The translations under genes were made by a program, and so were the position numbers. A model generated the notes under the pieces. It ran no database searches. It saw nothing but the letters and a program-made list of their open reading frames with translations, and was not told where the DNA came from. Positions 1-64,000 of a DNA stretch of 64,000 nucleotides are shown piece after piece. Positions within the stretch are counted from its first letter, which is position 1. Each line of letters begins with the position of its first letter. Source of the DNA: Neisseria sp. Marseille-Q5346 (GTDB lineage: Bacteria; Pseudomonadota; Gammaproteobacteria; Burkholderiales; Neisseriaceae); contig NZ_OX336253.1 in the NCBI RefSeq assembly GCF_946902045.1, positions 496,001 to 560,000 of the forward strand. Direction: 5' to 3'.

Positions 1-373
1 GCTGTTTGTTGAAATATACCGCCCCGACAATGGTAAACGTCGGCCATAAATAATTGACCATGCCGATTTCCACCGCCTGTCTCGCGTTTTGCGCAAAACC
101 GACCGAGAGCGACAAACACAGTTCGCAGCCAACAAAAAACACGCTCGCCCAAAACAGATAGCTGCGGTTGTAATTACGCAAATGCGGCCGGCCGAAAATC
201 AGCCAAATCAATACGGTGGACAAGGTGTACATCATTGCCGCGCCGCCTACTGCCCCCATATGCAGGCTCAAAGAGCGTATCAGAGAAATGACGAAGCTCC
301 ACAAGGCAACGGCAAGCAGCCCGATGGCAGTGGCTTGTTTAGAGGAGATGTTTTGAGATAAGAAATGAATCAT
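1..373 (-). CDS. Aromatic amino acid exporter, YddG-like (DMT/EamA superfamily), 3' part missing
   Basis: The ATG is at 373 and the frame stays open to the left edge, giving the first 124 residues. The segment has about four hydrophobic helices. Short stretches such as GLLAVALWSF, GAVGGAAMMYTLS and the helix ending VEIGMVNYLWP match E. coli YddG, an inner-membrane exporter of aromatic amino acids and their analogues in the drug/metabolite transporter superfamily. The family is about 300 residues with ten helices, so roughly 60 percent lies outside the window. It is transcribed away from the marR gene. The substrate is inferred from the family only. Confidence 0.8.
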   Translation of the reverse strand, partial: MIHFLSQNISSKQATAIGLLAVALWSFVISLIRSLSLHMGAVGGAAMMYTLSTVLIWLIFGRPHLRNYNRSYLFWASVFFVGCELCLSLSVGFAQNARQAVEIGMVNYLWPTFTIVGAVYFNKQ

Positions 374-453
374 GGCGTATGTGTTGAAGATGTTATTAGG
401 TTTATCGTAATTTGAATATATCGTTTCTACATTAATTATTTTAACGGTTTCAA

Positions 454-484
454 GGCCGTCTGAAAATGATTGTTTCAGACGGCC
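454..484. repeat. Inverted pair of DNA uptake sequences
   Basis: GGCCGTCTGAAA and its inverse TTTCAGACGGCC are separated by a short spacer between two divergent genes. There is no T-run, so it is unlikely to be a terminator. The ATG at 466 lies in its loop, which argues against that upstream start for marR. Confidence 0.85.
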
Positions 485-552
485 CTCTATTTGCAATTAG
501 TCCTAAACATGACTATAATCCGCATCCAATTAGTCAATATAGAGACCAATTT

Positions 553-978
553 ATGAATCAGCTCGATCAACTCGGTATGCGCATTAGCCACATAGACAGC
601 GCATTTGACCAATGGATTAAACAGCAAAACACCAACTACAATACCTTCGCCATTCTCTATACCTTAGCCACCGAAGGCAGCCGCACTCAAAAATACATAG
701 GCGAAGAATGGAGCCTGCCCAAGCAAACCGTTTCCGGCACATGCAAAACGCTGGCGGAACAAGGCTTGCTGACATTTCACGAAAGTGAACAAGACAAACG
801 CGAACGCTTATTGTCGCTGACCGAGCAAGGCAAGGAATCTGCTGCACCATTGGTGCAAAACATGCAGGAATTCAGCAAACGAATTTTTACCGCCTTCGGT
901 GAAAAACGTGCAGCCCGACTGTTTGCCGATTTGGACACGTTGGCCGAATTAATGGCGCAAACCCTCAATACTAAATAA
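553..978 (+). CDS. MarR-family transcriptional regulator
   Basis: A 141-residue winged-helix protein of normal MarR length. Residues around IGEEWSLPKQTVSGTCKTLAEQGLL form the recognition helix region and ESEQDKRERLLSLTEQG is the typical wing (D-x-R-x-x-x-L-x-L-T-x-x-G). An in-frame ATG at 466 would add 29 residues, but it sits inside a DUS hairpin and the extra residues do not look like MarR, so 553 is preferred. It is followed after 11 bp by an ABC membrane protein and then an SMR exporter, so it probably controls this small efflux operon in response to a small ligand. The ligand is unknown. Confidence 0.85.
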   Translation: MNQLDQLGMRISHIDSAFDQWIKQQNTNYNTFAILYTLATEGSRTQKYIGEEWSLPKQTVSGTCKTLAEQGLLTFHESEQDKRERLLSLTEQGKESAAPLVQNMQEFSKRIFTAFGEKRAARLFADLDTLAELMAQTLNTK

Positions 979-989
979 GGAGGGCAACC

Positions 990-1859
990 ATGTGGAAAAT
1001 GCTGAAACACATCGGCAAAACACACCGCCGCAAACTCATCACAACCTTCTCTCTCGTCGGCTTGGATAATCTGCTCTTGCTGGTATATCCCGTATTTGGC
1101 GGCTGGGCGATTAATGCCGTTATGGAAGGCAAAGTCTGGCAGGCAATGTTGTATGGTGTGGTGGTTTTATTAATGTGGCTGGTCGGCGCCGCCCGCCGAG
1201 CAGCAGATACGCGTACGTTTACCCAAATCTATACCGAAATCGCCGTCCCCGTTGTATTGGAACAGCGCAAACGAGAAGTACCGCATTCCGCCATTACCGC
1301 ACGCGTCGCCCTATCGCGTGAGTTTGTCAGTTTTTTTGAAGAACACCTGCCCATCGCTGCTACTTCGCTGGTCTCCATCTTCGGTGCATGTATGATGTTG
1401 CTGATATTGGAATTTTGGGTGGGCGTATTGGCTGTCGCGATACTTGCCCTGTTTTTATGGTTGCTGCCGCGTTTTGCCGCCATCAGCGAAAACCTATATT
1501 TCCGTTTAAACAACCGGCTTGAACGCGACAACCACCTTATCCGCGACGGCAACGAGCATCAGCTCTACCGCCACTATGGCTGGGTTGCCAAACTACGCGT
1601 GCTGATTTCCAACCGTGAAGCCTTAGGCTATCTCAGTATCGGCATGGCGATGAGCGTATTGTTCGGCTTCGCCTTTATACACATGACGCTTAAAGGCTAT
1701 GGCAGCGCCGGCCATATCTATTCCGTCAGCACTTATTTATGGATGTTTGCAATGAGCTTGGACGATGTACCGCGCTTGGTCGAACAATACTCCAATCTAA
1801 AAGATATCGGACAACGCGTTGAACTCTCGGAAGAAAACAATCTTTCCAAGGCCGTCTGA
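990..1859 (+). CDS. ABC-type six-helix membrane domain protein without ATPase domain
   Basis: The 289 residues contain six hydrophobic segments arranged like the membrane domain of an ABC exporter (type IV fold): helices near residues 20-50, 50-70, 125-155, 150-165, 215-235 and 240-260. The protein then stops, with no Walker A, signature or Walker B sequence, and no ATPase gene is adjacent. Stand-alone proteins of this type are annotated in Neisseria as ABC transporter six-transmembrane domain proteins. The start has an AAGGAGG just upstream. The last codons KAV-stop are read from a DUS (AAGGCCGTCTGA). It may partner with an ATPase encoded elsewhere or have lost transport function. Confidence 0.75.
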   Translation: MWKMLKHIGKTHRRKLITTFSLVGLDNLLLLVYPVFGGWAINAVMEGKVWQAMLYGVVVLLMWLVGAARRAADTRTFTQIYTEIAVPVVLEQRKREVPHSAITARVALSREFVSFFEEHLPIAATSLVSIFGACMMLLILEFWVGVLAVAILALFLWLLPRFAAISENLYFRLNNRLERDNHLIRDGNEHQLYRHYGWVAKLRVLISNREALGYLSIGMAMSVLFGFAFIHMTLKGYGSAGHIYSVSTYLWMFAMSLDDVPRLVEQYSNLKDIGQRVELSEENNLSKAV

Positions 1860-1886
1860 AACCTTAACACACCATCAGGACATATT

Positions 1887-2210
1887 ATGAGTTGGTTTTA
1901 TTTAATCTTAGCCGGTATGCTGGAAATCGGCTGGCCATTGGGCTTGAAATTGGCACAACAGGAAGGCTACCGCTGGCATGGCTTTGCCGCCGCGCTTGCC
2001 TGCATCGTCGGCAGCGGATACTTCCTTTACCTTGCCCAAAAAAGTATTCCGATGGGTACAGCCTACGCCGTCTGGACAGGCATAGGCGCGGCAGGGGCGT
2101 TTTTAGTGGGCGTTGTATTTTTCAACGATGCCGCCAACTTCGGCCGCTGGCTCGGCGCATTTCTCATCATCTCCGGCGTCGTAGTGATGAAACTCTCCAG
2201 CGGAAACTGA
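1887..2210 (+). CDS. sugE: Small multidrug resistance family exporter, SugE/Gdx type
   Basis: 107 residues with four transmembrane helices. The first helix has the essential glutamate (LAGMLEIGWPLGLK, Glu13), and the third region KSIPMGTAYAVWTGIGAAGA is the conserved Gdx/SugE stretch. Members of this subgroup export guanidinium in exchange for protons, while others move quaternary ammonium compounds; the TAYAVWTGIG and GLK features favour the guanidinium type. I see no guanidine riboswitch in the short gap upstream. It is third in the marR operon, 27 bp after the ABC membrane gene. Confidence 0.9.
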   Translation: MSWFYLILAGMLEIGWPLGLKLAQQEGYRWHGFAAALACIVGSGYFLYLAQKSIPMGTAYAVWTGIGAAGAFLVGVVFFNDAANFGRWLGAFLIISGVVVMKLSSGN

Positions 2211-2408
2211 AAATCTTGTTTCTATCCAATCCAAGGCCGTCTGAACAGGTATGCAGGTATGTTTAGACGGCCCAATACCTTCCCGAATATAACGAAATCA
2301 TCTTAAATTAAAACCAAGCATTCTTTCCTTTTTTCAGACGGCCTGTTTAAAGTGGCGACTGTCCATTATTCAAACAATCGGTTATAGCCGTCCAACAAAG
2401 GAATCCAA

Positions 2409-4199
2409 ATGAGCCAAGCCAATCCGCTTCCACCCGAACTCTCCGTCCAACTCTCCACACTATCCCCCACCCAACTTGCCTGGCTCTCCGGCTATTGCTG
2501 GGCGCAAAGCCAAGGCGTATCCGGTGTAGTAGCCGAACCATCTGCCCTGCAAACAGCCGCTCCGACAGTCAGCCGCCGCGTATTAGTTCTCTCTGCTTCC
2601 CAAACCGGCAATGCCCGCAGCGTTGCCGAATCCCTACACGCCAAACTTCAAGCCGCCGGTGTAGAAGTCCGCCTCAGCAGCGCAGGCGATTTCAAAAGCA
2701 AAACCCTGCCTGACGAAGACATCGTCCTTTTAGTTACCTCCACCCAAGGCGAAGGCGAACCGCCCGAAGAAGCCCTGCCCCTGTACAAATTCATCTATGG
2801 CAAAAAGAAACCTGATCTCAGCAAACTGACCTTTGCCGTCTTGGGCCTTGGCGATTCCTCCTATCCAAACTTCTGCCAAGCAGGCAAAGACTTTGATGCC
2901 AAATTTGCCGAACTGGGTGCAGGCCGTCTGAACGACTTAGGCATTTGCGACTTAGAATTCCAGGCCGATGCCGACGCATGGATTGCCGCCGTCGTACCCA
3001 AAGTAGCCGAATTAACCGCCCAAGCAACAAGCCCAAGTACAACCACTGCACCAAACGGCTCAGCAGCACCAAGCAGCGGCACCGTCTACACCAAAGAAAA
3101 CCCCTACACAGCCACCCTATCCGTGCGCCAAAAAATCACCTCGCGCGACGCAGAGAAAGACGTCGAACACATCGAAATCGACCTCAGCGGCTCAGGTTTG
3201 CATTATCAGGCAGGCGACGCGCTCGGCGTATGGCCGCTGAATGCCGCCGACCTCGTTCAAGAAATCCTCGACCTCAACCAACTGACCGGCAGTGAAATCA
3301 TCCAACTTTCAGACGGCCGCGAAACCGACATCCGCACCGCCCTGACCGAATCCGCAGACATCACCCAAAACACACCCGCCTTCGTCCAACAATACGCCGA
3401 ATTAACAAACAACGAAGAACTCAAAACCATAGCCGCAGATAAAGCCCAACTAGACGCCTATCTCGCCGCTACACCGCCCGTCGGCGTATTTGCCACCCAT
3501 CTACACCCTCTGGACGCACAAAACCTATACAGCCTATTCCGCCCACAAACCCCGCGCCTTTACTCCATCGCCTCCGCACAAGACGAAGTCGGTGAAGAAG
3601 TCCACCTCACCATCGGAGTCGTTCGTTTCGACCACCACGACCACACCTACACCGGCGCAGCATCCGGCTACTTGGGCGAACGCCTCGAAGAAGGCAGCGA
3701 AATCCGCGTCTTTATCGAACCCAACCCCAACTTCCGCCTGCCACAAAACGGCGATACCCCCATCATCATGATCGGCGCAGGCACAGGTGTTGCCCCCTTC
3801 CGCTCCTTTATGCAACAACGCGCAGTCAATGGCGACAGCGGCAAAAACTGGCTCTTCTTCGGCAACCAACGCCTGGCCGACGACTTCCTCTACCAACTCG
3901 AATGGAGCGATTGGCGCAAAGACGGCCTCCTCACCCGCGCCGACCTCGCATGGAGCCGACAAGGCGAACACAAAGTCTATGTCCAACACAAAATCACCGA
4001 ACGCGCCGCCGAAGTTTGGAACTGGCTGCAACAAGGCGCACACATCTACGTCTGCGGCGACGCTACACGCATGGCACGCGATGTCGAAAACGCCCTGATC
4101 GAAGTCATCGAAACCCAAGGCAAACTCAGCCGCGACGAAGCCGAAGACTACCTCAACGACCTGCGCGAAGACAAACGCTACCAACGCGACGTTTATTGA
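2409..4199 (+). CDS. cysJ: Assimilatory sulfite reductase (NADPH), flavoprotein alpha subunit
   Basis: 596 residues, normal for CysJ. The order is an N-terminal flavodoxin domain (FMN loop SASQTGNA at 62-69, then STQGEGEPPEEA), a Ser/Thr-rich linker near 205-225, and an FNR-type domain with the FAD motif RLYSIAS, the glycine-rich GAASGYLGERL, the NADPH motif IGAGTGVAPFR and YVCGDATRMA, ending in the usual RYQRDVY. It passes electrons from NADPH to the hemoprotein CysI for reduction of sulfite to sulfide in cysteine synthesis. cysI lies 1.8 kb away in convergent orientation, so the two are not one operon here. An internal DUS encodes part of SDGRETD. Confidence 0.97.
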   Translation: MSQANPLPPELSVQLSTLSPTQLAWLSGYCWAQSQGVSGVVAEPSALQTAAPTVSRRVLVLSASQTGNARSVAESLHAKLQAAGVEVRLSSAGDFKSKTLPDEDIVLLVTSTQGEGEPPEEALPLYKFIYGKKKPDLSKLTFAVLGLGDSSYPNFCQAGKDFDAKFAELGAGRLNDLGICDLEFQADADAWIAAVVPKVAELTAQATSPSTTTAPNGSAAPSSGTVYTKENPYTATLSVRQKITSRDAEKDVEHIEIDLSGSGLHYQAGDALGVWPLNAADLVQEILDLNQLTGSEIIQLSDGRETDIRTALTESADITQNTPAFVQQYAELTNNEELKTIAADKAQLDAYLAATPPVGVFATHLHPLDAQNLYSLFRPQTPRLYSIASAQDEVGEEVHLTIGVVRFDHHDHTYTGAASGYLGERLEEGSEIRVFIEPNPNFRLPQNGDTPIIMIGAGTGVAPFRSFMQQRAVNGDSGKNWLFFGNQRLADDFLYQLEWSDWRKDGLLTRADLAWSRQGEHKVYVQHKITERAAEVWNWLQQGAHIYVCGDATRMARDVENALIEVIETQGKLSRDEAEDYLNDLREDKRYQRDVY

Positions 4200-4215
4200 T
4201 TGGATAAACAAAAAT

Positions 4216-4253
4216 AAAGGCCGTCTGAAATTCAGTTTTCAGACGGCCTTTTT
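4216..4253 (+). terminator. DUS inverted-repeat terminator after cysJ
   Basis: AAAGGCCGTCTGAAA pairs with TTTCAGACGGCCTTTTT over about 13 bp, ending in a T-run. Confidence 0.9.
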
Positions 4254-4269
4254 AAAGAGCCTGCTCGGA

Positions 4270-4302
4270 TTGTTATCAATTCACCCGGTTTTGCATTATA
4301 AT
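4270..4302 (+). promoter_or_regulatory. Candidate promoter for a short transcript between cysJ and the next gene
   Basis: A perfect TATAAT at 4297-4302 is preceded by TTATCA at 4273-4278 (18-bp spacing) or by TTGTTA at 4270-4275. Two intrinsic terminators lie 200 and 270 bp downstream with no convincing gene between, so it may serve a small RNA or a short peptide. Inference only. Confidence 0.45.
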
Positions 4303-4311
4303 TGTGCAAAT

Positions 4312-4416
4312 TTGACTCACTCGAAAGAAAATAAATTGGAAGGATTACAACAACTTGTAGATTTATTGGTGGGTTTTGTCGATTGGATATTGAAATTACT
4401 GGCATTCTTGTTTTAA
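4312..4416 (+). CDS. Possible 34-residue hydrophobic, amphipathic peptide
   Basis: An open frame from TTG at 4312 (or TTG at 4336, 26 residues) to TAA at 4416 encodes a basic/acidic start followed by LEGLQQLVDLLVGFVDWIL and KLLAFLF. Such a leucine-rich amphipathic helix looks like small membrane-active peptides, for example type I toxins. No ATG is available and the ribosome site is weak, so it may be chance coding in an untranslated RNA. It starts just after the TATAAT box and is followed by two terminators. Confidence 0.25.
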   Translation: MTHSKENKLEGLQQLVDLLVGFVDWILKLLAFLF

Positions 4417-4496
4417 ACTACGTCTCATTCTTTTATACATTAAAGACGTATTTTCATCATGCAAACCGCGCAACGCTCTGCTACTTTCTTCTATTG

Positions 4497-4524
4497 GTAC
4501 CACACAAACGTGCGGTACTTTTTT
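4497..4524 (+). terminator. Intrinsic terminator 1 of the short transcript
   Basis: GTACCACAC pairs with GTGCGGTAC (one mismatch) and is followed by six T. The 3' strand has GTGCGGT, the core of the Haemophilus uptake sequence, possibly by chance. Confidence 0.5.
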
Positions 4525-4567
4525 GCGCTTGTCTGAAACAGAACAAATTGAAAATACGCAAAATTAG

Positions 4568-4594
4568 AGCCGCCTCATTTGAGCGGCTTTTTTT
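4568..4594 (+). terminator. Intrinsic terminator 2 of the short transcript
   Basis: AGCCGC and GCGGCT form a hairpin closed by CTC/GAG and followed by seven T. This is not a DUS-type terminator, which is unusual in this window. Confidence 0.8.
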
Positions 4595-4649
4595 ATACCC
4601 ACCATGGCCGCTTAAATCCACCCATTTTTAAGAAATAAGGAATACAGCC

Positions 4650-5156
4650 ATGACTGCCTCAACTAAAATCCACAGCCAAACCCAAATGTTACACACCTGC
4701 CGCATGGTCGTTGACAGCAACAGCCACCACAGCATACTCAACATGCACACTTTGCCTGATTCGCCTGACAGCCTCATCAGCGAAGCCCTGATTCCGCAAG
4801 TGCGCACCATCGCGACTTTGATTGCCGCAGAGCGCCACGACTTCAATCAAAGCAGCCCCAACGTTTTTACTGATGAAGCAGATTTCTTCGCAGCGCGTAT
4901 TTTGGTTTTGGGCGTACGCCGTTTCCATTTAGACATTACCCTGCTGCCCATGCTCAAAACCGCCAACAAACGCGCCGAAGCTTTCGCCAAACGCCATCAC
5001 ATGCCCTTCTCTCCCGCTGAAATGCAAATGTCCCTGCACACACGCCGCCCTGCCAACCTGTTGATTATCGAAACCGAACACGAAATGCCTGCACTGGGCA
5101 ATCTGGCTGCCAACAGCCGTGCATTTGCAGCGCAACTTTCCAATATTATTTTGTAA
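4650..5156 (+). CDS. Hypothetical protein, 168 residues
   Basis: I do not recognise the family. The protein looks cytosolic and is rich in His and Met (for example ERHDFNQ, KRHHMPFSP, ETEHEMPAL), with no signal peptide or membrane helix. The start at 4650 has AAGG about eight bases upstream. Codon use matches its neighbours and the frame is free of rare features, so it is probably real. It lies between the terminator at 4568-4594 and a lipoprotein gene 90 bp downstream on the same strand. Confidence 0.7.
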   Translation: MTASTKIHSQTQMLHTCRMVVDSNSHHSILNMHTLPDSPDSLISEALIPQVRTIATLIAAERHDFNQSSPNVFTDEADFFAARILVLGVRRFHLDITLLPMLKTANKRAEAFAKRHHMPFSPAEMQMSLHTRRPANLLIIETEHEMPALGNLAANSRAFAAQLSNIIL

Positions 5157-5246
5157 AACCACTTGAAAAACAGGGAAATGGTTTAATATTAGGCAAACAC
5201 ACTCCGCCGAAATCTCGGCAAAGACAAACCTCTCTCAGGAAAAACA

Positions 5247-5834
5247 ATGAAAAAACTGATTGCCTTAGCCGCCCTTTCCACTTTTGCCCTTGCTGCCTGC
5301 AAAGACAATACCCAAGCACAGCTTGAGCAGCAGCAAAAACAAATCGAAGCATTGCAACAACAGTTGGCACAACAAAACGGCCAACAAGAAGACAATACGG
5401 TTTACCAGCTCACGCCTGAAGCCGTGAAAGACACCATTCCTGCCGAGGCACAAGCCAACGGCAACAACGGCCAACCGGTAACCGGTACAGACGGCCAACA
5501 ATACATCTACGACCAATCCACCGGCAGCTGGCTGCTGCAAAGCTTGATAGGTACTGCAGCCGGTGCATTTATCGGCAACGCATTGGCCAATAAATTTACT
5601 CAGGCGCGCAATCAAAACAGCCCGATTGCCCGTCAAGCCCGTGCCAACTATTATCAAAGCGCACGTCCAAACAGACGCACCAGCCAACAGCTGAATACGC
5701 GTACCCTGCGTGCCCAACAGCAAAATGCGCAACAACAAAACGCTCAACAGCAACAGCGTTACCGCGAAACTACGCGTCAGCCTTCCAACTACCGCCGCCC
5801 CAGCATGGGCCGAGGCTTTGGCCGCCGCCGCTGA
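5247..5834 (+). CDS. Gln-rich lipoprotein with glycine-zipper segment
   Basis: 195 residues. A signal peptide ends in the lipobox LAAC (Cys18 acylated after cleavage). Then come a coiled-coil-like Gln-rich stretch (residues 25-50, repeated EQQQKQ/QQLAQQ), a glycine-zipper hydrophobic segment LIGTAAGAFIGNALA near residue 110, and a low-complexity Gln/Asn/Arg tail that ends in YRRPSMGRGFGRRR. The strongly basic tail might bind peptidoglycan-linked or nucleic acid polyanions, but its role is unknown. It is a single-gene unit followed by a DUS terminator. Confidence 0.8.
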   Translation: MKKLIALAALSTFALAACKDNTQAQLEQQQKQIEALQQQLAQQNGQQEDNTVYQLTPEAVKDTIPAEAQANGNNGQPVTGTDGQQYIYDQSTGSWLLQSLIGTAAGAFIGNALANKFTQARNQNSPIARQARANYYQSARPNRRTSQQLNTRTLRAQQQNAQQQNAQQQQRYRETTRQPSNYRRPSMGRGFGRRR

Positions 5835-5875
5835 TTCGGTTTATATTCCATCTTTGATATAAACACTCCCAATAT

Positions 5876-5913
5876 AAAAGGCCGTCTGAAAATCTGATTT
5901 TCAGACGGCCTTT
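5876..5913. terminator. DUS inverted-repeat terminator
   Basis: AAAAGGCCGTCTGAAAA pairs with TTTTCAGACGGCCTTT between the convergent lipoprotein and cysI genes, so it can serve both strands. Confidence 0.9.
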
Positions 5914-5963
5914 AAGCCCTTCTCTATTTTCTTATTGCAGACTTGTGGGTCTGTCTGTATGCG

Positions 5964-7721
5964 TTATGCCCAGAAATCGCGAGGTGCATCCAATACGGGT
6001 TTGACGATACCTGTACGGATGGCGAAATCGCCAAAACCTTCCTCATCCAAACGGTTTTGAGACCAATCTGCCACCCAGTCTTCGACAATTTCAAGGATTT
6101 CAGGTTCGGTAATGTTTTCTTTAAACAGGCGCGGAATGCGGGTGCCTTCTCGGTTGCCGCCTGCGTAAAGGTTGTAGCGGCCGACCGCTTTGCCGACCAA
6201 GCCGATTTCCGCCAGCATGGCGCGGCCGCAACCGTTTGGGCAACCGGTTACGCGCAAAACGATGTATTCGTCTTCCAAGCCATATTTGGCGAACATTTCG
6301 TCGATTTTATCGGAGAATGTAGGCAGGAAACGCTCGGCCTCCGCCATTGCCAACGGACAGGTCGGCAAGGCAACGCAGGCCATCGAGTTCTCACGCTGGA
6401 TGGTAATCGATTTGCTGATTAATCCATGTTCTTTGGAGATTTTATCAATCGTATCTTTTAATTCCGGCGGTACATTGGCAACCACCAGATTTTGGTTTGC
6501 CGTCAGACGGAAGTCGCCGGGATGGATTTTGGCAATTTCTCGGATACCTGTTTTCAACGGTCTGTCGGGATAATCGAGCAGGCGGCCGTTTTCAATAAAC
6601 AAAGTCAAATGCCAGTTGCCTTCATGCCCTTGTACCCAGCCGATATGGTCGCCGCGGTGGGTGAATTCGTAAGGGCGGATGGGCTCAAATTTAATACCCA
6701 TGCGTCTTTCGACTTCTTCTTTGAACACATCCACGCCCACGCGTTGTAGCGTATAGCGTGTACGCGCTGCTTTACGGTCGCTGCGGTTGCCCCAGTCGCG
6801 CTGGGTGCTGACGACGGCTTCGGCGGCGTTGAGGGTGTATTCCAGCGGAACGAAACCGAATTCGTAAGAAGTGTTCGGATAGGTTTTAGTATTGCCGTGT
6901 TCACTGGATAAACCGCCGCCGACCAATACATTGAAGCCCACTAACCTGCCGTTTTCTGCAATCGCCACAAAACCCAAATCGTTGGAATGAATGTCCACAT
7001 CGTTATCGGGCGGAATCACGACGGCGGTTTTGAATTTGCGCGGCAAATAGGTTTTACCCAAAATCGGCTCGACCTCATCGGCAATTTCTTTATTGCGCGG
7101 CTCGGGCGGCTCGGTCGAGAACACTTTTTCGCCGTCCAGCCACACATCGGCATATGCCATGGTGCGCGGCAGAAGGTGCATACTGATGCGCGCCGCCCAT
7201 TCATAGGCTTCTTGGTGCAAAGTGCTTTGCACTGGATTGCTGGTACACAACACATTGCGGTTGACATCGCTGGCTGTGGCAATGGAATCCAAACCAAGTT
7301 TGTGCAATGCCTGATGTGCCTGTTTTAAATCGGTTTTCAGAATGCCGTGGTATTGGAAGGTTTGACGGTTGGTCAGGCGTATAGAGCCGTAAATCGTATT
7401 TTCACCGGCAAATTTGTCGATACCCAGCCACTGCTTCGGCGTAATGATGCCGCCAGGCAAACGGCAACGCAACATCATGTTTTTTAAGGGTTCAAGTTTT
7501 TGTTCGGTACGCTCGGCACGGATATCGCGGTTGTCCTGTTCGTACATGCCGTGGAAGCGGATAAGCTGAAAGTTGTCGGCGGTAAAGCCGCCGGTAAAAT
7601 CGTCTTTCAACTCTTCCTTAATCGTACCGTGCAGATAATCACTGCGCTCTTTCAAGGCTTCGTTGCCGGACAAAGGCGTCTCAGGCAGCTTGGCGCGTGG
7701 GTCAGTTGTGGTAGCAGTCAT
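5964..7721 (-). CDS. cysI: Assimilatory sulfite reductase, hemoprotein beta subunit
   Basis: 585 residues. The start at 7721 (MTATTTD) is chosen because AAGGAG lies nine bases upstream; an open extension of 37 residues to 7832 crosses the preceding region and is not needed. The siroheme/[4Fe-4S] cysteines appear as [10 protein letters not shown] and [10 protein letters not shown] in the C-terminal half, and two ferredoxin-like repeat halves are evident (for example [12 protein letters not shown] and [11 protein letters not shown]). It reduces sulfite to sulfide with electrons from CysJ. It converges with the lipoprotein gene. Confidence 0.97.
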
Positions 7722-7833
7722 TGAAGCACTCCTTATTTTTGGTATAGGCATTACTTTAATGAGACCGTCTGAAAATGAGAAAGAATGGTTTGTTTGTTTT
7801 AAAGACGATTTTGTTATATTGGTTTGAAACATA

Positions 7834-7871
7834 AAAAGGCCGTCTGAAAATTTGATTTTCAGACGGCCTTG
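7834..7871 (-). terminator. DUS inverted-repeat terminator after ppa
   Basis: AAAAAGGCCGTCTGAAAA pairs with TTTTCAGACGGCCTT directly downstream of ppa and upstream of cysI. Confidence 0.85.
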
Positions 7872-7892
7872 ATATTGGATGGGACCAACCGA

Positions 7893-8426
7893 TTAAGCTT
7901 GTTTGTTCCAACGTTCGATAGATTCTTTGATGACTTGTTTCGCTTCTTCTACATCGCCCCAAGATTCAACTTTGGTAGTACCTGCTTTTTTCAGGTCTTT
8001 GTAGTGGTTGAAGTGGAACTCGATTTGTTTGATCAGTTGTTGCGGCAAATCGGCCAAAGTTTTGTAGGCGTTGCCGTTGTTGCGGTCGTCGGCTGGAACA
8101 CAAACGATTTTGTCGTCCACTTCGCCGTCATCAACGAATTTCATCACGCCGATAATGCGTGCTTCCAGGAAAATACCGGTTGCCAAAGGCTGCTCGGTCA
8201 CCAGCAACACGTCCAATTCGTCGCCGTCTTCGTCCAAAGTTTGAGGAATGAAGCCGTAGTTGGTCGGTTTGGCGAAAATTGCCGGTTCAACGCGGTCGAG
8301 TTGGAAAGCGGCCAGTTTACGGTTCCATTCGATTTTGTGGTTGCTGCCTGCAGGGATTTCGTTGACAACGTTGATGATGCCGCCGTCCACGTCGCCCGGG
8401 GTCAGGATTTTATTGAAGTCTGCCAT
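7893..8426 (-). CDS. ppa: Inorganic pyrophosphatase (family I)
   Basis: 177 residues, the normal size of the bacterial hexameric enzyme. The metal-binding signature DEDGDELDVLL lies near residue 65, with KIEWNRK and the later DDRNNGNAYK also conserved. It hydrolyses PPi to two phosphates in the cytosol and pulls biosynthetic reactions forward. It has its own DUS terminator and a short upstream gap, and is probably constitutively expressed. Confidence 0.97.
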   Translation of the reverse strand: MADFNKILTPGDVDGGIINVVNEIPAGSNHKIEWNRKLAAFQLDRVEPAIFAKPTNYGFIPQTLDEDGDELDVLLVTEQPLATGIFLEARIIGVMKFVDDGEVDDKIVCVPADDRNNGNAYKTLADLPQQLIKQIEFHFNHYKDLKKAGTTKVESWGDVEEAKQVIKESIERWNKQA

Positions 8427-8479
8427 GATGGTTTCCTTTGATTTTAAAGAGAGTCAAACGGCGAAAGTATAGCAAACCC

Positions 8480-8525
8480 AAGGCCGTCTGAAAATGTGAA
8501 ACTGTCGTATTCAGACGGCCTTTTT
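8480..8525 (-). terminator. DUS inverted-repeat terminator overlapping the nudB stop
   Basis: The right arm (TTCAGACGGCCTTTTT on the plus strand) encodes the last codons and stop of nudB. Confidence 0.85.
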
Positions 8526-8975
8526 GGCATTCAGCCTTTTGGCCAATTCTAAAATTGCGCGTTTATTGGAAGGCGAAAACACTTTTTCCTCCGCTTCTTC
8601 CGCACTAAACCAACCGTAGGCAACGTGTTCGTCCGGTTGCAGGACGATGGGTGTATCGCGCGGAATTTGGGCGGAGAAGATGTGTTCGCGGTTTTCAAAA
8701 ACACCTTTGGGATAGCGATGGCGCCAGTGATGATAGATTTCATAAACGGTGCTGTCGTGCCAGTTTTCCAGCTGTCCTTCTGCAAGGCGGATACCGGTTT
8801 CTTCCCACACTTCACGCCATGCGGTTTCTTCGATACGCTCGCCTTCTTCCATGCTGCCGGTAACCGACTGCCAAAAACCTTGCGGCGCCGTGCGTTCAAT
8901 CAGCAGGATATTGCCGTCTTTATCATGCAAAACGACCAAAGCGGAAACGGGATACTTCAAAGGCTTACCGCTCAT
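8511..8975 (-). CDS. nudB: Dihydroneopterin triphosphate diphosphatase (Nudix)
   Basis: 154 residues with a Nudix box GSMEEGERIEETAWREVWEE near 40-60. The flanks GFWQSVTGS and the NREHIFSAQIP/EHVAYGWFSAEEA segments resemble E. coli NudB, which removes PPi from dihydroneopterin triphosphate in folate synthesis. The ribosome site is AAGGAT. The C-terminal KKAV-stop is encoded by a DUS. The specific substrate is inferred from family resemblance; a general Nudix hydrolase is the alternative. Confidence 0.88.
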   Translation of the reverse strand: MSGKPLKYPVSALVVLHDKDGNILLIERTAPQGFWQSVTGSMEEGERIEETAWREVWEETGIRLAEGQLENWHDSTVYEIYHHWRHRYPKGVFENREHIFSAQIPRDTPIVLQPDEHVAYGWFSAEEAEEKVFSPSNKRAILELAKRLNAKKAV

Positions 8976-9114
8976 GACTTATCCTTGCCGGTTTGGTTTG
9001 GGAGGCTGATTTTTTGTAGTAGTAAGTAAGCCAAAAGGTTTTCCATATATCACTCAAAATGGGAAATTGATATTCAGACGGCCTTTGCCGGAAATCCTCA
9101 AAGGCCGTCTGAAA

Positions 9115-9768
9115 TTATACCTGATTTAACTGCGCCAGTTTCCAAGACACCAGCTCTGCCGCTTCTTCCGGCGAGTTGGCCTTCAAGCCTGCTTCGCCAA
9201 AATACGAAATTTTAGGCAAACCACACAAAAACTTATCGACATCTTGCGCCGTCAAAAAGCGGCCGTGCAAATCGAATCCGACATTTAAAGCACGCCCTTT
9301 GATTTCCGCCACCCTGTCATGCAAATGGCCGTACAAGTGATACCAGCCCTGATAGCAGCCGTCCCATTCCTGAATCGGATAGTGAAAGAGAACCAGCGTA
9401 TTCTTAATTTCCGGCAATTTGAGTTTCAAATACGGCCGTATGGACGACAGCAGCGGATGGCCGTCATGCTTGGTTTGGCTGCGGAAAAAATCGGTATGCT
9501 GCCGAATCACATGATCATGATTGCCGTAAATCAAGTGATGTTGCCCGTTTAAACGCGACAAAACGCGCTCTATCTGCTTATGGTCGTGGGCAAAGGAAAA
9601 ATCGCCCAAGTTGTACACCGTATCTTCAGGCGTAACGGTTTCATTCCATGTCTGAATTAAAAATTCATCCATCTGCTCCACGTTATCGAACGGTCGAAAT
9701 TGTGGGCAAAATTTGGCGATGTTTTTATGTGAGAAATGTAGGTCGGATGTGAAGTAGATTTTGCTCAT
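9115..9768 (-). CDS. Calcineurin-like metallophosphoesterase
   Basis: 217 residues with the complete metal-binding set: SDLHFSHKN (D-x-H), NLGDFSF (GD), YGNHDHV (GNHD), LFHYPI (H) and GHLHDR (GHxH). The family includes small stand-alone phosphoesterases, and a related domain is the phosphatase of the clostridial RNA repair enzyme Pnkp. Here it lies one gene away from a kinase-RNA ligase that lacks a phosphatase domain, which is suggestive but not proof of a link. The natural substrate is unknown. Confidence 0.88.
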   Translation of the reverse strand: MSKIYFTSDLHFSHKNIAKFCPQFRPFDNVEQMDEFLIQTWNETVTPEDTVYNLGDFSFAHDHKQIERVLSRLNGQHHLIYGNHDHVIRQHTDFFRSQTKHDGHPLLSSIRPYLKLKLPEIKNTLVLFHYPIQEWDGCYQGWYHLYGHLHDRVAEIKGRALNVGFDLHGRFLTAQDVDKFLCGLPKISYFGEAGLKANSPEEAAELVSWKLAQLNQV

Positions 9769-9853
9769 ACCGTGCTTTCTGCGTTGCAGTCTTGAATCGT
9801 ATCACGCGCGGGCGTATGCTGAGTAATGTTTTTATGTGCTTCAAGGAGTTCGT

Positions 9854-10297
9854 ATGCGTTTGGTTATTGCCGCGCCGGCCAACGGCGCAATATTGAAAGA
9901 CGCGCTCAAAGCGCATCTGCAAAACGACCCGCGCGTCAGCAGCTTGGTCGATTTATCCTCGCCCGAAGGGACCTATCCGCAACTCTCGTTTGCCGCGGCC
10001 GAAGAAGTCGCAGCAGGACGCGCCGACCGTGCGCTGTTGATTTGTGGTACCGGCGTGGGCACGGCAATCGCCGCCAATAAGGTGTGCGGCATACGGGCGG
10101 CGACGGCACATGATTTACTTACCGTCCGCGGCTCGGTGGAAAACTATGATGCGCAAGTTTTATGTATGGGGCAAAACGTGATTGCCGCCCCGGCCGCTTG
10201 GGCATTGGTCGATATCTGGTTGGACTTGCGCCACGACACAAGTAGCGACTATGCACCTAAGGTTGGCGAAATCGAAGCGTATGAGCGCGGAGAATAA
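9854..10297 (+). CDS. RpiB/LacA/LacB-family sugar-phosphate isomerase
   Basis: 147 residues. The start at 9854 follows AAGGAG at 9843-9848; an earlier ATG at 9836 would contain that ribosome site. Family motifs are VIAAPANGAILKDAL at the N-terminus, the catalytic-cysteine loop CGTGVGTAIAANKVCGIRAA near residue 65, and AHDLLTVRGSVENYDAQVLCMG. RpiB isomerises ribose-5-P and ribulose-5-P; relatives act on galactose-6-P or erythrulose-4-P. The sequence has AAPANG where RpiB has a DHAG-type loop, so the substrate may not be ribose-5-P. Confidence 0.85.
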   Translation: MRLVIAAPANGAILKDALKAHLQNDPRVSSLVDLSSPEGTYPQLSFAAAEEVAAGRADRALLICGTGVGTAIAANKVCGIRAATAHDLLTVRGSVENYDAQVLCMGQNVIAAPAAWALVDIWLDLRHDTSSDYAPKVGEIEAYERGE

Positions 10298-10329
10298 ATA
10301 CGCGTTGCTTCCTCTATTTTCAGACGGCC

Positions 10330-11808
10330 TTACAACTGTCTCAAAAATGCTTGGATAAACGCGATCTTATCCAATTCCGGCATAGCGTTGAACGCTTCCT
10401 GATGCTCGTGGATGTAGTCGATCAAAGGATAAAATTCTTCATCAACATGGCGTTTGTCCAGTTTGCGGCCGATATTGCCTTCGTTGCTTCGTCCTAAAAA
10501 CTTGGAAATCAGGTAATACGGCGATTTGAGTTTGAACAGCATTTCGTCGTTTTGTGCATCAAATACCATAAAGCCTTCGTGTTCCACATTTTTCAGACGG
10601 CCTTTCAGCTCTCCGAACGTGATATTTTTCAGCATTTTGGGACGGCGGATGCCGTATTGTTTGCCGATTTCGTCCAATTCCGCTTCAGAAAATTGACGGC
10701 CGATCGCCACATCAATGCAGCCGATTAAGGTTTCGCCCAATTCTTCACGGATGATGTGTACGTCTTTCGCATCTGTGATTTCGAACAAAAAAGTATGGTT
10801 CGGATATGCGCGGAACAGGGTTTCGTATTGTGCGCAGTGTGCGGCGGTCATATCGGCAAACGCGCTATCAAGCGAACCGGTAGTCGAATACAGCACTTTG
10901 CCGTCAAACGTTGCGCCATGGGACGGATGGTCGTCTGAAAGCGAGACGAAAGTGCAGCAACCGAGGAAGCCGTTTACTTTCACCACCGCGTCCACCAATC
11001 TCTCGTCACTGATTCGGATCGGATAGCGGCTGCCTTTGGCAATACGTTCCGAATAATTGAACACTTTTTTAAACGGACGCACGATGATTCGATTATGCGC
11101 GTCGATAATCAAGCCGCGCATTTCCAGCAAAGCATCATCAAAGCGGTTGTTATAGAACACGCTGCGGGCGTATTTCAACACGCGCAACTCAGGATAACGC
11201 TTGGATGCTTTGGCAGTAAAGTTACGGCTGCTGTGTTGCAGATAGTGATCGGTCACAAAGGTTTGCTGCGCCTCATCAAACACCAGCGGCTTATGCTCGA
11301 TAGCCTGCATCTGTTCGATTTTTTCTAACTGTTCCGCATTTGCCGGCTGCACGGCCTCGATATGGATTTCGTTTGCCACTCGGTTTTGGTTCAACTTGAT
11401 ATACGCCGCCAACACGTCATGCTCTTTTACACCGTGCAGGTTGGGATAGAAATTGTGCAGTCGATAAACTTCTGTTTCAAAACCGCTTTTCTCCGCCTGA
11501 TCCAATAAATGACGGCAACGCGAAGCTTTTGGGTTGGTATTGGAATTAATGATCAAAATATTTCGATTCGGATTTTGGCGTCCAAGTCTCAAAGTTTCAG
11601 TCATCAAAGCATTACCGCGTTTTTGCGCCTTATCCACCGCCTCGCCCGACCAACGATATTCACCGTATTCATCGGTAATGAACAAATCGTTTTCAATACG
11701 GACAACTTCCGCATCCTGATACTGCGCTTTAAATTCCGCGGCTTTTTGTTCGGCAAACGTCGATTTTCCCGAACCTTGATGACCGCGGATTAAGATAAAT
11801 TTTTGCAT
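10330..11808 (-). CDS. Polynucleotide kinase-RNA ligase fusion (T4 Rnl1-like ligase)
   Basis: 492 residues in two parts. The N-terminus is a P-loop kinase (GHQGSGKST, residues 9-17) of the type that phosphorylates RNA 5' ends. Residues from about 185 resemble T4 RNA ligase 1: LLEMRGLIID, RPFKKVFNYSE, the nucleotidyl-transfer motif KVNG (Lys277, motif I KxxG), YSTTGSL, FLFEITDA (motif III), EGFMVF (motif IV, 411-416) and FKLKS (motif V, 425-429). T4 Rnl1 seals broken tRNA anticodon loops after end-healing by Pnkp. No phosphatase/cyclic phosphodiesterase domain is present. It is 90 bp downstream of rsr, separated by a DUS hairpin, with AAGGAAAC before the ATG. Confidence 0.85.
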   Translation of the reverse strand: MQKFILIRGHQGSGKSTFAEQKAAEFKAQYQDAEVVRIENDLFITDEYGEYRWSGEAVDKAQKRGNALMTETLRLGRQNPNRNILIINSNTNPKASRCRHLLDQAEKSGFETEVYRLHNFYPNLHGVKEHDVLAAYIKLNQNRVANEIHIEAVQPANAEQLEKIEQMQAIEHKPLVFDEAQQTFVTDHYLQHSSRNFTAKASKRYPELRVLKYARSVFYNNRFDDALLEMRGLIIDAHNRIIVRPFKKVFNYSERIAKGSRYPIRISDERLVDAVVKVNGFLGCCTFVSLSDDHPSHGATFDGKVLYSTTGSLDSAFADMTAAHCAQYETLFRAYPNHTFLFEITDAKDVHIIREELGETLIGCIDVAIGRQFSEAELDEIGKQYGIRRPKMLKNITFGELKGRLKNVEHEGFMVFDAQNDEMLFKLKSPYYLISKFLGRSNEGNIGRKLDKRHVDEEFYPLIDYIHEHQEAFNAMPELDKIAFIQAFLRQL

Positions 11809-11849
11809 TTTGTTTCCTTATTCTTTTTCTCAGCTTACCCTGAATAAAT

Positions 11850-11893
11850 AGGCCGTCTGAAAAATATTTCTACCCTTTTTTTCAGACGGCCTT
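11850..11893 (-). terminator. DUS hairpin between rsr and the kinase-ligase gene
   Basis: Opposed DUS copies flank a short spacer. The T-run on the minus strand is poor (CCTATTTATT), so read-through into the ligase gene is plausible. Confidence 0.6.
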
Positions 11894-11897
11894 AGCT

Positions 11898-13472
11898 TCA
11901 GTTCACAGCTGCCAACGGCGTTTTCTCAATCTCTTCTACCCAGAAATCTGTACCCATGCCTCGTTCGGCAAAGGAACCGATCAGGGAGAATACTTGGTCG
12001 GAGAAGCCGCCGATGTTCAAGATATCGTGACGGTTTCGTGCTTGAGCCTTGGTGTAGGGCTGGATATCCAGACAAACGAGTTTGGCTTCTGGGCAACGGC
12101 GTTTCAGAATATCCCACTCTTTCATCAGGCTGGTTGTGGTACCCCATCCTTGGCTGTCATCTGCCCAACTTTCGTTGTCTGATACGATGACGACCAAATC
12201 CACGTCGGCTTTTTCACGGTTCAACATGGCGAGCGGTGCGCTGCATGCCGTTCCGCCGCCGCCGACATTAGCGAGTTTTTCGGCGTTGGTCATGATGCTG
12301 TCGCGCGGGTTGAGCTTCACGTTTACCGTGATTTGTTCAAACGGTATCACGCGGGCTTGCGGATTGGTACGCAACATGGCGGCGGACACGAGCGCGGCAA
12401 TATCGATGCAGCGGGTTTTGGTGGTCGCGCTGCCGCGATAGCCGGTAGCCGGGCTGTGCATGGAGCCGGAGACGTCCGGACAAACCATGACTTTGCCTTG
12501 GATTACCGGTACGTTTTGTACGGCGGTTTCCATCGCATCTTGCAGGGCTTCACGGATTTCAGACGGCATTTGATTAGATGTTGCCTGATACGCGGTCAGC
12601 AATTGGTAAGGCAGGACGCGGGCGCGGGCAATGGCGGTTTCGTCACGCAGTTTTTCTGCCACCATTTTGATGTTTTTGCTTTTCGCAAATACTTCGTGGC
12701 GCAGGAAAGTGTTCAGGTTTTGACGAACCTGCTGCCATGAACCGTTACAGGCAATTTGCGCCCAGTCGCCGCTGTTCAAGTCTAAAGCAGTAAGCATTTG
12801 GAAAGGAACGTTGGGCAATTCGCCTTCTCGGCTTTGTTTGTAGTCTTCAAAAGCGCGGGTAATGGGCGGCAATGCTTCGCGGTCGTACGGTTTACCAATC
12901 AGCCATGCAAACCATGCGGCACGCCATGCTTCACGCGGTTTGGGATGCACCATTTTGACCACGTCCGCCAGCGACGGGGCGTTGCCGATAGCGGCGTTCA
13001 ACAATTGTTTTTCGGTGGCGGTCAAAAGCCAAGTCTGCATCAGCTTTTTCGGACGGTTGCCGAAAGATTTTCTGCCGACTGCGCCGCTACGGATAATTTG
13101 CGCGAAGTTGCGCAACATTTTACCGTTGTCCACTACTTGGTCGAATACACGGGCAAGCATGTTCACGTCTTTTTGCGCCAATACGGCAAGCAACAGCGCA
13201 GGCATATCTTTCATAAAACCTTTTTGACGGGCATATACGGCAGTTTTGGCGATAAACTCGGCATCCAGGCTTTCTGCCAACTTCAATACTTGGTCAAGCT
13301 GACTTTGGGCATCGGCATAGTAGGTATTGTTCAGACAACCGGTAGCGGCAAGCTGTGCCAGCTGTTGTTTAGGGGTCAGCGTGTAGGCGATGCCGCCAGC
13401 TTCATTATGGGTATCGGTTTTAGTAAAACGGTTTTTAATCGATTGAAACAAGGTAGTATTAGCCATTTTCAT
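11898..13472 (-). CDS. rsr: Ro60-like TROVE protein Rsr, Y RNA-binding ring
   Basis: 524 residues (522 if the second ATG at 13466 is used; both have weak ribosome sites). Residues up to about 320 form the helical TROVE repeat domain, including the typical HPKPREAW near 176-183. The C-terminus is a von Willebrand A domain with the MIDAS motif DVSGS at 333-337 and SDNESW further on. Bacterial Rsr binds Y RNAs on its outer surface and single-stranded RNA ends in its pore. In Deinococcus it is tethered to PNPase by Y RNA. In other bacteria rsr lies in RtcR-controlled RNA repair operons, as here. The Y RNA array lies immediately upstream on the same strand. Confidence 0.95.
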   Translation of the reverse strand: MKMANTTLFQSIKNRFTKTDTHNEAGGIAYTLTPKQQLAQLAATGCLNNTYYADAQSQLDQVLKLAESLDAEFIAKTAVYARQKGFMKDMPALLLAVLAQKDVNMLARVFDQVVDNGKMLRNFAQIIRSGAVGRKSFGNRPKKLMQTWLLTATEKQLLNAAIGNAPSLADVVKMVHPKPREAWRAAWFAWLIGKPYDREALPPITRAFEDYKQSREGELPNVPFQMLTALDLNSGDWAQIACNGSWQQVRQNLNTFLRHEVFAKSKNIKMVAEKLRDETAIARARVLPYQLLTAYQATSNQMPSEIREALQDAMETAVQNVPVIQGKVMVCPDVSGSMHSPATGYRGSATTKTRCIDIAALVSAAMLRTNPQARVIPFEQITVNVKLNPRDSIMTNAEKLANVGGGGTACSAPLAMLNREKADVDLVVIVSDNESWADDSQGWGTTTSLMKEWDILKRRCPEAKLVCLDIQPYTKAQARNRHDILNIGGFSDQVFSLIGSFAERGMGTDFWVEEIEKTPLAAVN

Positions 13473-13493
13473 TTTCTTTCATATTGTTGGTTT

Positions 13494-13537
13494 GAGGCCG
13501 CCTGAACTTGTTTTAGCTTTGTTTTTCAGACGGCCTT
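13494..13537 (-). terminator. DUS hairpin between the Y RNA array and rsr
   Basis: AAGGCCGTCTGAA pairs with TTCAGGCGGCCTC on the minus strand. It may attenuate transcription so that Y RNAs exceed rsr mRNA, or protect the 3' end of the last Y RNA. Confidence 0.6.
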
Positions 13538-13545
13538 GAATGGGT

Positions 13546-13626
13546 GGCAGTGTGGCGGCTAAAGATGAAGAGAAGCGTTTTTAACTGAAAGCTAATGTAT
13601 TCTCTTCCGGGCATCCGCCTACTGCC
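13546..13626 (-). ncRNA. Predicted Y RNA 7 (simple hairpin type)
   Basis: On the minus strand GGCAGT pairs with ACTGCC at the ends, GGCGG with CCGCC, and GAAGAGAA with TTCTCTTC. The variant Ro motif GGCGGATG lies between the stems. The terminal loop contains a small TTAGCT/AGTTAA hairpin. It is close in sequence to Y RNA 4, suggesting duplication. Confidence 0.65.
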
Positions 13627-13629
13627 GTA

Positions 13630-13700
13630 GGGCGACCAGTTTAATTAGGATCATTCAGGTTTGTAGCAAGAAAGGAATGTAATCCTAATGGCATTCGCCC
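13630..13700 (-). ncRNA. Predicted Y RNA 6 (simple hairpin type)
   Basis: Ends GGGCGA/TCGCCC pair. The Ro motif GGCGAATG matches the published bacterial consensus G-N-C-G-A-A-N-G. The inner stem is ATTAGGAT plus CATTC pairing with GAATG plus ATCCTAAT, and the loop is about 18 nt. No tRNA-like part. Confidence 0.7.
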
Positions 13701-13706
13701 ATAAGG

Positions 13707-13855
13707 GGTGGCACATTGGGCAACAAAGAGTGGAGAAATTTTTACGCGCTCTATCCACTGAGCTACTCTGCCATAGTTGGCGGCAGAGACGGGACTCGAA
13801 CCCGCGACCTCGCGCTTAGCAGGCTGTAATTCCTTCGGCATTTGCCGTTTGCACC
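13707..13855 (-). ncRNA. Predicted Y RNA 5 with circularly permuted tRNA mimic (YrlA-like)
   Basis: About 149 nt. The outer stem is GGTG/CACC, the Ro motif variant is GGCAAATG, and the inner stem is AGGAATT/AATTTCT. The far end reads as a tRNA cut at the anticodon and joined at the acceptor: T-arm CGGGTTCGAGTCCCG, acceptor strand CTCTGCC, then G-CCA-ACTAT, then the perfectly complementary acceptor strand GGCAGAG, then the D-arm GCTCAGTGGATAGAGC. The acceptor stem is thus closed by a loop that includes discriminator-like G plus CCA. This matches the known layout of bacterial YrlA RNAs, where the Y stem replaces the anticodon arm. A normal tRNA order is absent. Confidence 0.85.
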
Positions 13856-13874
13856 AAAAACAGTTTTTATATCT

Positions 13875-13898
13875 GCCTGCCTGAATATTTCAGACGGC
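13875..13898 (-). repeat. Degenerate DUS hairpin between Y RNAs 4 and 5
   Basis: GCCGTCTGAA pairs with TTCAGGCAGGC with one bulged base. There is no T-run. It may mark an RNA processing boundary. Confidence 0.5.
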
Positions 13899-13980
13899 GG
13901 CAACGTAGCGGATAAACATGAAGAGAAACGGTTTTAACGTAAAAGGTTAATGTACCTTCTCCGAGCATCCGCCTGCTGCC
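13899..13980 (-). ncRNA. Predicted Y RNA 4 (simple hairpin type)
   Basis: GGCAGC pairs with GTTGCC (one GU) at the ends, GCGGAT with ATCCGC, and GAGAA with TTCTC. The variant motif is GGCGGATG and the loop carries a TTAAC/GTTAA mini-hairpin. The sequence is very like Y RNA 7. Confidence 0.65.
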
Positions 13981-13988
13981 GTAAAAGT

Positions 13989-14137
13989 AATATGGCACGC
14001 AACAAGTTTTTAAGGGAAACATGCCTTTACTCTACCAACTGAGCTACTCTGCTATTTTGGATAACAGAGACAGGACTCGAACCTGTGACACAAGGGTATC
14101 CATGTTGTAGTTTCCCTAGGCATTTGCCTGCCATATT
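13989..14137 (-). ncRNA. Predicted Y RNA 3 with circularly permuted tRNA mimic (YrlA-like)
   Basis: 149 nt. The outer stem AATATGGCA/TGCCATATT is 9 bp, the Ro motif variant is GGCAAATG, and the inner stem is AGGGAAAC/GTTTCCCT. The effector end has the T-arm CACAGGTTCGAGTCCTGT, acceptor strand CTCTGTT, a loop that begins CCAAA, acceptor strand AGCAGAG (one GU), then the D-arm GCTCAGTTGGTAGAGT. The T-loop TTCGAGT and the D-loop GG needed for the elbow contact are both present. The parts are in permuted order, as in Y RNA 5. Confidence 0.85.
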
Positions 14138-14147
14138 GGAAAAGGGT

Positions 14148-14238
14148 GGGCGACTAAATAAACAAGACGTTCAACGTCTATCAGACGAGACAGGATTCGA
14201 ACCTGTTAATCCAAATGTAGTCTTGTTGGCATTCGCCC
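14148..14238 (-). ncRNA. Predicted Y RNA 2 with T-arm and reduced acceptor hairpin
   Basis: 91 nt. Ends GGGCGA/TCGCCC pair, the Ro motif GGCGAATG is a full consensus match, and the inner stem is AACAAGAC/GTCTTGTT. The effector has a canonical T-arm ACAGGTTCGAATCCTGT and a short CGTCT/AGACG hairpin in place of the acceptor stem. No D-arm is visible, so it is a partial tRNA mimic. It begins directly after the end of Y RNA 1. Confidence 0.75.
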
Positions 14239-14318
14239 TGTAACCACACAGCAACTAAATTTACGGAAAATTTTTCTCCGGTAACTGTATTTCCCGAAGC
14301 ATCTGCTGTATCGTTACA
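14239..14318 (-). ncRNA. Predicted Y RNA 1 (first RNA after the sigma-54 promoter)
   Basis: 80 nt. A 15-bp closing stem joins TGTAACGATACAGCA with TGCTGTGTGGTTACA (one mismatch, one GU). The diverged motif AGCAGATG follows, and the apical hairpin is TTAC-GGAGAA/TTTTCC-GTAA with one bulged C. Its 5' end coincides with the transcription start expected about 12 nt past the -12 element. It has no tRNA-like part. Confidence 0.75.
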
Positions 14319-14326
14319 TTCACAAC

Positions 14327-14345
14327 GCAGCCAACAGCGTGCCAA
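14327..14345 (-). promoter_or_regulatory. Sigma-54 promoter of the Y RNA-rsr-ligase unit
   Basis: Minus-strand TTGGCACGCTGTTGGCTGC has the -24 GG and -12 GC exactly ten bases apart and matches the consensus TGGCACG-N4-TTGC with one change. It lies 235 bp from the divergent RtcR start and about 12 nt before the first predicted Y RNA. Confidence 0.85.
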
Positions 14346-14383
14346 GAATAAAATTTTTATAAAAATAATTTTTAATTGATTGA

Positions 14384-14400
14384 ATATAAAGAGAATATAT
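14384..14400. promoter_or_regulatory. Candidate RtcR upstream activator site, copy 1
   Basis: ATATAAAGAGAATATAT. A near-identical copy lies 92 bp away. Both are in the AT-rich gap on the upstream side of the sigma-54 promoter. The role is inferred from position and repetition. Confidence 0.4.
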
Positions 14401-14475
14401 TTTAAAGTAGCTTTTATCGGCAAGAAGCGTAGAATAGTAAAAAATATATTTATAGATAGTTATATAGAAAATAAG

Positions 14476-14491
14476 ATATAAGAGAATATAT
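14476..14491. promoter_or_regulatory. Candidate RtcR upstream activator site, copy 2
   Basis: ATATAAGAGAATATAT, copy 1 minus one A. It lies about 130 bp upstream of the sigma-54 promoter, a normal enhancer distance, and also just in front of the short frame that precedes rtcR. Confidence 0.4.
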
Positions 14492-14576
14492 GATGCGATT
14501 CGATGATTTGGACAAACGCCTGCGGTTAAGTCAACGGCAAATTTGTATTGGAAAAAATAATTTAAAGGCCGTCTGA
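14490..14576 (+). CDS. Possible 28-residue leader peptide or gene remnant upstream of rtcR
   Basis: ATG at 14490, with AGAG upstream, encodes MMRFDDLDKRLRLSQRQIC and ends LKAV-stop, where the stop codon is supplied by a DUS (AAGGCCGTCTGA). The rtcR ATG follows three bases later and has no clear ribosome site of its own, so translation of rtcR could be coupled to this frame. It could also be the stump of a gene truncated by DUS insertion. Confidence 0.35.
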   Translation: MMRFDDLDKRLRLSQRQICIGKNNLKAV

Positions 14577-14579
14577 AAC

Positions 14580-16208
14580 ATGAATACTCATCCTAAAAAA
14601 CAAGTCGCCGTCAGCTTTCTCGGTACGGTATTGGACAGTGGTTTCGGTCAAGGGCGTTGGCAGAAATGGCGGCCGAATGTCGCCATGAATCAGCGTCAAG
14701 ATTTTCATCTCGACCGCATGGAACTGTTTTATGCGGAGAAATACCGCGAGTTGGCGGATCATGTAAAAGCCGATATTCAGCAGGTGTCGCCGCACACAGT
14801 CGTCAATCTCGTGCCTATGGAGCTGGCAAACCCGTGGGATTTCTCCGAGGTTTATACCAAACTGCATGATTGGGCGGCGAGCTATCCATTTGATACAGAA
14901 GAAGAAACCTATCTCACCCACATCACCACGGGTACGCACGTTGCGCAAATCTGCCTGTTTTTATTGGTGGAATCACGTCAAATCCCCGGCGTACTGTTAC
15001 AAACCGCTCCACCCAAAAACCAAAGACGCAGTATGGAGGACGGCAATGTCGGCAGTTATGAAATCATCGATTTAGACTTGGCTCGTTACGACGTACTGGC
15101 CGAACGCCTTGCTGCCGTACGCGATGACGCAGTGCGCTACCTGAAAAGCGGCATCTCAACCCAAAACGCTGCCTTCAACCGCATGATTGCCGAAATCGAA
15201 CAGGTCGCACTCAATTCCCCTTCCCCCATTCTGCTTTCCGGCCCGACAGGCGCAGGCAAATCCATGCTGGCACGCAGGATTTTTGAATTGAAAAAAGCGC
15301 GCCATCTGATTAAAGGCACATTTGTCGATGTAAACTGCGCCACCCTTCGCGGCGACGGCGCAGCATCTGCCCTGTTCGGCCACAAAAAAGGCGCCTTTAC
15401 CGGCGCGGCGGAAAAACGTGAAGGCTACCTAAAAACTGCCGACGGCGGCGTATTGTTTTTAGATGAAATTGGAGAATTGGGCTTAGACGAACAAGCCATG
15501 TTACTCAAAGCCATTGAAGAAAAACACTTTTATCCCGTCGGCAGCGACAGCGAAGTCGAAAGCGACTTCCAACTCATCGCCGGCACCAACCGCGACCTAC
15601 GCCACGAAATTCGCGCCGGACGCTTCCGCGAAGACCTGTTCGCCCGCATCAATATCTGGAATTATCCACTGCCCGCACTCGCCAACCGCCGCGAAGACAT
15701 CGAGCCCAACGTCGAACACCAGCTCGCCCTAGCCTCGCAAGAACTCGGCCGCACTACCCGCTTCAACAAAGAAGCCCTGGCCGCCTACCTCGACTTTGCC
15801 CTCTCCAACCAAGCACCATGGCGCGGCAATTTCCGCGACCTCGCCGCCAGCATCATGCGCCTTGCCACACTTGCACCTCAAGGCAGGATACAGGTAGAAC
15901 AAGTCCAAGCCGAAATCGAACGCCTCAAATGGTTATGGTCGGAAGAACCCTTTTCAGACGGCCTCCTACATAACAGGCCGTCTGAAAAAACACAAGACTA
16001 CCCCGATAAAGTCGATTGGGACACATTGGATTTGTTCGACAAACTACAACTGCAACACGTCATCGACGAATGCCGCAAACATCCCAATATGGCCGCTGCC
16101 GGCCGTGCATTGTTCAACGTCTCCCGAACAGAAAGGGCAAAAGTCAATGACAGCGACCGATTGAGAAAGTATTTACAGCGATTCGGATTAGAATGGGGAG
16201 ATATTTAA
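14580..16208 (+). CDS. rtcR: Sigma-54 activator with CARF sensor, regulator of RNA repair
   Basis: 542 residues. The N-terminus SFLGTVLDSGFGQGRWQKWRP is the RtcR signature and begins a CARF domain (about 9-185) with the ligand-loop motif THITTGTH at 113-120. The AAA+ domain has Walker A GPTGAGKS (221-228), the sigma-54 contact loop GAFTGA (271-276) and Walker B VLFLDE (291-296). The C-terminus is a helix-turn-helix region near 495-540. RtcR normally activates rtcBA when its CARF domain detects RNA damage; here it faces the Y RNA-rsr-ligase unit. A DUS inverted pair lies inside the coding region (residues about 458-470) between the AAA+ and DNA-binding domains. Confidence 0.95.
   Translation: MNTHPKKQVAVSFLGTVLDSGFGQGRWQKWRPNVAMNQRQDFHLDRMELFYAEKYRELADHVKADIQQVSPHTVVNLVPMELANPWDFSEVYTKLHDWAASYPFDTEEETYLTHITTGTHVAQICLFLLVESRQIPGVLLQTAPPKNQRRSMEDGNVGSYEIIDLDLARYDVLAERLAAVRDDAVRYLKSGISTQNAAFNRMIAEIEQVALNSPSPILLSGPTGAGKSMLARRIFELKKARHLIKGTFVDVNCATLRGDGAASALFGHKKGAFTGAAEKREGYLKTADGGVLFLDEIGELGLDEQAMLLKAIEEKHFYPVGSDSEVESDFQLIAGTNRDLRHEIRAGRFREDLFARINIWNYPLPALANRREDIEPNVEHQLALASQELGRTTRFNKEALAAYLDFALSNQAPWRGNFRDLAASIMRLATLAPQGRIQVEQVQAEIERLKWLWSEEPFSDGLLHNRPSEKTQDYPDKVDWDTLDLFDKLQLQHVIDECRKHPNMAAAGRALFNVSRTERAKVNDSDRLRKYLQRFGLEWGDI
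15952..15990. repeat. DUS inverted pair inside the rtcR coding sequence
   Basis: TTTTCAGACGGCC and GGCCGTCTGAAAA are read in frame as FSDGLLHNRPSEK, forming a linker insert before the DNA-binding domain. Confidence 0.9.
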
Positions 16209-16300
16209 GTAGAGTGAGCAAGGAGGTTTTGCAAAGCCCCCCTCATGCTGATTCCAGGAAGGAGATCATTTTAATAATACTTTTATTATTATTTATAAAA

Positions 16301-16329
16301 ATAAAAGGCATCAACCTGATGCCTTTTAT
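16301..16329. terminator. Intrinsic bidirectional terminator between rtcR and estD
   Basis: ATAAAAGGCATCA pairs with TGATGCCTTTTAT over 13 bp with a 3-nt loop. It is a non-DUS terminator at the edge of the DUS-free estD-adhC block. Confidence 0.85.
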
Positions 16330-16394
16330 TTTCGTTAACATAAAAAATTAACGTTCATACCAACGTTTATCGATTCACGAATCACTTCTTTGGC

Positions 16395-17222
16395 CTACTT
16401 CAAAAATGCCGCATGATAGGCAATATGCTCACCAATAAAACTGGAGATGAAGTAATAGCTATGGTCATAGCCTTTGTGGAAGCGCACATCGACCGGTTGA
16501 TTTGCCGCACGACAGGTTTCGATAAAATCTTCGGTACGCAATTGTGTCGGCAAAAACTCATCTTCCAATCCCTGATCAATGCGCATACCTTGCACTTTAT
16601 AGCCTTGTTGAATGAGCGAGTTAGCATCATATTGCTGCCATTTTTCGCGATCTTTTCCTAAATAGGCAGAAAAGGCTTTTTCCCCCCAAGGCACGAGGCT
16701 TGGCGACAAAATAGGCGAAAAGGCAGAAACACTTTGATAACGCTCTCGGTTTCGCAATGCCAATACCAATGCGCCGTGTCCGCCCATTGAATGCCCCATA
16801 ATGGAACGTTTGCCGTTGGTAGGGAAATTTTCCTCAATCAGACTAGGCAACTCATTCAAAATATAATCATACATTTGATAATTCGTCGCCCAAGGCTGCT
16901 CGGTCGCATTCAAATAAAAGCCCGCCCCCTGCCCCAAATCGTAAGCATCATCGTTCGGCACTTGCTCTCCGCGAGGGCTGGTATCAGGCGCAACCACAAT
17001 CACTTGATGTTCTGCTGCATAACGCTGAAAGCCCGATTTGGTAATGAAATTTTGTTCCGTACAAGTTAAGCCAGAAAGCCAATAAATCACACCAAGCGGT
17101 CGATTTTCCGGATTATTTGGCAAATAGACGGCAAATTTCATTTCGCATTGAAGCGTTTGGGCATCATGTGCCCAAACTTGCTGCAAACCGCCAAAAATTT
17201 GATGTTGTTCAATCAGTTTCAT
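16395..17222 (-). CDS. estD: S-formylglutathione hydrolase (esterase D)
   Basis: 275 residues, an alpha/beta hydrolase. The nucleophile motif GHSMGG lies near residue 147 (Ser149), the SGLTCTEQNF oxyanion region near 50, and the GYDHSYYFI catalytic-histidine motif near 257. It hydrolyses S-formylglutathione to formate and glutathione, the second step of formaldehyde detoxification after AdhC, which lies 8 bp upstream in the same operon. The protein resembles my recollection of the Haemophilus influenzae enzyme closely. No DUS occurs in this block, suggesting transfer from a Pasteurellaceae donor. Confidence 0.95.
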   Translation of the reverse strand: MKLIEQHQIFGGLQQVWAHDAQTLQCEMKFAVYLPNNPENRPLGVIYWLSGLTCTEQNFITKSGFQRYAAEHQVIVVAPDTSPRGEQVPNDDAYDLGQGAGFYLNATEQPWATNYQMYDYILNELPSLIEENFPTNGKRSIMGHSMGGHGALVLALRNRERYQSVSAFSPILSPSLVPWGEKAFSAYLGKDREKWQQYDANSLIQQGYKVQGMRIDQGLEDEFLPTQLRTEDFIETCRAANQPVDVRFHKGYDHSYYFISSFIGEHIAYHAAFLK

Positions 17223-17230
17223 CGCGTACC

Positions 17231-18367
17231 TTAGTAATGAATAACAGCGCGGATCGATTTACCTTCGTGCATTAACTCAAAGGCTTCATTGATTTGATCG
17301 AGTGTCATTGTGTGGGTTACAAACGGTTCCAACTGGATGTCGCCTTTCATTGAATCTTCCACCATTTTCGGAAGTTCAGAGCGGCCTTTCACGCCACCAA
17401 ATGCCGTTCCTTTCCAAACACGACCTGTGACCAACTGGAACGGACGAGTTGAAATTTCTTGTCCTGCACCCGCTACGCCGATGATAATGGATTGTCCCCA
17501 ACCACGGTGTGCACTTTCTAATGCCTGGCGCATTACGTTTACGTTGCCGATACATTCAAAGGTATGGTCAATGCCCCATTTATTGATGTCTAACAACACA
17601 TCTTTGATCGGTTTATCGTAATCGTTCGGGTTCAAACAATCCGTCGCACCAAACTGTTTTGCCAACTCAAATTTTGAAGGATTGGTATCAATAGCAATAA
17701 TGCGGCCAGCTTTAGCTTGACGTGCGCCTTGTACCACAGCCAAACCAATCGCCCCCAAACCAAACACGGCAACAGAGTCGCCTTCTTGCACTTTTGCTGT
17801 ATTATGTACCGCACCAATACCTGTGGTAACACCGCAGCCAAGCAAACATACTTGTTCATGGTTTGCTTCCGGGTTAATTTTTGCAAGTGAAACTTCGGCA
17901 ACAACTGAGTATTCACTGAAAGTCGAACAGCCCATATAGTGATAGATCGGCTGACCTTGATAAGAAAAACGCGTCGTGCCGTCCGGCATTAAGCCTTTAC
18001 CTTGCGTATCACGCACTGAAACGCATAAGTTGGTTTTACCTGAACGACAAAACTCACATTCGCCACATTCTGCAGTATAAAGAGGAATAACGTGATCACC
18101 TGGTTTTACGCTTGACACACCTTCGCCAACAGCAACAACCACACCCGCACCTTCATGCCCAAGTACCACAGGGAATACGCCTTCAGGATCGCTTCCTGAT
18201 AACGTAAACGCATCAGTATGGCACACGCCAGTGTGAGTGTTACGAATTAACACCTCGCCTTTGCGCGGCATTTCTACGTCGATTTCCACAATTTGTAAGG
18301 GTTGATTTGGGGCGAATGCCACCGCCGCACGAGATTTGATGGTTGAATTGGTTTGTTTAATTTCCAT
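17231..18367 (-). CDS. adhC: Glutathione-dependent formaldehyde (S-hydroxymethylglutathione) dehydrogenase, class III ADH
   Basis: 378 residues. Catalytic zinc ligands are in GVCHTD and GHEGAG, the structural zinc cysteines are [15 protein letters not shown], and the NAD motif is [13 protein letters not shown]. It oxidises S-hydroxymethylglutathione to S-formylglutathione and also reduces S-nitrosoglutathione, which matters under nitrosative stress. It is first in the adhC-estD operon. A MerR/NmlR-type promoter lies 57-85 bp upstream, but the nmlR regulator gene is not in the window. Codon and DUS content differ from the flanks. Confidence 0.96.
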
Positions 18368-18394
18368 TATTTTGCCTTTTAATTCATTAATAAA

Positions 18395-18418
18395 GTTATC
18401 TAGTCTAAGTGAGATAAC
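18395..18418. promoter_or_regulatory. Inverted repeat in the adhC leader
   Basis: GTTATCT and AGATAAC flank a 10-bp spacer between the promoter and the adhC start. It could be an operator or a leader hairpin. Confidence 0.3.
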
Positions 18419-18423
18419 AACAG

Positions 18424-18452
18424 GTTATACTTTGGCCTCCACTCTAAAGCAA
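18424..18452 (-). promoter_or_regulatory. adhC promoter with MerR/NmlR-type dyad
   Basis: The minus strand reads TTGCTT (-35), a dyad CTTTAGAG...GGCCAAAG, then TATAAC (-10). A dyad between the two boxes is typical of MerR-family activation, and NmlR controls adhC in Neisseria and Haemophilus. Confidence 0.6.
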
Positions 18453-18709
18453 GCGTTTTTTGCAATTTTGGCTCCGGCAGTAGCATGATCGACTGATGGG
18501 CCGCCATGCAATCGACGGTCAAATGGTTCTGAATATTTCCCTAAGTCATGAAGCTGTCCAGTATGGCAGGCACCGAATACCTGAGCAAACTTCGCCGCCA
18601 TTTCCCCAACATTGACCGAATGGCTTTGCAAGGTTTGCCAATGTTCGTAAGGTAAGAGATTACCGAGTTTGTCTTGCGCGGAATGGGCGTAGTAAATTAG
18701 GGGTTTCAT
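18425..18709 (-). pseudogene. cas3: Truncated cas3 (HD nuclease N-terminus), type I CRISPR remnant
   Basis: A 94-residue frame starts MKPLIYYAHSAQDK and contains HSVNVGEMAAKFAQVFGA, LHDLGKYSEPFDRRLHGG and VDHATAGAKIAK, the N-terminal HD-domain motifs of Cas3 (closest in style to type I-C). The last ten residues are not Cas3-like: they are read through the adhC promoter, and the stop is within its -10 box. The rest of the HD domain and the whole helicase are missing. No repeat array or other cas gene is in the window. The fragment has probably been brought next to adhC by recombination. Confidence 0.8.
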
Positions 18710-18787
18710 TTTGAAATTCTAAAAAAATTCAAATTGATACAGATGCAATGATAATATGCTATCAAATTTAATATGTAAATAGAAAAA

Positions 18788-18816
18788 ATGCCGTCTGAAA
18801 CTTTTTCAGACGGCAT
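18788..18816. terminator. AT-type DUS inverted-repeat terminator after pip
   Basis: ATGCCGTCTGAA and TTCAGACGGCAT form the hairpin. This is the AT dialect of meningococcus and gonococcus, in contrast to the AG dialect elsewhere. Confidence 0.85.
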
Positions 18817-18832
18817 TGTTGTTGATTAACCT

Positions 18833-19762
18833 TTATAACTTGCTTCTAATATCCTCTACTGCTTTCACTAATGCTTCAGAAAGCGAGGGATCAAAAGAAG
18901 AGTGGCCTGCTTGAACAATTCTCAATTCTGCTTCAGGGAAGGCTTGCGAGAGTTCCCATGCGCTTTGCATCGGGGTACATAGGTCATAGCGGCCTTGGAC
19001 GATGATGGTTGGAATATGGCGGATTTTGCCGATGTTTGCCAAGATGGCTTTATCGCCCTGCAACCAGCCTTCGTTCACGAAGTAATGGTTTTCCATTCTT
19101 GCGATGGCAAGGGAAGCTTGTGGGTCCTCATCCACGTCTTTAGGTTCAAACTGAATAAGGTAGCTTTCCCAGTCTGCCCATGATTTGGCTGCTTTGAGGC
19201 GCGTGGCTTCATCTTCGCTGAACAGCATTTCATGGTAGGCTTTGATTAGGGCTTGGCGTTTGTTTTCGGCTACTGGGGCAATGAATTTTTGCCATTGAGC
19301 CGGATAAATTTGGCTGACGCCGCCTGCTTCGTTCAGCCATGCCATTTCAGACGGCCTGCACAGGAAAATACCGCGCAAAACTAAGCCGCTGACGCGATCG
19401 GGATGGGTTTCGGCATAAGTCAACGACAAGGTGCTACCCCATGAGCCGCCGAAAACCAACCATTTTTGAATGCCGAGCATTTCGCGTACTTTTTCGATAT
19501 CGGCAACCAAATCCCATGTGGTGTTGTCTTCGATACAGGCATACGGTTTGGAGCGTCCGCAGCCGCGTTGGTCGATGATGACGATGCGGAAATGTTCTGG
19601 ATTGAAAAAGCCGCGGCAGGCAGGTGATGCGCCTGCTCCGGGGCCGCCATGCAGGAAAATCACGGGGTGGCCATCAGGATTGCCTGATTCCTCCCAATAG
19701 ATTTCGTGAATGTCGGATACGCGCAAAAGGCCGCTATTTCGTGGTTCTTGAATCGGATGCAT
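18833..19762 (-). CDS. pip: Proline iminopeptidase
   Basis: 309 residues, matching the gonococcal enzyme length. The start at 19762 (MHPIQEP) has AAGGAG eight bases upstream; an open 29-residue extension is ignored. This is an alpha/beta hydrolase with HGGPGAG oxyanion motif, the nucleophile elbow GGSWGS, DLCTP near the catalytic Asp and GHSSFD with the catalytic His. It removes N-terminal proline from peptides in the cytosol; Pip activity is a diagnostic trait in gonococci. A DUS lies within the coding region. Confidence 0.96.
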   Translation of the reverse strand: MHPIQEPRNSGLLRVSDIHEIYWEESGNPDGHPVIFLHGGPGAGASPACRGFFNPEHFRIVIIDQRGCGRSKPYACIEDNTTWDLVADIEKVREMLGIQKWLVFGGSWGSTLSLTYAETHPDRVSGLVLRGIFLCRPSEMAWLNEAGGVSQIYPAQWQKFIAPVAENKRQALIKAYHEMLFSEDEATRLKAAKSWADWESYLIQFEPKDVDEDPQASLAIARMENHYFVNEGWLQGDKAILANIGKIRHIPTIIVQGRYDLCTPMQSAWELSQAFPEAELRIVQAGHSSFDPSLSEALVKAVEDIRSKL

Positions 19763-19887
19763 GAGCTTTCTCCTTTGTCTGATGAATATATTTAATTGTA
19801 ACACTTTACCTGCTGATTTTTCAGACGGCCTACATAGGTTTAGCGCCACAAATGGCGTAAAATACCACTTTTTGACAGGATTTTTTT

Positions 19888-20328
19888 ATGACTGACAACA
19901 AACAAACCCATGCTGCACCCGAAGGACAACTTTTATTGCGTACGGTAGCCATGCCGCGCGATACCAATCCTAATCAGGATATCTTCGGCGGCTGGATTAT
20001 GTCGCAAATGGATTTGGGCGGCGGTATTTTGGCGGCAGAAATCGCACAGGGACGAATTGTCACCGTGGCCGTTCAAGAAATGAATTTCATCAGACCGGTA
20101 AAGGTCGGCAACGTTGTATGCTGCTATGGTCATTGCGTCCGTGTCGGCAATACTTCTTTGCAACTGAAAATCGAAGTGTGGGTGAAGACTTTGATGAACG
20201 ATATGGTAACGGAAGACCGCCAACTGGTTACCGAAGCCGTATTCACTTACGTCGCTATCGATGCACAAGGCAATCCGCGCCCTATTCCACGCGAAGGCAA
20301 TGCAAAGCTGGCTCATTTGTCAGTTTAA
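19888..20328 (+). CDS. yciA: Acyl-CoA thioesterase, YciA type (hotdog fold)
   Basis: 146 residues. The family motifs PRDTNPNQDIFGGWIMSQMD and the hotdog helix following it, VAVQEMNFIRPVKVGN and the C-terminal FTYVAIDAQGNPRPIP match YciA, a broad acyl-CoA hydrolase with a catalytic Asp in NPNQDIFGG (Asp31 by my count). It probably recycles CoA from surplus acyl-CoA. It is a single gene with a DUS terminator. Confidence 0.93.
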   Translation: MTDNKQTHAAPEGQLLLRTVAMPRDTNPNQDIFGGWIMSQMDLGGGILAAEIAQGRIVTVAVQEMNFIRPVKVGNVVCCYGHCVRVGNTSLQLKIEVWVKTLMNDMVTEDRQLVTEAVFTYVAIDAQGNPRPIPREGNAKLAHLSV

Positions 20329-20339
20329 GAAATCAAAAA

Positions 20340-20378
20340 AAAGGCCGTCTGAAATTTCAATGTTCAGACGGCCTTTTT
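20340..20378 (+). terminator. DUS inverted-repeat terminator after yciA
   Basis: AAAGGCCGTCTGAA pairs with TTCAGACGGCC followed by seven T. Confidence 0.9.
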
Positions 20379-20570
20379 TTAATATGGAGACAAAATGTAA
20401 TAATATTTCTTTTGAGCTAAAGCAAGGCGAAGTATCTGTTTTTTAGGTTTAATCCAGGCTGATTGATAAGACAAAGACCGCACACCGGCTCCCTATAACA
20501 CCACTCTACCGCGACAGTTTGTACCACCTTTAAAACAACGTTTCCTCCTCAACCCACTTTAAGGAACATC

Positions 20571-21362
20571 ATGGCTTCGCGCGATTTATACCCACAGGAA
20601 ATTTTACAGGTTGTTCTCGACAAAAGCTGCGCCAAAGCACAATCCAGCATCCCCACACTGGCAATCTTGAGCATTTTGGCCGGCGGATACATCGGCTTCG
20701 GTTATCTTGCCTATTTAAAAGTAGTCAGCGGCATTCCGCACGAATGGGGTGGTGTTGCAACTTTACTCGGTGCCGCCGTATTCCCAATCGCCTTGATTTG
20801 TATCCTGCTTGGCGGCGGCGAACTGGTAACCAGCAACATGATGATTATGTCTTTAGGCAGGTTGGCCGGACGGATTTCCTCTAAAATGTTGCTGCGAAAC
20901 TGGGTTATCGTTTGCATGGGCAATTTGGTAGGCACGCTGGCGATGGCGTTTTTTCTCGGACACTATGTCGGCATGACCGAAGGCAGCGTGGCAGAAAAAA
21001 CCATTGCTGTGGCGGAAGCAAAAGTCCATATGGATTTCGGCCGTGCTTTCGTATCGGCAGTCGCATGTAACTGGATGGTCTGCATGGGCGCGTGGCTGCA
21101 CTTTGCCGCTAAAAACACAACCGGACGAATGCTGGCCATTTGGTTCCCCGTCATGATTTTCGTATTAAACGGCTTCCAACACCTTGTCGCCAATATGTTC
21201 GTTATCCCAGCCGGCATTTTGGCAGGCGCAAACATTACTTGGGGGCAATTTTTCTTCAACATGATTCCCGTATTCCTGGGCAATGTCGTCGGTGGCGCAT
21301 CCTTTGTCGGCGCATCGTATCTTTATACTTATAAAGACACGCTGAAAGATAGTGCCGAATAG
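20571..21362 (+). CDS. Formate/nitrite channel (FNT family)
   Basis: 263 residues with six membrane helices. FNT signature regions are GGGELVTSNMM in the first half and the pore segment GFQHLVANMFVIPAGI in the second, with CNWMVCMGAWL between. The channel passes small monovalent anions such as formate, nitrite or hydrosulfide across the inner membrane. Formate is a product of the AdhC/EstD pathway encoded 2 kb away, but there is no operon link. AAGGAACATC precedes the ATG. Substrate not decided. Confidence 0.93.
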   Translation: MASRDLYPQEILQVVLDKSCAKAQSSIPTLAILSILAGGYIGFGYLAYLKVVSGIPHEWGGVATLLGAAVFPIALICILLGGGELVTSNMMIMSLGRLAGRISSKMLLRNWVIVCMGNLVGTLAMAFFLGHYVGMTEGSVAEKTIAVAEAKVHMDFGRAFVSAVACNWMVCMGAWLHFAAKNTTGRMLAIWFPVMIFVLNGFQHLVANMFVIPAGILAGANITWGQFFFNMIPVFLGNVVGGASFVGASYLYTYKDTLKDSAE

Positions 21363-21376
21363 ACCTGCTTTAGAAA

Positions 21377-21412
21377 AAACAAAACCTGCTTTTTTAAGCA
21401 GGTTTTGTTTTA
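21377..21412 (+). terminator. Intrinsic terminator after the FNT gene
   Basis: ACAAAACCTGCT pairs with AGCAGGTTTTGT, followed by T; not DUS-derived. Confidence 0.85.
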
Positions 21413-21543
21413 TCGTTATTTTTCAGACGGCCTTTGCTACACAAAATCATCATACTGTTCCACAAGGTTGCAAGATTTTTTTCAGCCTAATAGCCTATAC
21501 CGAAGTGAGCAATCTATATTGAAACTTAAAGAGTAAAAACAAA

Positions 21544-21579
21544 AAGGACTTAACCGGAAAAACAGGTTAAGTCCCTAAA
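21544..21579 (-). terminator. Terminator of tRNA-Pro
   Basis: On the minus strand GGACTTAACC pairs with GGTTAAGTCC (10 bp), followed by TTTTTGTTTTT. Confidence 0.9.
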
Positions 21580-21584
21580 TCTTT

Positions 21585-21661
21585 TGGTCGGAGTGAAAGG
21601 ATTCGAACCTTCGACCCCTTGCACCCCATGCAAGTGCGCTACCAGACTGCGCCACACTCCG
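21585..21661 (-). tRNA. tRNA-Pro (anticodon GGG)
   Basis: 77 nt including an encoded CCA. Acceptor CGGAGTG/CACTCCG, D-arm region GCGCAGTCTGGTAGCGC, anticodon stem CTTGC/GCAAG with loop ATGGGGT, and T-arm with loop TTCGAAT are all in normal order. The CGGAGTG start and the loop are typical of bacterial tRNA-Pro(GGG), which reads CCC and CCU. Confidence 0.96.
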
Positions 21662-21764
21662 ACTCGATAAGCTGTGAATTTTAGTTTCAAATACTGATTT
21701 TGACAAGTGTTTTTTAGGAAGGGAAATTTACTCGTTTGAAAATATTTGAATTATTTATACGCAA

Positions 21765-21797
21765 AAAAGGCCGTCTGAAATCGTTCAGACGGCCTTT
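21765..21797 (-). terminator. DUS inverted-repeat terminator after fumarase
   Basis: AAAAAAGGCCGTCTGAA pairs with TTCAGACGGCCTTT. Confidence 0.9.
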
Positions 21798-21814
21798 GAT
21801 TATTCAGTCAAATA

Positions 21815-23338
21815 TCAAGCTTCAACCGGGATAATACCGATTTTAGCCTGCCATTGTTTTGGTGCAATGGCGTGAACCGATTCGCCGTTGCTATCCACCG
21901 CAACGGTTACCGGCATGTCTTTGACTTCAAATTCGTAAATCGCTTCCATGCCCAATTCTGGGAACGCCAAGACTTTAGATGCTTTAATGGCTTTGGCCAC
22001 CAGATATGCCGCGCCGCCGACAGCCATCAGGTAAACGGCCTTGTTATCGGCAATGGCTTGGCAAGTCGCTGCGCCGCGTTCGGATTTACCGATCATACCC
22101 AAAAGACCGGTTTGCTCCAGCATTTGGCGGGTAAATTTATCCATACGGGTGGAAGTAGTCGGACCGGCCGGGCCAACAACTTCGTCACGGACTGGATCAA
22201 CCGGGCCGACGTAGTAAATCAGTTTGTTGGTGAAATCCACCGGCAACTCTTCGCCTTTGTTGAGCATGTCAACCAGACGTTTGTGCGCGGCATCGCGGCC
22301 GGTCAGGATTTTACCGTTCAGCAACAATACGTCGCCGGTTTTCCATGTGGCTACTTCTTCTTTGGTCAGATTGTTGACATCGACACGTTTGCCGTTGTCA
22401 GGGCTGTAAGTCAAATCCGGCCAGTCTTCCAAAGACGGGGCTTCCAGTTTGGCCGGACCTGAGCCGTCCAATTCAAATTCGATGTGGCGGGTTGCCGCGC
22501 AGTTTGGAATCATGGCAATCGGTTTGGAAGCCGCGTGGGTTGGGTAGTCAAGGATTTTGACATCCAGCACGGTGCTCAAGCCGCCCAGACCTTGTGCGCC
22601 GATGCCCAAGGCATTTACTTTTTTGTAGAGTTCCAAGCGCAGGGCTTCGGTGGTAGACAATTCTGCACCGGAATCGGCTTTTTCTTTGAGTTCCTGAATA
22701 TCGATATGGCTCATCAGGCTTTCTTTGGCCATCAACACTGCTTTTTCAGGCGTGCCGCCGATACCGATACCCAAGATGCCCGGAGGACACCAGCCTGCAC
22801 CCATTTGAGGAACAGTTTTCAATACCCAGTCCACGATACTGTCTGATGGGTTGAGCATGGCCACTTTGGTTTTGTTTTCAGAACCGCCGCCTTTGGCCGC
22901 GCAAGTAACCTCAACTTTGTCGCCTTTCACGATTTCCATGTGTACAACGGCAGGGGTGTTGTCTTTGGTATTTTGACGTTTACCAGCCGGGTCGGTCAAT
23001 ACGGAGGCGCGCAGTTTGTTGTCAGGATAGGTATATGCACGGCGTACGCCTTCATTGACCATTTCCTGTACGCTCATCTCGGCATCCCACTGTACATCCA
23101 TGCCCACTTTCAAGAATACGGTCGCAATACCGGTATCCTGACAAATCGGACGATGGCCTTCTGCACACATACGGCTATTGACCAAAATCTGCGCCATCGC
23201 ATCTTTGGCGGCAGGGTTCTCTTCTTTTTGGTAAGCCTTGTACAAAGCCTGAATGTAGTCTTTAGGATGGTAGTAGCTGATGAATTGGAAAGCGTCGAAA
23301 ATACTTTGGATAAAGTCTTCTTGCTTGATGACGGTCAT
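21815..23338 (-). CDS. fumB: Fumarate hydratase, class I (Fe-S, aerobic/anaerobic type)
   Basis: 507 residues. Class I motifs are MCAEGHRPICQDTGIA (cluster cysteine), the central AAKGGGSENKTK and GWCPPGILGIGIGGTPEKA, and the C-terminal GPAGPTTSTRMDKF and GKSERG. The oxygen-sensitive [4Fe-4S] enzyme interconverts fumarate and malate. AAGGAA precedes the ATG. It is divergent from the Fe-S/flavoprotein operon across an 850-bp control region, which suggests joint anaerobic control and a malate-to-fumarate role. The letter A or B cannot be settled from sequence alone. Confidence 0.93.
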   Translation of the reverse strand: MTVIKQEDFIQSIFDAFQFISYYHPKDYIQALYKAYQKEENPAAKDAMAQILVNSRMCAEGHRPICQDTGIATVFLKVGMDVQWDAEMSVQEMVNEGVRRAYTYPDNKLRASVLTDPAGKRQNTKDNTPAVVHMEIVKGDKVEVTCAAKGGGSENKTKVAMLNPSDSIVDWVLKTVPQMGAGWCPPGILGIGIGGTPEKAVLMAKESLMSHIDIQELKEKADSGAELSTTEALRLELYKKVNALGIGAQGLGGLSTVLDVKILDYPTHAASKPIAMIPNCAATRHIEFELDGSGPAKLEAPSLEDWPDLTYSPDNGKRVDVNNLTKEEVATWKTGDVLLLNGKILTGRDAAHKRLVDMLNKGEELPVDFTNKLIYYVGPVDPVRDEVVGPAGPTTSTRMDKFTRQMLEQTGLLGMIGKSERGAATCQAIADNKAVYLMAVGGAAYLVAKAIKASKVLAFPELGMEAIYEFEVKDMPVTVAVDSNGESVHAIAPKQWQAKIGIIPVEA

Positions 23339-23501
23339 GATTGTGTTCCTTTTCGGGAGTCATGGTAGGAAGGGTTTGTTTATTTTTTAAGAGACCGATT
23401 TTTCAGACGGCCTTCAATAGCGTAATAGTGCTTTCAAATGAATAATCCAGACAATATCATTTTCATACTTCATTGATTTAATTAGAATTTAATAACATAT
23501 T

Positions 23502-23525
23502 AAATCACTTGGTTATTGATAACCT
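23502..23525. promoter_or_regulatory. Repeat element TAAATCACTTGG joined to palindrome GGTTATTGATAACC
   Basis: The palindrome GGTTAT-TG-ATAACC is perfect, and the 12-bp TAAATCACTTGG recurs exactly at 24091-24102 on the other side of the region. It is a candidate operator for coordinated control of the two divergent units. Confidence 0.4.
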
Positions 23526-23742
23526 ATATCTACTGGCCATTCACTTACATAGAAATAAAACTACATTATTTTTAAACGATAACCTTATTGCCAGGCCGTC
23601 TGAAAATGCTTGCCTTAAGTATCTGAGAAAAAATTTAGTAGCCTGTATTTAAAAGAAAACTACCTAAATTTCAGACGGCCTTTCTTATTCTCCAATACAA
23701 TACACAATTGTAAAATCCATGTCATTTTCTCCCTCAATCTTC

Positions 23743-23756
23743 TTGACTGATATCAA
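23743..23756. promoter_or_regulatory. FNR-like site
   Basis: TTGAC-TGAT-ATCAA matches nine of ten bases of the FNR consensus TTGAT-N4-ATCAA. It lies about 435 bp upstream of the Fe-S operon, so a long leader or another promoter would be needed. Confidence 0.4.
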
Positions 23757-24090
23757 ACTTGTTTGATTTTCTGAAATTTTATAACAGTCTTTTCACTTGC
23801 TCACATATCCAAATATTATTCAATATATACAACAATCTATGCAAAATTATCTAACATATAATAATGATTTTTACTAGTAAATAGAAGAATATTTTAAAGT
23901 TTATAATAAAAAGTAATTTTATTTTACTTTTAAAATCAAATTTTTGTAATAATTTTGTCTAAATAATAGGCATATTTTGTTTACAATCTTTCCTCTATGA
24001 AACCTTAGATTGCTCCTATCTTCAAAACTACTAAATTCTGATACACTTCGACTCATAAAGATAAACATTGATTTTAAAAGAATTTCTGAG

Positions 24091-24102
24091 TAAATCACTT
24101 GG
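24091..24102. promoter_or_regulatory. Second copy of TAAATCACTTGG
   Basis: Exact repeat of the element at 23502-23513, here about 88 bp upstream of the Fe-S gene start. Confidence 0.35.
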
Positions 24103-24189
24103 ATATTTTCTCATACACAACATATGTAATAAAAATACAATTAATCAAATTATCCACTATTCCAACTTCCAATTTCACAGGAACAAACC

Positions 24190-24828
24190 ATGAGTGAAAA
24201 TTTGTTAACCCTGACCATAGACGGCCATGAAGTTAAAGCTTCCGCCGACTCGTCAATCATCCAAGCCTATGCCCATTCAGGCAATGCGATTACTGCCAAT
24301 GTCGGCTGTATGGGTCAAGGCGTATGCGGTTCCTGCCGCTGCATGATTCGTAAAGAAGGCGAGCGCGAAGTAACAACTGCACTGGCATGCGAGACCAAAG
24401 TCGAAGAAGGCATGCAGGTCAGCTTCTTGGACTACTTCATTCCCGAGCATATCCAATATTACGACGTCAGCGAAATTGGTGATGGCTGGAACTGGTTGGA
24501 CGATACCGCCAAAGCCTTCCCAGAAGCGCAAAATTGCCGTCATTGCGGCGGCTGTAATCGAGCCTGTCCTAAAGGTTTGCAAGTGGAAAACGGCGTAGCG
24601 CAGGTAGTTTCCGGCGATTTCAGTGCGGCTGCGCTGACCTTTGACCAATGCGTGATGTGCAACCTCTGCACCCTCTCCTGCCCTGAACACATCCGTCCGA
24701 ACCACTTGGGCTTGTTCGCCCGCCGTATGAAAGCGGCGCGCACATTGCGTCCTGTGGATTTGATGCGCCGCCTGCGCGAAATCGACAGCGGCAAAATGAA
24801 AGTCGAATTTGAAGAGGAGTCAGTGTAA
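24190..24828 (+). CDS. Iron-sulfur subunit of a fumarate-reductase-like complex (2Fe-2S plus two 4Fe-4S)
   Basis: 212 residues. The N-terminal plant-type ferredoxin domain has Cys40, 46, 49 and 67 (GCMGQGVCGSC). The C-terminal helical domain carries CRHCGGCNRACP (Cys116, 119, 122, 126) and CVMCNLCTLSCP (Cys154, 157, 160, 164). It differs from standard SdhB/FrdB, where 4Fe-4S and 3Fe-4S clusters occur, by having two full C-x2-C-x2-C-x3-C sets. It overlaps the flavoprotein start by one base, and there is no membrane anchor gene. It probably wires electrons from the NuoF-like partner to the flavoprotein. Confidence 0.85.
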   Translation: MSENLLTLTIDGHEVKASADSSIIQAYAHSGNAITANVGCMGQGVCGSCRCMIRKEGEREVTTALACETKVEEGMQVSFLDYFIPEHIQYYDVSEIGDGWNWLDDTAKAFPEAQNCRHCGGCNRACPKGLQVENGVAQVVSGDFSAAALTFDQCVMCNLCTLSCPEHIRPNHLGLFARRMKAARTLRPVDLMRRLREIDSGKMKVEFEEESV

Positions 24829-26456
24829 TGGTTAACAAAATCCAAGGCATAGACTACGAAACTGCCCTTGCCAACCTGCGTGCGTCCTCATTGGAGCTGC
24901 GCGGCGATTTACCTGAAAAAAACGAATTACTGAGCCAATTTCACCCTGACTATCAGGCAAATGCACGTGTGAAACTGCCTATCGGCCCAAACCAAGGCGA
25001 TTACTGCCATCCTGATTTGGCCAAACTCTTAATCAGTCAGCCTCTGATTGACGACTATAATTTGTCGGGTGCTGAACACTTGAACACTGACGTATTGGTA
25101 ATTGGCGGTGGCGGTGCAGGCGCGGCAGCGGCATTGTCTGCGACTGAAGCCGGCGCACGCGTCATCATGGCGAACAAACTGCGTATCGGCGACAGTAATA
25201 CCGTGATGGCCGAAGGTGGCATTCAAGCTGCGGTCGGCGCGGAAGACAGCCTGCAACAACACTTTGACGACACCATCAAAGGCGGCCACAACGTCGGCAA
25301 AAAAGAATTGGTTGCCCAGATGGTTACTGATGCGCCGTCCGCTATCCGCTGGCTGATTGGCTTGGGCATGACTTTCGACCTTGCCAAAGGCGCAGACAGT
25401 AATGGCATGTTGAGCCGCAAACGCGCAGGCGGTACGACCGTGCCGCGTATTTTGAGCTACCGCGACTTTACCGGCCTCGAAATGATGCGCGTACTGCGCG
25501 AAGCAGTCGAACTCGACGAAAACATCACCCAGCTCAACCGCCACCCCGCCATCGAATTATTGTCGGACGAACACGGACGCTGCGTCGGCGCGATTTTGTA
25601 CGATTTGGAAAAACGCTCTTTGGTATTGGTTCACGCCAAAGCCGTAGTATTGGCAACCGGCGGCAGCGGACGCCTGCATTTGCAAGGTTTTGCCACTTCC
25701 AACCACTATGGCGCGACTGCAGACGGCCTGGTAATGGCTTACCGTATCGGCGCCAAACTGCGCGATGTCGATTCTTTCCAATATCACCCAACCGGCGTTG
25801 CCCACCCTCCACACTTGGCAGGCGCGCTGATTTCTGAAGCCGTGCGCTCCGCAGGCACCAAACTGGTCAACGGTTTGGGCGAACGTTTCGTTGACGAATT
25901 ACAACCGCGCGACGTTGTTGCCGCTGCGATTCTGCGCGAATGCCGCGAAGGCCGCGGCGTGGTGCGCGACGGTCAAGTCGGCGTGTTCCTCGACACCCCG
26001 CGCCTGATTGCCAACGACCCCGATGTATTGAACCGTTTGGTAACACTCGGCCACGTCGCCCACAAATGCGGCATCGACCCTGCTGTTGAGCCGATGATGA
26101 TTCATCCGACCCTGCACTATCAAAACGGCGGCGTAGAAATCAACGGCGACGGCGCGACCTGCGTGGAAGGCCTCTATTGCGCCGGTGAAGTAACCGGCGG
26201 CATCCACGGCCGCAACCGCCTGATGGGCAATGCGCTTCTGGACATCATCAGCTTCGGCCGCCGTGCCGGTAAAGCCGCGGCAAATTGTGGCCTGCCGCTG
26301 AAAAAAGTACGCGGCGGTGTCGGTCACGTCCACGATCTGCAACGCGAAATGACCCGCGCCGGTCTGACCAGCGACATCAAAGCCCCCGTTTTATATCCCG
26401 ACTACGGCAAATTCGATTTGCGCGAACACGCCGGTTTGCAGGAGCAACAATCATGA
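24828..26456 (+). CDS. Flavoprotein subunit, fumarate reductase/succinate dehydrogenase superfamily
   Basis: 542 residues. A Rossmann FAD motif VIGGGGAGAAAA lies at 91-102 after a 90-residue N-terminal extension. Then come GDSNTVMAEGGIQAA, the catalytic-domain HPTGVAHPPHLAGALISEAVRSAG and the C-terminal GLYCAGEVTGGIHGRNRLMGNALLDI, all typical of SdhA/FrdA/L-aspartate oxidase. The HPTG and RSAG regions are where dicarboxylates bind in the family. Second gene of a tight operon, its stop overlaps the next start (ATGA). L-aspartate oxidase is less likely because of the partner genes. Confidence 0.87.
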   Translation: MVNKIQGIDYETALANLRASSLELRGDLPEKNELLSQFHPDYQANARVKLPIGPNQGDYCHPDLAKLLISQPLIDDYNLSGAEHLNTDVLVIGGGGAGAAAALSATEAGARVIMANKLRIGDSNTVMAEGGIQAAVGAEDSLQQHFDDTIKGGHNVGKKELVAQMVTDAPSAIRWLIGLGMTFDLAKGADSNGMLSRKRAGGTTVPRILSYRDFTGLEMMRVLREAVELDENITQLNRHPAIELLSDEHGRCVGAILYDLEKRSLVLVHAKAVVLATGGSGRLHLQGFATSNHYGATADGLVMAYRIGAKLRDVDSFQYHPTGVAHPPHLAGALISEAVRSAGTKLVNGLGERFVDELQPRDVVAAAILRECREGRGVVRDGQVGVFLDTPRLIANDPDVLNRLVTLGHVAHKCGIDPAVEPMMIHPTLHYQNGGVEINGDGATCVEGLYCAGEVTGGIHGRNRLMGNALLDIISFGRRAGKAAANCGLPLKKVRGGVGHVHDLQREMTRAGLTSDIKAPVLYPDYGKFDLREHAGLQEQQS

Positions 26457-27706
26457 ATCAAGCCAATCAAAACTTACTGCATCCTTCCCGCCAAGTCGGC
26501 GCAGATTTAGCCGCGTGGCGCAAAGTAGGCGGCGGCGAAGGCTTGCTGGCTGCGCTTGCCGATCCACAAAGCATTGTTTCCAAACTGCAAGATGCCAATC
26601 TTTGCGGTATGGGCGGTGCAGGTTTCCCGACTTGGCGCAAATGGGAGGCTGCCGTTGCCGCCCAAAGCAAAAATGGCGACAAATACGTCGTCTGCAATGC
26701 CAACGAAGACGAACCGGGTACATTTAAAGACCGTGTACTGCTGGCAAATACGCCGCACCAAGTCATCGAAGGCGTCCTAATTGCCGCCGTTGCCTGCCGT
26801 GCCAATAAAGCGATTTTGTACGTCAATCCGCATCAAACCGACTCCATCGCTTCCATCACACCGGCCATTGAGCAATGGAAAAACAGCGATTTGTTTATCC
26901 GTATCGAAAACTACTTGGGTAAACCTTTAGACCTGCAACTGGTCGAAACTTCAGGCCGTTATATCGGCGGCGAAGAAACTGCCGTGATTTCATGGCTGGA
27001 AGGCGGTTTCCCCTTCCCTCGCCGCAAGCCGCCTTTCCCTGCCGAAAGCGGTGTCAACGGTGAGCCGACCCTTATCAACAATACCGAAACCTTCGCCAAT
27101 ATTCCGCAAATCCTTGCCAAAGGCGCGGAATGGTACAAATCTTTGGGTTTGGGCGATGCGGCCGGTACAAAACTCTACTCGCTCTCCGGCGACGTATTGA
27201 ATCCGGGCCTGTACGAGCTTCCGATGGGCACGACCCTGCAATCGCTGATTTACGATCACGGCGGCGGTATGCTCGAAGGGCGCACGTTTAAAGCCGTCTT
27301 CACCGGCGGCCCGTCAAACACGCTTTTGACCGTAAAAGATTTGGACGTGCCTTTGGACTTCGTTTCCGTACGCGAACGCAAATCCAGCCTCGGTACCGGC
27401 GCGATGATTGTGATTTCCGAAGGCACCAGCGTGGTGCGCAAAGTGGCCGAGTATGTGGAATTTTTCGCTTCCAACTCATGCGGTCAATGCCCGCCGTGCA
27501 AAGGCGGCACATTCCAGCTTTCCCGCCTGCTCAACCGCGTGGACACCGGCATCGGCACTCCCGACGATCTGCGCGCCCTGCAAAGCCTGTGCCAACTGTT
27601 GCCACGAAGCGGTCGTTGCGGTTTGATTGACGGCGCGGTTACCGTGTTGCAAAGCTCGCTGCGCACCTTCCCCGAAGAGTACGGCCTGCCGCAAGAACAG
27701 GAATAA
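26453..27706 (+). CDS. NuoF-like NADH-oxidising flavoprotein subunit
   Basis: 417 residues. The start at 26453 has GGAG ten bases upstream; an open extension to 26285 lies inside the previous gene. The FMN/NADH site is visible as GMGGAGFPTWRKW (52-64) and NEDEPGTFKDR, GRYIGGEETA follows, and the 4Fe-4S site near residue 342 reads CGQCPPCKGG, with RCGLIDGAV about 40 residues later. It resembles complex I subunit NuoF and the HoxF-type diaphorases but is encoded apart from nuo genes. It likely delivers NADH electrons to the two upstream subunits. Confidence 0.85.
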   Translation: MNQANQNLLHPSRQVGADLAAWRKVGGGEGLLAALADPQSIVSKLQDANLCGMGGAGFPTWRKWEAAVAAQSKNGDKYVVCNANEDEPGTFKDRVLLANTPHQVIEGVLIAAVACRANKAILYVNPHQTDSIASITPAIEQWKNSDLFIRIENYLGKPLDLQLVETSGRYIGGEETAVISWLEGGFPFPRRKPPFPAESGVNGEPTLINNTETFANIPQILAKGAEWYKSLGLGDAAGTKLYSLSGDVLNPGLYELPMGTTLQSLIYDHGGGMLEGRTFKAVFTGGPSNTLLTVKDLDVPLDFVSVRERKSSLGTGAMIVISEGTSVVRKVAEYVEFFASNSCGQCPPCKGGTFQLSRLLNRVDTGIGTPDDLRALQSLCQLLPRSGRCGLIDGAVTVLQSSLRTFPEEYGLPQEQE

Positions 27707-27715
27707 AACGGCGTT

Positions 27716-27755
27716 GTTTTCAGACGGCCTGTTACTGTAAAGGCCGTCTGAAAAA
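27716..27755 (+). terminator. DUS pair after the NuoF-like gene
   Basis: TTTTCAGACGGCC and GGCCGTCTGAAAA are opposed with a short spacer. A single further DUS is at 27861. The T-run is poor, so partial read-through to the transporter is possible. Confidence 0.6.
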
Positions 27756-27918
27756 CGATACCCTACTCCCATTCTCTTCTTTCCAAGATTGAAGAGAAAC
27801 CCAATAAGAAAAATACCTTCCGAACCTACCAAAATACGTTCAGACAGGCTTAAGCGACACTCAGGCCGTCTGAAAACCGATTTCCCAATACTTCAATCCT
27901 CAAATTAGGAGATTCAAC

Positions 27919-29370
27919 ATGGGCTTCAAGCCAATTCCTGCTGCGGTCGCACTTGTGCTGACGCTGCTTATCTGGTTCGTTATCCCCGTTCCTCAAGGCG
28001 TATCGCCTGACGCATGGCATCTTTTGGCATTGTTTGTCGGCATCATTGCCGGCATCATCGGCAAAGCCATGCCTATCGGCGCAATGGCGATTTTGGGCAT
28101 TACCTTGGTTGCACTGACCGGTGTGACCAACGAAAAAGCCGCCGACGCAACCAAAGACGCTCTGAGCAGCCTCAACAACTCGCTCATCTGGATGATTGGT
28201 ATCGCCATCATCATCTCGCGCGGTTTGTTGAAAACCGGCTTGGGGATGCGTATCGGCTACCTGCTGATCTCCCTTTTCGGCAAACGCACGCTGGGCGTAG
28301 GTTACAGCTTGGCATTGGCCGACTTGGTCATCGGTCCGGTAACGCCAAGTAATACCGCGCGCGGCGGTGCAATCGTGCATCCGATTATGAAATCCATTGC
28401 CTTAAGCTTCGACTCCGATCCTGAAAAAGGTACGGAAGGCAAAATCGGCAAATACCTTTCACTGGTCAACTTTCACTCCAACGTGATTACCTGTCTGATT
28501 TTTATCACTGCCACCGCACCTAATCCGCTGGTAGTCGAATTGGTTGCCAAAGCCACTAATTCGGAAATCCAACTCTCTTGGGGTACTTGGTTCTTGGCGA
28601 TGGTCGTACCCGGCCTGCTTGCTATGCTACTGATGCCGCTGGTGCTGTATTTCCTGTATCCGCCCGAAATCAAACAAACCCCCAACGCCACTGCATTGGC
28701 AAAAGAGCATTTGGCTGCCATGGGGCCGATGAAGCGTGAAGAAAAAATCATGCTGGGCATTTTCCTGGTTCTGCTGCTGTTGTGGGCGGGTATTCCTGAA
28801 ATGCTATTCGGCGTGAAAGTGGACGCTACCGCCACCACCTTCCTCGGCTTGAGCCTGTGCCTGTTGACCGGCGTACTGACTTGGGAAGATGCGCTAAAAG
28901 AAAAAAGCGCGTGGGACACCATTGTTTGGTTTGCTGCCTTGGTTATGATGGCAAACTTCCTCAACAAACTGGGCCTCATCAGCTGGTTATCCGACTCCAT
29001 GCAAAGCGGTATCGCCCACATGGGCTTGGGTTGGGAAGCCGGTTGTGCCCTGTTGATGCTGGCCTACCTCTACGCCCACTACGTTTTCGCCAGCGGCACG
29101 GCACACGTTACCGCCATGTTCGGCGCATTCTACGGCGCAGGCTTGGCCTTGGGTGCACCACCGATGCTGTTTGCCCTGGTTATGGCAGCCGCTACCGGCA
29201 TCATGATGTCGCTGACCCACTACGCTACCGGTTCTGCACCTGTCATTTACGGCTCCAACTACGTCAACATGACCGAATGGTGGAAAGCCGGCTTCATCAT
29301 GAGCGTGCTTGAAATCCTGATTTTCGGCACTGTCGGTATCTTGTGGTGGAAAGCCTTGGGCTATTGGTAA
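27919..29370 (+). CDS. Dicarboxylate/anion transporter, DASS family (CitT/TtdT type)
   Basis: 483 residues with about a dozen membrane helices. The two family signatures with substrate-binding Ser-Asn-Thr are present: GPVTPSNTARGG near residue 140 and its repeat ATGSAPVIYGSNY near 435. In bacteria such carriers exchange or import succinate, fumarate, malate, tartrate or citrate. The position after the fumarate-reductase-like genes and opposite fumarase suggests C4-dicarboxylate uptake or fumarate/succinate exchange. AGGAG precedes the ATG. Confidence 0.92.
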   Translation: MGFKPIPAAVALVLTLLIWFVIPVPQGVSPDAWHLLALFVGIIAGIIGKAMPIGAMAILGITLVALTGVTNEKAADATKDALSSLNNSLIWMIGIAIIISRGLLKTGLGMRIGYLLISLFGKRTLGVGYSLALADLVIGPVTPSNTARGGAIVHPIMKSIALSFDSDPEKGTEGKIGKYLSLVNFHSNVITCLIFITATAPNPLVVELVAKATNSEIQLSWGTWFLAMVVPGLLAMLLMPLVLYFLYPPEIKQTPNATALAKEHLAAMGPMKREEKIMLGIFLVLLLLWAGIPEMLFGVKVDATATTFLGLSLCLLTGVLTWEDALKEKSAWDTIVWFAALVMMANFLNKLGLISWLSDSMQSGIAHMGLGWEAGCALLMLAYLYAHYVFASGTAHVTAMFGAFYGAGLALGAPPMLFALVMAAATGIMMSLTHYATGSAPVIYGSNYVNMTEWWKAGFIMSVLEILIFGTVGILWWKALGYW

Positions 29371-29390
29371 TCCTTTAGCCGATTGAAAAA

Positions 29391-29426
29391 TCAGGCTGTC
29401 TGAAACTCCAATTTCAGACGGCCTTT
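29391..29426 (+). terminator. DUS inverted-repeat terminator after the DASS gene
   Basis: CAGGCTGTCTGAAA (one base changed) pairs with TTTCAGACGGCC followed by TTTT. Confidence 0.85.
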
Positions 29427-29464
29427 TGTTACAATTTCATTTTTACCGAACACACTCGATTACC

Positions 29465-30877
29465 GTGAAAATACTTATTCTCGGCAGCGGCCAAGTCGGC
29501 TCGACCGTCGCCCAAAACCTCGCCTCCGTTCCCAGCAACGACGTTACCATCATCGACATCGACGAAAAAGCGCTCAACCGCATCAGCAGCCGCCTCGATG
29601 TCCAAACCATCGTCGGCAACGGCGCATCGCCCTTTACCCTCGAACAGGCAGGCGCGGCGGACTCCGACCTCCTGCTTGCCCTGACCCGCAGCGACGAAAC
29701 CAACATCGTTGCCTCCAAAATCGCCGCCGACCTGTTCAACATCCCCAGCCGCATCGCACGCGTACGCTCAAGCGAATACCTCGAATATCCGGTTGCCGGC
29801 AGCGACAACCCCGAAGAAGGCAGCCTCAACATCTTCGGCATTACCGAAACCATCAGCCCCGAACAACTGGTTACCGAACAACTTGTCGGCCTGCTCAACT
29901 ACACCAGCTCATTGCAGGTACTCAGCTTTGCCAACGACCAAGTCCGCATGGTGATTGTTCAAGCCCGCAAAGGCGGTTTGCTGATCGGCCGTGAAATTGC
30001 CGACATCAACCAACACCTGCTCGAAGGCGTGGACTGCCAAATCTGCGCCATCTACCGCAACAACCGCCTGATCGTCCCTACCCCGCAAACCGTCATCATC
30101 GAAGGCGATGAAGTCCTGTTTGCCGCCGACATCAACAGCGTGGAAGCCATCATGCGCGAATTGCGTCCGAAAGAAGCGCGTACCCGCCGCATCATGATCG
30201 CCGGCGGCGGCAACATCGGCTACCGCCTCGCCAAGCAGCTCGAATCCAAATACGACATCAAAATCATCGAATACAAACCCCACCGCGCCGAATGGCTGGC
30301 CGAAAATCTGGACAACACCCTCGTCCTGCAAGGTTCCGCCACCGACGAAACCCTGCTGGATGAAGAATACATCGACGAAATCGACGTCTTCTGCGCGCTG
30401 ACCAATGATGACGAAAACAACATCATGTCCAGTCTGTTGGCGAAAAACCTTGGCGCCAAACGCGTGATTACCATCGTCAACCGCTCAAGCTACGTCGATT
30501 TGCTCGAAGGCAACAAAATCGATATCGTCGTTTCCCCCCACCTGATTACCATCGGCTCCATCCTCGCCCACATCCGCCGTGGCGACGTCGTTGCCGTCCA
30601 TCCTTTGCGCCGCGGTACAGCCGAAGCTATTGAAGTGGTGGTACACGGCGACAAAAACACTTCCGCCATCGTCGGCCGCCGCATCAGCGGCATCAAATGG
30701 CCAAGCGACTGCTACATCGCCGCCATCGTCCGCGGCGCAACCGGCGAGGTCATCATGGGACACCACACCGAAACCATCCTCCAAGACGGCGACCACATTA
30801 TCTTCTTCGTTTCACGCCGCCGCGTTCTGCCGGAGCTGGAAAAACTCATTCAAGTCAAAATGGGCTTTTTCGGTTAA
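29465..30877 (+). CDS. trkA: Trk system potassium uptake regulator TrkA
   Basis: 470 residues from a GTG start; the frame is open to a TTG at 29426 inside a terminator, which is rejected. Two TrkA-N (RCK) Rossmann domains begin KILILGSGQVGSTVAQNL and RRIMIAGGGNIGYRLAKQL, each followed by a TrkA-C domain. It binds NAD(H)/nucleotides and gates the TrkH/TrkG K+ channel at the inner membrane. It converges with lgt. Confidence 0.95.
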   Translation: MKILILGSGQVGSTVAQNLASVPSNDVTIIDIDEKALNRISSRLDVQTIVGNGASPFTLEQAGAADSDLLLALTRSDETNIVASKIAADLFNIPSRIARVRSSEYLEYPVAGSDNPEEGSLNIFGITETISPEQLVTEQLVGLLNYTSSLQVLSFANDQVRMVIVQARKGGLLIGREIADINQHLLEGVDCQICAIYRNNRLIVPTPQTVIIEGDEVLFAADINSVEAIMRELRPKEARTRRIMIAGGGNIGYRLAKQLESKYDIKIIEYKPHRAEWLAENLDNTLVLQGSATDETLLDEEYIDEIDVFCALTNDDENNIMSSLLAKNLGAKRVITIVNRSSYVDLLEGNKIDIVVSPHLITIGSILAHIRRGDVVAVHPLRRGTAEAIEVVVHGDKNTSAIVGRRISGIKWPSDCYIAAIVRGATGEVIMGHHTETILQDGDHIIFFVSRRRVLPELEKLIQVKMGFFG

Positions 30878-30904
30878 ACCCAAAATCCGTTTGCTTGAAG
30901 CGAT

Positions 30905-30940
30905 AAAAAGGCCGTCTGAAAACCTTTTCAGACGGCCTTT
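30905..30940. terminator. DUS inverted-repeat terminator between trkA and lgt
   Basis: AAAAGGCCGTCTGAAAA pairs with TTTTCAGACGGCCTTT and serves both convergent genes. Confidence 0.9.
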
Positions 30941-30954
30941 ATTTCTTGTTTTAT

Positions 30955-31815
30955 TTACGCTTTGGCAACACTGTTTTTACGACCAAACCAAACAAAACCA
31001 ATCACACCCAATACAATCATCGGCACGCTCAACCATTGACCCATGGACAAACCCAAAGTCAGCAGGCCGAGATAGTCGTCAGGCTGACGGGCAAATTCGG
31101 CAATAAAGCGGAACAAACCGTAACCGCCCAAGAACAATGCCGCCGTTTGTCCGGCCGGACGTGGTTTTTTCGAGAAAATCCAAACGATGACAAACAGGCA
31201 AATGCCTTCAAGGGCAAACTGGTAAAGCTGAGACGGATGGCGCGGCAGCATGCCGTATTGTTGCAGCCATTCGGCCCACAAAGGATTGTGCGCCGCAGCC
31301 TCCGCATCTTCGTAACGCGCTTGCGGAAAACCCATTGCCCAAAAAGCATTGAGTTCGGTCACGCGTCCCCAAAGTTCGCCGTTGATAAAGTTGCCGATAC
31401 GGCCGGAAGCCAAGCCCAGCGGTACGAGCGGCGCAACGGTATCCATCAATTTCAAGATACTGATGTTGTGCTTGCGGCCAAACAGCCACATGGCAACGAC
31501 CACGCCCAAGAAGCCGCCGTGAAACGACATACCGCCTTCCCATACTTTGAAAATATCCAACGGGTTGGCAAGATAGTCGGAAAATTTATAAAACAAAACG
31601 TAGCCGATACGGCCGCCCAAGATGACGCCCAAGATACCCCAAGTCAGGAAATCGTCGAGTGTTTCTTTGGTAAACACAGAATTGCCCTGCGCGATACGGC
31701 GGCGGCCCAAAATCGTAAACAGGATAAAGCCGACGATATAGCTCAAGGCATACCAGCGGATGGCAAGCGGGCCGATGCTGATCAGCACCGGATCAAACTG
31801 GGGATGTATCATCAT
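30955..31815 (-). CDS. lgt: Prolipoprotein diacylglyceryl transferase
   Basis: 286 residues with seven membrane helices. The Lgt signature [14 protein letters not shown] lies near residue 142, HGGFLG upstream contains the essential histidine, and RHPSQLYQ follows. It transfers diacylglycerol from phosphatidylglycerol to the lipobox cysteine of lipoproteins such as the one at 5247-5834. AAGGA precedes the first of two adjacent ATGs. Confidence 0.97.
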
Positions 31816-31834
31816 AATGTGTGTTCCTTATCTC

Positions 31835-31871
31835 AAAGGCCGTCTGAAAGCCTGAACTTTCAGACGGCCTG
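31835..31871. repeat. DUS inverted pair between lgt and the M14 peptidase gene
   Basis: CAAAGGCCGTCTGAAAG pairs with CTTTCAGACGGCCTG; likely terminator of the peptidase gene on the minus strand. Confidence 0.75.
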
Positions 31872-31889
31872 TATGCGGTGTCGGATGGT

Positions 31890-33017
31890 TTAACGCAAAT
31901 CGCCAACCACATTCAAAATAGCAGACAGCATTGCCTCGCCCAAGCGCAGCGAGCGTTGGCCATTCCAGCCGAAATCGTCGTCCGGCAGGTTGGCATTGTC
32001 TTTAAACGGCATTTCCAAAGTATAGGCAAGGCAGTTGAAATGATTGCCGACCCAGTTGGTCGCCAAAGTCATGTTTGCCTGACCCGGCGCATCTTTGTCA
32101 TAGCCGTAATCGTCTTGGAAATCTGGGCTGGCATTGAGCAACGCCAGTTTGAATTGGTCTTCCAAGGCTTCGATGCGCTCGTTGTAGTTCGGCACGCCTT
32201 CGGTACCGGCCACAAAGACAAACGGCAGACCTTCATCGCCATGAATATCCAAGAACAAATCCACGCCGGTTTCCATCATTTTTTCGCGGACGGCAAAGAC
32301 TTCGGGGCTTCGCTCCAAAGTCGGTGTTTCCCATTCGCGGTTGAGGTTGGCGCCGGCGGCATTGGTGCGCAGATTACCCAAAACCGAGCCGTCCGGATTC
32401 ATATTCGGCACAATGTAGAAAGTCGCGCGGTCAAGCAGCATGCGCGCGGTCGGATCTTGCGGATCAAGCAGACGGCCCAGCAAACCTTCGACAAACCATT
32501 CCGCCATGGTTTCGCCCGGATGTTGGCGAGCGATAATCCAAACTTTCATGTCGCTTTCGACTTGGTTGCCGATGGTCAGAAGATTGATGTCGCGGCCTTG
32601 AACGGTACTGCCCAAGTCGTCGATACGGCACAAACCGCTTCCCTGAGCATCGCCCAAAAGGTTCAAATGCTGCTCGTGGGAATAAGGCTCGAAATAAGCG
32701 TAGTAAACGCTGTTGGACAAAGGCGTATGGTTGATGGTCAACACGCCGTTTTCGTAGCTTGTTGGCACGCGAAACCAATTTTGGCGGTCGTAAGAAGCAC
32801 AAGCCTGATAGTCCTCCCAGCCCAAAGGATACGCAGCGTCCGCCGCATTTTCAAAATGCATCACGCAGTTTTGATAGGCCGCACCCTGTAAACGGAAGTA
32901 AAACCATTGGGCAAACTCCGAAGCATTGTCGGGACGCAGGGCGAGGCGGATATCGGCAGGGTTGCTCAAGTCTTTGACAACGACCGAACCGGCATCGAAT
33001 TGGGTGCTGATTTTCAT
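31890..33017 (-). CDS. M14-family zinc carboxypeptidase
   Basis: 375 residues. The start at 33017 is the second of two adjacent ATGs after AAGGAT; a longer frame to 33056 is rejected. An N-terminal beta domain (WFYFRLQGA, the M14 N-terminal domain of cytosolic carboxypeptidases) precedes the catalytic domain with RQHPGETMAEW (zinc His and Glu), NMNPDGSVLGNLR, ANLNREW, FLDIHGDEG (zinc His) and the late YTLEMPFKD glutamate. There is no signal peptide, so it acts in the cytosol. Relatives include deglutamylases; the substrate here is unknown. Confidence 0.9.
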   Translation of the reverse strand: MKISTQFDAGSVVVKDLSNPADIRLALRPDNASEFAQWFYFRLQGAAYQNCVMHFENAADAAYPLGWEDYQACASYDRQNWFRVPTSYENGVLTINHTPLSNSVYYAYFEPYSHEQHLNLLGDAQGSGLCRIDDLGSTVQGRDINLLTIGNQVESDMKVWIIARQHPGETMAEWFVEGLLGRLLDPQDPTARMLLDRATFYIVPNMNPDGSVLGNLRTNAAGANLNREWETPTLERSPEVFAVREKMMETGVDLFLDIHGDEGLPFVFVAGTEGVPNYNERIEALEDQFKLALLNASPDFQDDYGYDKDAPGQANMTLATNWVGNHFNCLAYTLEMPFKDNANLPDDDFGWNGQRSLRLGEAMLSAILNVVGDLR

Positions 33018-33179
33018 CATGGGTATCCTTAGTAATCGGCGAAGAGGCCGAAGCAAACCGTCATTTTACCGTTTGCATGAGGCTGGTTTCAACCATTTAA
33101 CTGATTTAACAGGATTTCAAGTGCTTGGAAATATTGTTTCAGACGGCCTTTGGGATTAAGATAAAGGCCGAAATCATGA

Positions 33180-34082
<903 letters not shown>

Positions 34083-34201
34083 TCTGGTTTTCAGACGGCC
34101 TTATGCCTTATTTAATCAGCTTTTCACCCTAAAAAGGGTAAAAAATGTTACACTATACGGCTTATGTTTGTTTGAACGATATTGACGTGAAACAAACTTA
34201 C

Positions 34202-34251
34202 AGTCGGTTTCATACCGACTCCGATGCCATACTTGGCAAAGACGGTATAAT
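34202..34251 (+). promoter_or_regulatory. Likely eno promoter with upstream hairpin
   Basis: TATAAT at 34246-34251 is preceded by an AGTCGG/CCGACT hairpin. No good -35 box is visible at 17 bp. A DUS lies between it and the eno ribosome site. Confidence 0.4.
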
Positions 34252-34286
34252 GTCTGCATTCATCAGACTTTGGCAATCATCCTTAA

Positions 34287-35630
<1,344 letters not shown>

Positions 35631-35653
35631 GCAAAATATAGGATATTGATTGT

Positions 35654-35929
35654 ATGAAGTGGGTAACTTTTGTTTTAACCTTCGCACTTTTGTGCTGTCA
35701 GTACAGCCTTTGGTTCGGTAAAGGCAGTGTCGGGCATACGGAAGAATTGCAGGAGCAGCTCGTCCGTCAGGAGGAAAAAAACCAAACGCTCACTTTACGC
35801 AACAATTTCCTCAATGCGGAAGTTGAAGATTTGGCACACGGACAAGAGGCTATCGCCGAAATTGCCCGCGTCGAATTGGGCTATGTCCAAGACGGCGAAG
35901 TGTATTACCGAATCATCGACCGCCGCTAA
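35654..35929 (+). CDS. ftsB: Cell division protein FtsB
   Basis: 91 residues: an N-terminal membrane helix (WVTFVLTFALLCCQYSLWF), then a coiled coil (EELQEQLVRQEEKNQTLTLRN), then AEVEDLAHGQEAIAEIARVELGYVQDGEVYYRII, the conserved FtsB tail. It forms the FtsQLB complex that triggers septal peptidoglycan synthesis. The eno-ftsB order is common in beta- and gammaproteobacteria. Confidence 0.95.
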   Translation: MKWVTFVLTFALLCCQYSLWFGKGSVGHTEELQEQLVRQEEKNQTLTLRNNFLNAEVEDLAHGQEAIAEIARVELGYVQDGEVYYRIIDRR

Positions 35930-35941
35930 ACCCTGCAAAAC

Positions 35942-35979
35942 AAAGGCCGTCTGAAAACATGTTTTTCAGACGGCCTTTT
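35942..35979 (+). terminator. DUS inverted-repeat terminator after ftsB
   Basis: AAAGGCCGTCTGAAAA and TTTTTCAGACGGCCTTTTTT. Confidence 0.9.
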
Positions 35980-36030
35980 TTATCGCAATCGCTATATAAT
36001 CACATATCCCAAAATCAAATCACACCCATC

Positions 36031-36522
36031 ATGTATGACGTAAACACCCACGATGTCCGCCGATTCTTTGCCCACGTCTGGCAACACAGGCTCGCACCGC
36101 TCCAATTGGACGGCCTGCAACAAAAAGCTTTGCGCATTATCGAAGCCCATCCCGAATACGGACACTATCTCGAAGACATCGAACAATATTTAGATAAAGA
36201 ATGGTTGCCCGAAGACGGAGAAAGCAACCCATTCCTGCATATGTCGCTACACCTTTCCCTGCAAGAGCAAAGTGCCATTGACCAGCCCCCGGGCATCCGT
36301 GCCATCCACCATCAACTTTGCGCCCGTTACAACGGCGACTGGGTCAAAGCCGAACACGATATGATGGAAGCCTTGGCAGAAACCATCTGGGAGGCGCAAC
36401 GCTACGGACGAGGCCTTGATGTCAATGCCTACATGACTCGCTTACGGAAATTGGTCGGCTTAGGCCAAGAAGGAAAAGCCCGCCTCAATCCCCATGAGGT
36501 CGGCTTGATGGACACAAAGTAA
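36031..36522 (+). CDS. DUF1841 family protein
   Basis: 163 residues from the ATG at 36031; an upstream ATG at 35959 lies in the terminator hairpin and is rejected. The sequence (MYDVNTHDVRRFFAHVW, HPEYGHYLEDIEQYLDKEW, NPFLHMSLHLSLQEQ, YNGDWVKAEHDMMEAL) fits the proteobacterial DUF1841 family of small soluble proteins. The function is not known. It stands alone with no close partner. Confidence 0.85.
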   Translation: MYDVNTHDVRRFFAHVWQHRLAPLQLDGLQQKALRIIEAHPEYGHYLEDIEQYLDKEWLPEDGESNPFLHMSLHLSLQEQSAIDQPPGIRAIHHQLCARYNGDWVKAEHDMMEALAETIWEAQRYGRGLDVNAYMTRLRKLVGLGQEGKARLNPHEVGLMDTK

Positions 36523-36633
36523 CTTATTTTCAGACGGCCTCAACCCATACAAATCCTTACGCTTGCCAAAGCCAACATTTCCATCTTTCATGCTAAATTA
36601 CTTTTTTAAAATCCGCATCACAAGGAAAACAAA

Positions 36634-37341
36634 ATGCTCCGCCCAACCCTTACCGCCCTACTCCTAGCCGCCTCCCTGCCCATTGCAGCAGAAAGCCTCA
36701 ACTACAACATCGTTGAATTTTCCGAATCCGCGAATATGGAAGTGCCGCGGGACACCATGACCGCGCATTTCAGCGTCAACGCAGAAGGTAAAGACCGTCA
36801 AGCCGTCAACCAAGCCTTCATGAAGAAATTCAACCAGTTCAACAAAATCTCCCAAAACAGCAAATTTAAAGCCGAGCTGATGGAGCGCAACGCATCCCCG
36901 CGCTATCAATACACCAACGGCAAACGCACCCAAACCGGCTGGGAAGAACACGCCTACTTCAAAGTAGAAAGCAAAGACTTTGAAGCACTCAACCGCCTGA
37001 TTGCCGACAGCATCAATATCGCCGTTTTGGAAAGCTCCTCATTTTCCGTATCCAAAGAAAAACGCGAAGAAACCGTCGACCAACTGAGCAAAGCCGTCAT
37101 CCTGCGCTTCAAAGACCGCGCCCAAAATCTCGCCCAAACGCTCGGCTTCTCCAGCTACAAAATCGTTAAACTCAACTTAGGCCATATCGGCAACCGCCAA
37201 GTCGGCGGCAACTTTGCACACGCCAAAATGCTGCGTGCAATCCCTGCTGCAGAAGTGGCTGCAGGAATAGAAGATGGCATACCTGCTTCCCCCGGTTCGG
37301 AAGAGATCAGCCTGACCGTCAACGGCTCGGTGCAAATGTAG
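36634..37341 (+). CDS. Periplasmic SIMPL-domain (DUF541) protein
   Basis: 235 residues with a cleavable signal peptide (LTALLLAASLPIAAES). The rest has the SIMPL pattern: FSESANMEVPRDTMTAHFSV, repeated helical lobes, then FKDRAQNLAQTLGFSSYKIVKLNLG and the last strand EISLTVNGSVQM. Family members are periplasmic or envelope proteins, some linked to oxidative stress tolerance, with no proven enzyme role. AAGGAAAAC precedes the ATG. Confidence 0.85.
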   Translation: MLRPTLTALLLAASLPIAAESLNYNIVEFSESANMEVPRDTMTAHFSVNAEGKDRQAVNQAFMKKFNQFNKISQNSKFKAELMERNASPRYQYTNGKRTQTGWEEHAYFKVESKDFEALNRLIADSINIAVLESSSFSVSKEKREETVDQLSKAVILRFKDRAQNLAQTLGFSSYKIVKLNLGHIGNRQVGGNFAHAKMLRAIPAAEVAAGIEDGIPASPGSEEISLTVNGSVQM

Positions 37342-37362
37342 GATTTTCTTTGAAATCATTTT

Positions 37363-37400
37363 AAAGGCCGTCTGAAAGTATATTTTTCAGACGGCCTTTA
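37363..37400. terminator. DUS inverted-repeat terminator between the SIMPL gene and greB
   Basis: TAAAGGCCGTCTGAAAG and TTTTTCAGACGGCCTTTA, bidirectional between convergent genes. Confidence 0.9.
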
Positions 37401-37420
37401 TAGTTTTTATTCACGCATAA

Positions 37421-37912
37421 TCAGTCAATCTTAATATATTCCACCGACAGAATCTCTATAACCTCACGCCCTTCCGGTGTATTCAAGACAACTTCATCGC
37501 CTTCGCGTGCTTTAATCAGGCTGCGTGCCAAAGGGGAAATCCATGAGATTTTATTTTTAGCGGTATCGATTTCATCTACACCGACGATTTTGACGGTTTG
37601 TTCACGACCGTCTCCGCGCAATAAATCAACGGTGGCGCTGAAAAAAACCTGGTCCGTGGCTTCGCGCGCTTCAGGGTCGACGACAACGGCTGCTTCCAAG
37701 CGTTTGGTTAGGAAGCGGATACGGCGGTCGATTTCGCGCATACGGCGTTTGCCGTAAAGATAGTCGCCATTTTCGCTGCGGTCGCCATTGCTTGCCGCCC
37801 AGTTAACGATTTGGACGATTTCCGGGCGTTCTTTGTTGACCAGATGATAAAGTTCGTCTTTCAATGCCTGCCAGCCAGTAGGCGTGATGTAATTTTTGGT
37901 TTCGGTACTCAT
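37421..37912 (-). CDS. greB: Transcript cleavage factor GreB
   Basis: 163 residues. The N-terminal coiled coil (YITPTGWQALKDELYHLV, GDRSENGDYLYGKRRMREIDRRI) carries the acidic tip residues, and the C-terminal FKBP-like domain (VDEIDTAKNKISWISPLARSLIKAREGDEV) binds RNA polymerase. The NGDRSENGDYLYGKRR tip is the GreB version. It rescues backtracked RNA polymerase by stimulating RNA cleavage. Confidence 0.95.
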   Translation of the reverse strand: MSTETKNYITPTGWQALKDELYHLVNKERPEIVQIVNWAASNGDRSENGDYLYGKRRMREIDRRIRFLTKRLEAAVVVDPEAREATDQVFFSATVDLLRGDGREQTVKIVGVDEIDTAKNKISWISPLARSLIKAREGDEVVLNTPEGREVIEILSVEYIKID

Positions 37913-37931
37913 GATGTGTCTAAAACATAAT

Positions 37932-37968
37932 TAAAGGCCGTCTGAACGTTAATTTTCAGACGGCCTTT
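37932..37968 (-). terminator. DUS inverted-repeat terminator after purF
   Basis: TAAAGGCCGTCTGAA and TTTTCAGACGGCCTTTA. Confidence 0.9.
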
Positions 37969-37986
37969 ATTGTAAGTCAATTTACT

Positions 37987-39531
37987 TTATTCTTCATCAT
38001 CGCTATCGCTGATACTGATGCTGTGTTCCATTTTACTTGGATGTACTTTCAAGCCGCCACAACCTGATTTTTCGGTAGAGAGACGGTTCAGATATGCTTC
38101 ATCGATATCGCCTGTTTGATAAACACCGTTAAAGCATGAAGAATCAAAGGATTCAATTTTTGAATTGAGTGCTTTGACTACTGCTTCCAAGTCTTCTAAG
38201 TTTTGGAAGACGATGCCATCCGCGCCAATTTCGGTTGCTATTTCTGCTGCGCTGCGGCCGTTTGCAATCAGTTCTTCACGGGTCGGCATATCGATGCCGT
38301 ACACATTCGGATAGCGTACTTCAGGAGCGGCAGAAGCAATGTAGACTTTGCGTGCACCTGCCGCGCGTACCATTTCGACGATTTCACGGCTGGTCGTACC
38401 GCGTACAATGGAATCATCCACCAATAAAACGCTTTTGCCGTTAAACTCGGTTTCCATCGGGCTGAGTTTTTGGCGTACTGATTTTTTGCGTGTTGCTTGG
38501 CCAGGCATAATAAAGGTGCGGCCAATGTAGCGGTTTTTAATCAGACCTTCGCGGTAAGGTTTTTCGAGATGAACGGCAAGCTCCATCGCGCTGGGTCGGC
38601 TGGTATCGGGAATCGGCATCACGACATCGATATCATCGACAGGCAGCTCGCGTTTGATTTTTTCTGCCAAAGATACGCCCATATCCATACGGGACTGATA
38701 AACGGAAACGCCATCGATGACGGAGTCTGGGCGGGCAAAATAAACATATTCAAAAAGACAAGGGCTTAATTTGGCTTTCTCGCTGCATTGACGGGAAATA
38801 ATCGTGCCGTCAAAACCAATAAATACGGCTTCGCCCGGCTGGATATCGCGTTCCAAATCATAGGCAAGTGCATTAAAGGCAACGGATTCGGAGGCAACAG
38901 CATACGATTTTTTGCCGGATTCATCGGTTTGCGAACCCAAAACCAACGGACGGATACCGAAAGGATCTCGGAAAGCCAGCATGCCGTATCCTGCAATCAT
39001 GGCTACAACACCGTATGCGCCGCGCACCAAACGGTGCACTTCGGAAACGGCGTTGAAAATATTGTCGATGGTAAGTTGATAAGGGGCTGTATTTTTAGAG
39101 ACTTCGCGGCGTAATTCGTGTGCGAATACATTGAGTAGGACTTCAGAATCGGAGCTGGTATTAACGTGGCGCAGGTGTTTGTTGCATACGTTTTCATAGA
39201 GCTCTTCGGTATTGGTCAGATTACCATTGTGTGCCAAAACAATGCCGAATGGGGAGCTGACATAAAACGGCTGGGCTTCTGCACTGCTGCCCGCATTGCC
39301 TGCAGTCGGATAGCGGACATGTGCAATGCCTGCATTACCGACCAAGTCGCGCATATTACGGGTACGGAACACTTCGCGCACCATGCCTTTGCCCTTGTGC
39401 ATATGAAATATATTGCCTTCGGCAGTAACAATACCTGCTGCGTCCTGACCACGGTGTTGCAACATCTGCAAACCATCATACAACATCTGATTGACCGGCT
39501 CATGACTAACCAAACCTAATACACCACACAT
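37987..39531 (-). CDS. purF: Amidophosphoribosyltransferase
   Basis: 514 residues. Mature Cys2 (MCGVLGLV) is the glutaminase nucleophile, HRGQDAAG and HVRYPTAG follow, and the PRPP motif VLLVDDSIVRGTTSREI lies near residue 365. It makes phosphoribosylamine, the first committed step of purine synthesis. The C-terminal tail (SKMEHSISISDSDDEE) is unusually acidic. cvpA lies upstream, as in many proteobacteria, but a DUS pair separates them. Confidence 0.98.
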   Translation of the reverse strand: MCGVLGLVSHEPVNQMLYDGLQMLQHRGQDAAGIVTAEGNIFHMHKGKGMVREVFRTRNMRDLVGNAGIAHVRYPTAGNAGSSAEAQPFYVSSPFGIVLAHNGNLTNTEELYENVCNKHLRHVNTSSDSEVLLNVFAHELRREVSKNTAPYQLTIDNIFNAVSEVHRLVRGAYGVVAMIAGYGMLAFRDPFGIRPLVLGSQTDESGKKSYAVASESVAFNALAYDLERDIQPGEAVFIGFDGTIISRQCSEKAKLSPCLFEYVYFARPDSVIDGVSVYQSRMDMGVSLAEKIKRELPVDDIDVVMPIPDTSRPSAMELAVHLEKPYREGLIKNRYIGRTFIMPGQATRKKSVRQKLSPMETEFNGKSVLLVDDSIVRGTTSREIVEMVRAAGARKVYIASAAPEVRYPNVYGIDMPTREELIANGRSAAEIATEIGADGIVFQNLEDLEAVVKALNSKIESFDSSCFNGVYQTGDIDEAYLNRLSTEKSGCGGLKVHPSKMEHSISISDSDDEE

Positions 39532-39683
39532 ATCGTGCTTCTCCGAGTTTGAAGATTAAATGGGTAAGCTGTCATTATAAAATAATTTAGATGAGTTTGC
39601 TCGAATTGTTGACAATATGATGTCAAATTTACGCAAATAAAAACGGATTCAGACGACCCATAGGCCGTCTGAATCCGTCAAAC

Positions 39684-40217
39684 TCAATCATCCAATTCTT
39701 CAACTTCAGCTGCTTTACCCGAAAGATGCGGCATTGCGGTATCTTTTCCAGGCAGATAAGGCATCGCAGCATCGGCAAGTGATTCAAAATACGGAATCGT
39801 ATGCGAGCTTTGCCACTCTTCCGTTTTCGGCAAATCAGTGTGTGAAAAAACCATCACTGCCAGTGTCACTAAAATCACACCTTTCACAGCACCGAATACG
39901 CCGCCAAGCAAACGGTTGATGCTTCCTAAACCAACGGCAGACATCAAACTGCTCAACAGCGATCGTGCCAGTTTCTGCAACAGCCATGCCAGAAAAAACA
40001 CAGCGGCAAAACCCATGGCAACCGCCAAGGAATGCGGTTCAACCGATTTAAAGACCACATCGGCAAACGGCACAGCGAGCGTTCGGGCTGCAATGAACGA
40101 TACCACCCACGCCACCATCGCCCCTGCTTCCGCAATAATACCCCGTGTCAACGAGACAATGATGCAGATGACGATGACGGCGGCAGCCAATAAATCGGCA
40201 ACAGGCAAATTACTCAC
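39684..40217 (-). CDS. cvpA: CvpA family membrane protein
   Basis: 177 residues with four membrane helices. Conserved parts are LTRGIIAEAGAMVAWVVSFIAA, the glycine-rich SSLMSAVGLGSINRLLGGVFGAVKG and the acidic tail. It has a GTG start and overlaps the end of the preceding SPOR gene by 8 bp (GTGAGTAA), implying translational coupling. CvpA proteins affect envelope stability and colicin V export; the biochemical role is not settled. Confidence 0.92.
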   Translation of the reverse strand: MSNLPVADLLAAAVIVICIIVSLTRGIIAEAGAMVAWVVSFIAARTLAVPFADVVFKSVEPHSLAVAMGFAAVFFLAWLLQKLARSLLSSLMSAVGLGSINRLLGGVFGAVKGVILVTLAVMVFSHTDLPKTEEWQSSHTIPYFESLADAAMPYLPGKDTAMPHLSGKAAEVEELDD

Positions 40218-41355
40218 TGGTCACCTGACCGGCAATGCCATGTACACGCAATTTGTTCAAATCGCGCTCTGCATCGCGTGCATTTTTATAACTGGCTGAT
40301 TTCACGCGATACACCTTACCTTTATCGGTCATCACTTCAGTAATGGTCGAATCGATACCTGCGGCTTTCATTTTACGTTGCAGGCTTTGTGCGCGTTCTT
40401 TTTCAGCATAACCAGCCTGAATAGCGGCCTTTTTAGCAGGTTTAGCTTCTGCTTTTTCTTTTTCAGCTTTAGGTTTGGCTTTTTCAGACGGCTTCTCGGC
40501 AGTTTTTACCTTATCGGCTTTTTCTGCTTTGGCCGTTTCTGGTTTAGCTTTTTCATTTTTTGGTTTTTCAACTTTGGCTTCTGCTTTCTTAGTAGGTTCG
40601 GCCTTGTCTTTTACGCTGTCTTTGCTGTTTTTGGCAGATTTACGCTCGGCAATGGCTTTCTCTGCTTTTTCCAATTGTGCTAATTTATTGCGTTCAGCAG
40701 CAGCTTCACGCTCTGCTTTTTCAGCACGCGCTTGAAGTGCACGTTTTTTAGCAGCCAATGCGTTTTCTTTTTCATCCGCTTCCTGTTGGGCTTGTGCCTT
40801 GCGTGCCGCAGCACGTTGTTCTGCCTGGCGTTGGCGGCGTTCTTCGGCTCGGCGCTCCGCAGCTTCGCGTTTGGCGGCCTCAGCTCGTTGAATACGCTCA
40901 GACTCTTCCAAACCTTTAATATTGCCGTCATCCAAAGTATCATTAATCAAAACCAACGGTTCGCCGACATCTTCGGGAGCAGACTCACGGTTTGGCTTCA
41001 ATACTTCAACCGGCGCATTGTCTTCTTCGTCGCCGGCATTTTGAGGTTTGCTTTGCGCTTCGGCATCCGCATGGCGGGCTGCTTCTTCAGCCATCGCAAC
41101 ATCCTCTTTATTCGGCTCTAAAACAACGGCCTTGCTCGGCTCATCAGCCGTTTTGACTTGGCTCTGACCGACAGGTGCTTCTTTAAACGGTGAATTTTTA
41201 TCGTCGCCGGAAGTCAGTGCCAGACCGAACAGCATACCCGATGCCACCACCAAGCCGGAGGCTAAGACCAAGCGACGGCGGTTGCGACGTTTGAGTTGTT
41301 CGTAACCGTCTAAATCGTATCCGTTTGGAGTTTCTTTTTGTTTATTGTCGGACAT
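40210..41355 (-). CDS. SPOR-domain cell envelope protein with long Lys/Glu/Ala coiled coil (Tpc-like)
   Basis: 381 residues: a cytosolic N-terminus (residues 1-28), one membrane helix (LVLASGLVVASGMLFGLAL), a long low-complexity charged helix region rich in Ala, Glu and Lys (residues about 85-300), and a C-terminal SPOR domain (IQAGYAEKERAQSLQRKMKAAG, ITEVMTDKGKVYRVKSASYKN) that binds denuded septal peptidoglycan. Next to folC in gonococci lies tpc (tetrapac), needed for cell separation; this gene is probably its counterpart. In-frame length variation in the repeat-rich part is likely between strains. Confidence 0.85.
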   Translation of the reverse strand: MSDNKQKETPNGYDLDGYEQLKRRNRRRLVLASGLVVASGMLFGLALTSGDDKNSPFKEAPVGQSQVKTADEPSKAVVLEPNKEDVAMAEEAARHADAEAQSKPQNAGDEEDNAPVEVLKPNRESAPEDVGEPLVLINDTLDDGNIKGLEESERIQRAEAAKREAAERRAEERRQRQAEQRAAARKAQAQQEADEKENALAAKKRALQARAEKAEREAAAERNKLAQLEKAEKAIAERKSAKNSKDSVKDKAEPTKKAEAKVEKPKNEKAKPETAKAEKADKVKTAEKPSEKAKPKAEKEKAEAKPAKKAAIQAGYAEKERAQSLQRKMKAAGIDSTITEVMTDKGKVYRVKSASYKNARDAERDLNKLRVHGIAGQVTSE

Positions 41356-41368
41356 GATAATTTCCTCG

Positions 41369-42652
41369 TTAGTGTTCTTTCAAAACAGCCATTACATCGG
41401 CAACAGTATGGAATGAGCCGAAAACAACGATTCTATCATTTTCGGTTGCTTTAGCCAAAGCAGCGCGGTAGGCAGCAGCGACAGTTTCAAAAACATTTAC
41501 ATTGTCGATGCCGTGTTCAGCCAGTTTGGCCTGCAAAGCCTCTATCGTCATACCGCGCGGTACATCTAAAGGCGCGATGTTCCACTCGTCAAACTGATCT
41601 TTAACGATTTCCAGCACGCCATCAATATCTTTGTCGGACAACATACTGAATACAGCAGTACGTTTTTGGGCAAAGGCAAGGTTAATCAGACTGCGGCGCA
41701 AAGCACGGGCTGCGTGCGGATTGTGGCCGACATCCAAAACCACCAGCGGACGGCCGGGCAAAACTTGGAAACGTCCAGGATTCTCAACCAACAGCAAACC
41801 GCGTTTAATCGCGCCGATATCAACCGGCAATTGTTCGTTCAAACATTCCAACACAGTCAATGCACATGCGGCATTAGACAACTGATAGGCACCGCGCAAA
41901 GCAGGAAACGGCAAGGAATTGCGGTTACGGCTTTGGCCGTCTGAAGATTGCGGATGGAAGCGGTAGTTCCACTGTACGCTTTCCATTGACGCAAAATCAA
42001 AATCTCGCTGAACCATCAACAGTTTTGCGCCAATTTCTTCTGCGTGTTTGACCAATGATTCAGGCGCAGGATTCTGACCGCATACGACAGGTTTGCCGCT
42101 ACGGAACACTCCGGCTTTTTCAAAACCGACCTGCTCGACAGTATCACCCAAAAATGCCTGATGGTCCAAATCCACGCTGGTAACAACCGAGCAGTCGCCA
42201 TCGAATACGTTCACAGCATCCAATCGTCCGCCCAAACCAACTTCCAAAATCATTACGTCCACATTTTCACGCATGAAAATATCGACGGCCGCCAAAGCAT
42301 TAAACTCAAAATACGTCAGCGAAATTTCGCCGCGCGCCGCTTCGATACGCTCAAATGAGGAAACAATCAATTCATCTGAAACCGGCTGAGTGTTGATGGC
42401 GATTCGTTCGTTGTAACGCAGAAGATGAGGACTGGTCAGCGTACCGACTTTAAAACCGGCTTCTTTATAAATATGCGACAAATAGGCACATACGGAACCT
42501 TTGCCATTGGTACCCGCCACCACCACGACAGGACATTGCGGCACCAAATTCATGCGTTTTTTCACTTCTCCCACGCGTTCCAAACCCATATCAATAAGGC
42601 CGGAACTATGGGCAGTCTCCAAATGAGAAAGCCAGTCTTGTAATGTTTTCAT
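41369..42652 (-). CDS. folC: Dihydrofolate synthase/folylpolyglutamate synthase
   Basis: 427 residues, Mur ligase fold. P-loop VVVVAGTNGKGSVCAYL near residue 40, TSPHLLRYNERI, LEVGLGGRLDAVN and the C-terminal VVLDVGHNPHAARAL are diagnostic. It adds glutamate to dihydropteroate and folates. It is 13 bp upstream of the SPOR gene, forming a folC-SPOR-cvpA operon. The frame includes an internal DUS (SSDGQ). Confidence 0.96.
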   Translation of the reverse strand: MKTLQDWLSHLETAHSSGLIDMGLERVGEVKKRMNLVPQCPVVVVAGTNGKGSVCAYLSHIYKEAGFKVGTLTSPHLLRYNERIAINTQPVSDELIVSSFERIEAARGEISLTYFEFNALAAVDIFMRENVDVMILEVGLGGRLDAVNVFDGDCSVVTSVDLDHQAFLGDTVEQVGFEKAGVFRSGKPVVCGQNPAPESLVKHAEEIGAKLLMVQRDFDFASMESVQWNYRFHPQSSDGQSRNRNSLPFPALRGAYQLSNAACALTVLECLNEQLPVDIGAIKRGLLLVENPGRFQVLPGRPLVVLDVGHNPHAARALRRSLINLAFAQKRTAVFSMLSDKDIDGVLEIVKDQFDEWNIAPLDVPRGMTIEALQAKLAEHGIDNVNVFETVAAAYRAALAKATENDRIVVFGSFHTVADVMAVLKEH

Positions 42653-42691
42653 TAGTATTTATCGCTTCAAAAGGCCGTCTGAAACAGCCGT

Positions 42692-43144
42692 TTAATCCAT
42701 ATCTGCTGCAAGTTCTGCTTTGTCTTCTTTTTCACGGCACCAGCGCGCCCACACTTTCAGACGGCGGTAGGCATCGCGGTCGGCCATATCGGGCAAGATG
42801 CAGTGTTTGATCATTTTTCCGTCAACATTCCATTGCAAAAACAAAGCATAAACCGTCAACATACTGCTGTCTTGCAAAACCGCGCTTCTTCCCTCTTCCT
42901 CGTCATTCAAGTAAACCGTCGCACGGTATTGGCGGTCGATGATGATTTTTCTGACCGAATTTTGAGCATGAAAATTAACGCTGTGCCATGCATAGGCAAA
43001 ACTGCCGGCCAATGCCGCCAAACCCAACCACATCATCCAGCCGTAAAACTCGGCAAGGCATAAGGCCAACGCCGAAAGGTGTAAGAAAACAATCAGAATT
43101 TTCAAAGAACGCGAGGGCTTTAAGGCCGTCTGAAAACTTCTCAC
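42692..43144 (-). CDS. Small membrane protein, possibly YgfX/CptA family
   Basis: 150 residues: a basic N-terminus (MRSFQTALKPSRSLK), two membrane helices (ILIVFLHLSALALCLAEF, WMMWLGLAALAGSFAYAW), then a soluble region ending KHCILPDMADRDAYRRLKVWARW. This architecture and the PDMADRDAYRRLKVW ending fit the YgfX family, whose E. coli member is paired with SdhE. No sdhE gene is adjacent here, so the family call is tentative. Confidence 0.6.
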   Translation of the reverse strand: MRSFQTALKPSRSLKILIVFLHLSALALCLAEFYGWMMWLGLAALAGSFAYAWHSVNFHAQNSVRKIIIDRQYRATVYLNDEEEGRSAVLQDSSMLTVYALFLQWNVDGKMIKHCILPDMADRDAYRRLKVWARWCREKEDKAELAADMD

Positions 43145-43148
43145 GGCT

Positions 43149-43508
43149 TTACATCATATTGTCGAAAACAGGCGTAATGTTCAATTCCGCCTCTTCCATA
43201 TCCAAAACCATATCGTGGATTTCGGTATCGAAAAATTCCCAAAAAGCCTTCAAGCTCATGTCTTGCGGCCATTTGCTTTTATCAATGTCCCAGCCTGCCA
43301 ATTCGGCTTCAAAAATCTGCTGGTAGCGTTCGTCAAAATAAGAAATGACGGATTCGGGTTCGTCAAATTGCGGCACAAGGAATACGGAGCAGTTGGTGCG
43401 CAGTTGCTCGACGGTCAAGTCGGGCATATTTTCATCGGCGGATTTCAGCCATTCCAAAAAACGGGCGGTCGGCTTCAGCACAACAGCAGTACGGTCAACA
43501 AAATACAT
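43149..43508 (-). CDS. Hypothetical acidic protein, 119 residues
   Basis: Starting from ATG at 43508 (MYFVDRTAVVLKP); an upstream TTG would add three residues. The composition is acidic, with many aromatic residues and a pattern PTARFLEWLKSADENMPDLTVEQLRTNCSVFLVPQFDEPE. It has no signal or membrane segment. I recognise no family, though the look is that of a conserved soluble protein. It is 5 bp from the YgfX-like gene and probably co-transcribed. Confidence 0.75.
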   Translation of the reverse strand: MYFVDRTAVVLKPTARFLEWLKSADENMPDLTVEQLRTNCSVFLVPQFDEPESVISYFDERYQQIFEAELAGWDIDKSKWPQDMSLKAFWEFFDTEIHDMVLDMEEAELNITPVFDNMM

Positions 43509-43571
43509 TATTTTCAACTTTCAAAATCATTCAAACCGATCATGCCGTCTGAAATTTCAGACGACCCGAGT

Positions 43572-44300
43572 TTAATGTGTCATCACCTGTTGCAGGAATT
43601 GTTTGGCACGCTCGTGTTTCGGATTGGTAAAAAATTCTTCCGGCGTTTCGTCTTCCAAAATCTGGCCTTTATCGACAAAAATCACACGGTCGGCGACTTC
43701 GCGCGCAAAACCCATTTCATGGGTTACACACATCATGGTCATGCCGCTTTCCGCCAAGTCTTTCATCACTTTCAATACTTCGCCGACCATTTCAGGGTCA
43801 AGCGCAGAAGTCGGCTCGTCAAACAACATCACGCGCGGCTCCATCGCCAAACCGCGTGCAATCGCCACACGCTGCTGCTGACCGCCGGAAAGCTGACCGG
43901 GCAGCGCATCTTTTTTATGCGCCAAGCCGACACGTTCCAAAAGCTCCATCGCTTTCTTTTCCGCCTCTTCACGGCTTTGGTTTTTCACTTTCATCGGAGA
44001 AAGAATAATATTTTCCAAGACAGTCAAATGCGGATACAGATTGAACCCTTGGAACACAAAGCCCACTTCTTCGCGCACTTTGTTCAAATCGGTTTTCGGA
44101 TCGGCAACATTGATGCCGTCCACCCAAATCTCGCCGCTTTCAATGCGCTCGAGTTGGTTTACCGTACGAATCAGCGTAGATTTGCCACTACCTGAAGGGC
44201 CGCATACAACGACCACTTCGCCTTGTTTGACTTCCAGATTCACGCCGTTGATAACGTGCAAATCTTTAAAATGTTTGTGTACATTTTTGAATTTAATCAT
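43572..44300 (-). CDS. glnQ: Polar amino acid ABC transporter ATP-binding protein
   Basis: 242 residues from ATG at 44300. Walker [11 protein letters not shown]-loop [16 protein letters not shown], signature [16 protein letters not shown] and Walker [15 protein letters not shown] are all intact, followed by [16 protein letters not shown]. It belongs to the GlnQ/ArtP/HisP group. The permease and binding protein genes are not adjacent, so the amino acid transported is uncertain. The start overlaps the stop of the upstream small gene (TAATG). Confidence 0.88.
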
Positions 44301-44623
44301 TATTTCTTTCCAAACTGCCAAAATTTTCGGGGCTTAAGTTTCGCTTGCCGCTGCCAAAGCAAAGGAATGGCCGTTTCAAGCCAAAAACGGCAGCTGACTA
44401 TGCCGTCGGAGGTTCCACCTTGATTGTACCGATTGACTTTAAATTGCTCTTCCCTATCGAGACGATGCCCGGTCAATACCCAAACTGCGCCGATAATTGC
44501 CGCTTCAAAACGGCGCCGCTCAGGCGGCATATCCTTACCGGAAAAATACTGCGCCAACTTGCGCCACAAATATGAATTACCTAGAAACCCCCATTGAATA
44601 GGAGGTTGCTTAAAAATTGCCAT
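44300..44623 (-). CDS. Hypothetical basic protein, 107 residues, coupled to the ABC ATPase gene
   Basis: The frame runs from ATG at 44623 (a GTG precedes it) to a TAA overlapping the ATPase start. It is basic and aromatic ([54 protein letters not shown]). The translational overlap and codon use argue that it is expressed. No family recognised. It lies between ksgA and glnQ on the same strand. Confidence 0.6.
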
Positions 44624-44630
44624 CACTGTT

Positions 44631-45410
44631 TCAGACGGCCTTTTGAACCAGATAATTGCTCAATGCCACATATTTTTCAGCGGCAATGTGTTCTGCCCTG
44701 TCCTGCGGATTGATGCCAACTGCCTGCAAATCATCATCGCCTGCAAGTTCCTTCAAATTATTGCGTATGGTTTTACGGCGTTGATGGAAAGCCAGTTTCA
44801 CCAGTTTGGCAAAATGTTCAAAATCTTCCGCTTTACCGATGCGGTGTTTCACCGGAATCATGCGCACGACGGCCGAATCTACTTTCGGCGCAGGATCAAA
44901 GGATTCAGGCGGTACTTCAATCAACATTTCCATATCGAAGAAATATTGCAGCATCACGCCCAGACGGCCATAGTCGTTGGTTTTCGGCTGAGCCACCATG
45001 CGTTCGACCACTTCTTTTTGCAGCATAAAGTGCATATCGATCACATCGTCCGCCACTTCGCTCAATCGGAACAAAAGCGGCGTGGAAATATTGTACGGCA
45101 GGTTGCCGACAATTTTTTTCTTGCCTTCAATGCTGTTGAAATCAAACTGCAATACATCGCCTTCGTGTATCACCAATTTATCTGCAAACGGCAAGGTTTT
45201 CAGACGGCGTACGATGTCGCGGTCGATTTCGCAAACATGCAGGCGGTTGAGTTTTTTCGCCAAAGGCTCGGTAATGGCAGCCAAGCCCGGGCCGATTTCA
45301 ATCACGATATCATCAGGCTGCGGTCTGACCGCGTTGACAATATCGCTAATAATCCGCGTATCCTGCAAAAAATTCTGCCCGAAGCGTTTCCGGGCCTTAT
45401 GTTCTTTCAT
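44631..45410 (-). CDS. ksgA: 16S rRNA dimethyladenosine transferase
   Basis: 259 residues from [17 protein letters not shown]. The SAM site is [13 protein letters not shown], the catalytic motif NLPYNIS lies near 110, and [13 protein letters not shown] near 220 is the usual C-terminal signature. It dimethylates two adjacent adenines at the 3' end of 16S rRNA during small-subunit assembly. An alternative ATG at 45422 adds four residues. Confidence 0.97.
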
Positions 45411-45498
45411 ATCTTTCTTCAAGCAAGCTGTTTAAGGCAGTATTGTAACTGAAACAGGCGTTTTTGTCGGCACGCTTTCAGACGGCATTTGCCTAATT

Positions 45499-46098
45499 TT
45501 AAGCAAACGGCGGCGCTTCCAAACCCAAAGATTTCAGTAGCTGAGCAGTCTCATAAACCGGCAAACCCATCACGCCCGTAAAACTGCCCTGCAAATGCTC
45601 GACAAATACGCCGCCCAAACCCTGAATCCCATACGCACCGGCTTTGTCCATCGGTTCGCCGCTGGCAACATAGGCTGCAATCTCCTCAGCCGTCAACGTT
45701 TTAAAGCGCACTTCGCTCGTCTGTACCACATCATGGCGCACGCCTTGCCAATAAACGCATACAGCCGTCAATACTTGATGCGTCCGTCCCGACAAGCGTT
45801 CCAGCATATCGACCGCATCCGCCTCGGATTCCGGTTTACCCAAAATAGCCGCACCATCCGCCACCGTCGTATCCGCTGTCAATACAGCAAACTCAGGCTC
45901 TTGATCATGAGCAGCAAACCATTGCGCCACCGCTGCCTGATTTTTCTCGCATGCCATACGGCGCACATACTCTACTGCGGCTTCGCCTTCTTTAGGAGTT
46001 TCATCAATATCCACAGGAAGGCGGTGTACCGTAAAACCCAAATTCTCCAAAATCTCACGACGACGCGGACTGCCCGAAGCCAGATAAATTGCGTTCAT
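45499..46098 (-). CDS. maf: Nucleoside triphosphate pyrophosphatase, Maf family
   Basis: 199 residues. The Maf signature YLASGSPRRREIL at the N-terminus, LTADTTVADGAAILGKPE and GAYGIQGLGGVFVEHLQGSFTGVMGLPV are all present. Maf proteins hydrolyse dTTP, UTP or modified pyrimidine nucleotides to monophosphates and help halt division or cleanse the nucleotide pool. Here the gene runs in the same direction as a carbonic-anhydrase-like gene 14 bp upstream. Confidence 0.93.
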   Translation of the reverse strand: MNAIYLASGSPRRREILENLGFTVHRLPVDIDETPKEGEAAVEYVRRMACEKNQAAVAQWFAAHDQEPEFAVLTADTTVADGAAILGKPESEADAVDMLERLSGRTHQVLTAVCVYWQGVRHDVVQTSEVRFKTLTAEEIAAYVASGEPMDKAGAYGIQGLGGVFVEHLQGSFTGVMGLPVYETAQLLKSLGLEAPPFA

Positions 46099-46112
46099 TG
46101 TATTGAACTTCC

Positions 46113-46652
46113 TTATTTTGAAATTTTATGCTGTCCGGACAGGCGGACATAATGCGCAGAGGAATACGTCAAAAATTCCTTTTCCTCATCAGTCAGCGGA
46201 CGCACTTGTTTCACAGGCGAGCCGACGTATAAAAAACCGCTTTCCAAACGCTTGCGAGGAGGCACCAAACTGCCCGCGCCTATCATCACATCATCTTCGA
46301 TAACCGTATCATCCAAAATAATCGAGCCCATGCCCACCAACACACGATTCCCAATTCGGCAGCCATGCAGCATGACCTTATGCCCAATCGTCACATCATC
46401 GCCGATAATCAAAGGCGAACCGTCAGGCTTCGCCGCATTCTTATGCGACACATGCAAAACGCTGCCATCCTGCACATTGCTGCGCTTGCCGATAGAAATA
46501 CTGTTCACATCGCCGCGCAATACGGCATAAGGCCAAACGGATACATCTTCCGCCAGCGACACTTCGCCAATCACTACCGAAGTCTCATCTACAAAACAAG
46601 ACTCATCAACCGACGGCACATAATCCAAAAACGCACGAATAGAGTTTGCCAT
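46113..46652 (-). CDS. Gamma-carbonic anhydrase-like hexapeptide-repeat protein
   Basis: 179 residues from MANSIRAFLDY. Left-handed beta-helix repeats are clear (VIGEVSLAEDVSVWPYAVLRGDVNSISIG, NVQDGSVLHVS, TIGHKVMLHGCRIGNRVLVGMGSIILDD, MIGAGSLVPP). Zinc histidines are in VLHVSH, TIGHK and MLHG, as in the YrdA/CaiE group. Activity may be carbonic anhydrase, but many family members have no proven substrate. A nine-residue upstream extension is unnecessary. Confidence 0.92.
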   Translation of the reverse strand: MANSIRAFLDYVPSVDESCFVDETSVVIGEVSLAEDVSVWPYAVLRGDVNSISIGKRSNVQDGSVLHVSHKNAAKPDGSPLIIGDDVTIGHKVMLHGCRIGNRVLVGMGSIILDDTVIEDDVMIGAGSLVPPRKRLESGFLYVGSPVKQVRPLTDEEKEFLTYSSAHYVRLSGQHKISK

Positions 46653-46758
46653 TTCCAATAATCCTTTTCTCAAAACCAAAACTGATCAGGCCGTCTGAAA
46701 ACACGGCGTAAAACGATTTTATACTACAACAATACGAAATCAAGCCAAAAAATCATCA

Positions 46759-46794
46759 AAAGGCCGTCTGAAACAGTTTTCAGACGGCCTTTCA
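46759..46794. repeat. DUS inverted pair upstream of the EamA gene
   Basis: AAAAGGCCGTCTGAAA and TTTTCAGACGGCCTTT lie between two divergent genes, where no terminator is expected on either strand. Confidence 0.85.
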
Positions 46795-46890
46795 TCATAA
46801 ACCCTTTATCTTGGCTTACGACTATTTATCATTAGCGCCCCAACTATATTTTATGGAATAATCGTCTTCATTTGATTGATGGAGAAGCCG

Positions 46891-47769
46891 ATGGAGACAG
46901 GTTCGGGAAATTATGCAGCGCCCCTATTGGTCGTCGGCTGCGTCGTCTTCGGCTTGGGCAGTTTGATCGTCAAATTTGTCGATGTCGGCTCTTACGCCAT
47001 CGCATTCTGGCGCTTGCTGATTGCCGCCCCTATATTCTTCCTGCTAGGGCGTTTTTTCAGACAAAAAATGCCCACAAAAAGAAAAACGGTCGGCTACGCA
47101 ATCTTATCCGGCGTTTTCCTCGCATTCGACCTCGCTCTGTGGCACGAAAGCATTCACGCCGTAGGCCCCGGCATTTCCACCTTGCTCAACAGCCTGCAGA
47201 TTTTCTTTTTAGCCGCCATCGGCTTCTTCTTTTATTCGGAACGTCTAAGCACCCTGCAAATTTTAAGTTTGATATTGGCCACCATAGGCGTAGCCTTAAT
47301 CGGCAGTCCAGAGTTCGGTCATAACGACAATGCCGCATGGGGATTTATCAGCGGCGTAGTGTCCGGTGCCATGCTGGCCCTGTCTATGGTTTTCGTACGT
47401 AAAACCCATGAACAGGAAAAAGTCGGTTTGTTTCCGCTGATGATGATTTTAAGCTTCGGAGGCGCAATAGCGCTGATCATCCCATCGCTGCTATTCGATG
47501 CTGCACATCTCTATCCCAAAACTTTAAACGATGTGATTCTAGTCTCCATCTACGGCATCATCATGCAATGCTTCGCTTGGGCATTGATTGCTTACGCCAT
47601 CCCGCTTTTATCCTTGTCACTAACCGGCCTACTACTGCTCTCCGAACCAGTTGCCGCCATGTTGATCGATTATTTCTGGCTGGATAAACCGATTAATATC
47701 GTCCAATGGAGTGGCGCCACTTTAACTTTATTAGCGATTTATTTAGGTTCGTTAAAAGACAAAAAATAG
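46891..47769 (+). CDS. DMT-superfamily (EamA) transporter
   Basis: 292 residues with ten membrane helices in two EamA repeats (LLVVGCVVFGLGSLIVKFVDVG and WGFISGVVSGAMLALSMVFV begin them). GGAG eight bases before 46891 favours this start; ATG at 46879 is the alternative. Substrate unknown; related proteins export amino acids or metabolites. It is not closely related to the YddG-like gene at the left edge. Confidence 0.9.
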   Translation: METGSGNYAAPLLVVGCVVFGLGSLIVKFVDVGSYAIAFWRLLIAAPIFFLLGRFFRQKMPTKRKTVGYAILSGVFLAFDLALWHESIHAVGPGISTLLNSLQIFFLAAIGFFFYSERLSTLQILSLILATIGVALIGSPEFGHNDNAAWGFISGVVSGAMLALSMVFVRKTHEQEKVGLFPLMMILSFGGAIALIIPSLLFDAAHLYPKTLNDVILVSIYGIIMQCFAWALIAYAIPLLSLSLTGLLLLSEPVAAMLIDYFWLDKPINIVQWSGATLTLLAIYLGSLKDKK

Positions 47770-47775
47770 ATACAA

Positions 47776-47810
47776 AAAAGGCCGTCTGAAAAATTTCAGA
47801 CGGCCTTTTA
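47776..47810. terminator. DUS inverted-repeat terminator between the EamA gene and lepB
   Basis: AAAAAGGCCGTCTGAAA and TTTCAGACGGCCTTTT between convergent genes. Confidence 0.9.
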
Positions 47811-47822
47811 ATCTGTTATTGC

Positions 47823-48842
47823 TTATTTGATACTGGTACCGATACGGCTGAGTTCGCCAAAGTTCATCCAAACGAAGAAGGCTTTACCGACGATCAGTTT
47901 GTCATCGACAAATCCCCAATAACGGGAGTCGGCGCTGTTGTCGCGGTTGTCGCCCATTGCGAAATAACGGCCTTCAGGAACTTTACAGATAAAGCCATTA
48001 CCGTCTTCTGCGTATTCGCAATTTTCCAAACCGCTTGTTTCAAGCGAGTAATTGCTTTCAGGCATCACTTCGGAGGTGTATTTGTTCAATACGGCAATGG
48101 ATACGGAAGGCTGACCGGCCTCTTTGACCACATCAAAGTTTTTGCCGTTCAAGACCGTCTGAAAACGCTCAAGCGTATGAATCATAGATGGATCAGTATC
48201 ATCTGCGTACTGATAATTACCGTTTGGTTTTTCGGGAATAATTTCACCATTAACAGTCAAAACCTTATCACGATATTCCACAACGTCGCCCGGAATACCG
48301 ACGATACGTTTGATGTAATTCATCTCAGGCTGAAGTGGGTAATTGAACACCACGACATCGCCTCGGGCAATGTTGCCGACTGGAATAACGACCTTATTCA
48401 AAATCGGCAGGCGGATACCGTAAGAGAATTTGTTCACCAAGATAAAATCGCCTTTAACCAAGCCAGGACGCATGGAGCTGGACGGAATTTGGAATGGCTC
48501 GGCAATAAAGCTGCGCAACACAAAGATAACCAAGATGATGGGGAAAAAGCCGCCCATGTAGTCGGTAAAATGCGCATTGTCTTCGCCGGTATCACTTTTT
48601 TTCAGACGGCCTTTATGGATTGCCCAAACAATGCCGGTAAACACGACAAACACCAGCAATACGGCGGTAAAGCTCATAAAATCGGACAAAATGCCGAATA
48701 CACCAACCATGCACAGGAGGTAACTCCATTGCAGGCCGGAGCTCCATTCGCCGTTTTCCTGACGCTCTTTGCTGCTTTTGAAGTTAAGAACCAAACCGGC
48801 CAGCAGCACAACGATTGCGCCTAAAGTCAGATTTATACTCAT
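47823..48842 (-). CDS. lepB: Signal peptidase I
   Basis: 339 residues: two N-terminal membrane helices, then catalytic Ser in IPSSSMRPGLVKGD and the Lys base in YIKRIVGIPGD, with YFAMGDNRDNSADSRYWGFV near the C-terminus. It cleaves signal peptides of exported proteins on the periplasmic face. The start overlaps the lepA stop by one base (TAATG), so the two are translationally coupled. Confidence 0.97.
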   Translation of the reverse strand: MSINLTLGAIVVLLAGLVLNFKSSKERQENGEWSSGLQWSYLLCMVGVFGILSDFMSFTAVLLVFVVFTGIVWAIHKGRLKKSDTGEDNAHFTDYMGGFFPIILVIFVLRSFIAEPFQIPSSSMRPGLVKGDFILVNKFSYGIRLPILNKVVIPVGNIARGDVVVFNYPLQPEMNYIKRIVGIPGDVVEYRDKVLTVNGEIIPEKPNGNYQYADDTDPSMIHTLERFQTVLNGKNFDVVKEAGQPSVSIAVLNKYTSEVMPESNYSLETSGLENCEYAEDGNGFICKVPEGRYFAMGDNRDNSADSRYWGFVDDKLIVGKAFFVWMNFGELSRIGTSIK

Positions 48843-50635
48843 TATTTATCACTCACTTGCAGAATCGCCAAGAATGCGCTTTGCGGGATTTCCACGTTGC
48901 CCACTTGTTTCATGCGGCGCTTACCTGCTTTTTGTTTTTCGAGAAGTTTTTTCTTACGCGTAATATCACCGCCGTAACATTTCGCCAAAACGTTTTTACG
49001 CAGGGCTTTGACGTTTTCGCGGGCGATAATCTGGCTGCCGATGGCGGCTTGGACGGCGATGTCGAACATTTGGCGCGGAATCAGTTCGCGCATTTTTGAT
49101 GCCAGCTCACGACCGCGGTGAACGGCGCTTTGTCGGTGGACAATCAGACTCAGGGCATCGACTTTTTCGCCGTTGACCATAATGTCGAGCTTAATCAAAT
49201 CAGACGGTTGGAACTCTTTGAAATGGTAGTCCAACGAAGCATAACCGCGTGAAGTCGATTTAAGCTTGTCGAAGAAATCCATTACGACTTCGTTCATTGG
49301 CAAATCATAAGTCAGCATGACTTGGCGGCCCATGTATTGCATATTGACCTGAACGCCGCGCTTTTGGTTACACAAAGTCATGACGTTGCCGACATATTCC
49401 TGAGGTACAAGAATGGTCGCAGTGATAATCGGCTCAAGAATGGTTTCGATGGTACTGATTTCAGGCAGTTTGGACGGGTTTTCAACTTCGATTTTCTCGC
49501 CGTTTTTCAACATGACTTCATAAACCACCGTTGGCGCAGTGGTAATCAAGTCCATGTCAAATTCACGCTCCAAACGTTCCTGAACGATTTCCAAGTGCAA
49601 CAGGCCCAAGAAGCCGCAACGGAAGCCGAAGCCCAATGCTTGGGAAACCTCAGGCTCAAATTTCAACGAAGCATCGTTCAGCTGCAATTTTTCCAAAGCG
49701 TCACGCAAGGCTTCATAGTCGTGGCTCTCCACGGGATAAAGGCCGGCAAATACTTGGCTTTGTACTTCTTGGAAGCCGGGCAGCGGCTCAGAAGCGGGGT
49801 TGGCAACCAAAGTAACCGTGTCGCCGACTTTCGCCTGTCCCAATTCTTTCACTCCGGTAATCAAAAAGCCTACTTCACCAGCTTTGAGTTCTTGTTTTTG
49901 AACTGATTTTGGTGTGAAAACGCCCAGCTGCTCAACCTGCGTTTCCGCCTTGGTGCTCATAAAGCGCACTTTGTCTTTCAGCTTGATGGTGCCGTTTTTC
50001 ACACGAATCAACATAACTACGCCGACGTAGTTATCAAACCATGAATCAACAATAACCGCTTGCAACGGCGCATTTTCATCACCGGTCGGCGCAGGGATTT
50101 TGGCAACGATTTCTTCCAAAACATCTTCCACACCAATGCCGCTTTTGGCAGAACATTGAACCGCACCAACGGCATCAATACCGATGATGTCTTCAATTTC
50201 CTGCTCCACGCGCTCGGGTTCTGCGGCAGGCAAGTCGATTTTGTTCAAAACGGGCACAACTTCCACGCCCAAATCAATCGCGGTGTAGCAGTTCGCCACG
50301 GTTTGCGCTTCTACACCTTGCGACGCATCGACCACCAAAAGTGCGCCTTCACAAGCCGACAGTGAACGAGATACTTCATAAGAGAAGTCAACGTGTCCCG
50401 GCGTGTCAATCAGGTTGAGTTGATACACCTGCCCGTCGCGTGCTTTATAGTTGAGCGCGGCGGTTTGCGCTTTAATAGTAATGCCGCGCTCTTTTTCGAT
50501 GTCCATGGAGTCGAGCACCTGCGTACTCATTTCGCGCAAATCCAAGCCGCCGCAGTATTGGATGAAGCGGTCGGCAAGCGTCGATTTGCCGTGGTCGATG
50601 TGGGCAATAATGGAGAAATTCCGTATGTTTTTCAT
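48842..50635 (-). CDS. lepA: Elongation factor 4 (LepA)
   Basis: 597 residues, a translational GTPase. G1 [11 protein letters not shown]3 DTPGHVDF, G4 NKID are intact, followed by the LepA-specific C-terminal domain ([22 protein letters not shown]). It back-translocates or remodels stalled ribosomes. The lepA-lepB operon is conserved in proteobacteria. Confidence 0.98.
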
Positions 50636-50668
50636 ATTGTTATTAAGATAAATGCAATTAAAGGCTGA

Positions 50669-50711
50669 AAGGCCGTCTGAAAAAACAGGGATTCGGTTTT
50701 CAGACGGCCTT
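50669..50711 (-). terminator. DUS inverted-repeat terminator after mtnN
   Basis: AAAGGCCGTCTGAAAA and TTTTCAGACGGCCTT lie between mtnN and lepA on the same strand. Confidence 0.8.
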
Positions 50712-50767
50712 AGAATAAGGTTGAATCGTTCCGTATTCTAACGGAAATTCAACGCTTTTGCATGATT

Positions 50768-51469
50768 TTATAGCGATTTGACAATCTCGGTCACCATCTT
50801 CGCCGAGCTGACGGCAGCCGTTTTCAAAAACTCTTCAAAGCTGATGTCCGCTTTCTCATCTGCCGAATCGGATACAGCCCGAATAATCACAAACGGCACT
50901 TCCAACTGGTGACAGGTCTGCGCAATCGCCGCAGCTTCCATTTCTACTGCTTTAACGTCAGGGAAATGACTGCGGATTTCCGCAACACCTTCGCTGCTGT
51001 GTACAAAACGGTCACCACTAACAATCAGTCCTTGCGTTACGGCCGCACCTTCAAACACTTGTGCCGCCTTTTCTGCTTGGCGAATCAGGTTTTCATCCGA
51101 TGCGAACACAGCAGGAAGTTGCGGTACTTGCCCCCAAACATAACCAAAAGCCGTTACGTCAACATCATGATGCGCCACAGTTTCACCGATGACCACATCG
51201 CCGACCTTCAATCCTTTGCCCAAACCACCTGCACTGCCGGTATTGATGACGCAATCCGGTGCAAACTGATGAATGACCCAAGAAGTCGAAACCGCTGCAT
51301 TGACTTTGCCGATACCGCTCAAAACCAATACCATGCGTTTTCCGGCCAACTCGCCTTCATATGCCGAGAATTTACCGAAAGACACATGCTTGACATTGGC
51401 CATGCTTTCACGCAAAAGCTCGATTTCCTGTTCCATTGCGCCGACCACGGCAATTGTTTGTACTGACAT
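50768..51469 (-). CDS. mtnN: 5'-methylthioadenosine/S-adenosylhomocysteine nucleosidase
   Basis: 233 residues of the purine phosphorylase fold: AVVGAMEQEIELL, LSGIGKVNAAVST, INTGSAGGLG, VKAVEMEAAAIAQTC with the substrate-binding EMEA, and RAVSDSADE with the catalytic Asp. It recycles methylthioadenosine and S-adenosylhomocysteine and feeds autoinducer-2 synthesis. It diverges from pilT2. Confidence 0.97.
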   Translation of the reverse strand: MSVQTIAVVGAMEQEIELLRESMANVKHVSFGKFSAYEGELAGKRMVLVLSGIGKVNAAVSTSWVIHQFAPDCVINTGSAGGLGKGLKVGDVVIGETVAHHDVDVTAFGYVWGQVPQLPAVFASDENLIRQAEKAAQVFEGAAVTQGLIVSGDRFVHSSEGVAEIRSHFPDVKAVEMEAAAIAQTCHQLEVPFVIIRAVSDSADEKADISFEEFLKTAAVSSAKMVTEIVKSL

Positions 51470-51622
51470 CTCGTTACCTTTCCATTCACTAATCGGGCAA
51501 CATTATAACAGCAGAATTTAAAATCACAGGGATGCTGAAAAATCTGCTATATTCCCAGCACGACACTCAATTTAAAACAGATAGCCACTCTAGTGGCAAA
51601 ACAGCAAATAATGATTGCTTCT

Positions 51623-51630
51623 GTTATAAT
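51623..51630 (+). promoter_or_regulatory. Extended -10 promoter of pilT2
   Basis: TG-T-TATAAT is an extended -10 box 43 bp before the pilT2 start; no good -35 is visible. Confidence 0.5.
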
Positions 51631-51672
51631 TATTCTCAATAAAATAACTTAACATTAACTATCTGAATTCTT

Positions 51673-52803
51673 ATGTTTGACGAAAATACTCCGGGCGCAA
51701 AAGAAGAATTGTTCACTTGGCTACGCCACATGAACAAATACAAAGGCTCCGACCTTTTCATTACCACTAATTTCCCGCCGGCCATGAAAGTGGACGGCAA
51801 AATCATGCGGCTGACCGATGAGCCGTTAAGCGCTGAAAAATGTATGGAAATCGCTTTTTCGATTATGTCTTCCAAACAAATCGAAGAATTTTCTACCACC
51901 AACGAATGCAATTTCGCCATCAGTCTACCCGATACCAGCCGCTTCCGTGTCAATGCAATGGTTCAACGCGGCGCAACTGCTTTGGTGTTCCGCTCCATTA
52001 CCAGCAATATCCCTAAATTTGAAACGCTCAATCTGCCACCGATTCTGAAAGACATTGCCCTCAGAAAACGCGGCCTGATTATTTTTGTCGGTGGTACAGG
52101 TTCGGGCAAGTCCACTTCCCTTGCCTCCCTTATCGACTATCGAAACGAAAACAGCTTCGACCACATTATCACCATCGAAGACCCGATTGAGTTTATCCAC
52201 CAACACAAAAACTGCATCATTACCCAACGTGAAATCGGCGTAGATACCGAAAATTGGCCGATTGCATTGAAAAATACCCTGCGCCAAGCACCGGATGTTA
52301 TCCTGATTGGTGAAATCCGAGACCGCGAGACCATGGACTACGCCATTTCCTTCGCGGAAACCGGCCATTTGTGTATGGCGACACTGCACGCCAACAGTAC
52401 CAACCAAGCGCTCGACCGCATCATCAACTTCTTCCCCGAAGAGCGCCGTACCCAGTTGCTAACCGACTTATCGCTCAACCTGCAAGCCTTTATTTCACAA
52501 CGACTGATTCCCCGTGAAAGCGGACGGGGTCGTGTGGCGGCGGTTGAAGTTTTGCTCAATTCGCCAATTATTGCCGACTTGATTCAAAAAGGCGAAGTCC
52601 ACAACATCAAAGAAATGATGAAAAAATCAACCGGCATGGGCATGATCACTTTTGACCAAGCCTTGTATGATTTATATGAAAACGGCGATATCAGCTATCA
52701 AGACGCTATTAAAAATGCCGACTCCTCCCATGATTTGCGCTTAGATATTCAATTACGAAGCCGTCGTGCACAAAATGCCGGTCCGGATTTAGAATTGATT
52801 TAA
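51673..52803 (+). CDS. pilT2: PilT/PilU-family type IV pilus retraction ATPase
   Basis: 376 residues. Walker A GGTGSGKSTS near 140, the Asp box HIITIEDPIEFIH, Walker B VILIGEIRDRETM, the His box TLHANSTNQALDRI and the C-terminal GMGMITFDQAL are present. The IEDPIEFIHQHKNCI style is closer to PilU than to PilT. In meningococci the copy next to pfs/mtnN is called pilT2. It hexamerises at the base of type IV pili and adjusts retraction and the pilus-dependent DNA uptake and twitching. Confidence 0.9.
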   Translation: MFDENTPGAKEELFTWLRHMNKYKGSDLFITTNFPPAMKVDGKIMRLTDEPLSAEKCMEIAFSIMSSKQIEEFSTTNECNFAISLPDTSRFRVNAMVQRGATALVFRSITSNIPKFETLNLPPILKDIALRKRGLIIFVGGTGSGKSTSLASLIDYRNENSFDHIITIEDPIEFIHQHKNCIITQREIGVDTENWPIALKNTLRQAPDVILIGEIRDRETMDYAISFAETGHLCMATLHANSTNQALDRIINFFPEERRTQLLTDLSLNLQAFISQRLIPRESGRGRVAAVEVLLNSPIIADLIQKGEVHNIKEMMKKSTGMGMITFDQALYDLYENGDISYQDAIKNADSSHDLRLDIQLRSRRAQNAGPDLELI

Positions 52804-52820
52804 CAGCTTCCAAGCATAAA

Positions 52821-52864
52821 AAAAGGCCGTCTGAAACCTCACTACGAGTTTCAGACGGCCTTTA
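52821..52864. terminator. DUS inverted-repeat terminator between pilT2 and the lpd-like gene
   Basis: AAAAGGCCGTCTGAAAC and GTTTCAGACGGCCTTT; bidirectional. Confidence 0.9.
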
Positions 52865-52877
52865 TTCCATCAAATAA

Positions 52878-54284
52878 TCAAGCCTGTTTCAATTTTGCAT
52901 CGGCATCACGCAATGCAGTACGCAGACCTTCCTCGATAACCGGATGGTAGAACGGCATATCCAGCATTTGCGGAATCGTCATCTTCATTTGATGCGCCCA
53001 AGCCATCAAGTGTGCCAAATGTTCGGCAGCAGGGCCGACAACTTCCGCACCAATGAAACGGCCGGTCGCTTTCTCAGCATACAGACGCATATGGCCTTTG
53101 TTGACCAACATAACGCGGCTGCGGCCTTGGTTTCGGAAGGAAACTTCGCCGATTACAAACTCATCAGGTTGATATTTCGCCGCAACTTGCGCGTATTTCA
53201 AGCCGATAGTGGCAATTTGCGGACTGGTAAATACCACGCCGATTACGCTACGGCGCAAACCGCCCTCAATATTCGGGAAAATAGCGGCATTATGACCAGC
53301 AATTTTGCCCTGGTCGGAAGCTTCATGCAGCAGAGGCAATTGATTGGATGCATCGCCTGCGATAAAGATGTGCGGAATGCTGGTTTGCATGGTCAGCGGA
53401 TCGGCAACAGGTACACCGCGCGCATCTTTCTCGATAGTCAGGTTTTCCAAACCGATATTGTCCACATTCGGACGACGGCCTACGGCTGCCAGCATATATT
53501 CGGCAACGAACACACCTTTTTCGCCATCTTGTTCCCAATGAACTTCAACATTGCCTTCCGCATCCAGTTTGACTTCGGTTTTAGCGTCCAAATGCAAAGC
53601 CAACTCTTCGCCAAAAACAGCTTTGGCTTCTTCAGCAACAACAGGGTCGGAAATACCGCCAATAGCGCCTGCCACGCCAAAAATTTCAACTTTTACGCCT
53701 AAACGGTGCAAAGCCTGACCCAACTCTAAGCCGATTACACCAGGGCCGAATACGGCCACACTCTTAGGCAGGGTATCCCAAGAGAAAACATCATCATTCA
53801 CAATCAAGCGATCGCCCAAAACTTCCCACTGAGGGAAAATCACAGGGCGCGAACCTGTAGCAATCACAAAACTTTTTGCAGTAATTTGAGTATGGTCATC
53901 GATTTGGACGGTGTGTTCGTCAACAAATTTTGCCGTACCCATAATGCGCTTGTCGGCAGGCCACTCTTCTACATCGCTGACCACAAAACCGACAAAACGG
54001 TCGCGTTCGGATTTGACGCGTTGCATGACTTCTTCGCCGTTGACGACGATGCTGTCTTTGTCCAAATGCACGCCAAACGGATCGGTATGCAAAGCATGAT
54101 GGCGCGCTTCTGCGGCGGCAATCAAGAGTTTGGAAGGCATGCAGCCCACGCGCGCACAAGTTGTTCCGAATACATTGTTTTCAATCAGGTAAACATTGTC
54201 TGTATGAAGGCGGGCATTGCGAAATGCGCCCATACCGGCTGTACCGCCACCCAGTACCACCACATCTGCTTGAATCTTTTTCAT
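52878..54284 (-). CDS. Dihydrolipoyl dehydrogenase-like flavoprotein disulfide reductase
   Basis: 468 residues. FAD motif VVLGGGTAGMGA, redox disulfide GTTCARVGCMPSK (C-x4-C), NAD motif VFGPGVIGLELGQAL, IFIAGDAS, and a C-terminal active-site histidine as FYHPVIEEGLR. Standard E3 enzymes have HAHPTLSE at this point, so this is a divergent member of the family. No lipoyl-dependent dehydrogenase genes are adjacent. It could reduce another disulfide or quinone. The nearby gene is a thiol peroxidase fusion, which would fit a redox role. Confidence 0.85.
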   Translation of the reverse strand: MKKIQADVVVLGGGTAGMGAFRNARLHTDNVYLIENNVFGTTCARVGCMPSKLLIAAAEARHHALHTDPFGVHLDKDSIVVNGEEVMQRVKSERDRFVGFVVSDVEEWPADKRIMGTAKFVDEHTVQIDDHTQITAKSFVIATGSRPVIFPQWEVLGDRLIVNDDVFSWDTLPKSVAVFGPGVIGLELGQALHRLGVKVEIFGVAGAIGGISDPVVAEEAKAVFGEELALHLDAKTEVKLDAEGNVEVHWEQDGEKGVFVAEYMLAAVGRRPNVDNIGLENLTIEKDARGVPVADPLTMQTSIPHIFIAGDASNQLPLLHEASDQGKIAGHNAAIFPNIEGGLRRSVIGVVFTSPQIATIGLKYAQVAAKYQPDEFVIGEVSFRNQGRSRVMLVNKGHMRLYAEKATGRFIGAEVVGPAAEHLAHLMAWAHQMKMTIPQMLDMPFYHPVIEEGLRTALRDADAKLKQA

Positions 54285-54433
54285 AATTTATCCTTACTGT
54301 CTATATCCAAACCGATATTGCCATCAGGTTATCCGTTTTCAGACGGCCTAAACTTCATAAACTATCAAAATTTAAAAATCAATAGCCAATATCTAAATAT
54401 CGATTTAAAACAATAATCTCAAATTCTACTTGT

Positions 54434-54491
54434 AAATATAGAGTTATTCAGAACGCCGATTTGCAAACGTCGTCTGAATAACTCTATATTT
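54434..54491. repeat. 19-bp perfect inverted repeat around a variant DUS
   Basis: AAATATAGAGTTATTCAGA and TCTGAATAACTCTATATTT are perfect inverse copies with a 20-nt loop. The right arm overlaps a DUS variant CGTCGTCTGAA. An ordinary DUS follows at 54497. It probably forms a strong terminator for the Prx-Grx gene on the minus strand; a small mobile element end is the alternative. Confidence 0.7.
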
Positions 54492-54536
54492 GGTCTTTCA
54501 GACGGCCTTTTCAAGCCGTCTCAAGCATACAGGCAA

Positions 54537-55274
54537 TTAGTTTTTAGCCAAGTAAGCTTCCAAGTCTTCGCTGCCGCCGATATATTTGCCGCCGATGAAT
54601 ACTTGAGGAGCAGTCATCTTGCCGGTAATAGCGCGTACGGAAGTAACAGTTGCATCTTTGCCCAATACGATTTCTTCGTAAGACAAGCCTTTGTCTTGCA
54701 GCGCTTTTTTAGCTTTAGCGCAGAATTGGCAGCCAGGTTTGGTGAAGATGGCAACAGACTCTTGAGCTTTCCAGTCAGGAGCAATGTATTTCAACATAGT
54801 GTCAGCGTCAGACACTTTGAAAGGATCGCCTGGTTCTTCAGGTTCGATAAACATTTTTTCAACCACGCCGTCGTTAACCAGCATGGAGTAACGCCAAGAG
54901 CGTTTACCGAAGCCCAAGTCTTCTTTGTCAACCAACATGCCCATGCCTTCAGTGAATTCACCGTTGCCATCAGGGATCATGTAGATGTTGTCGGCTTCTT
55001 CTTCAGCAGCCCAAGCGTTCATTACGAAAGTGTCGTTTACAGATACGCAGTAGATTGCGTCAACACCGTTTTCTTTGAACGCACCAAACAATTCGTTGTA
55101 GCGTGGCAGGTGAGAAGAAGAGCAAGTTGGAGTAAATGCGCCAGGCAGAGAGAACACGACTACTTTTTTGCCTTTGAACAAATCATCAGTAGAAACATCT
55201 TTCCAAGTGTCGCCAACGCGAGTGTGGAATACTACGGAAGGTACTTTTTGACCGGTACGATCTTGCAAAGCCAT
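54537..55274 (-). CDS. Peroxiredoxin-glutaredoxin fusion
   Basis: 245 residues. Residues 1-160 are a Prx5-type peroxiredoxin with [17 protein letters not shown] (peroxidatic Cys). Residues from about 168 are a glutaredoxin with [14 protein letters not shown] (C-x2-C) and [15 protein letters not shown]. It reduces hydrogen peroxide and alkyl hydroperoxides using glutathione with no separate glutaredoxin. Such fusions are known in Neisseria and Haemophilus. TAAGGAGC precedes the ATG. Confidence 0.96.
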
Positions 55275-55355
55275 TTTTAAGCTCCTTAAAAATTCAGGTT
55301 TGAGAAATGAATCAATGCTTGCATTTTAATGCAGGCCTATCGATTTGTATAATTT

Positions 55356-55388
55356 ATAGTTCAAATAATATTAATTACATCAAACTAT
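55356..55388 (-). promoter_or_regulatory. Possible operator upstream of the Prx-Grx gene
   Basis: ATAGTT...AACTAT inverse ends 33 bp apart recall the outer ATAG/CTAT elements of OxyR sites (usually about 37 bp), about 80 bp before the start codon. Weak evidence. Confidence 0.25.
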
Positions 55389-55462
55389 CAATTTAATTAA
55401 ATCGAAAACAGCTGTTCTTCTAAATGAAGGCCATCTGAAATAAAACAAGTACCTGACTGAAA

Positions 55463-56248
55463 TTATTTTTTAGGTAAGGGCTGAACAGGCGAATCCGAAA
55501 CCACAATTTCGCCGATGGCTGTTTCCGCAATATCCTTCAAAGCATAGCGGTCTTTATCCGGCATATCTGTCGGTTTGTATTGAGGCGAGAAATCCAAACG
55601 GATACGAATTTTCTTCATAGAAACAATACGCCACAAAGACTGAAACAGGTTTACCTCCGCATAGGATGGCAGATCCGTCCGTTGTCCTTCGTCATCATAA
55701 TATCGCAAAGTTACCGCCTGAATCGGCGCTTTCGCATCAATAGCCGATTGGAACAGGGCAGCTTTAAACGGCAAAATACCCAAACCGGAAGAAGTGCGCG
55801 CCTCGGGGAAGAAGCTGACATTCTGCCCTGCTTTCAATGCCGCACAAATCGCCTGATTAATCGGCTCGACATCACGGCGGGAATTGCGGTTGATAAACAC
55901 CGTACCGGCATTTTTACCCATTTTCCCCAAAACCGGCCAGCCGCTGATTTCCTGTTTCGCAATAAAACTGCTTGGATAAACGGCACTCATGGCAAAAATA
56001 TCCAACCAAGACACATGGTTGGCTACCACCAAAGTACCGCTTACATTTCCTTGCGGCGGTACACCGATTTCTAATTCGATATCCAAAGCATCCAACGCAC
56101 CCTTTCCCAAAACAACCACAGCTTGATTGCGTTCCTCTGCATTGTTGCCATCGATGGCACGCAAATCCCGACCGGTTCTGAATAACCAAGCTGCCAAACG
56201 GCAAAGTCGGCTCAGACGTTTAAAAAAAGGAGCTTTTTGTTTAGACAT
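55463..56248 (-). CDS. nlaA: Lysophosphatidic acid acyltransferase (1-acylglycerol-3-phosphate acyltransferase)
   Basis: 261 residues of the PlsC family: NHVSWLD (H-x4-D), FINRNSRRD, and FPEARTSSG in place of the usual FPEGTRS, then an N-terminal hydrophobic helix for membrane association. It acylates lysophosphatidic acid in phospholipid synthesis. In meningococci nlaA lies beside the fpg/mutM gene, as here. The FPEAR form keeps the essential Glu and Arg. Confidence 0.88.
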
Positions 56249-56276
56249 AAAATTTCTTCTGTATGGTATTCATTAT

Positions 56277-56312
56277 TTTCAGACGGCCTCTGACATTTAA
56301 GGCCGTCTGAAA
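56277..56312 (-). repeat. DUS inverted pair between mutM and nlaA
   Basis: TTTCAGACGGCC and GGCCGTCTGAAA are opposed; a weak terminator at most, since there is no long T-run. Confidence 0.7.
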
Positions 56313-57140
56313 CTATTTCTGGCAATTTGGACAATAAAATGTTCCACGCTGCCCCAAAGTTTCTTTAAAAATCAACCCGCCACACTGAACGCAAGGCTCG
56401 TTATGACGGCCATAGACCGTATATTCCTGCTGGAAATAGCCGCTTTTTCCATCGCTATTAACGAAGTCTCGCAGCGTACTGCCGCCGGTTTCAATTGCCC
56501 TCAGCAGAACCGCTTTAATGGTTTTCACCAATAATGCGCATTCTTTCTTGCTCAGCTTATTCGCCGGACGCAATGGCGAAATACCCGCCTTAAACAGACT
56601 TTCATTCGCATAAATATTGCCAACACCAACCACCACCGCATTATCCATCAGCGCTAATTTGACTGCACGCTTTTGGGTTTTCAATTTCTGATACAGGTAA
56701 TTTGCATCAAAATCGTCCGAGAGCGGCTCCGGCCCCAGTTTTTCCAACAGCGGATGATGCTCGGCAATACCCTCATACCACAATACCGCACCAAATTTAC
56801 GCGGATCGTGATAACGCAATACGGTGCCGTCATCAAATACAAAATCTAAATGATCATGCTTATCCGGCGTGGCGATGCGCTCATCATCGGCGGTAAAAAT
56901 CCGCAAACTTCCGGACATACCCAAATGAATAAGTAAAATACCCGTTTCAAAAGTAATAATCAAATACTTCGCACGCCGGCTGCATGCCAAAACTTTGCGC
57001 CCGGCCAAAATTTGCACCAAGTTCGGATGGATAGGCCATCTCAATTTAAACTGGCGAATAATGACTTTTTCTATCTTTTTGCCATCAATATGCGGCGCGA
57101 TTCCGCGTAAAGTCGTTTCCACCTCAGGTAATTCAGGCAT
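56313..57140 (-). CDS. mutM: Formamidopyrimidine-DNA glycosylase
   Basis: 275 residues. The start at 57140 is fixed by chemistry: Pro2 of [13 protein letters not shown] is the catalytic nucleophile and must follow the initiator Met; the ATG three bases earlier would mask it. [13 protein letters not shown] and the C-terminal zinc finger [25 protein letters not shown] (four Cys) are intact. It excises 8-oxoguanine and formamidopyrimidines. GGAG lies seven bases upstream. Confidence 0.97.
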
Positions 57141-57183
57141 CATTATTCTCCAAATTAATCATTATATATAGGCCGTCTGAAAA

Positions 57184-57828
57184 CTATTCGGCCAAACGTG
57201 CCGTACTTAAAGCAACCGTATTGCCATCAAATGCAGATTCCAATTCAGGCAAAGGATGGACACCAATTAAATGTTTCGTTAAAACCACACCATACACTGC
57301 CGCACACTGCGGCCACCACCTATCCCCCGCCTTTTCCATAAACCGCCAAAACTTCAAAGCAGAAAGCGAATTCACAGCAGGCAGATAATCCATAAACTGC
57401 CCATATTCCATTTCAAAACCAATATCCGCAATTTTTCGTTTCAGCTCAGCCAAAGCCAAGCATTGAGATTTCAAAGGCAGCTTTTCCCCATCAAACCAAG
57501 AGCTCAACCCCCACAAAGATTTAGGGTTGAACCCCGTTAAAATCAACCTGCCTTCAGGTTTTAATATCCTAAACGCCTCTTGCAACACCAAATCTGCAGA
57601 TGAAACTTCCAAAAGATGGGGCATCAATAACACATCCACGGAATGCGTTTCAAATGCCAACATTTCAGCATCCATCCGCACATCGCGAGGCACTACAAGC
57701 ATGTTTTCAGACGGCCTCTGCCATACACCGCCCAATTGAACCGCTACCTGCCTATTCAAATACTGCAAATACCGTCTGAAAAAATCCGCCTCTTTTTGAG
57801 CAAGATATTGCCCCATTGGCGTTTGCAT
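57184..57828 (-). CDS. SAM-dependent methyltransferase (class I)
   Basis: 214 residues. The start at 57828 (MQTPMGQYL) has GGAAG just upstream. The fold is a methyltransferase type 11: VLLMPHLLEVSSADLVLQEAFRILKPEGRLILTGFNP is the conserved post-motif region, whereas the usual glycine-rich motif I is replaced by LGGVWQRPSENMLVVP, partly encoded by a DUS (RPSE). Weak motif I means the substrate and even activity are uncertain. Confidence 0.75.
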   Translation of the reverse strand: MQTPMGQYLAQKEADFFRRYLQYLNRQVAVQLGGVWQRPSENMLVVPRDVRMDAEMLAFETHSVDVLLMPHLLEVSSADLVLQEAFRILKPEGRLILTGFNPKSLWGLSSWFDGEKLPLKSQCLALAELKRKIADIGFEMEYGQFMDYLPAVNSLSALKFWRFMEKAGDRWWPQCAAVYGVVLTKHLIGVHPLPELESAFDGNTVALSTARLAE

Positions 57829-57999
57829 AAAAAAAACTTCCACTAAAGGCTCCCCTATGCATCCCGACTTGTGTGACAGAATTTTAACACCACGGCCACA
57901 TCACACAAGCAAATTCCCTGCTCGACTTGACGTTTAAATGCTGAAACGATACTATCAAAAAGACGAAATTTTATTATATATTTGATAACTTTATTTACT

Positions 58000-60108
58000 A
58001 TGGCAAAACTAAAAACCATCGCTCTGACCGTTTCAAGCCTATCGGCGGTTTCCGCCACAGCCTATGCGCAAAACGCTACGCCCAACCAAGTCGGCATGGC
58101 CATGATGCGCCTCAACTCCGCCCTGCTCGATCAAGCCAAAGCACAAACCTTCGGCTCCGGCAGCTTATGGGCATCGTTGCGTAAAGACTTCCGCATCAAC
58201 GAAGTCAACACAGAACTGGTTCGCCGCCATGAAAACAAATTTGCTGCAAACAGCGCATATTTCGACCGCACCATCTCCCGCAGTAAACCTTATATGTACC
58301 ATATTGCCAATGAAGTTAAAAAACGCAATATGCCCGCCGAAATTGCTTTGCTGCCTTTCATTGAAAGCGCATTCGTAACCAAAGCCAAATCACACGTCGG
58401 CGCATCCGGCCTGTGGCAATTTATGCCGGCTACCGGCCGCCACTTCGGCTTGGAAAAAACACCTTTGTATGACGGCCGCCACGATATTTACGCCGCTACC
58501 GATGCCGCACTGAACTATCTGCAATACCTGCACGGCATGTTCGGCGACTGGTCTTTGGCCCTTGCCGCTTACAACTGGGGCGAAGGTAACGTCGGCCGCG
58601 CCGTAAACCGCGCCCGTGCGCAAGGTTTGGAGCCGACATACGAAAACCTGCGTATGCCGAACGAAACACGCAACTACGTTCCCAAACTTTTGGCCGTCCG
58701 CAATATCGTTGCCAATCCGCAAACCTTCGGTATGAATATCAGCGAAATCAGCAATCAGCCGTATTTCAAATCTGTCAGCATCGACAAACCTATTGATAAC
58801 AGCACAATTGCTCGTTTTGCAAACATCAGCGAAAGCGAACTGTTGGCACTCAACCCAGGTTTCAATGCCCCGGTATTCATCCCTAAAAATAACCGTCGCC
58901 TGTTGTTGCCGGTTTCTGCGGTTTCCGCATTTGAGAAGAACTACCGCAATGCTAATCCAGATACCCTGATGTCTTGGGATATTTATACTTCTTTGGGTAA
59001 CAAAAAGCTTAATGCCATCGCCAACGATACCGGCATGAGCGTAGCCGAACTCAAGCGCCTCAACGGCCTAAGCGGTAGCGCCATTTCTGAAGGCCGCAGC
59101 ATTTTGGTGGCTAAAAACTCAGCTACCCAGAGTCAAGACATTATTAACTTTATCGACAAAGACAATACTCCGGATACTTACCAATCCAATATGCCGGCTA
59201 TGTCTCCAATTATTGCTTCCAGCGTAGCAGAACCGGTTAAAGTTGCTCAAACTACCGTGACCAATATTGTTGCTCCTGTTGTTCCACAGTCTAGCAAACC
59301 GGTTGACTTTATTGCACGCAGCAAAACTGAAAACGTTACTTCCGTAGTGGTAACAGAAGCCAAAGCCCAACCTCAAGTTGCAAATGCGGAAGTGCCTGCT
59401 CCAGTTGCAGCCATGACCCATGCGACTACCGAGACCATTGCTAAAAATGTTACAGAAGCACCCAAATCAGCCATCCCTGCAGACTTGACCGCGCCGACTG
59501 TTGCCGCAAACGATGTAGCCACTACTCCTGTAGTTGAAACTGTTGCCGCTGCGCCGGCGCAAGAAGAGCATGACGACCTGATGGCATTGGTACAAAACCG
59601 ACCGGCAGAGGAATCTTCAGCAACTGTTGCCGAGACCACACCGGAGAACAAACAAGTTCAAACTGTTGTTACTGCTGAAAGCGCTCGTGCCGCACGTATC
59701 GCAGCTAATACCGCTAAACAACAACAACGCATCAATGCGCGTCTTGCCCGTGTAAATGGCCAACAAAACACACAAACTGCAGCACTTGCAGCAGGCACAC
59801 ACCGCGTGGAAGATGGCGATACATTGTTTAACATCTCCAAACGTTACAACTTGAGCGTAGCCGATTTGATTATTGCCAACAACATTAAAGGCAACAATAT
59901 CAAAAAAGGCCAAATCCTCCGTGTTACAGCTGCTCCGGCAAAAGTCCGCGGCAACCCGATTCAAAACGTTTCCTACACTGTACGCAAAGGCGATACTTTG
60001 AACACCATTGCCAGCCATTTCAATGTTGATGTTAATGATATTCGTCGTTGGAACCGCAATACCCGTACTGTGACCCCTGGTCAACGTTTAAAACTGATGG
60101 GTAGCTAA
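58000..60108 (+). CDS. mltD: Membrane-bound lytic murein transglycosylase D-like, with LysM repeats
   Basis: 702 residues: signal sequence ending near AYAQN, an SLT family 1 domain with LPFIESAFVTKAKSHVGASGLWQFMPATGRHFGL (catalytic Glu) and LAAYNWGEGNVGRA, a long Ala/Val/Thr/Pro-rich linker (about 390-600), and two clear C-terminal LysM modules (HRVEDGDTLFNISKRYNLSVADLI and YTVRKGDTLNTIASHFNVDVNDI), plus a degenerate one near 325-370. It cleaves peptidoglycan in the periplasm. No lipobox is visible, unlike E. coli MltD. The gonococcal equivalent may be LtgE. Confidence 0.92.
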   Translation: MAKLKTIALTVSSLSAVSATAYAQNATPNQVGMAMMRLNSALLDQAKAQTFGSGSLWASLRKDFRINEVNTELVRRHENKFAANSAYFDRTISRSKPYMYHIANEVKKRNMPAEIALLPFIESAFVTKAKSHVGASGLWQFMPATGRHFGLEKTPLYDGRHDIYAATDAALNYLQYLHGMFGDWSLALAAYNWGEGNVGRAVNRARAQGLEPTYENLRMPNETRNYVPKLLAVRNIVANPQTFGMNISEISNQPYFKSVSIDKPIDNSTIARFANISESELLALNPGFNAPVFIPKNNRRLLLPVSAVSAFEKNYRNANPDTLMSWDIYTSLGNKKLNAIANDTGMSVAELKRLNGLSGSAISEGRSILVAKNSATQSQDIINFIDKDNTPDTYQSNMPAMSPIIASSVAEPVKVAQTTVTNIVAPVVPQSSKPVDFIARSKTENVTSVVVTEAKAQPQVANAEVPAPVAAMTHATTETIAKNVTEAPKSAIPADLTAPTVAANDVATTPVVETVAAAPAQEEHDDLMALVQNRPAEESSATVAETTPENKQVQTVVTAESARAARIAANTAKQQQRINARLARVNGQQNTQTAALAAGTHRVEDGDTLFNISKRYNLSVADLIIANNIKGNNIKKGQILRVTAAPAKVRGNPIQNVSYTVRKGDTLNTIASHFNVDVNDIRRWNRNTRTVTPGQRLKLMGS

Positions 60109-60120
60109 TACTTACTTCAA

Positions 60121-60155
60121 AAAAAGGCCGTCTGAAAGATTCAGACGGCCTTTTT
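60121..60155 (+). terminator. DUS inverted-repeat terminator after mltD
   Basis: AAAAAGGCCGTCTGAA and TTCAGACGGCCTTTTT. Confidence 0.9.
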
Positions 60156-60243
60156 CTTGATGATAGATACTCAAGTTAATGTTTGATAACAAACAGAATG
60201 GTCTTTACTTAAAGATAAAAATATTTTTTGAAAATTACTGTAT

Positions 60244-60272
60244 AAAAAAAAGAGTGTGCAAAAACACACTCT
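60244..60272 (-). terminator. Intrinsic terminator of the ferredoxin-reductase gene
   Basis: On the minus strand AGAGTGTG and CACACTCT pair and are followed by eight T; not DUS-based. Confidence 0.85.
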
Positions 60273-60348
60273 CTTCTTCAAACGAATTGTCGTCAAACTC
60301 TATGCTTAATACCCTTATCCAAACATATGAATTCCGTAAAATATATTC

Positions 60349-61353
60349 CTATGCCGGTGAAAAAGCATCACAGAAAAAGGCATCTTCCGGTAAAGCGCAT
60401 TTTTGAGTAAGTAAACCATGTGCACTTTCGGTCATCTCTGGTGATCCGCAAGCATAAACTTCATATTGGCCCAAATCAGGATAATTTTGCGCAGCAACAT
60501 CTTGCACATAGCCATTCTCCCCTTTCCAATCGGAATCAGGCTTAGAAAGAACCGGCGAGAATTTCGCATTTTTCAGACGGCCTATTAATGCTTCGGCTTC
60601 TTCCAATGCGTACAGATCCGCCTGCTGACGTGCTCCCCAGTAGAAATGAACCTGACGTTCGCTATTCTGATAAATCAAATCAAGCAAAATGCTGCGGATA
60701 GGGGCATAACCTGTACCCGTTGCCAACAAAACAATCGGTTTATCGCTGCCTTTTTGCAAAGTAAACGTACCCAATGGACCTTTAACACGGACAATACCTT
60801 TTTCTTTGATTTTAGGCTCGGCACCAAAAATCATTTCTGAGCATACGCCGTTTTCACGTTTGCGGATATGCAATTCCAAAATGCCTTCCTGGTCAGGCGA
60901 ATTGGCGATTGAATAGCTGCGGCTGATATTGCCAGGAAGCAGCAAATCAATATATTGTCCAGCATAAAATACAAATGACGGCGCTTTAGGCAAAGCCAAT
61001 CGCAACAAAGCAACATCATGTTTGAGTTCAATCGTTTCAATGCGTACAGGCAAAGTGCGCACCGGCAAAGCATTCGGATTAAACCCAGGCACATTGATTT
61101 TGAGGTCGCTCTTCGCAGTAGTGCAACACAATAACACTTTACCCTGCACTTTTTCTTCTGTGCTGATGGCTTTATCAATATGATCGCCCATCTCAAATTC
61201 ACCACTCATCAACTCGGCCTTACATTGTCCGCAAGCACCGCTTTTACAAGAATGAGGCAGATTTAAATTCTGACGGGTCGCGGCAGCAAGAACGGTTTCA
61301 TCCTCGTTTGCCGTAAATGTGATTTCATCTGATAAGGTAATAGTATGTGTCAT
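60349..61353 (-). CDS. Ferredoxin-NAD(P)H reductase-like oxidoreductase (2Fe-2S plus FNR domains)
   Basis: 334 residues. The N-terminal 2Fe-2S ferredoxin has CKSGACGQCKAEL and a distant LLCCTTA (four Cys). The FAD domain has RSYSIANSP and the NAD domain LLATGTGYAPIRSI and YACGSPEM. This order is found in CDP-6-deoxy-glucoseen reductase and in phenol/toluate oxygenase reductases; in Neisseria there is no nearby oxygenase, so it likely feeds electrons to an unknown acceptor. An internal DUS lies in the frame near 60570. Confidence 0.88.
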   Translation of the reverse strand: MTHTITLSDEITFTANEDETVLAAATRQNLNLPHSCKSGACGQCKAELMSGEFEMGDHIDKAISTEEKVQGKVLLCCTTAKSDLKINVPGFNPNALPVRTLPVRIETIELKHDVALLRLALPKAPSFVFYAGQYIDLLLPGNISRSYSIANSPDQEGILELHIRKRENGVCSEMIFGAEPKIKEKGIVRVKGPLGTFTLQKGSDKPIVLLATGTGYAPIRSILLDLIYQNSERQVHFYWGARQQADLYALEEAEALIGRLKNAKFSPVLSKPDSDWKGENGYVQDVAAQNYPDLGQYEVYACGSPEMTESAHGLLTQKCALPEDAFFCDAFSPA

Positions 61354-61383
61354 GGTATTTAGAATAATTTTAGAATTAAAAAT

Positions 61384-61421
61384 AAAGGCCGTCTGAAAAA
61401 TAAGACCTATTTTTCAGACGG
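61384..61421 (-). terminator. DUS inverted-repeat terminator after gatB
   Basis: TAAAGGCCGTCTGAAAAA and TTTTTCAGACGGCC. Confidence 0.85.
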
Positions 61422-61434
61422 CCCGTCCTATCTA

Positions 61435-62865
61435 TCAAGCTAATTTGGCTTTAATCAACTCTTGAACTTGAGCCGGATTGGCCTTGCCTTTACTTGCTTT
61501 CATCACTTGGCCGACAATCGCATTCAAGGCTTTTTCATTGCCGGAACGGAATTGCTCAATGGCTTTCGCATTGTTTGCCAACACTTCGTCCACCATCGCT
61601 TCAATTGCACCAGTGTCAGTAATTTGTTGCAAACCATGTTTCTCGATGATTTCGGCAATACCTGCTTCAGGCTCAGCCCACATTGCTTCAAAAGCTTTTT
61701 TCGCCAGTTTACTGCTTAATGTTCCATCCGCAACTTTAGCAACCAACTCGGCAAGGCGTGGAGCTGTAATCGGGCTTTCAGCCAATTCCAAACCTTCTTT
61801 GTTCAAGATAGCGGCAAGCTCCCCGTTCATCCAGTTCGCCGTCAATTTACCTTGGCCGCAGGCTTTGGCTGCTTCTTCAAAATAGGCAGCTTGGGCGCGG
61901 CTGGCAGTCAACAGGCGCGCATCATAGTCAGACACACCGTAATCGGCAACAAAACGCGCCGCCATTTCATACGGCAATTCAGGCATTTGCTCTTTGGCTT
62001 TCTGCAATTGGCCGTCTGAAATAATGACCGGTAGCAAATCTGGATCTGGGAAATAGCGGTAATCGTGCGCATCTTCTTTCAAACGCATCACACGGGTTTC
62101 ACCTTTTTCAGGGTCAAACAACATGGTTGCCTGCTGTACTTTACCGCCGTCTTCCAAGATTTCAATTTGCGCTTCTACTTCATAATTGATGGCTTGTTCC
62201 AAGAAGCGGAAAGAGTTGAGGTTTTTGATTTCACGGCGTGTGCCGAACTCCGCCTGACCTTTGGGACGTACAGAAACGTTGGCATCAACGCGGAACGAGC
62301 CTTCCGCCATATTACCGTCACAAATATCCAGCCAAGTCACCAAACCGTGCAACGCTTTAGCATATGCCACAGCTTCGGCTGCGGAACGCATTTCAGGCTC
62401 GGAGACAACTTCCAACAAAGGCGTACCGGCACGGTTCAAGTCGATACCGGTAGCACCGTTCAAACCTTCATGTACGGATTTACCCGCATCTTCTTCCATG
62501 TGCGCACGGGTAACATTGATGGTTTTAACCTCATCGCCCACCACGATTTCCAGTTTGCCGTGTTCAACAATCGGCAAATCCAACTGACTGATTTGATAGC
62601 CTTTCGGCAAATCAGGATAGAAATAGTTTTTACGGTCAAACACGTTTTTCTGATTGATTTTCGCATCCAAAGCCAAACCGAGTTTGATGGCTTTTTCGAC
62701 GACTTCGCGGTTCATTACCGGCAATACGCCCGGCAACGCACACTCAACCACGCTGGCGTGGGCATTAGGCTCGGCACCGAATGCAGTGGATGCGCCGCTG
62801 AAGATTTTGGATTGGGTGTTGAGTTGGACGTGGATTTCCAGTCCGATTACGGTTTCCCAAGTCAT
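61435..62865 (-). CDS. gatB: Aspartyl/glutamyl-tRNA amidotransferase subunit B
   Basis: 476 residues. Diagnostic blocks are [73 protein letters not shown] and the C-terminal tail domain [24 protein letters not shown]. It activates and amidates Glu-tRNA(Gln) and Asp-tRNA(Asn) with GatA and GatC, whose genes are not in the window. Confidence 0.98.
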
Positions 62866-62965
62866 AAGGGTCTTTCTGTCGAAAAAAAGTTAATCGGTTA
62901 AATGAGTGATTCGTTTTTCAGACGGCCTGAATAAAAAACCATAACAGGCCGTCTGTAAGATAAGT

Positions 62966-63586
62966 TTATTTCCTGCGGCGTTGGAAACCGGGTAGTTGCC
63001 AATGGAAACGGTATGCAGTCAGGCGAAACAACAATCCACCGGCAAAGAGCAGGTTTAACGTAAAAATATTAATCCAGCCCAAATGCCCGAACAGATAAAT
63101 CAATCCGCCAATCAAAATGGCCACGCTGCCGTAAAGGTCGGTGCGCAAAATCATCGGCACATCATTGACCAAAATATCGCGCGCAATACCGCCGCCAACG
63201 GCTGTCACAAAAGCCAAAGAAATAACGCCGAATAGATTGAGCTGCAAGGCCATACCGATTTGTGCGCCGGTAATGCTGAACGCTGCCAAACCGATGGCAT
63301 CGGCAATAATAAAAGCAGCGGCCAAATAGGTGCTGCGATAACGTTGCACCCTTATCAACCATGCGATGGCAAGCGTGGCAAACACGACTATCAGCGCATC
63401 GGTTTGCAAAAATACTTGCGGAATCCGGCCGACCAAGCCATCGCGTATCACGCCGCCGCCGACAGCCGTCAATAACGCAGTAATGACGACACCGAGTACA
63501 TCCAACCGCTTGTTGTAGCCGACCAAATAGCCGGAAATGGCAAACGCGGCTGTCCCAATGATTTGAATGAAGTCGGTTGTATTCAT
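62966..63586 (-). CDS. UPF0126/TRIC-family cation channel protein
   Basis: 206 residues with seven membrane helices built from two repeats of the glycine-rich motif (TALLTAVGGGVIRDGLVG and AFVTAVGGGIARDILVNDVP). Bacterial homologues form trimeric cation channels like the TRIC proteins of animals. The E. coli member is YadS. Physiological ion and role are not known. Confidence 0.9.
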   Translation of the reverse strand: MNTTDFIQIIGTAAFAISGYLVGYNKRLDVLGVVITALLTAVGGGVIRDGLVGRIPQVFLQTDALIVVFATLAIAWLIRVQRYRSTYLAAAFIIADAIGLAAFSITGAQIGMALQLNLFGVISLAFVTAVGGGIARDILVNDVPMILRTDLYGSVAILIGGLIYLFGHLGWINIFTLNLLFAGGLLFRLTAYRFHWQLPGFQRRRK

Positions 63587-63612
63587 AACATGTATTCTCG
63601 TCAGATGATAGT

Positions 63613-64000
63613 TTAATTTGTAGATGCTAAAACATTTCTTATTTGCATTTCTATTTCATCTAACATCTGATAACGCTTACGATACATAGACCGTTTTTTG
63701 CTTTCAATTTCCTCAAAGTCCTTACGTATCGGCTCTTTTGGCAGATGCCATAATCCATCAACACCTTTTCGGGCACCATGCTCTTGCCAAAATTGGTCAT
63801 AATTCATTTTGACACGTTTCTTTAAGCGCCAACGTAGCTTAACTTGCCTATCTTGTGTAATACCAATCACACCATCCAGCTTTAGTGCAATAGCAAAATA
63901 TTGCAATGCATGCACCATCAGTTGTTGAGGACGCAATCCATGCAGCCTCTTAGTTGAGCTCCGGACTATATCTTTCGCCTCTTCTCCTGCAGGCCCCTGA
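63613..64000 (-). CDS. DUF535 (VirK/YbjX-like) protein, 5' part missing
   Basis: The frame is open through the right edge, so the gene starts outside; 128 C-terminal residues are visible. The edge segment reads QGPAGEEAKDIVRSSTKRLHGLRPQ and continues LQYFAIALKLDGVIGITQ, MNYDQFWQEHGA and a YRKRYQMLDEIE helix near the end, which are DUF535 features. Family members include VirK and YbjX, linked in some pathogens to membrane or peptide-resistance traits; the function is unclear. Confidence 0.85.
   Translation of the reverse strand, partial: QGPAGEEAKDIVRSSTKRLHGLRPQQLMVHALQYFAIALKLDGVIGITQDRQVKLRWRLKKRVKMNYDQFWQEHGARKGVDGLWHLPKEPIRKDFEEIESKKRSMYRKRYQMLDEIEMQIRNVLASTN

Follow-up and report, generated by a model that had tools for sequence, protein, structure and literature searches.

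Which repair chemistry stands behind the RNA damage sensor RtcR when the genes that face it encode neither RtcB nor RtcA? The question is raised by an island in Neisseria sp. Marseille-Q5346, within a window of 64,000 nt (the whole stretch of DNA that was analysed, NZ_OX336253.1, 496,001-560,000; all coordinates below are window positions). In this island rtcR is oriented divergently from a row of genes for seven predicted Y RNAs, a Ro60-like protein and a kinase-ligase, and the gene of a metallophosphoesterase (MPE) is nearby. The island is probably a sensor and repair unit for tRNA breaks, in which the RtcR-type sigma-54 activator would induce the seven predicted Y RNAs, the Ro60-like protein and the kinase-Rnl1 ligase, with MPE as the 3'-end healer. 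A known damage sensor has apparently been wired to a different repair chemistry, and we infer that broken tRNA is the client.

An earlier note on this DNA had described RtcR, an outward sigma-54 promoter, seven Y RNAs in tandem, a Ro60 orthologue and a kinase joined to an Rnl1-like ligase. This observation stands, with a full-length RtcR, Y-RNA-like units and a Ro60-like gene. The note had overlooked the MPE gene (9115-9768), the ends of a thg1-like gene (14453-14577) and an RtcB-PrfH pair elsewhere in the chromosome. The features are as follows, where R2 and R3 are covariance models built on units from other species.

9115..9768, minus strand: MPE, a metallophosphoesterase of the calcineurin type, 217 aa, predicted to heal 3' ends (removal of 2',3'-cyclic phosphate or 3'-phosphate)
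10330..11808, minus strand: kinase-Rnl1 RNA ligase fusion, 492 aa (Pfam RNA_lig_T4_1 and AAA_33)
11898..13472, minus strand: Rsr, Ro60-like, with MIDAS-type motifs (Pfam vWA_Ro60 E 1.1e-17, TROVE E 6.7e-9, both above cut-off)
13546..13627, minus strand: Y7, short Y RNA unit (R2 E 1.2e-7, R3 E 2.5e-9)
13628..13704, minus strand: Y6, short Y RNA unit (R2 E 3.5e-6, R3 E 2.4e-15)
13712..13854, minus strand: Y5, YrlA-like, tRNA-like domain with T-arm and D-arm (R2 E 7.9e-37; Rfam YrlA E 2.8e-12, below gathering score)
13895..13974, minus strand: Y4, short Y RNA unit (R3 E 1.3e-4, whole window)
13991..14136, minus strand: Y3, YrlA-like, tRNA-like domain (R2 E 7.2e-29; Rfam YrlA E 3.2e-12, below gathering score)
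14148..14238, minus strand: Y2, YrlA-like with T-arm (R2 bounds 14146-14245; R3 E 2.9e-12, R2 E 1.2e-9; Rfam YrlA E 2.9e-7, below gathering score)
14239..14318, minus strand: Y1, first and weakest unit, stem from the predicted start 14318 (R3 E 1.4e-4, found only when the 1.1 kb array was searched)
14329..14345, minus strand (14345 to 14329): sigma-54 promoter-like site TTGGCACGCTGTTGGCT, GG-N10-GC (pattern scoring)
14453..14577, plus strand: remnants of a deleted thg1-like gene, its two ends at 14453-14525 and 14534-14577 (blastn with the intact L037 gene)
14580..16208, plus strand: RtcR, sigma-54 activator with CARF domain (NF038308; PADLOC RtcR--CARF_AAA_HTH E 7e-248)

The sensor, its promoter and its distribution

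The regulator passes the full-length equivalog NF038308 with 800 bits (cut-off 650), contains the N-terminal CARF domain (PF06956, 253 bits) and Sigma54_activat (172 bits), and has its GAFTGA motif at residue 271, which bears out its description as a sigma-54 activator with CARF domain and GAFTGA loop. The promoter that was said to face away from rtcR holds as a predicted site: TTGGCACGCTGTTGGCT is near-consensus (GG-N10-GC with TGGCAC), points away from rtcR and scores 15/17 on the sigma-54 script, the runner-up in that region reaching 10. Start-site arithmetic places the predicted start at 14318, the first base of the Y1 stem. TTGGCAC or a near-match lies ahead of every RtcR-linked array or ligase scored. 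For the Cardiobacteriaceae the best site reaches 14/17, with a margin over the runner-up of only 1 in C. hominis, and the first Y unit is 31 and 132 nt away from the predicted start. That sigma-54 control fails for lack of RpoN was ruled out, because Sigma54_DBD is over cut-off in frames of 460-487 aa here and in the other 10 RtcR genomes. As a prediction from sequence, the RtcR/sigma-54 arrangement of the island is supported.

Seven of 19 promoters, those of Alysiella and six Moraxella loci, have an IHF-like site 41-42 bp upstream (expected 0.61); the two Cardiobacteriaceae and 10 Neisseria promoters have none. Because it is absent from all of the latter, no IHF claim is made for the window promoter. 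A dyad search for the RtcR operator gave mostly AT-rich palindromes and was rejected, and scans for sigma-70 promoters and terminators yielded no excess over shuffles.

The earlier note had proposed a search for the conserved cassette in other Neisseria; RtcR, ligase and MPE were found in the same 11 of 46 Neisseria genomes. These 46 genomes are related to one another, and the identical gene sets may therefore reflect few events. RtcR is present in 16 of the 18 ligase genomes. At six of seven Moraxella loci the ligase and MPE are accompanied by RtcR and a sigma-54-like site; Rsr was found in none of the stretches examined around the seven, and Ro60 and Y RNAs were not seen next to the Moraxella ligases. 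One genome (G048) has ligase, RtcR and Rsr, and no MPE within 19.9 kb, of which 6 kb are downstream of the ligase. Another (G036) has kept RtcR and MPE with only fragments of the ligase, and contains no Rsr and no high-scoring Y RNA. At the loci L074 to L079 RtcR was not seen in the stretch examined, and thus the ligase-MPE pair also exists without a nearby RtcR.

The claim that the fusion enzyme stands in place of RtcBA is true of the locus, where neither RtcB nor RtcA belongs to the cassette, and RtcA is absent from all 46 Neisseria genomes. It is not true of the chromosome, since the sole RtcB match of the source genome is located 1.6 Mb away, adjoining PrfH. RtcB (PF01139) is found in 10 of the 11 RtcR genomes versus four of the 35 others, one of the four being partial; the PrfH partner was examined in the source genome only. 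RtcB-PrfH as an obvious RtcR target was ruled out, because the pattern found no sigma-54 site upstream of it. According to the part of the E. coli study considered here, activation of RtcR requires RtcA and RtcB, and tRNA fragments failed to activate it in vitro (PMC9650030). The former rule cannot hold for the Neisseria island unless the PrfH-linked RtcB substitutes. In relatives a thg1-like gene adjoins rtcR; the source genome keeps just both ends, which are identical to the intact L037 gene at 64/73 and 36/44 positions and are separated by 8 bp.

The Y RNA array and the Ro60-like protein

A motif-plus-stem search of the array found seven units on the minus strand and none on the plus strand. 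An origin by chance was ruled out, since 300 shuffles gave a mean of 0.017 and a maximum of 1; the remainder of the window yields one unit. Over the window, R2 and R3 each matched five units, those of R3 with E no higher than 1.3e-4; R3 gave one stray match besides (E 3.1). When the 1.1 kb array was searched with R3 unfiltered, every one of the seven units was retrieved (E 4e-17 to 0.013), and six weak matches came after them from E 0.92 up. The tandem array of seven reported earlier is thus confirmed. No match reached the Rfam gathering score: Y5, Y3 and Y2 score 58.0, 57.8 and 40.7 bits with YrlA (RF02553, gathering 69), and the one match to YrlB is not significant (E 1.8). The same Rfam search listed nine further matches, to unrelated families. 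The units are named Y-RNA-like because our own covariance models match them and because the stem and the tRNA-like domain recur in relatives.

A first model, R1, made with RNAalifold from short units, was dropped because its structure was a local hairpin, and a two-helix structure that we stated ourselves was used instead. For this structure four of five measures exceed all 500 shuffles and further pair types were equalled or passed in 10 of 500; the test is biased towards this structure, which was picked from the alignment itself. In all 46 genomes R2 also has matches of 45 bits or less (among the matches listed). Five such places in five genomes are tandem tRNA genes, and therefore only R2 matches above 84 bits were counted.

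The closing stem of Y1 is long, and units of this type occur in seven of the eight rtcR-linked Neisseria arrays scanned. By the motif-plus-stem pattern, which overlooks degenerate units and misplaces some ends, arrays contain 2 to 8 units in the 14 regions having any, with four Moraxella regions excluded; the Y 5' motif is absent from these four promoter regions. The number of seven stands, and big arrays also exist in other genomes.

The protein encoded downstream of the array scores 64.9 bits with PF25045 (cut-off 27.7) and 35.9 bits with PF05731 (cut-off 23), where the best stretch is part of the model. It contains the motifs DVSGS at 333, GGGTA at 405 and VSDNES at 430. On the NCBI equivalog NF041674 it reaches 81.4 bits, below the required 900. 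The gene called a Ro60 orthologue is accordingly retained as Ro60-like, and its predicted product is a divergent member outside this narrow model. Rsr and high-scoring Y RNAs occur in identical sets of 10 of the 46 Neisseria genomes.

The predicted repair enzymes

The fusion was described earlier as a P-loop kinase joined to an Rnl1-like ligase, and both parts are recognised by Pfam (RNA_lig_T4_1 32.4 bits, cut-off 28.3; AAA_33 29 bits, cut-off 27). T4 Rnl1 and fungal Trl1 are its top structural matches. The ligase part combines PF09511 above cut-off with an Rnl1 fold, and the kinase part has a Pnk-type P-loop fold structurally near C. thermocellum Pnk; a search of the PDB with the ligase sequence found no relative at E 0.01. 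Structural matches to kinases and ligases cover residues 1-155 and 178-479, and no 3'-end healing or phosphatase domain was recognised among them. Of the former proposal that the fusion enzyme performs healing and sealing, the 5' kinase and the ligase remain; the fusion alone is unlikely to be complete for both, because none of its parts was recognised as a domain for healing 3' ends.

For this step the neighbouring MPE is a stronger candidate. Its gene is outside the stretch 10330..16208 to which the earlier note was confined. Calcineurin-type phosphoesterases share the metal-ligand set DxH, GD, GNHD, H and GHxH, and the phosphatase of Cth Pnkp is of this type. MPE has both this set and the fold. 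No Pfam family is above cut-off (best Metallophos_2, E 0.037), and the nearest structures are 1xm7, of unknown function, and then LpxH, so that its action on RNA 3' ends is putative. Of 20 named loci from Neisseriaceae, Moraxella, Cardiobacteriaceae, Pasteurellaceae and Bacteriovoracales, 19 have MPE less than 2 kb from the ligase, and the gene order in L081 is kinase, MPE, ligase. We read the kinase-ligase and MPE as the core of the system, a healing-and-sealing pathway like that of T4 Pnkp/Rnl1.

A possible circuit, its rivals and known systems

Cutting of tRNA by a metal-independent nuclease would leave a 2',3'-cyclic phosphate on the 5' halves and a 5'-OH on the 3' halves. The 5' halves would bind the CARF domain of RtcR and RtcR would oligomerise, by analogy with Salmonella, for which both binding and oligomerisation are reported with such halves (PMC7790460, in part). 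RtcR and RpoN would fire the promoter at 14345-14329, giving a transcript headed by Y1 from 14318. Conversion of the cyclic phosphate to 2',3'-OH by MPE and phosphorylation of the 5'-OH by the kinase would prepare the ends for ATP-dependent sealing by the Rnl1 domain. The Y RNAs, of which three have tRNA-like parts, may act with Rsr to sort broken or misfolded tRNA to decay or keep nucleases off. Because removal of the cyclic phosphate would destroy the RtcR ligand, the response would self-terminate. Salmonella RtcA raises expression by making 2',3'-cyclic phosphate ends. A single transcript that spans 14318 to 9115 is uncertain: rpiB intervenes in opposite direction between ligase and MPE, as it does in nine of the 11 Neisseria genomes, and hairpins of uptake-sequence pairs stand before rsr and between rsr and ligase. 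The full circuit is put forward tentatively, with a little less than even confidence: RtcR, a sensor of tRNA breaks, rewired from RtcB sealing to kinase, phosphoesterase and Rnl1, with a phosphoesterase that erases the trigger and makes the circuit self-extinguishing, and with a multi-copy, tRNA-mimicking Y RNA array fired at the same time, its first member starting at the promoter's first base.

One rival concerns the trigger only. The cassette might be immunity against toxins or phage-triggered anticodon nucleases instead of an answer to general RNA stress, which its patchy presence in 11 of 46 Neisseria genomes and the company of RtcB would fit, RtcB2-PrfH guarding E. coli against colicin E3 (PMC9223846, in part). 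PADLOC, run on four window proteins, matched strongly to RtcR only, and we regard this trigger as rather unlikely. A role mainly in RNA decay or quality control, with Rsr and Y RNAs tethering PNPase to damaged structured RNA while the kinase-ligase is minor or separate in function, is improbable. Deinococcus Rsr is tethered via a Y RNA to PNPase for the decay of structured RNA (PMC7790460, in part), the Y RNAs and Rsr stand first behind the promoter, and the two share their genomes; however, the seven Moraxella loci have no visible Rsr, six retain the regulator, site, ligase and MPE, no Y motif is seen in four of their promoter regions, and RtcR tracks the ligase. Slightly more improbable still is that MPE is a bystander acting on a small molecule or another nucleotide, while an unrelated housekeeping enzyme heals the 3' ends and the ligase still mends tRNA. 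The structural neighbours of MPE, the intervening rpiB and the lack of MPE in the G048 stretch would agree with this, but the identical distribution in Neisseria, the proximity to the ligase and the gene order of L081 argue against it.

If the preferred reading of a sensor and repair unit for tRNA breaks is true, RNA repair operons are modular, with a sensor that can be separated from the repair chemistry: members of a single bacterial family place either RtcB or a kinase-ligase with phosphoesterase opposite RtcR. MPE becomes a specific candidate for the enzyme that heals the 3' ends, and RtcR here must function without RtcA, contrary to the E. coli rule. It also suggests that one cell divides rRNA repair by RtcB-PrfH from tRNA repair by the Neisseria cassette. 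Natural Y RNA arrays with as many as eight units offer a setting to ask for the purpose of bacterial Y RNAs.

Literature searches on RtcR, Rsr, Y RNA, Rnl1, Thg1, TROVE and Neisseria gave, among the matches listed, none on such a gene set by title or abstract opening. Five known systems come close, as far as the cited parts of the reports describe them. RtcB2-PrfH protects E. coli against colicin E3 but not against tRNA-cutting colicins (PMC9223846); such a pair is also present in the source chromosome, but at a separate locus with no sigma-54 site found upstream. Bacterial Thg1 neighbourhoods likewise combine a Thg1-like protein, polynucleotide kinase and RNA ligase, and Cardiobacterium hominis is named among the organisms (PMC2904730); the main text of that paper does not mention RtcR, Y RNA, TROVE, Ro60, calcineurin or Rnl. 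The C. hominis locus (L066) contains thg1-like, kinase-ligase, MPE, Rsr and RtcR genes, whereas thg1 is deleted in the Neisseria window. Pnkp/Hen1 and Pnkp1-Rnl-Hen1 also form a kinase, phosphatase and ligase set, with phosphatases of two different superfamilies, for ribotoxin-cleaved RNA (PMC4411300); the Neisseria set has an Rnl1-type ligase plus RtcR, Rsr and Y RNAs. Salmonella rsr-yrlBA-rtcBA shares with the island an RtcR gene divergent from a sigma-54 promoter that heads rsr, Y RNAs and RNA repair enzymes (PMC7790460). The island differs in that its Y RNAs precede rsr and number seven instead of two, and in carrying kinase-Rnl1 and MPE in place of RtcA and RtcB. Phage T4 Pnkp and Rnl1 have the same 5' kinase and Rnl1 ligase folds and the chemistry of tRNA break repair, with 3'-end healing being predicted for Neisseria. 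In contrast to T4, the Neisseria kinase is fused to the ligase, the predicted healer is a separate calcineurin-type protein not of the T4 type, and the cassette is chromosomal and linked to RtcR.

Layout and predicted promoter of the island

An earlier note had described an RtcR-controlled RNA repair island, and every element it named (RtcR, the sigma-54 site, seven Y RNA units, a Ro60-like gene and a kinase-Rnl1 ligase gene) was borne out in place. The order is as follows:

From 14580, direction opposite to the array: RtcR gene
14345-14329, minus strand: sigma-54 site
14318 to 13546, minus strand: seven Y-RNA-like units, Y1 (nearest the promoter) to Y7
13473-13545: uptake-sequence-pair hairpin, between Y7 and rsr
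Next, minus strand: Ro60-like gene (rsr)
11809-11897: uptake-sequence-pair hairpin, between rsr and the ligase gene
Next, minus strand: kinase-Rnl1 ligase gene
Beyond it, oppositely directed: rpiB
9115-9768, minus strand, past rpiB: calcineurin-type metallophosphoesterase (MPE) gene

The hairpins flanking rsr may be terminators or may set expression ratios. The GG-N10-GC spacing predicts a start at base 14318, exactly the first base of the Y1 closing stem. In 7 of 12 loci, all sharing one homologous type of Y1, the offset between predicted start and first Y stem was 0; three others had offsets of 3, 7 and 8 nt, and two Cardiobacteriaceae, whose sites are weaker, had offsets of 31 and 132 nt. 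Upstream of all 18 scored RtcR-linked arrays or ligases the best sigma-54-like site reached 13 to 17 of 17, the next-best site in these regions 9 to 13, and the best site in three loci without visible RtcR nearby (L074, L075, L077) 10 to 12. For the ligase of genome G032 the 129 bp covered gave a score of 10, although TGGCATTGTCCTTGCT lies about 1.1 kb upstream. Alysiella and Moraxella (L067, L068, L069, L070, L071, L073, L080) have an IHF-like motif, [AT]ATCA[AG]N4TT[AG], at a constant distance of 41-42 bp upstream of their sigma-54 sites; it was not found at this distance in Neisseria promoters.

The Y RNA array

The Rfam YrlA model matched three window units, all under its curated threshold. 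Covariance models were built from 19 long units (R2) and 12 short units (R3) taken from Alysiella, Cardiobacteriaceae and further Neisseria species; the window and its close relatives G014, G025 and G037 contributed none. For the long type 93.9% of cells pair, and 30 of 36 pairs have two-sided changes with pairing kept; for the short type, the structure of which was stated by the analyst, the values are 90.2% and 10 of 14. None of 500 shuffles equalled the long type on any of five measures and its pairing fell below 48% once partners were slid. For the short type, 10 of 500 shuffles attained one of the five measures. Relatedness may inflate these controls. Each model matched five window units, and R3 without filters matched all seven in a search of the array. 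In Y3 and Y5 the T-arm, acceptor-like stem and D-arm follow one another as in YrlA, and Y2 has a T-arm. With a motif-plus-stem pattern, 2 to 8 units were found in 14 of 15 regions scanned, the exception with 0 being the decayed cassette of G036 (L044), in which RtcR and MPE are intact, the ligase is fragmented, and neither rsr nor a high-scoring Y RNA was found. The arrays of several relatives also contain small conserved ORFs, of 113 and 175 aa (L037:5861-6739, L060:625-966), for which no Pfam family passes its cut-off.

Linkage, variation and decay

Among 83 genomes of the family, RtcR is present in 16 of 18 ligase genomes, the others being G046 and G057 (a kinase-only match). In G045 about 40 kb separate RtcR from the ligase-MPE pair, and the Y-rsr unit is at another place; both units have a sigma-54-like site of their own. 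No Rsr was seen in the stretches covered of seven Moraxella loci. RtcR without ligase occurs in eight genomes, all of one sister genus; in the three loci examined (L114, L115, L116) RtcR stands opposite an RtcB gene with a sigma-54 site (RtcB by tblastn, 3/3; in L114 also by Pfam, together with a Band_7 gene): the same sensor with a different output. The window RtcR is 77% identical to that of the gammaproteobacterium Cardiobacterium hominis versus 51% to that of the sister genus, as if sensor and output had travelled together.

A Thg1-like gene (PF04446) occurs in 4 of 46 Neisseria genomes (G019, G024, G027, G032), all within the 11 that contain RtcR, ligase and MPE. In L037, L040 and C. hominis, which has a relative of it, the gene is flanked by the Y array and rtcR. 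At this place in the window (14453-14577) two remnants 8 bp apart are kept, 73 nt from around the 5' end and 44 nt from around the 3' end, the trace of a past internal deletion; similar remnants are kept in G014, G025 and G037. Between the thg1-like gene and rtcR, L040 contains a RecQ-UvrD double helicase gene (4009-9387, 1792 aa; PADLOC best match DpdF), partly read also in L065. In G024 (L038) the ligase gene consists of two overlapping frames with a stop and is possibly broken in that strain.

Four Neisseriaceae genomes (L123, L124, L125, L126) have, elsewhere, a stand-alone kinase gene that shares 47-50% identity with the kinase half. A second MPE paralogue, about 61% identical, adjoins an uncharacterised gene in G019, G013 and G027 (L088, L089, L090), and in two Moraxella loci (L068:12180-13109, L080:12272-13162) MPE is followed by an uncharacterised gene for a protein of about 300 aa, with no Pfam family over cut-off.

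Proposed function and known systems

The analysis shows the genes with their motifs and predicted folds, the promoter-like site, and their linkage and distribution; the RtcR ligand, the enzyme substrates, co-expression and the role of Rsr and the Y RNAs are inferred. Our reading is that RtcR switches on a pathway that would heal and seal broken tRNA: MPE would clear the 3' end, the kinase would make the 5' end ready, and Rnl1 would seal the break. For Salmonella it is reported that the RtcR CARF domain binds 5' tRNA halves with a terminal cyclic phosphate, and that RtcA promotes induction (PMC7790460). If MPE removes cyclic phosphate, it would also remove the RtcR signal, and longer induction would be expected upon deletion of MPE. 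E. coli RtcR is reported to require both RtcA and RtcB, and not to be activated by tRNA fragments in vitro (PMC9650030). RtcA is absent from all 46 Neisseria genomes. RtcB (PF01139) is present in 10 of the 11 RtcR genomes versus 4 of 35 others (one a partial match), and in the window genome, the one examined for its partner, it forms an operon with PrfH (L091:6438-8212, about 2.156 Mb on the same chromosome, distant from the cassette; TIGR03073, TIGR03072). Therefore, the window RtcR must depart from the E. coli rule. RtcB2-PrfH of E. coli is described in PMC9223846 as protective against colicin E3 and not against colicins E5 and D, which cut tRNA; the mending of tRNA would then be left to a system like this island.

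A literature search, with two key surveys outside its reach, found no paper on this gene set. The parts of the set have precedents: RtcR and Ro60-Y RNA pairs are known already, as are kinase-ligase-Thg1 neighbourhoods (described in PMC2904730) and Pnkp systems (described in PMC4411300).
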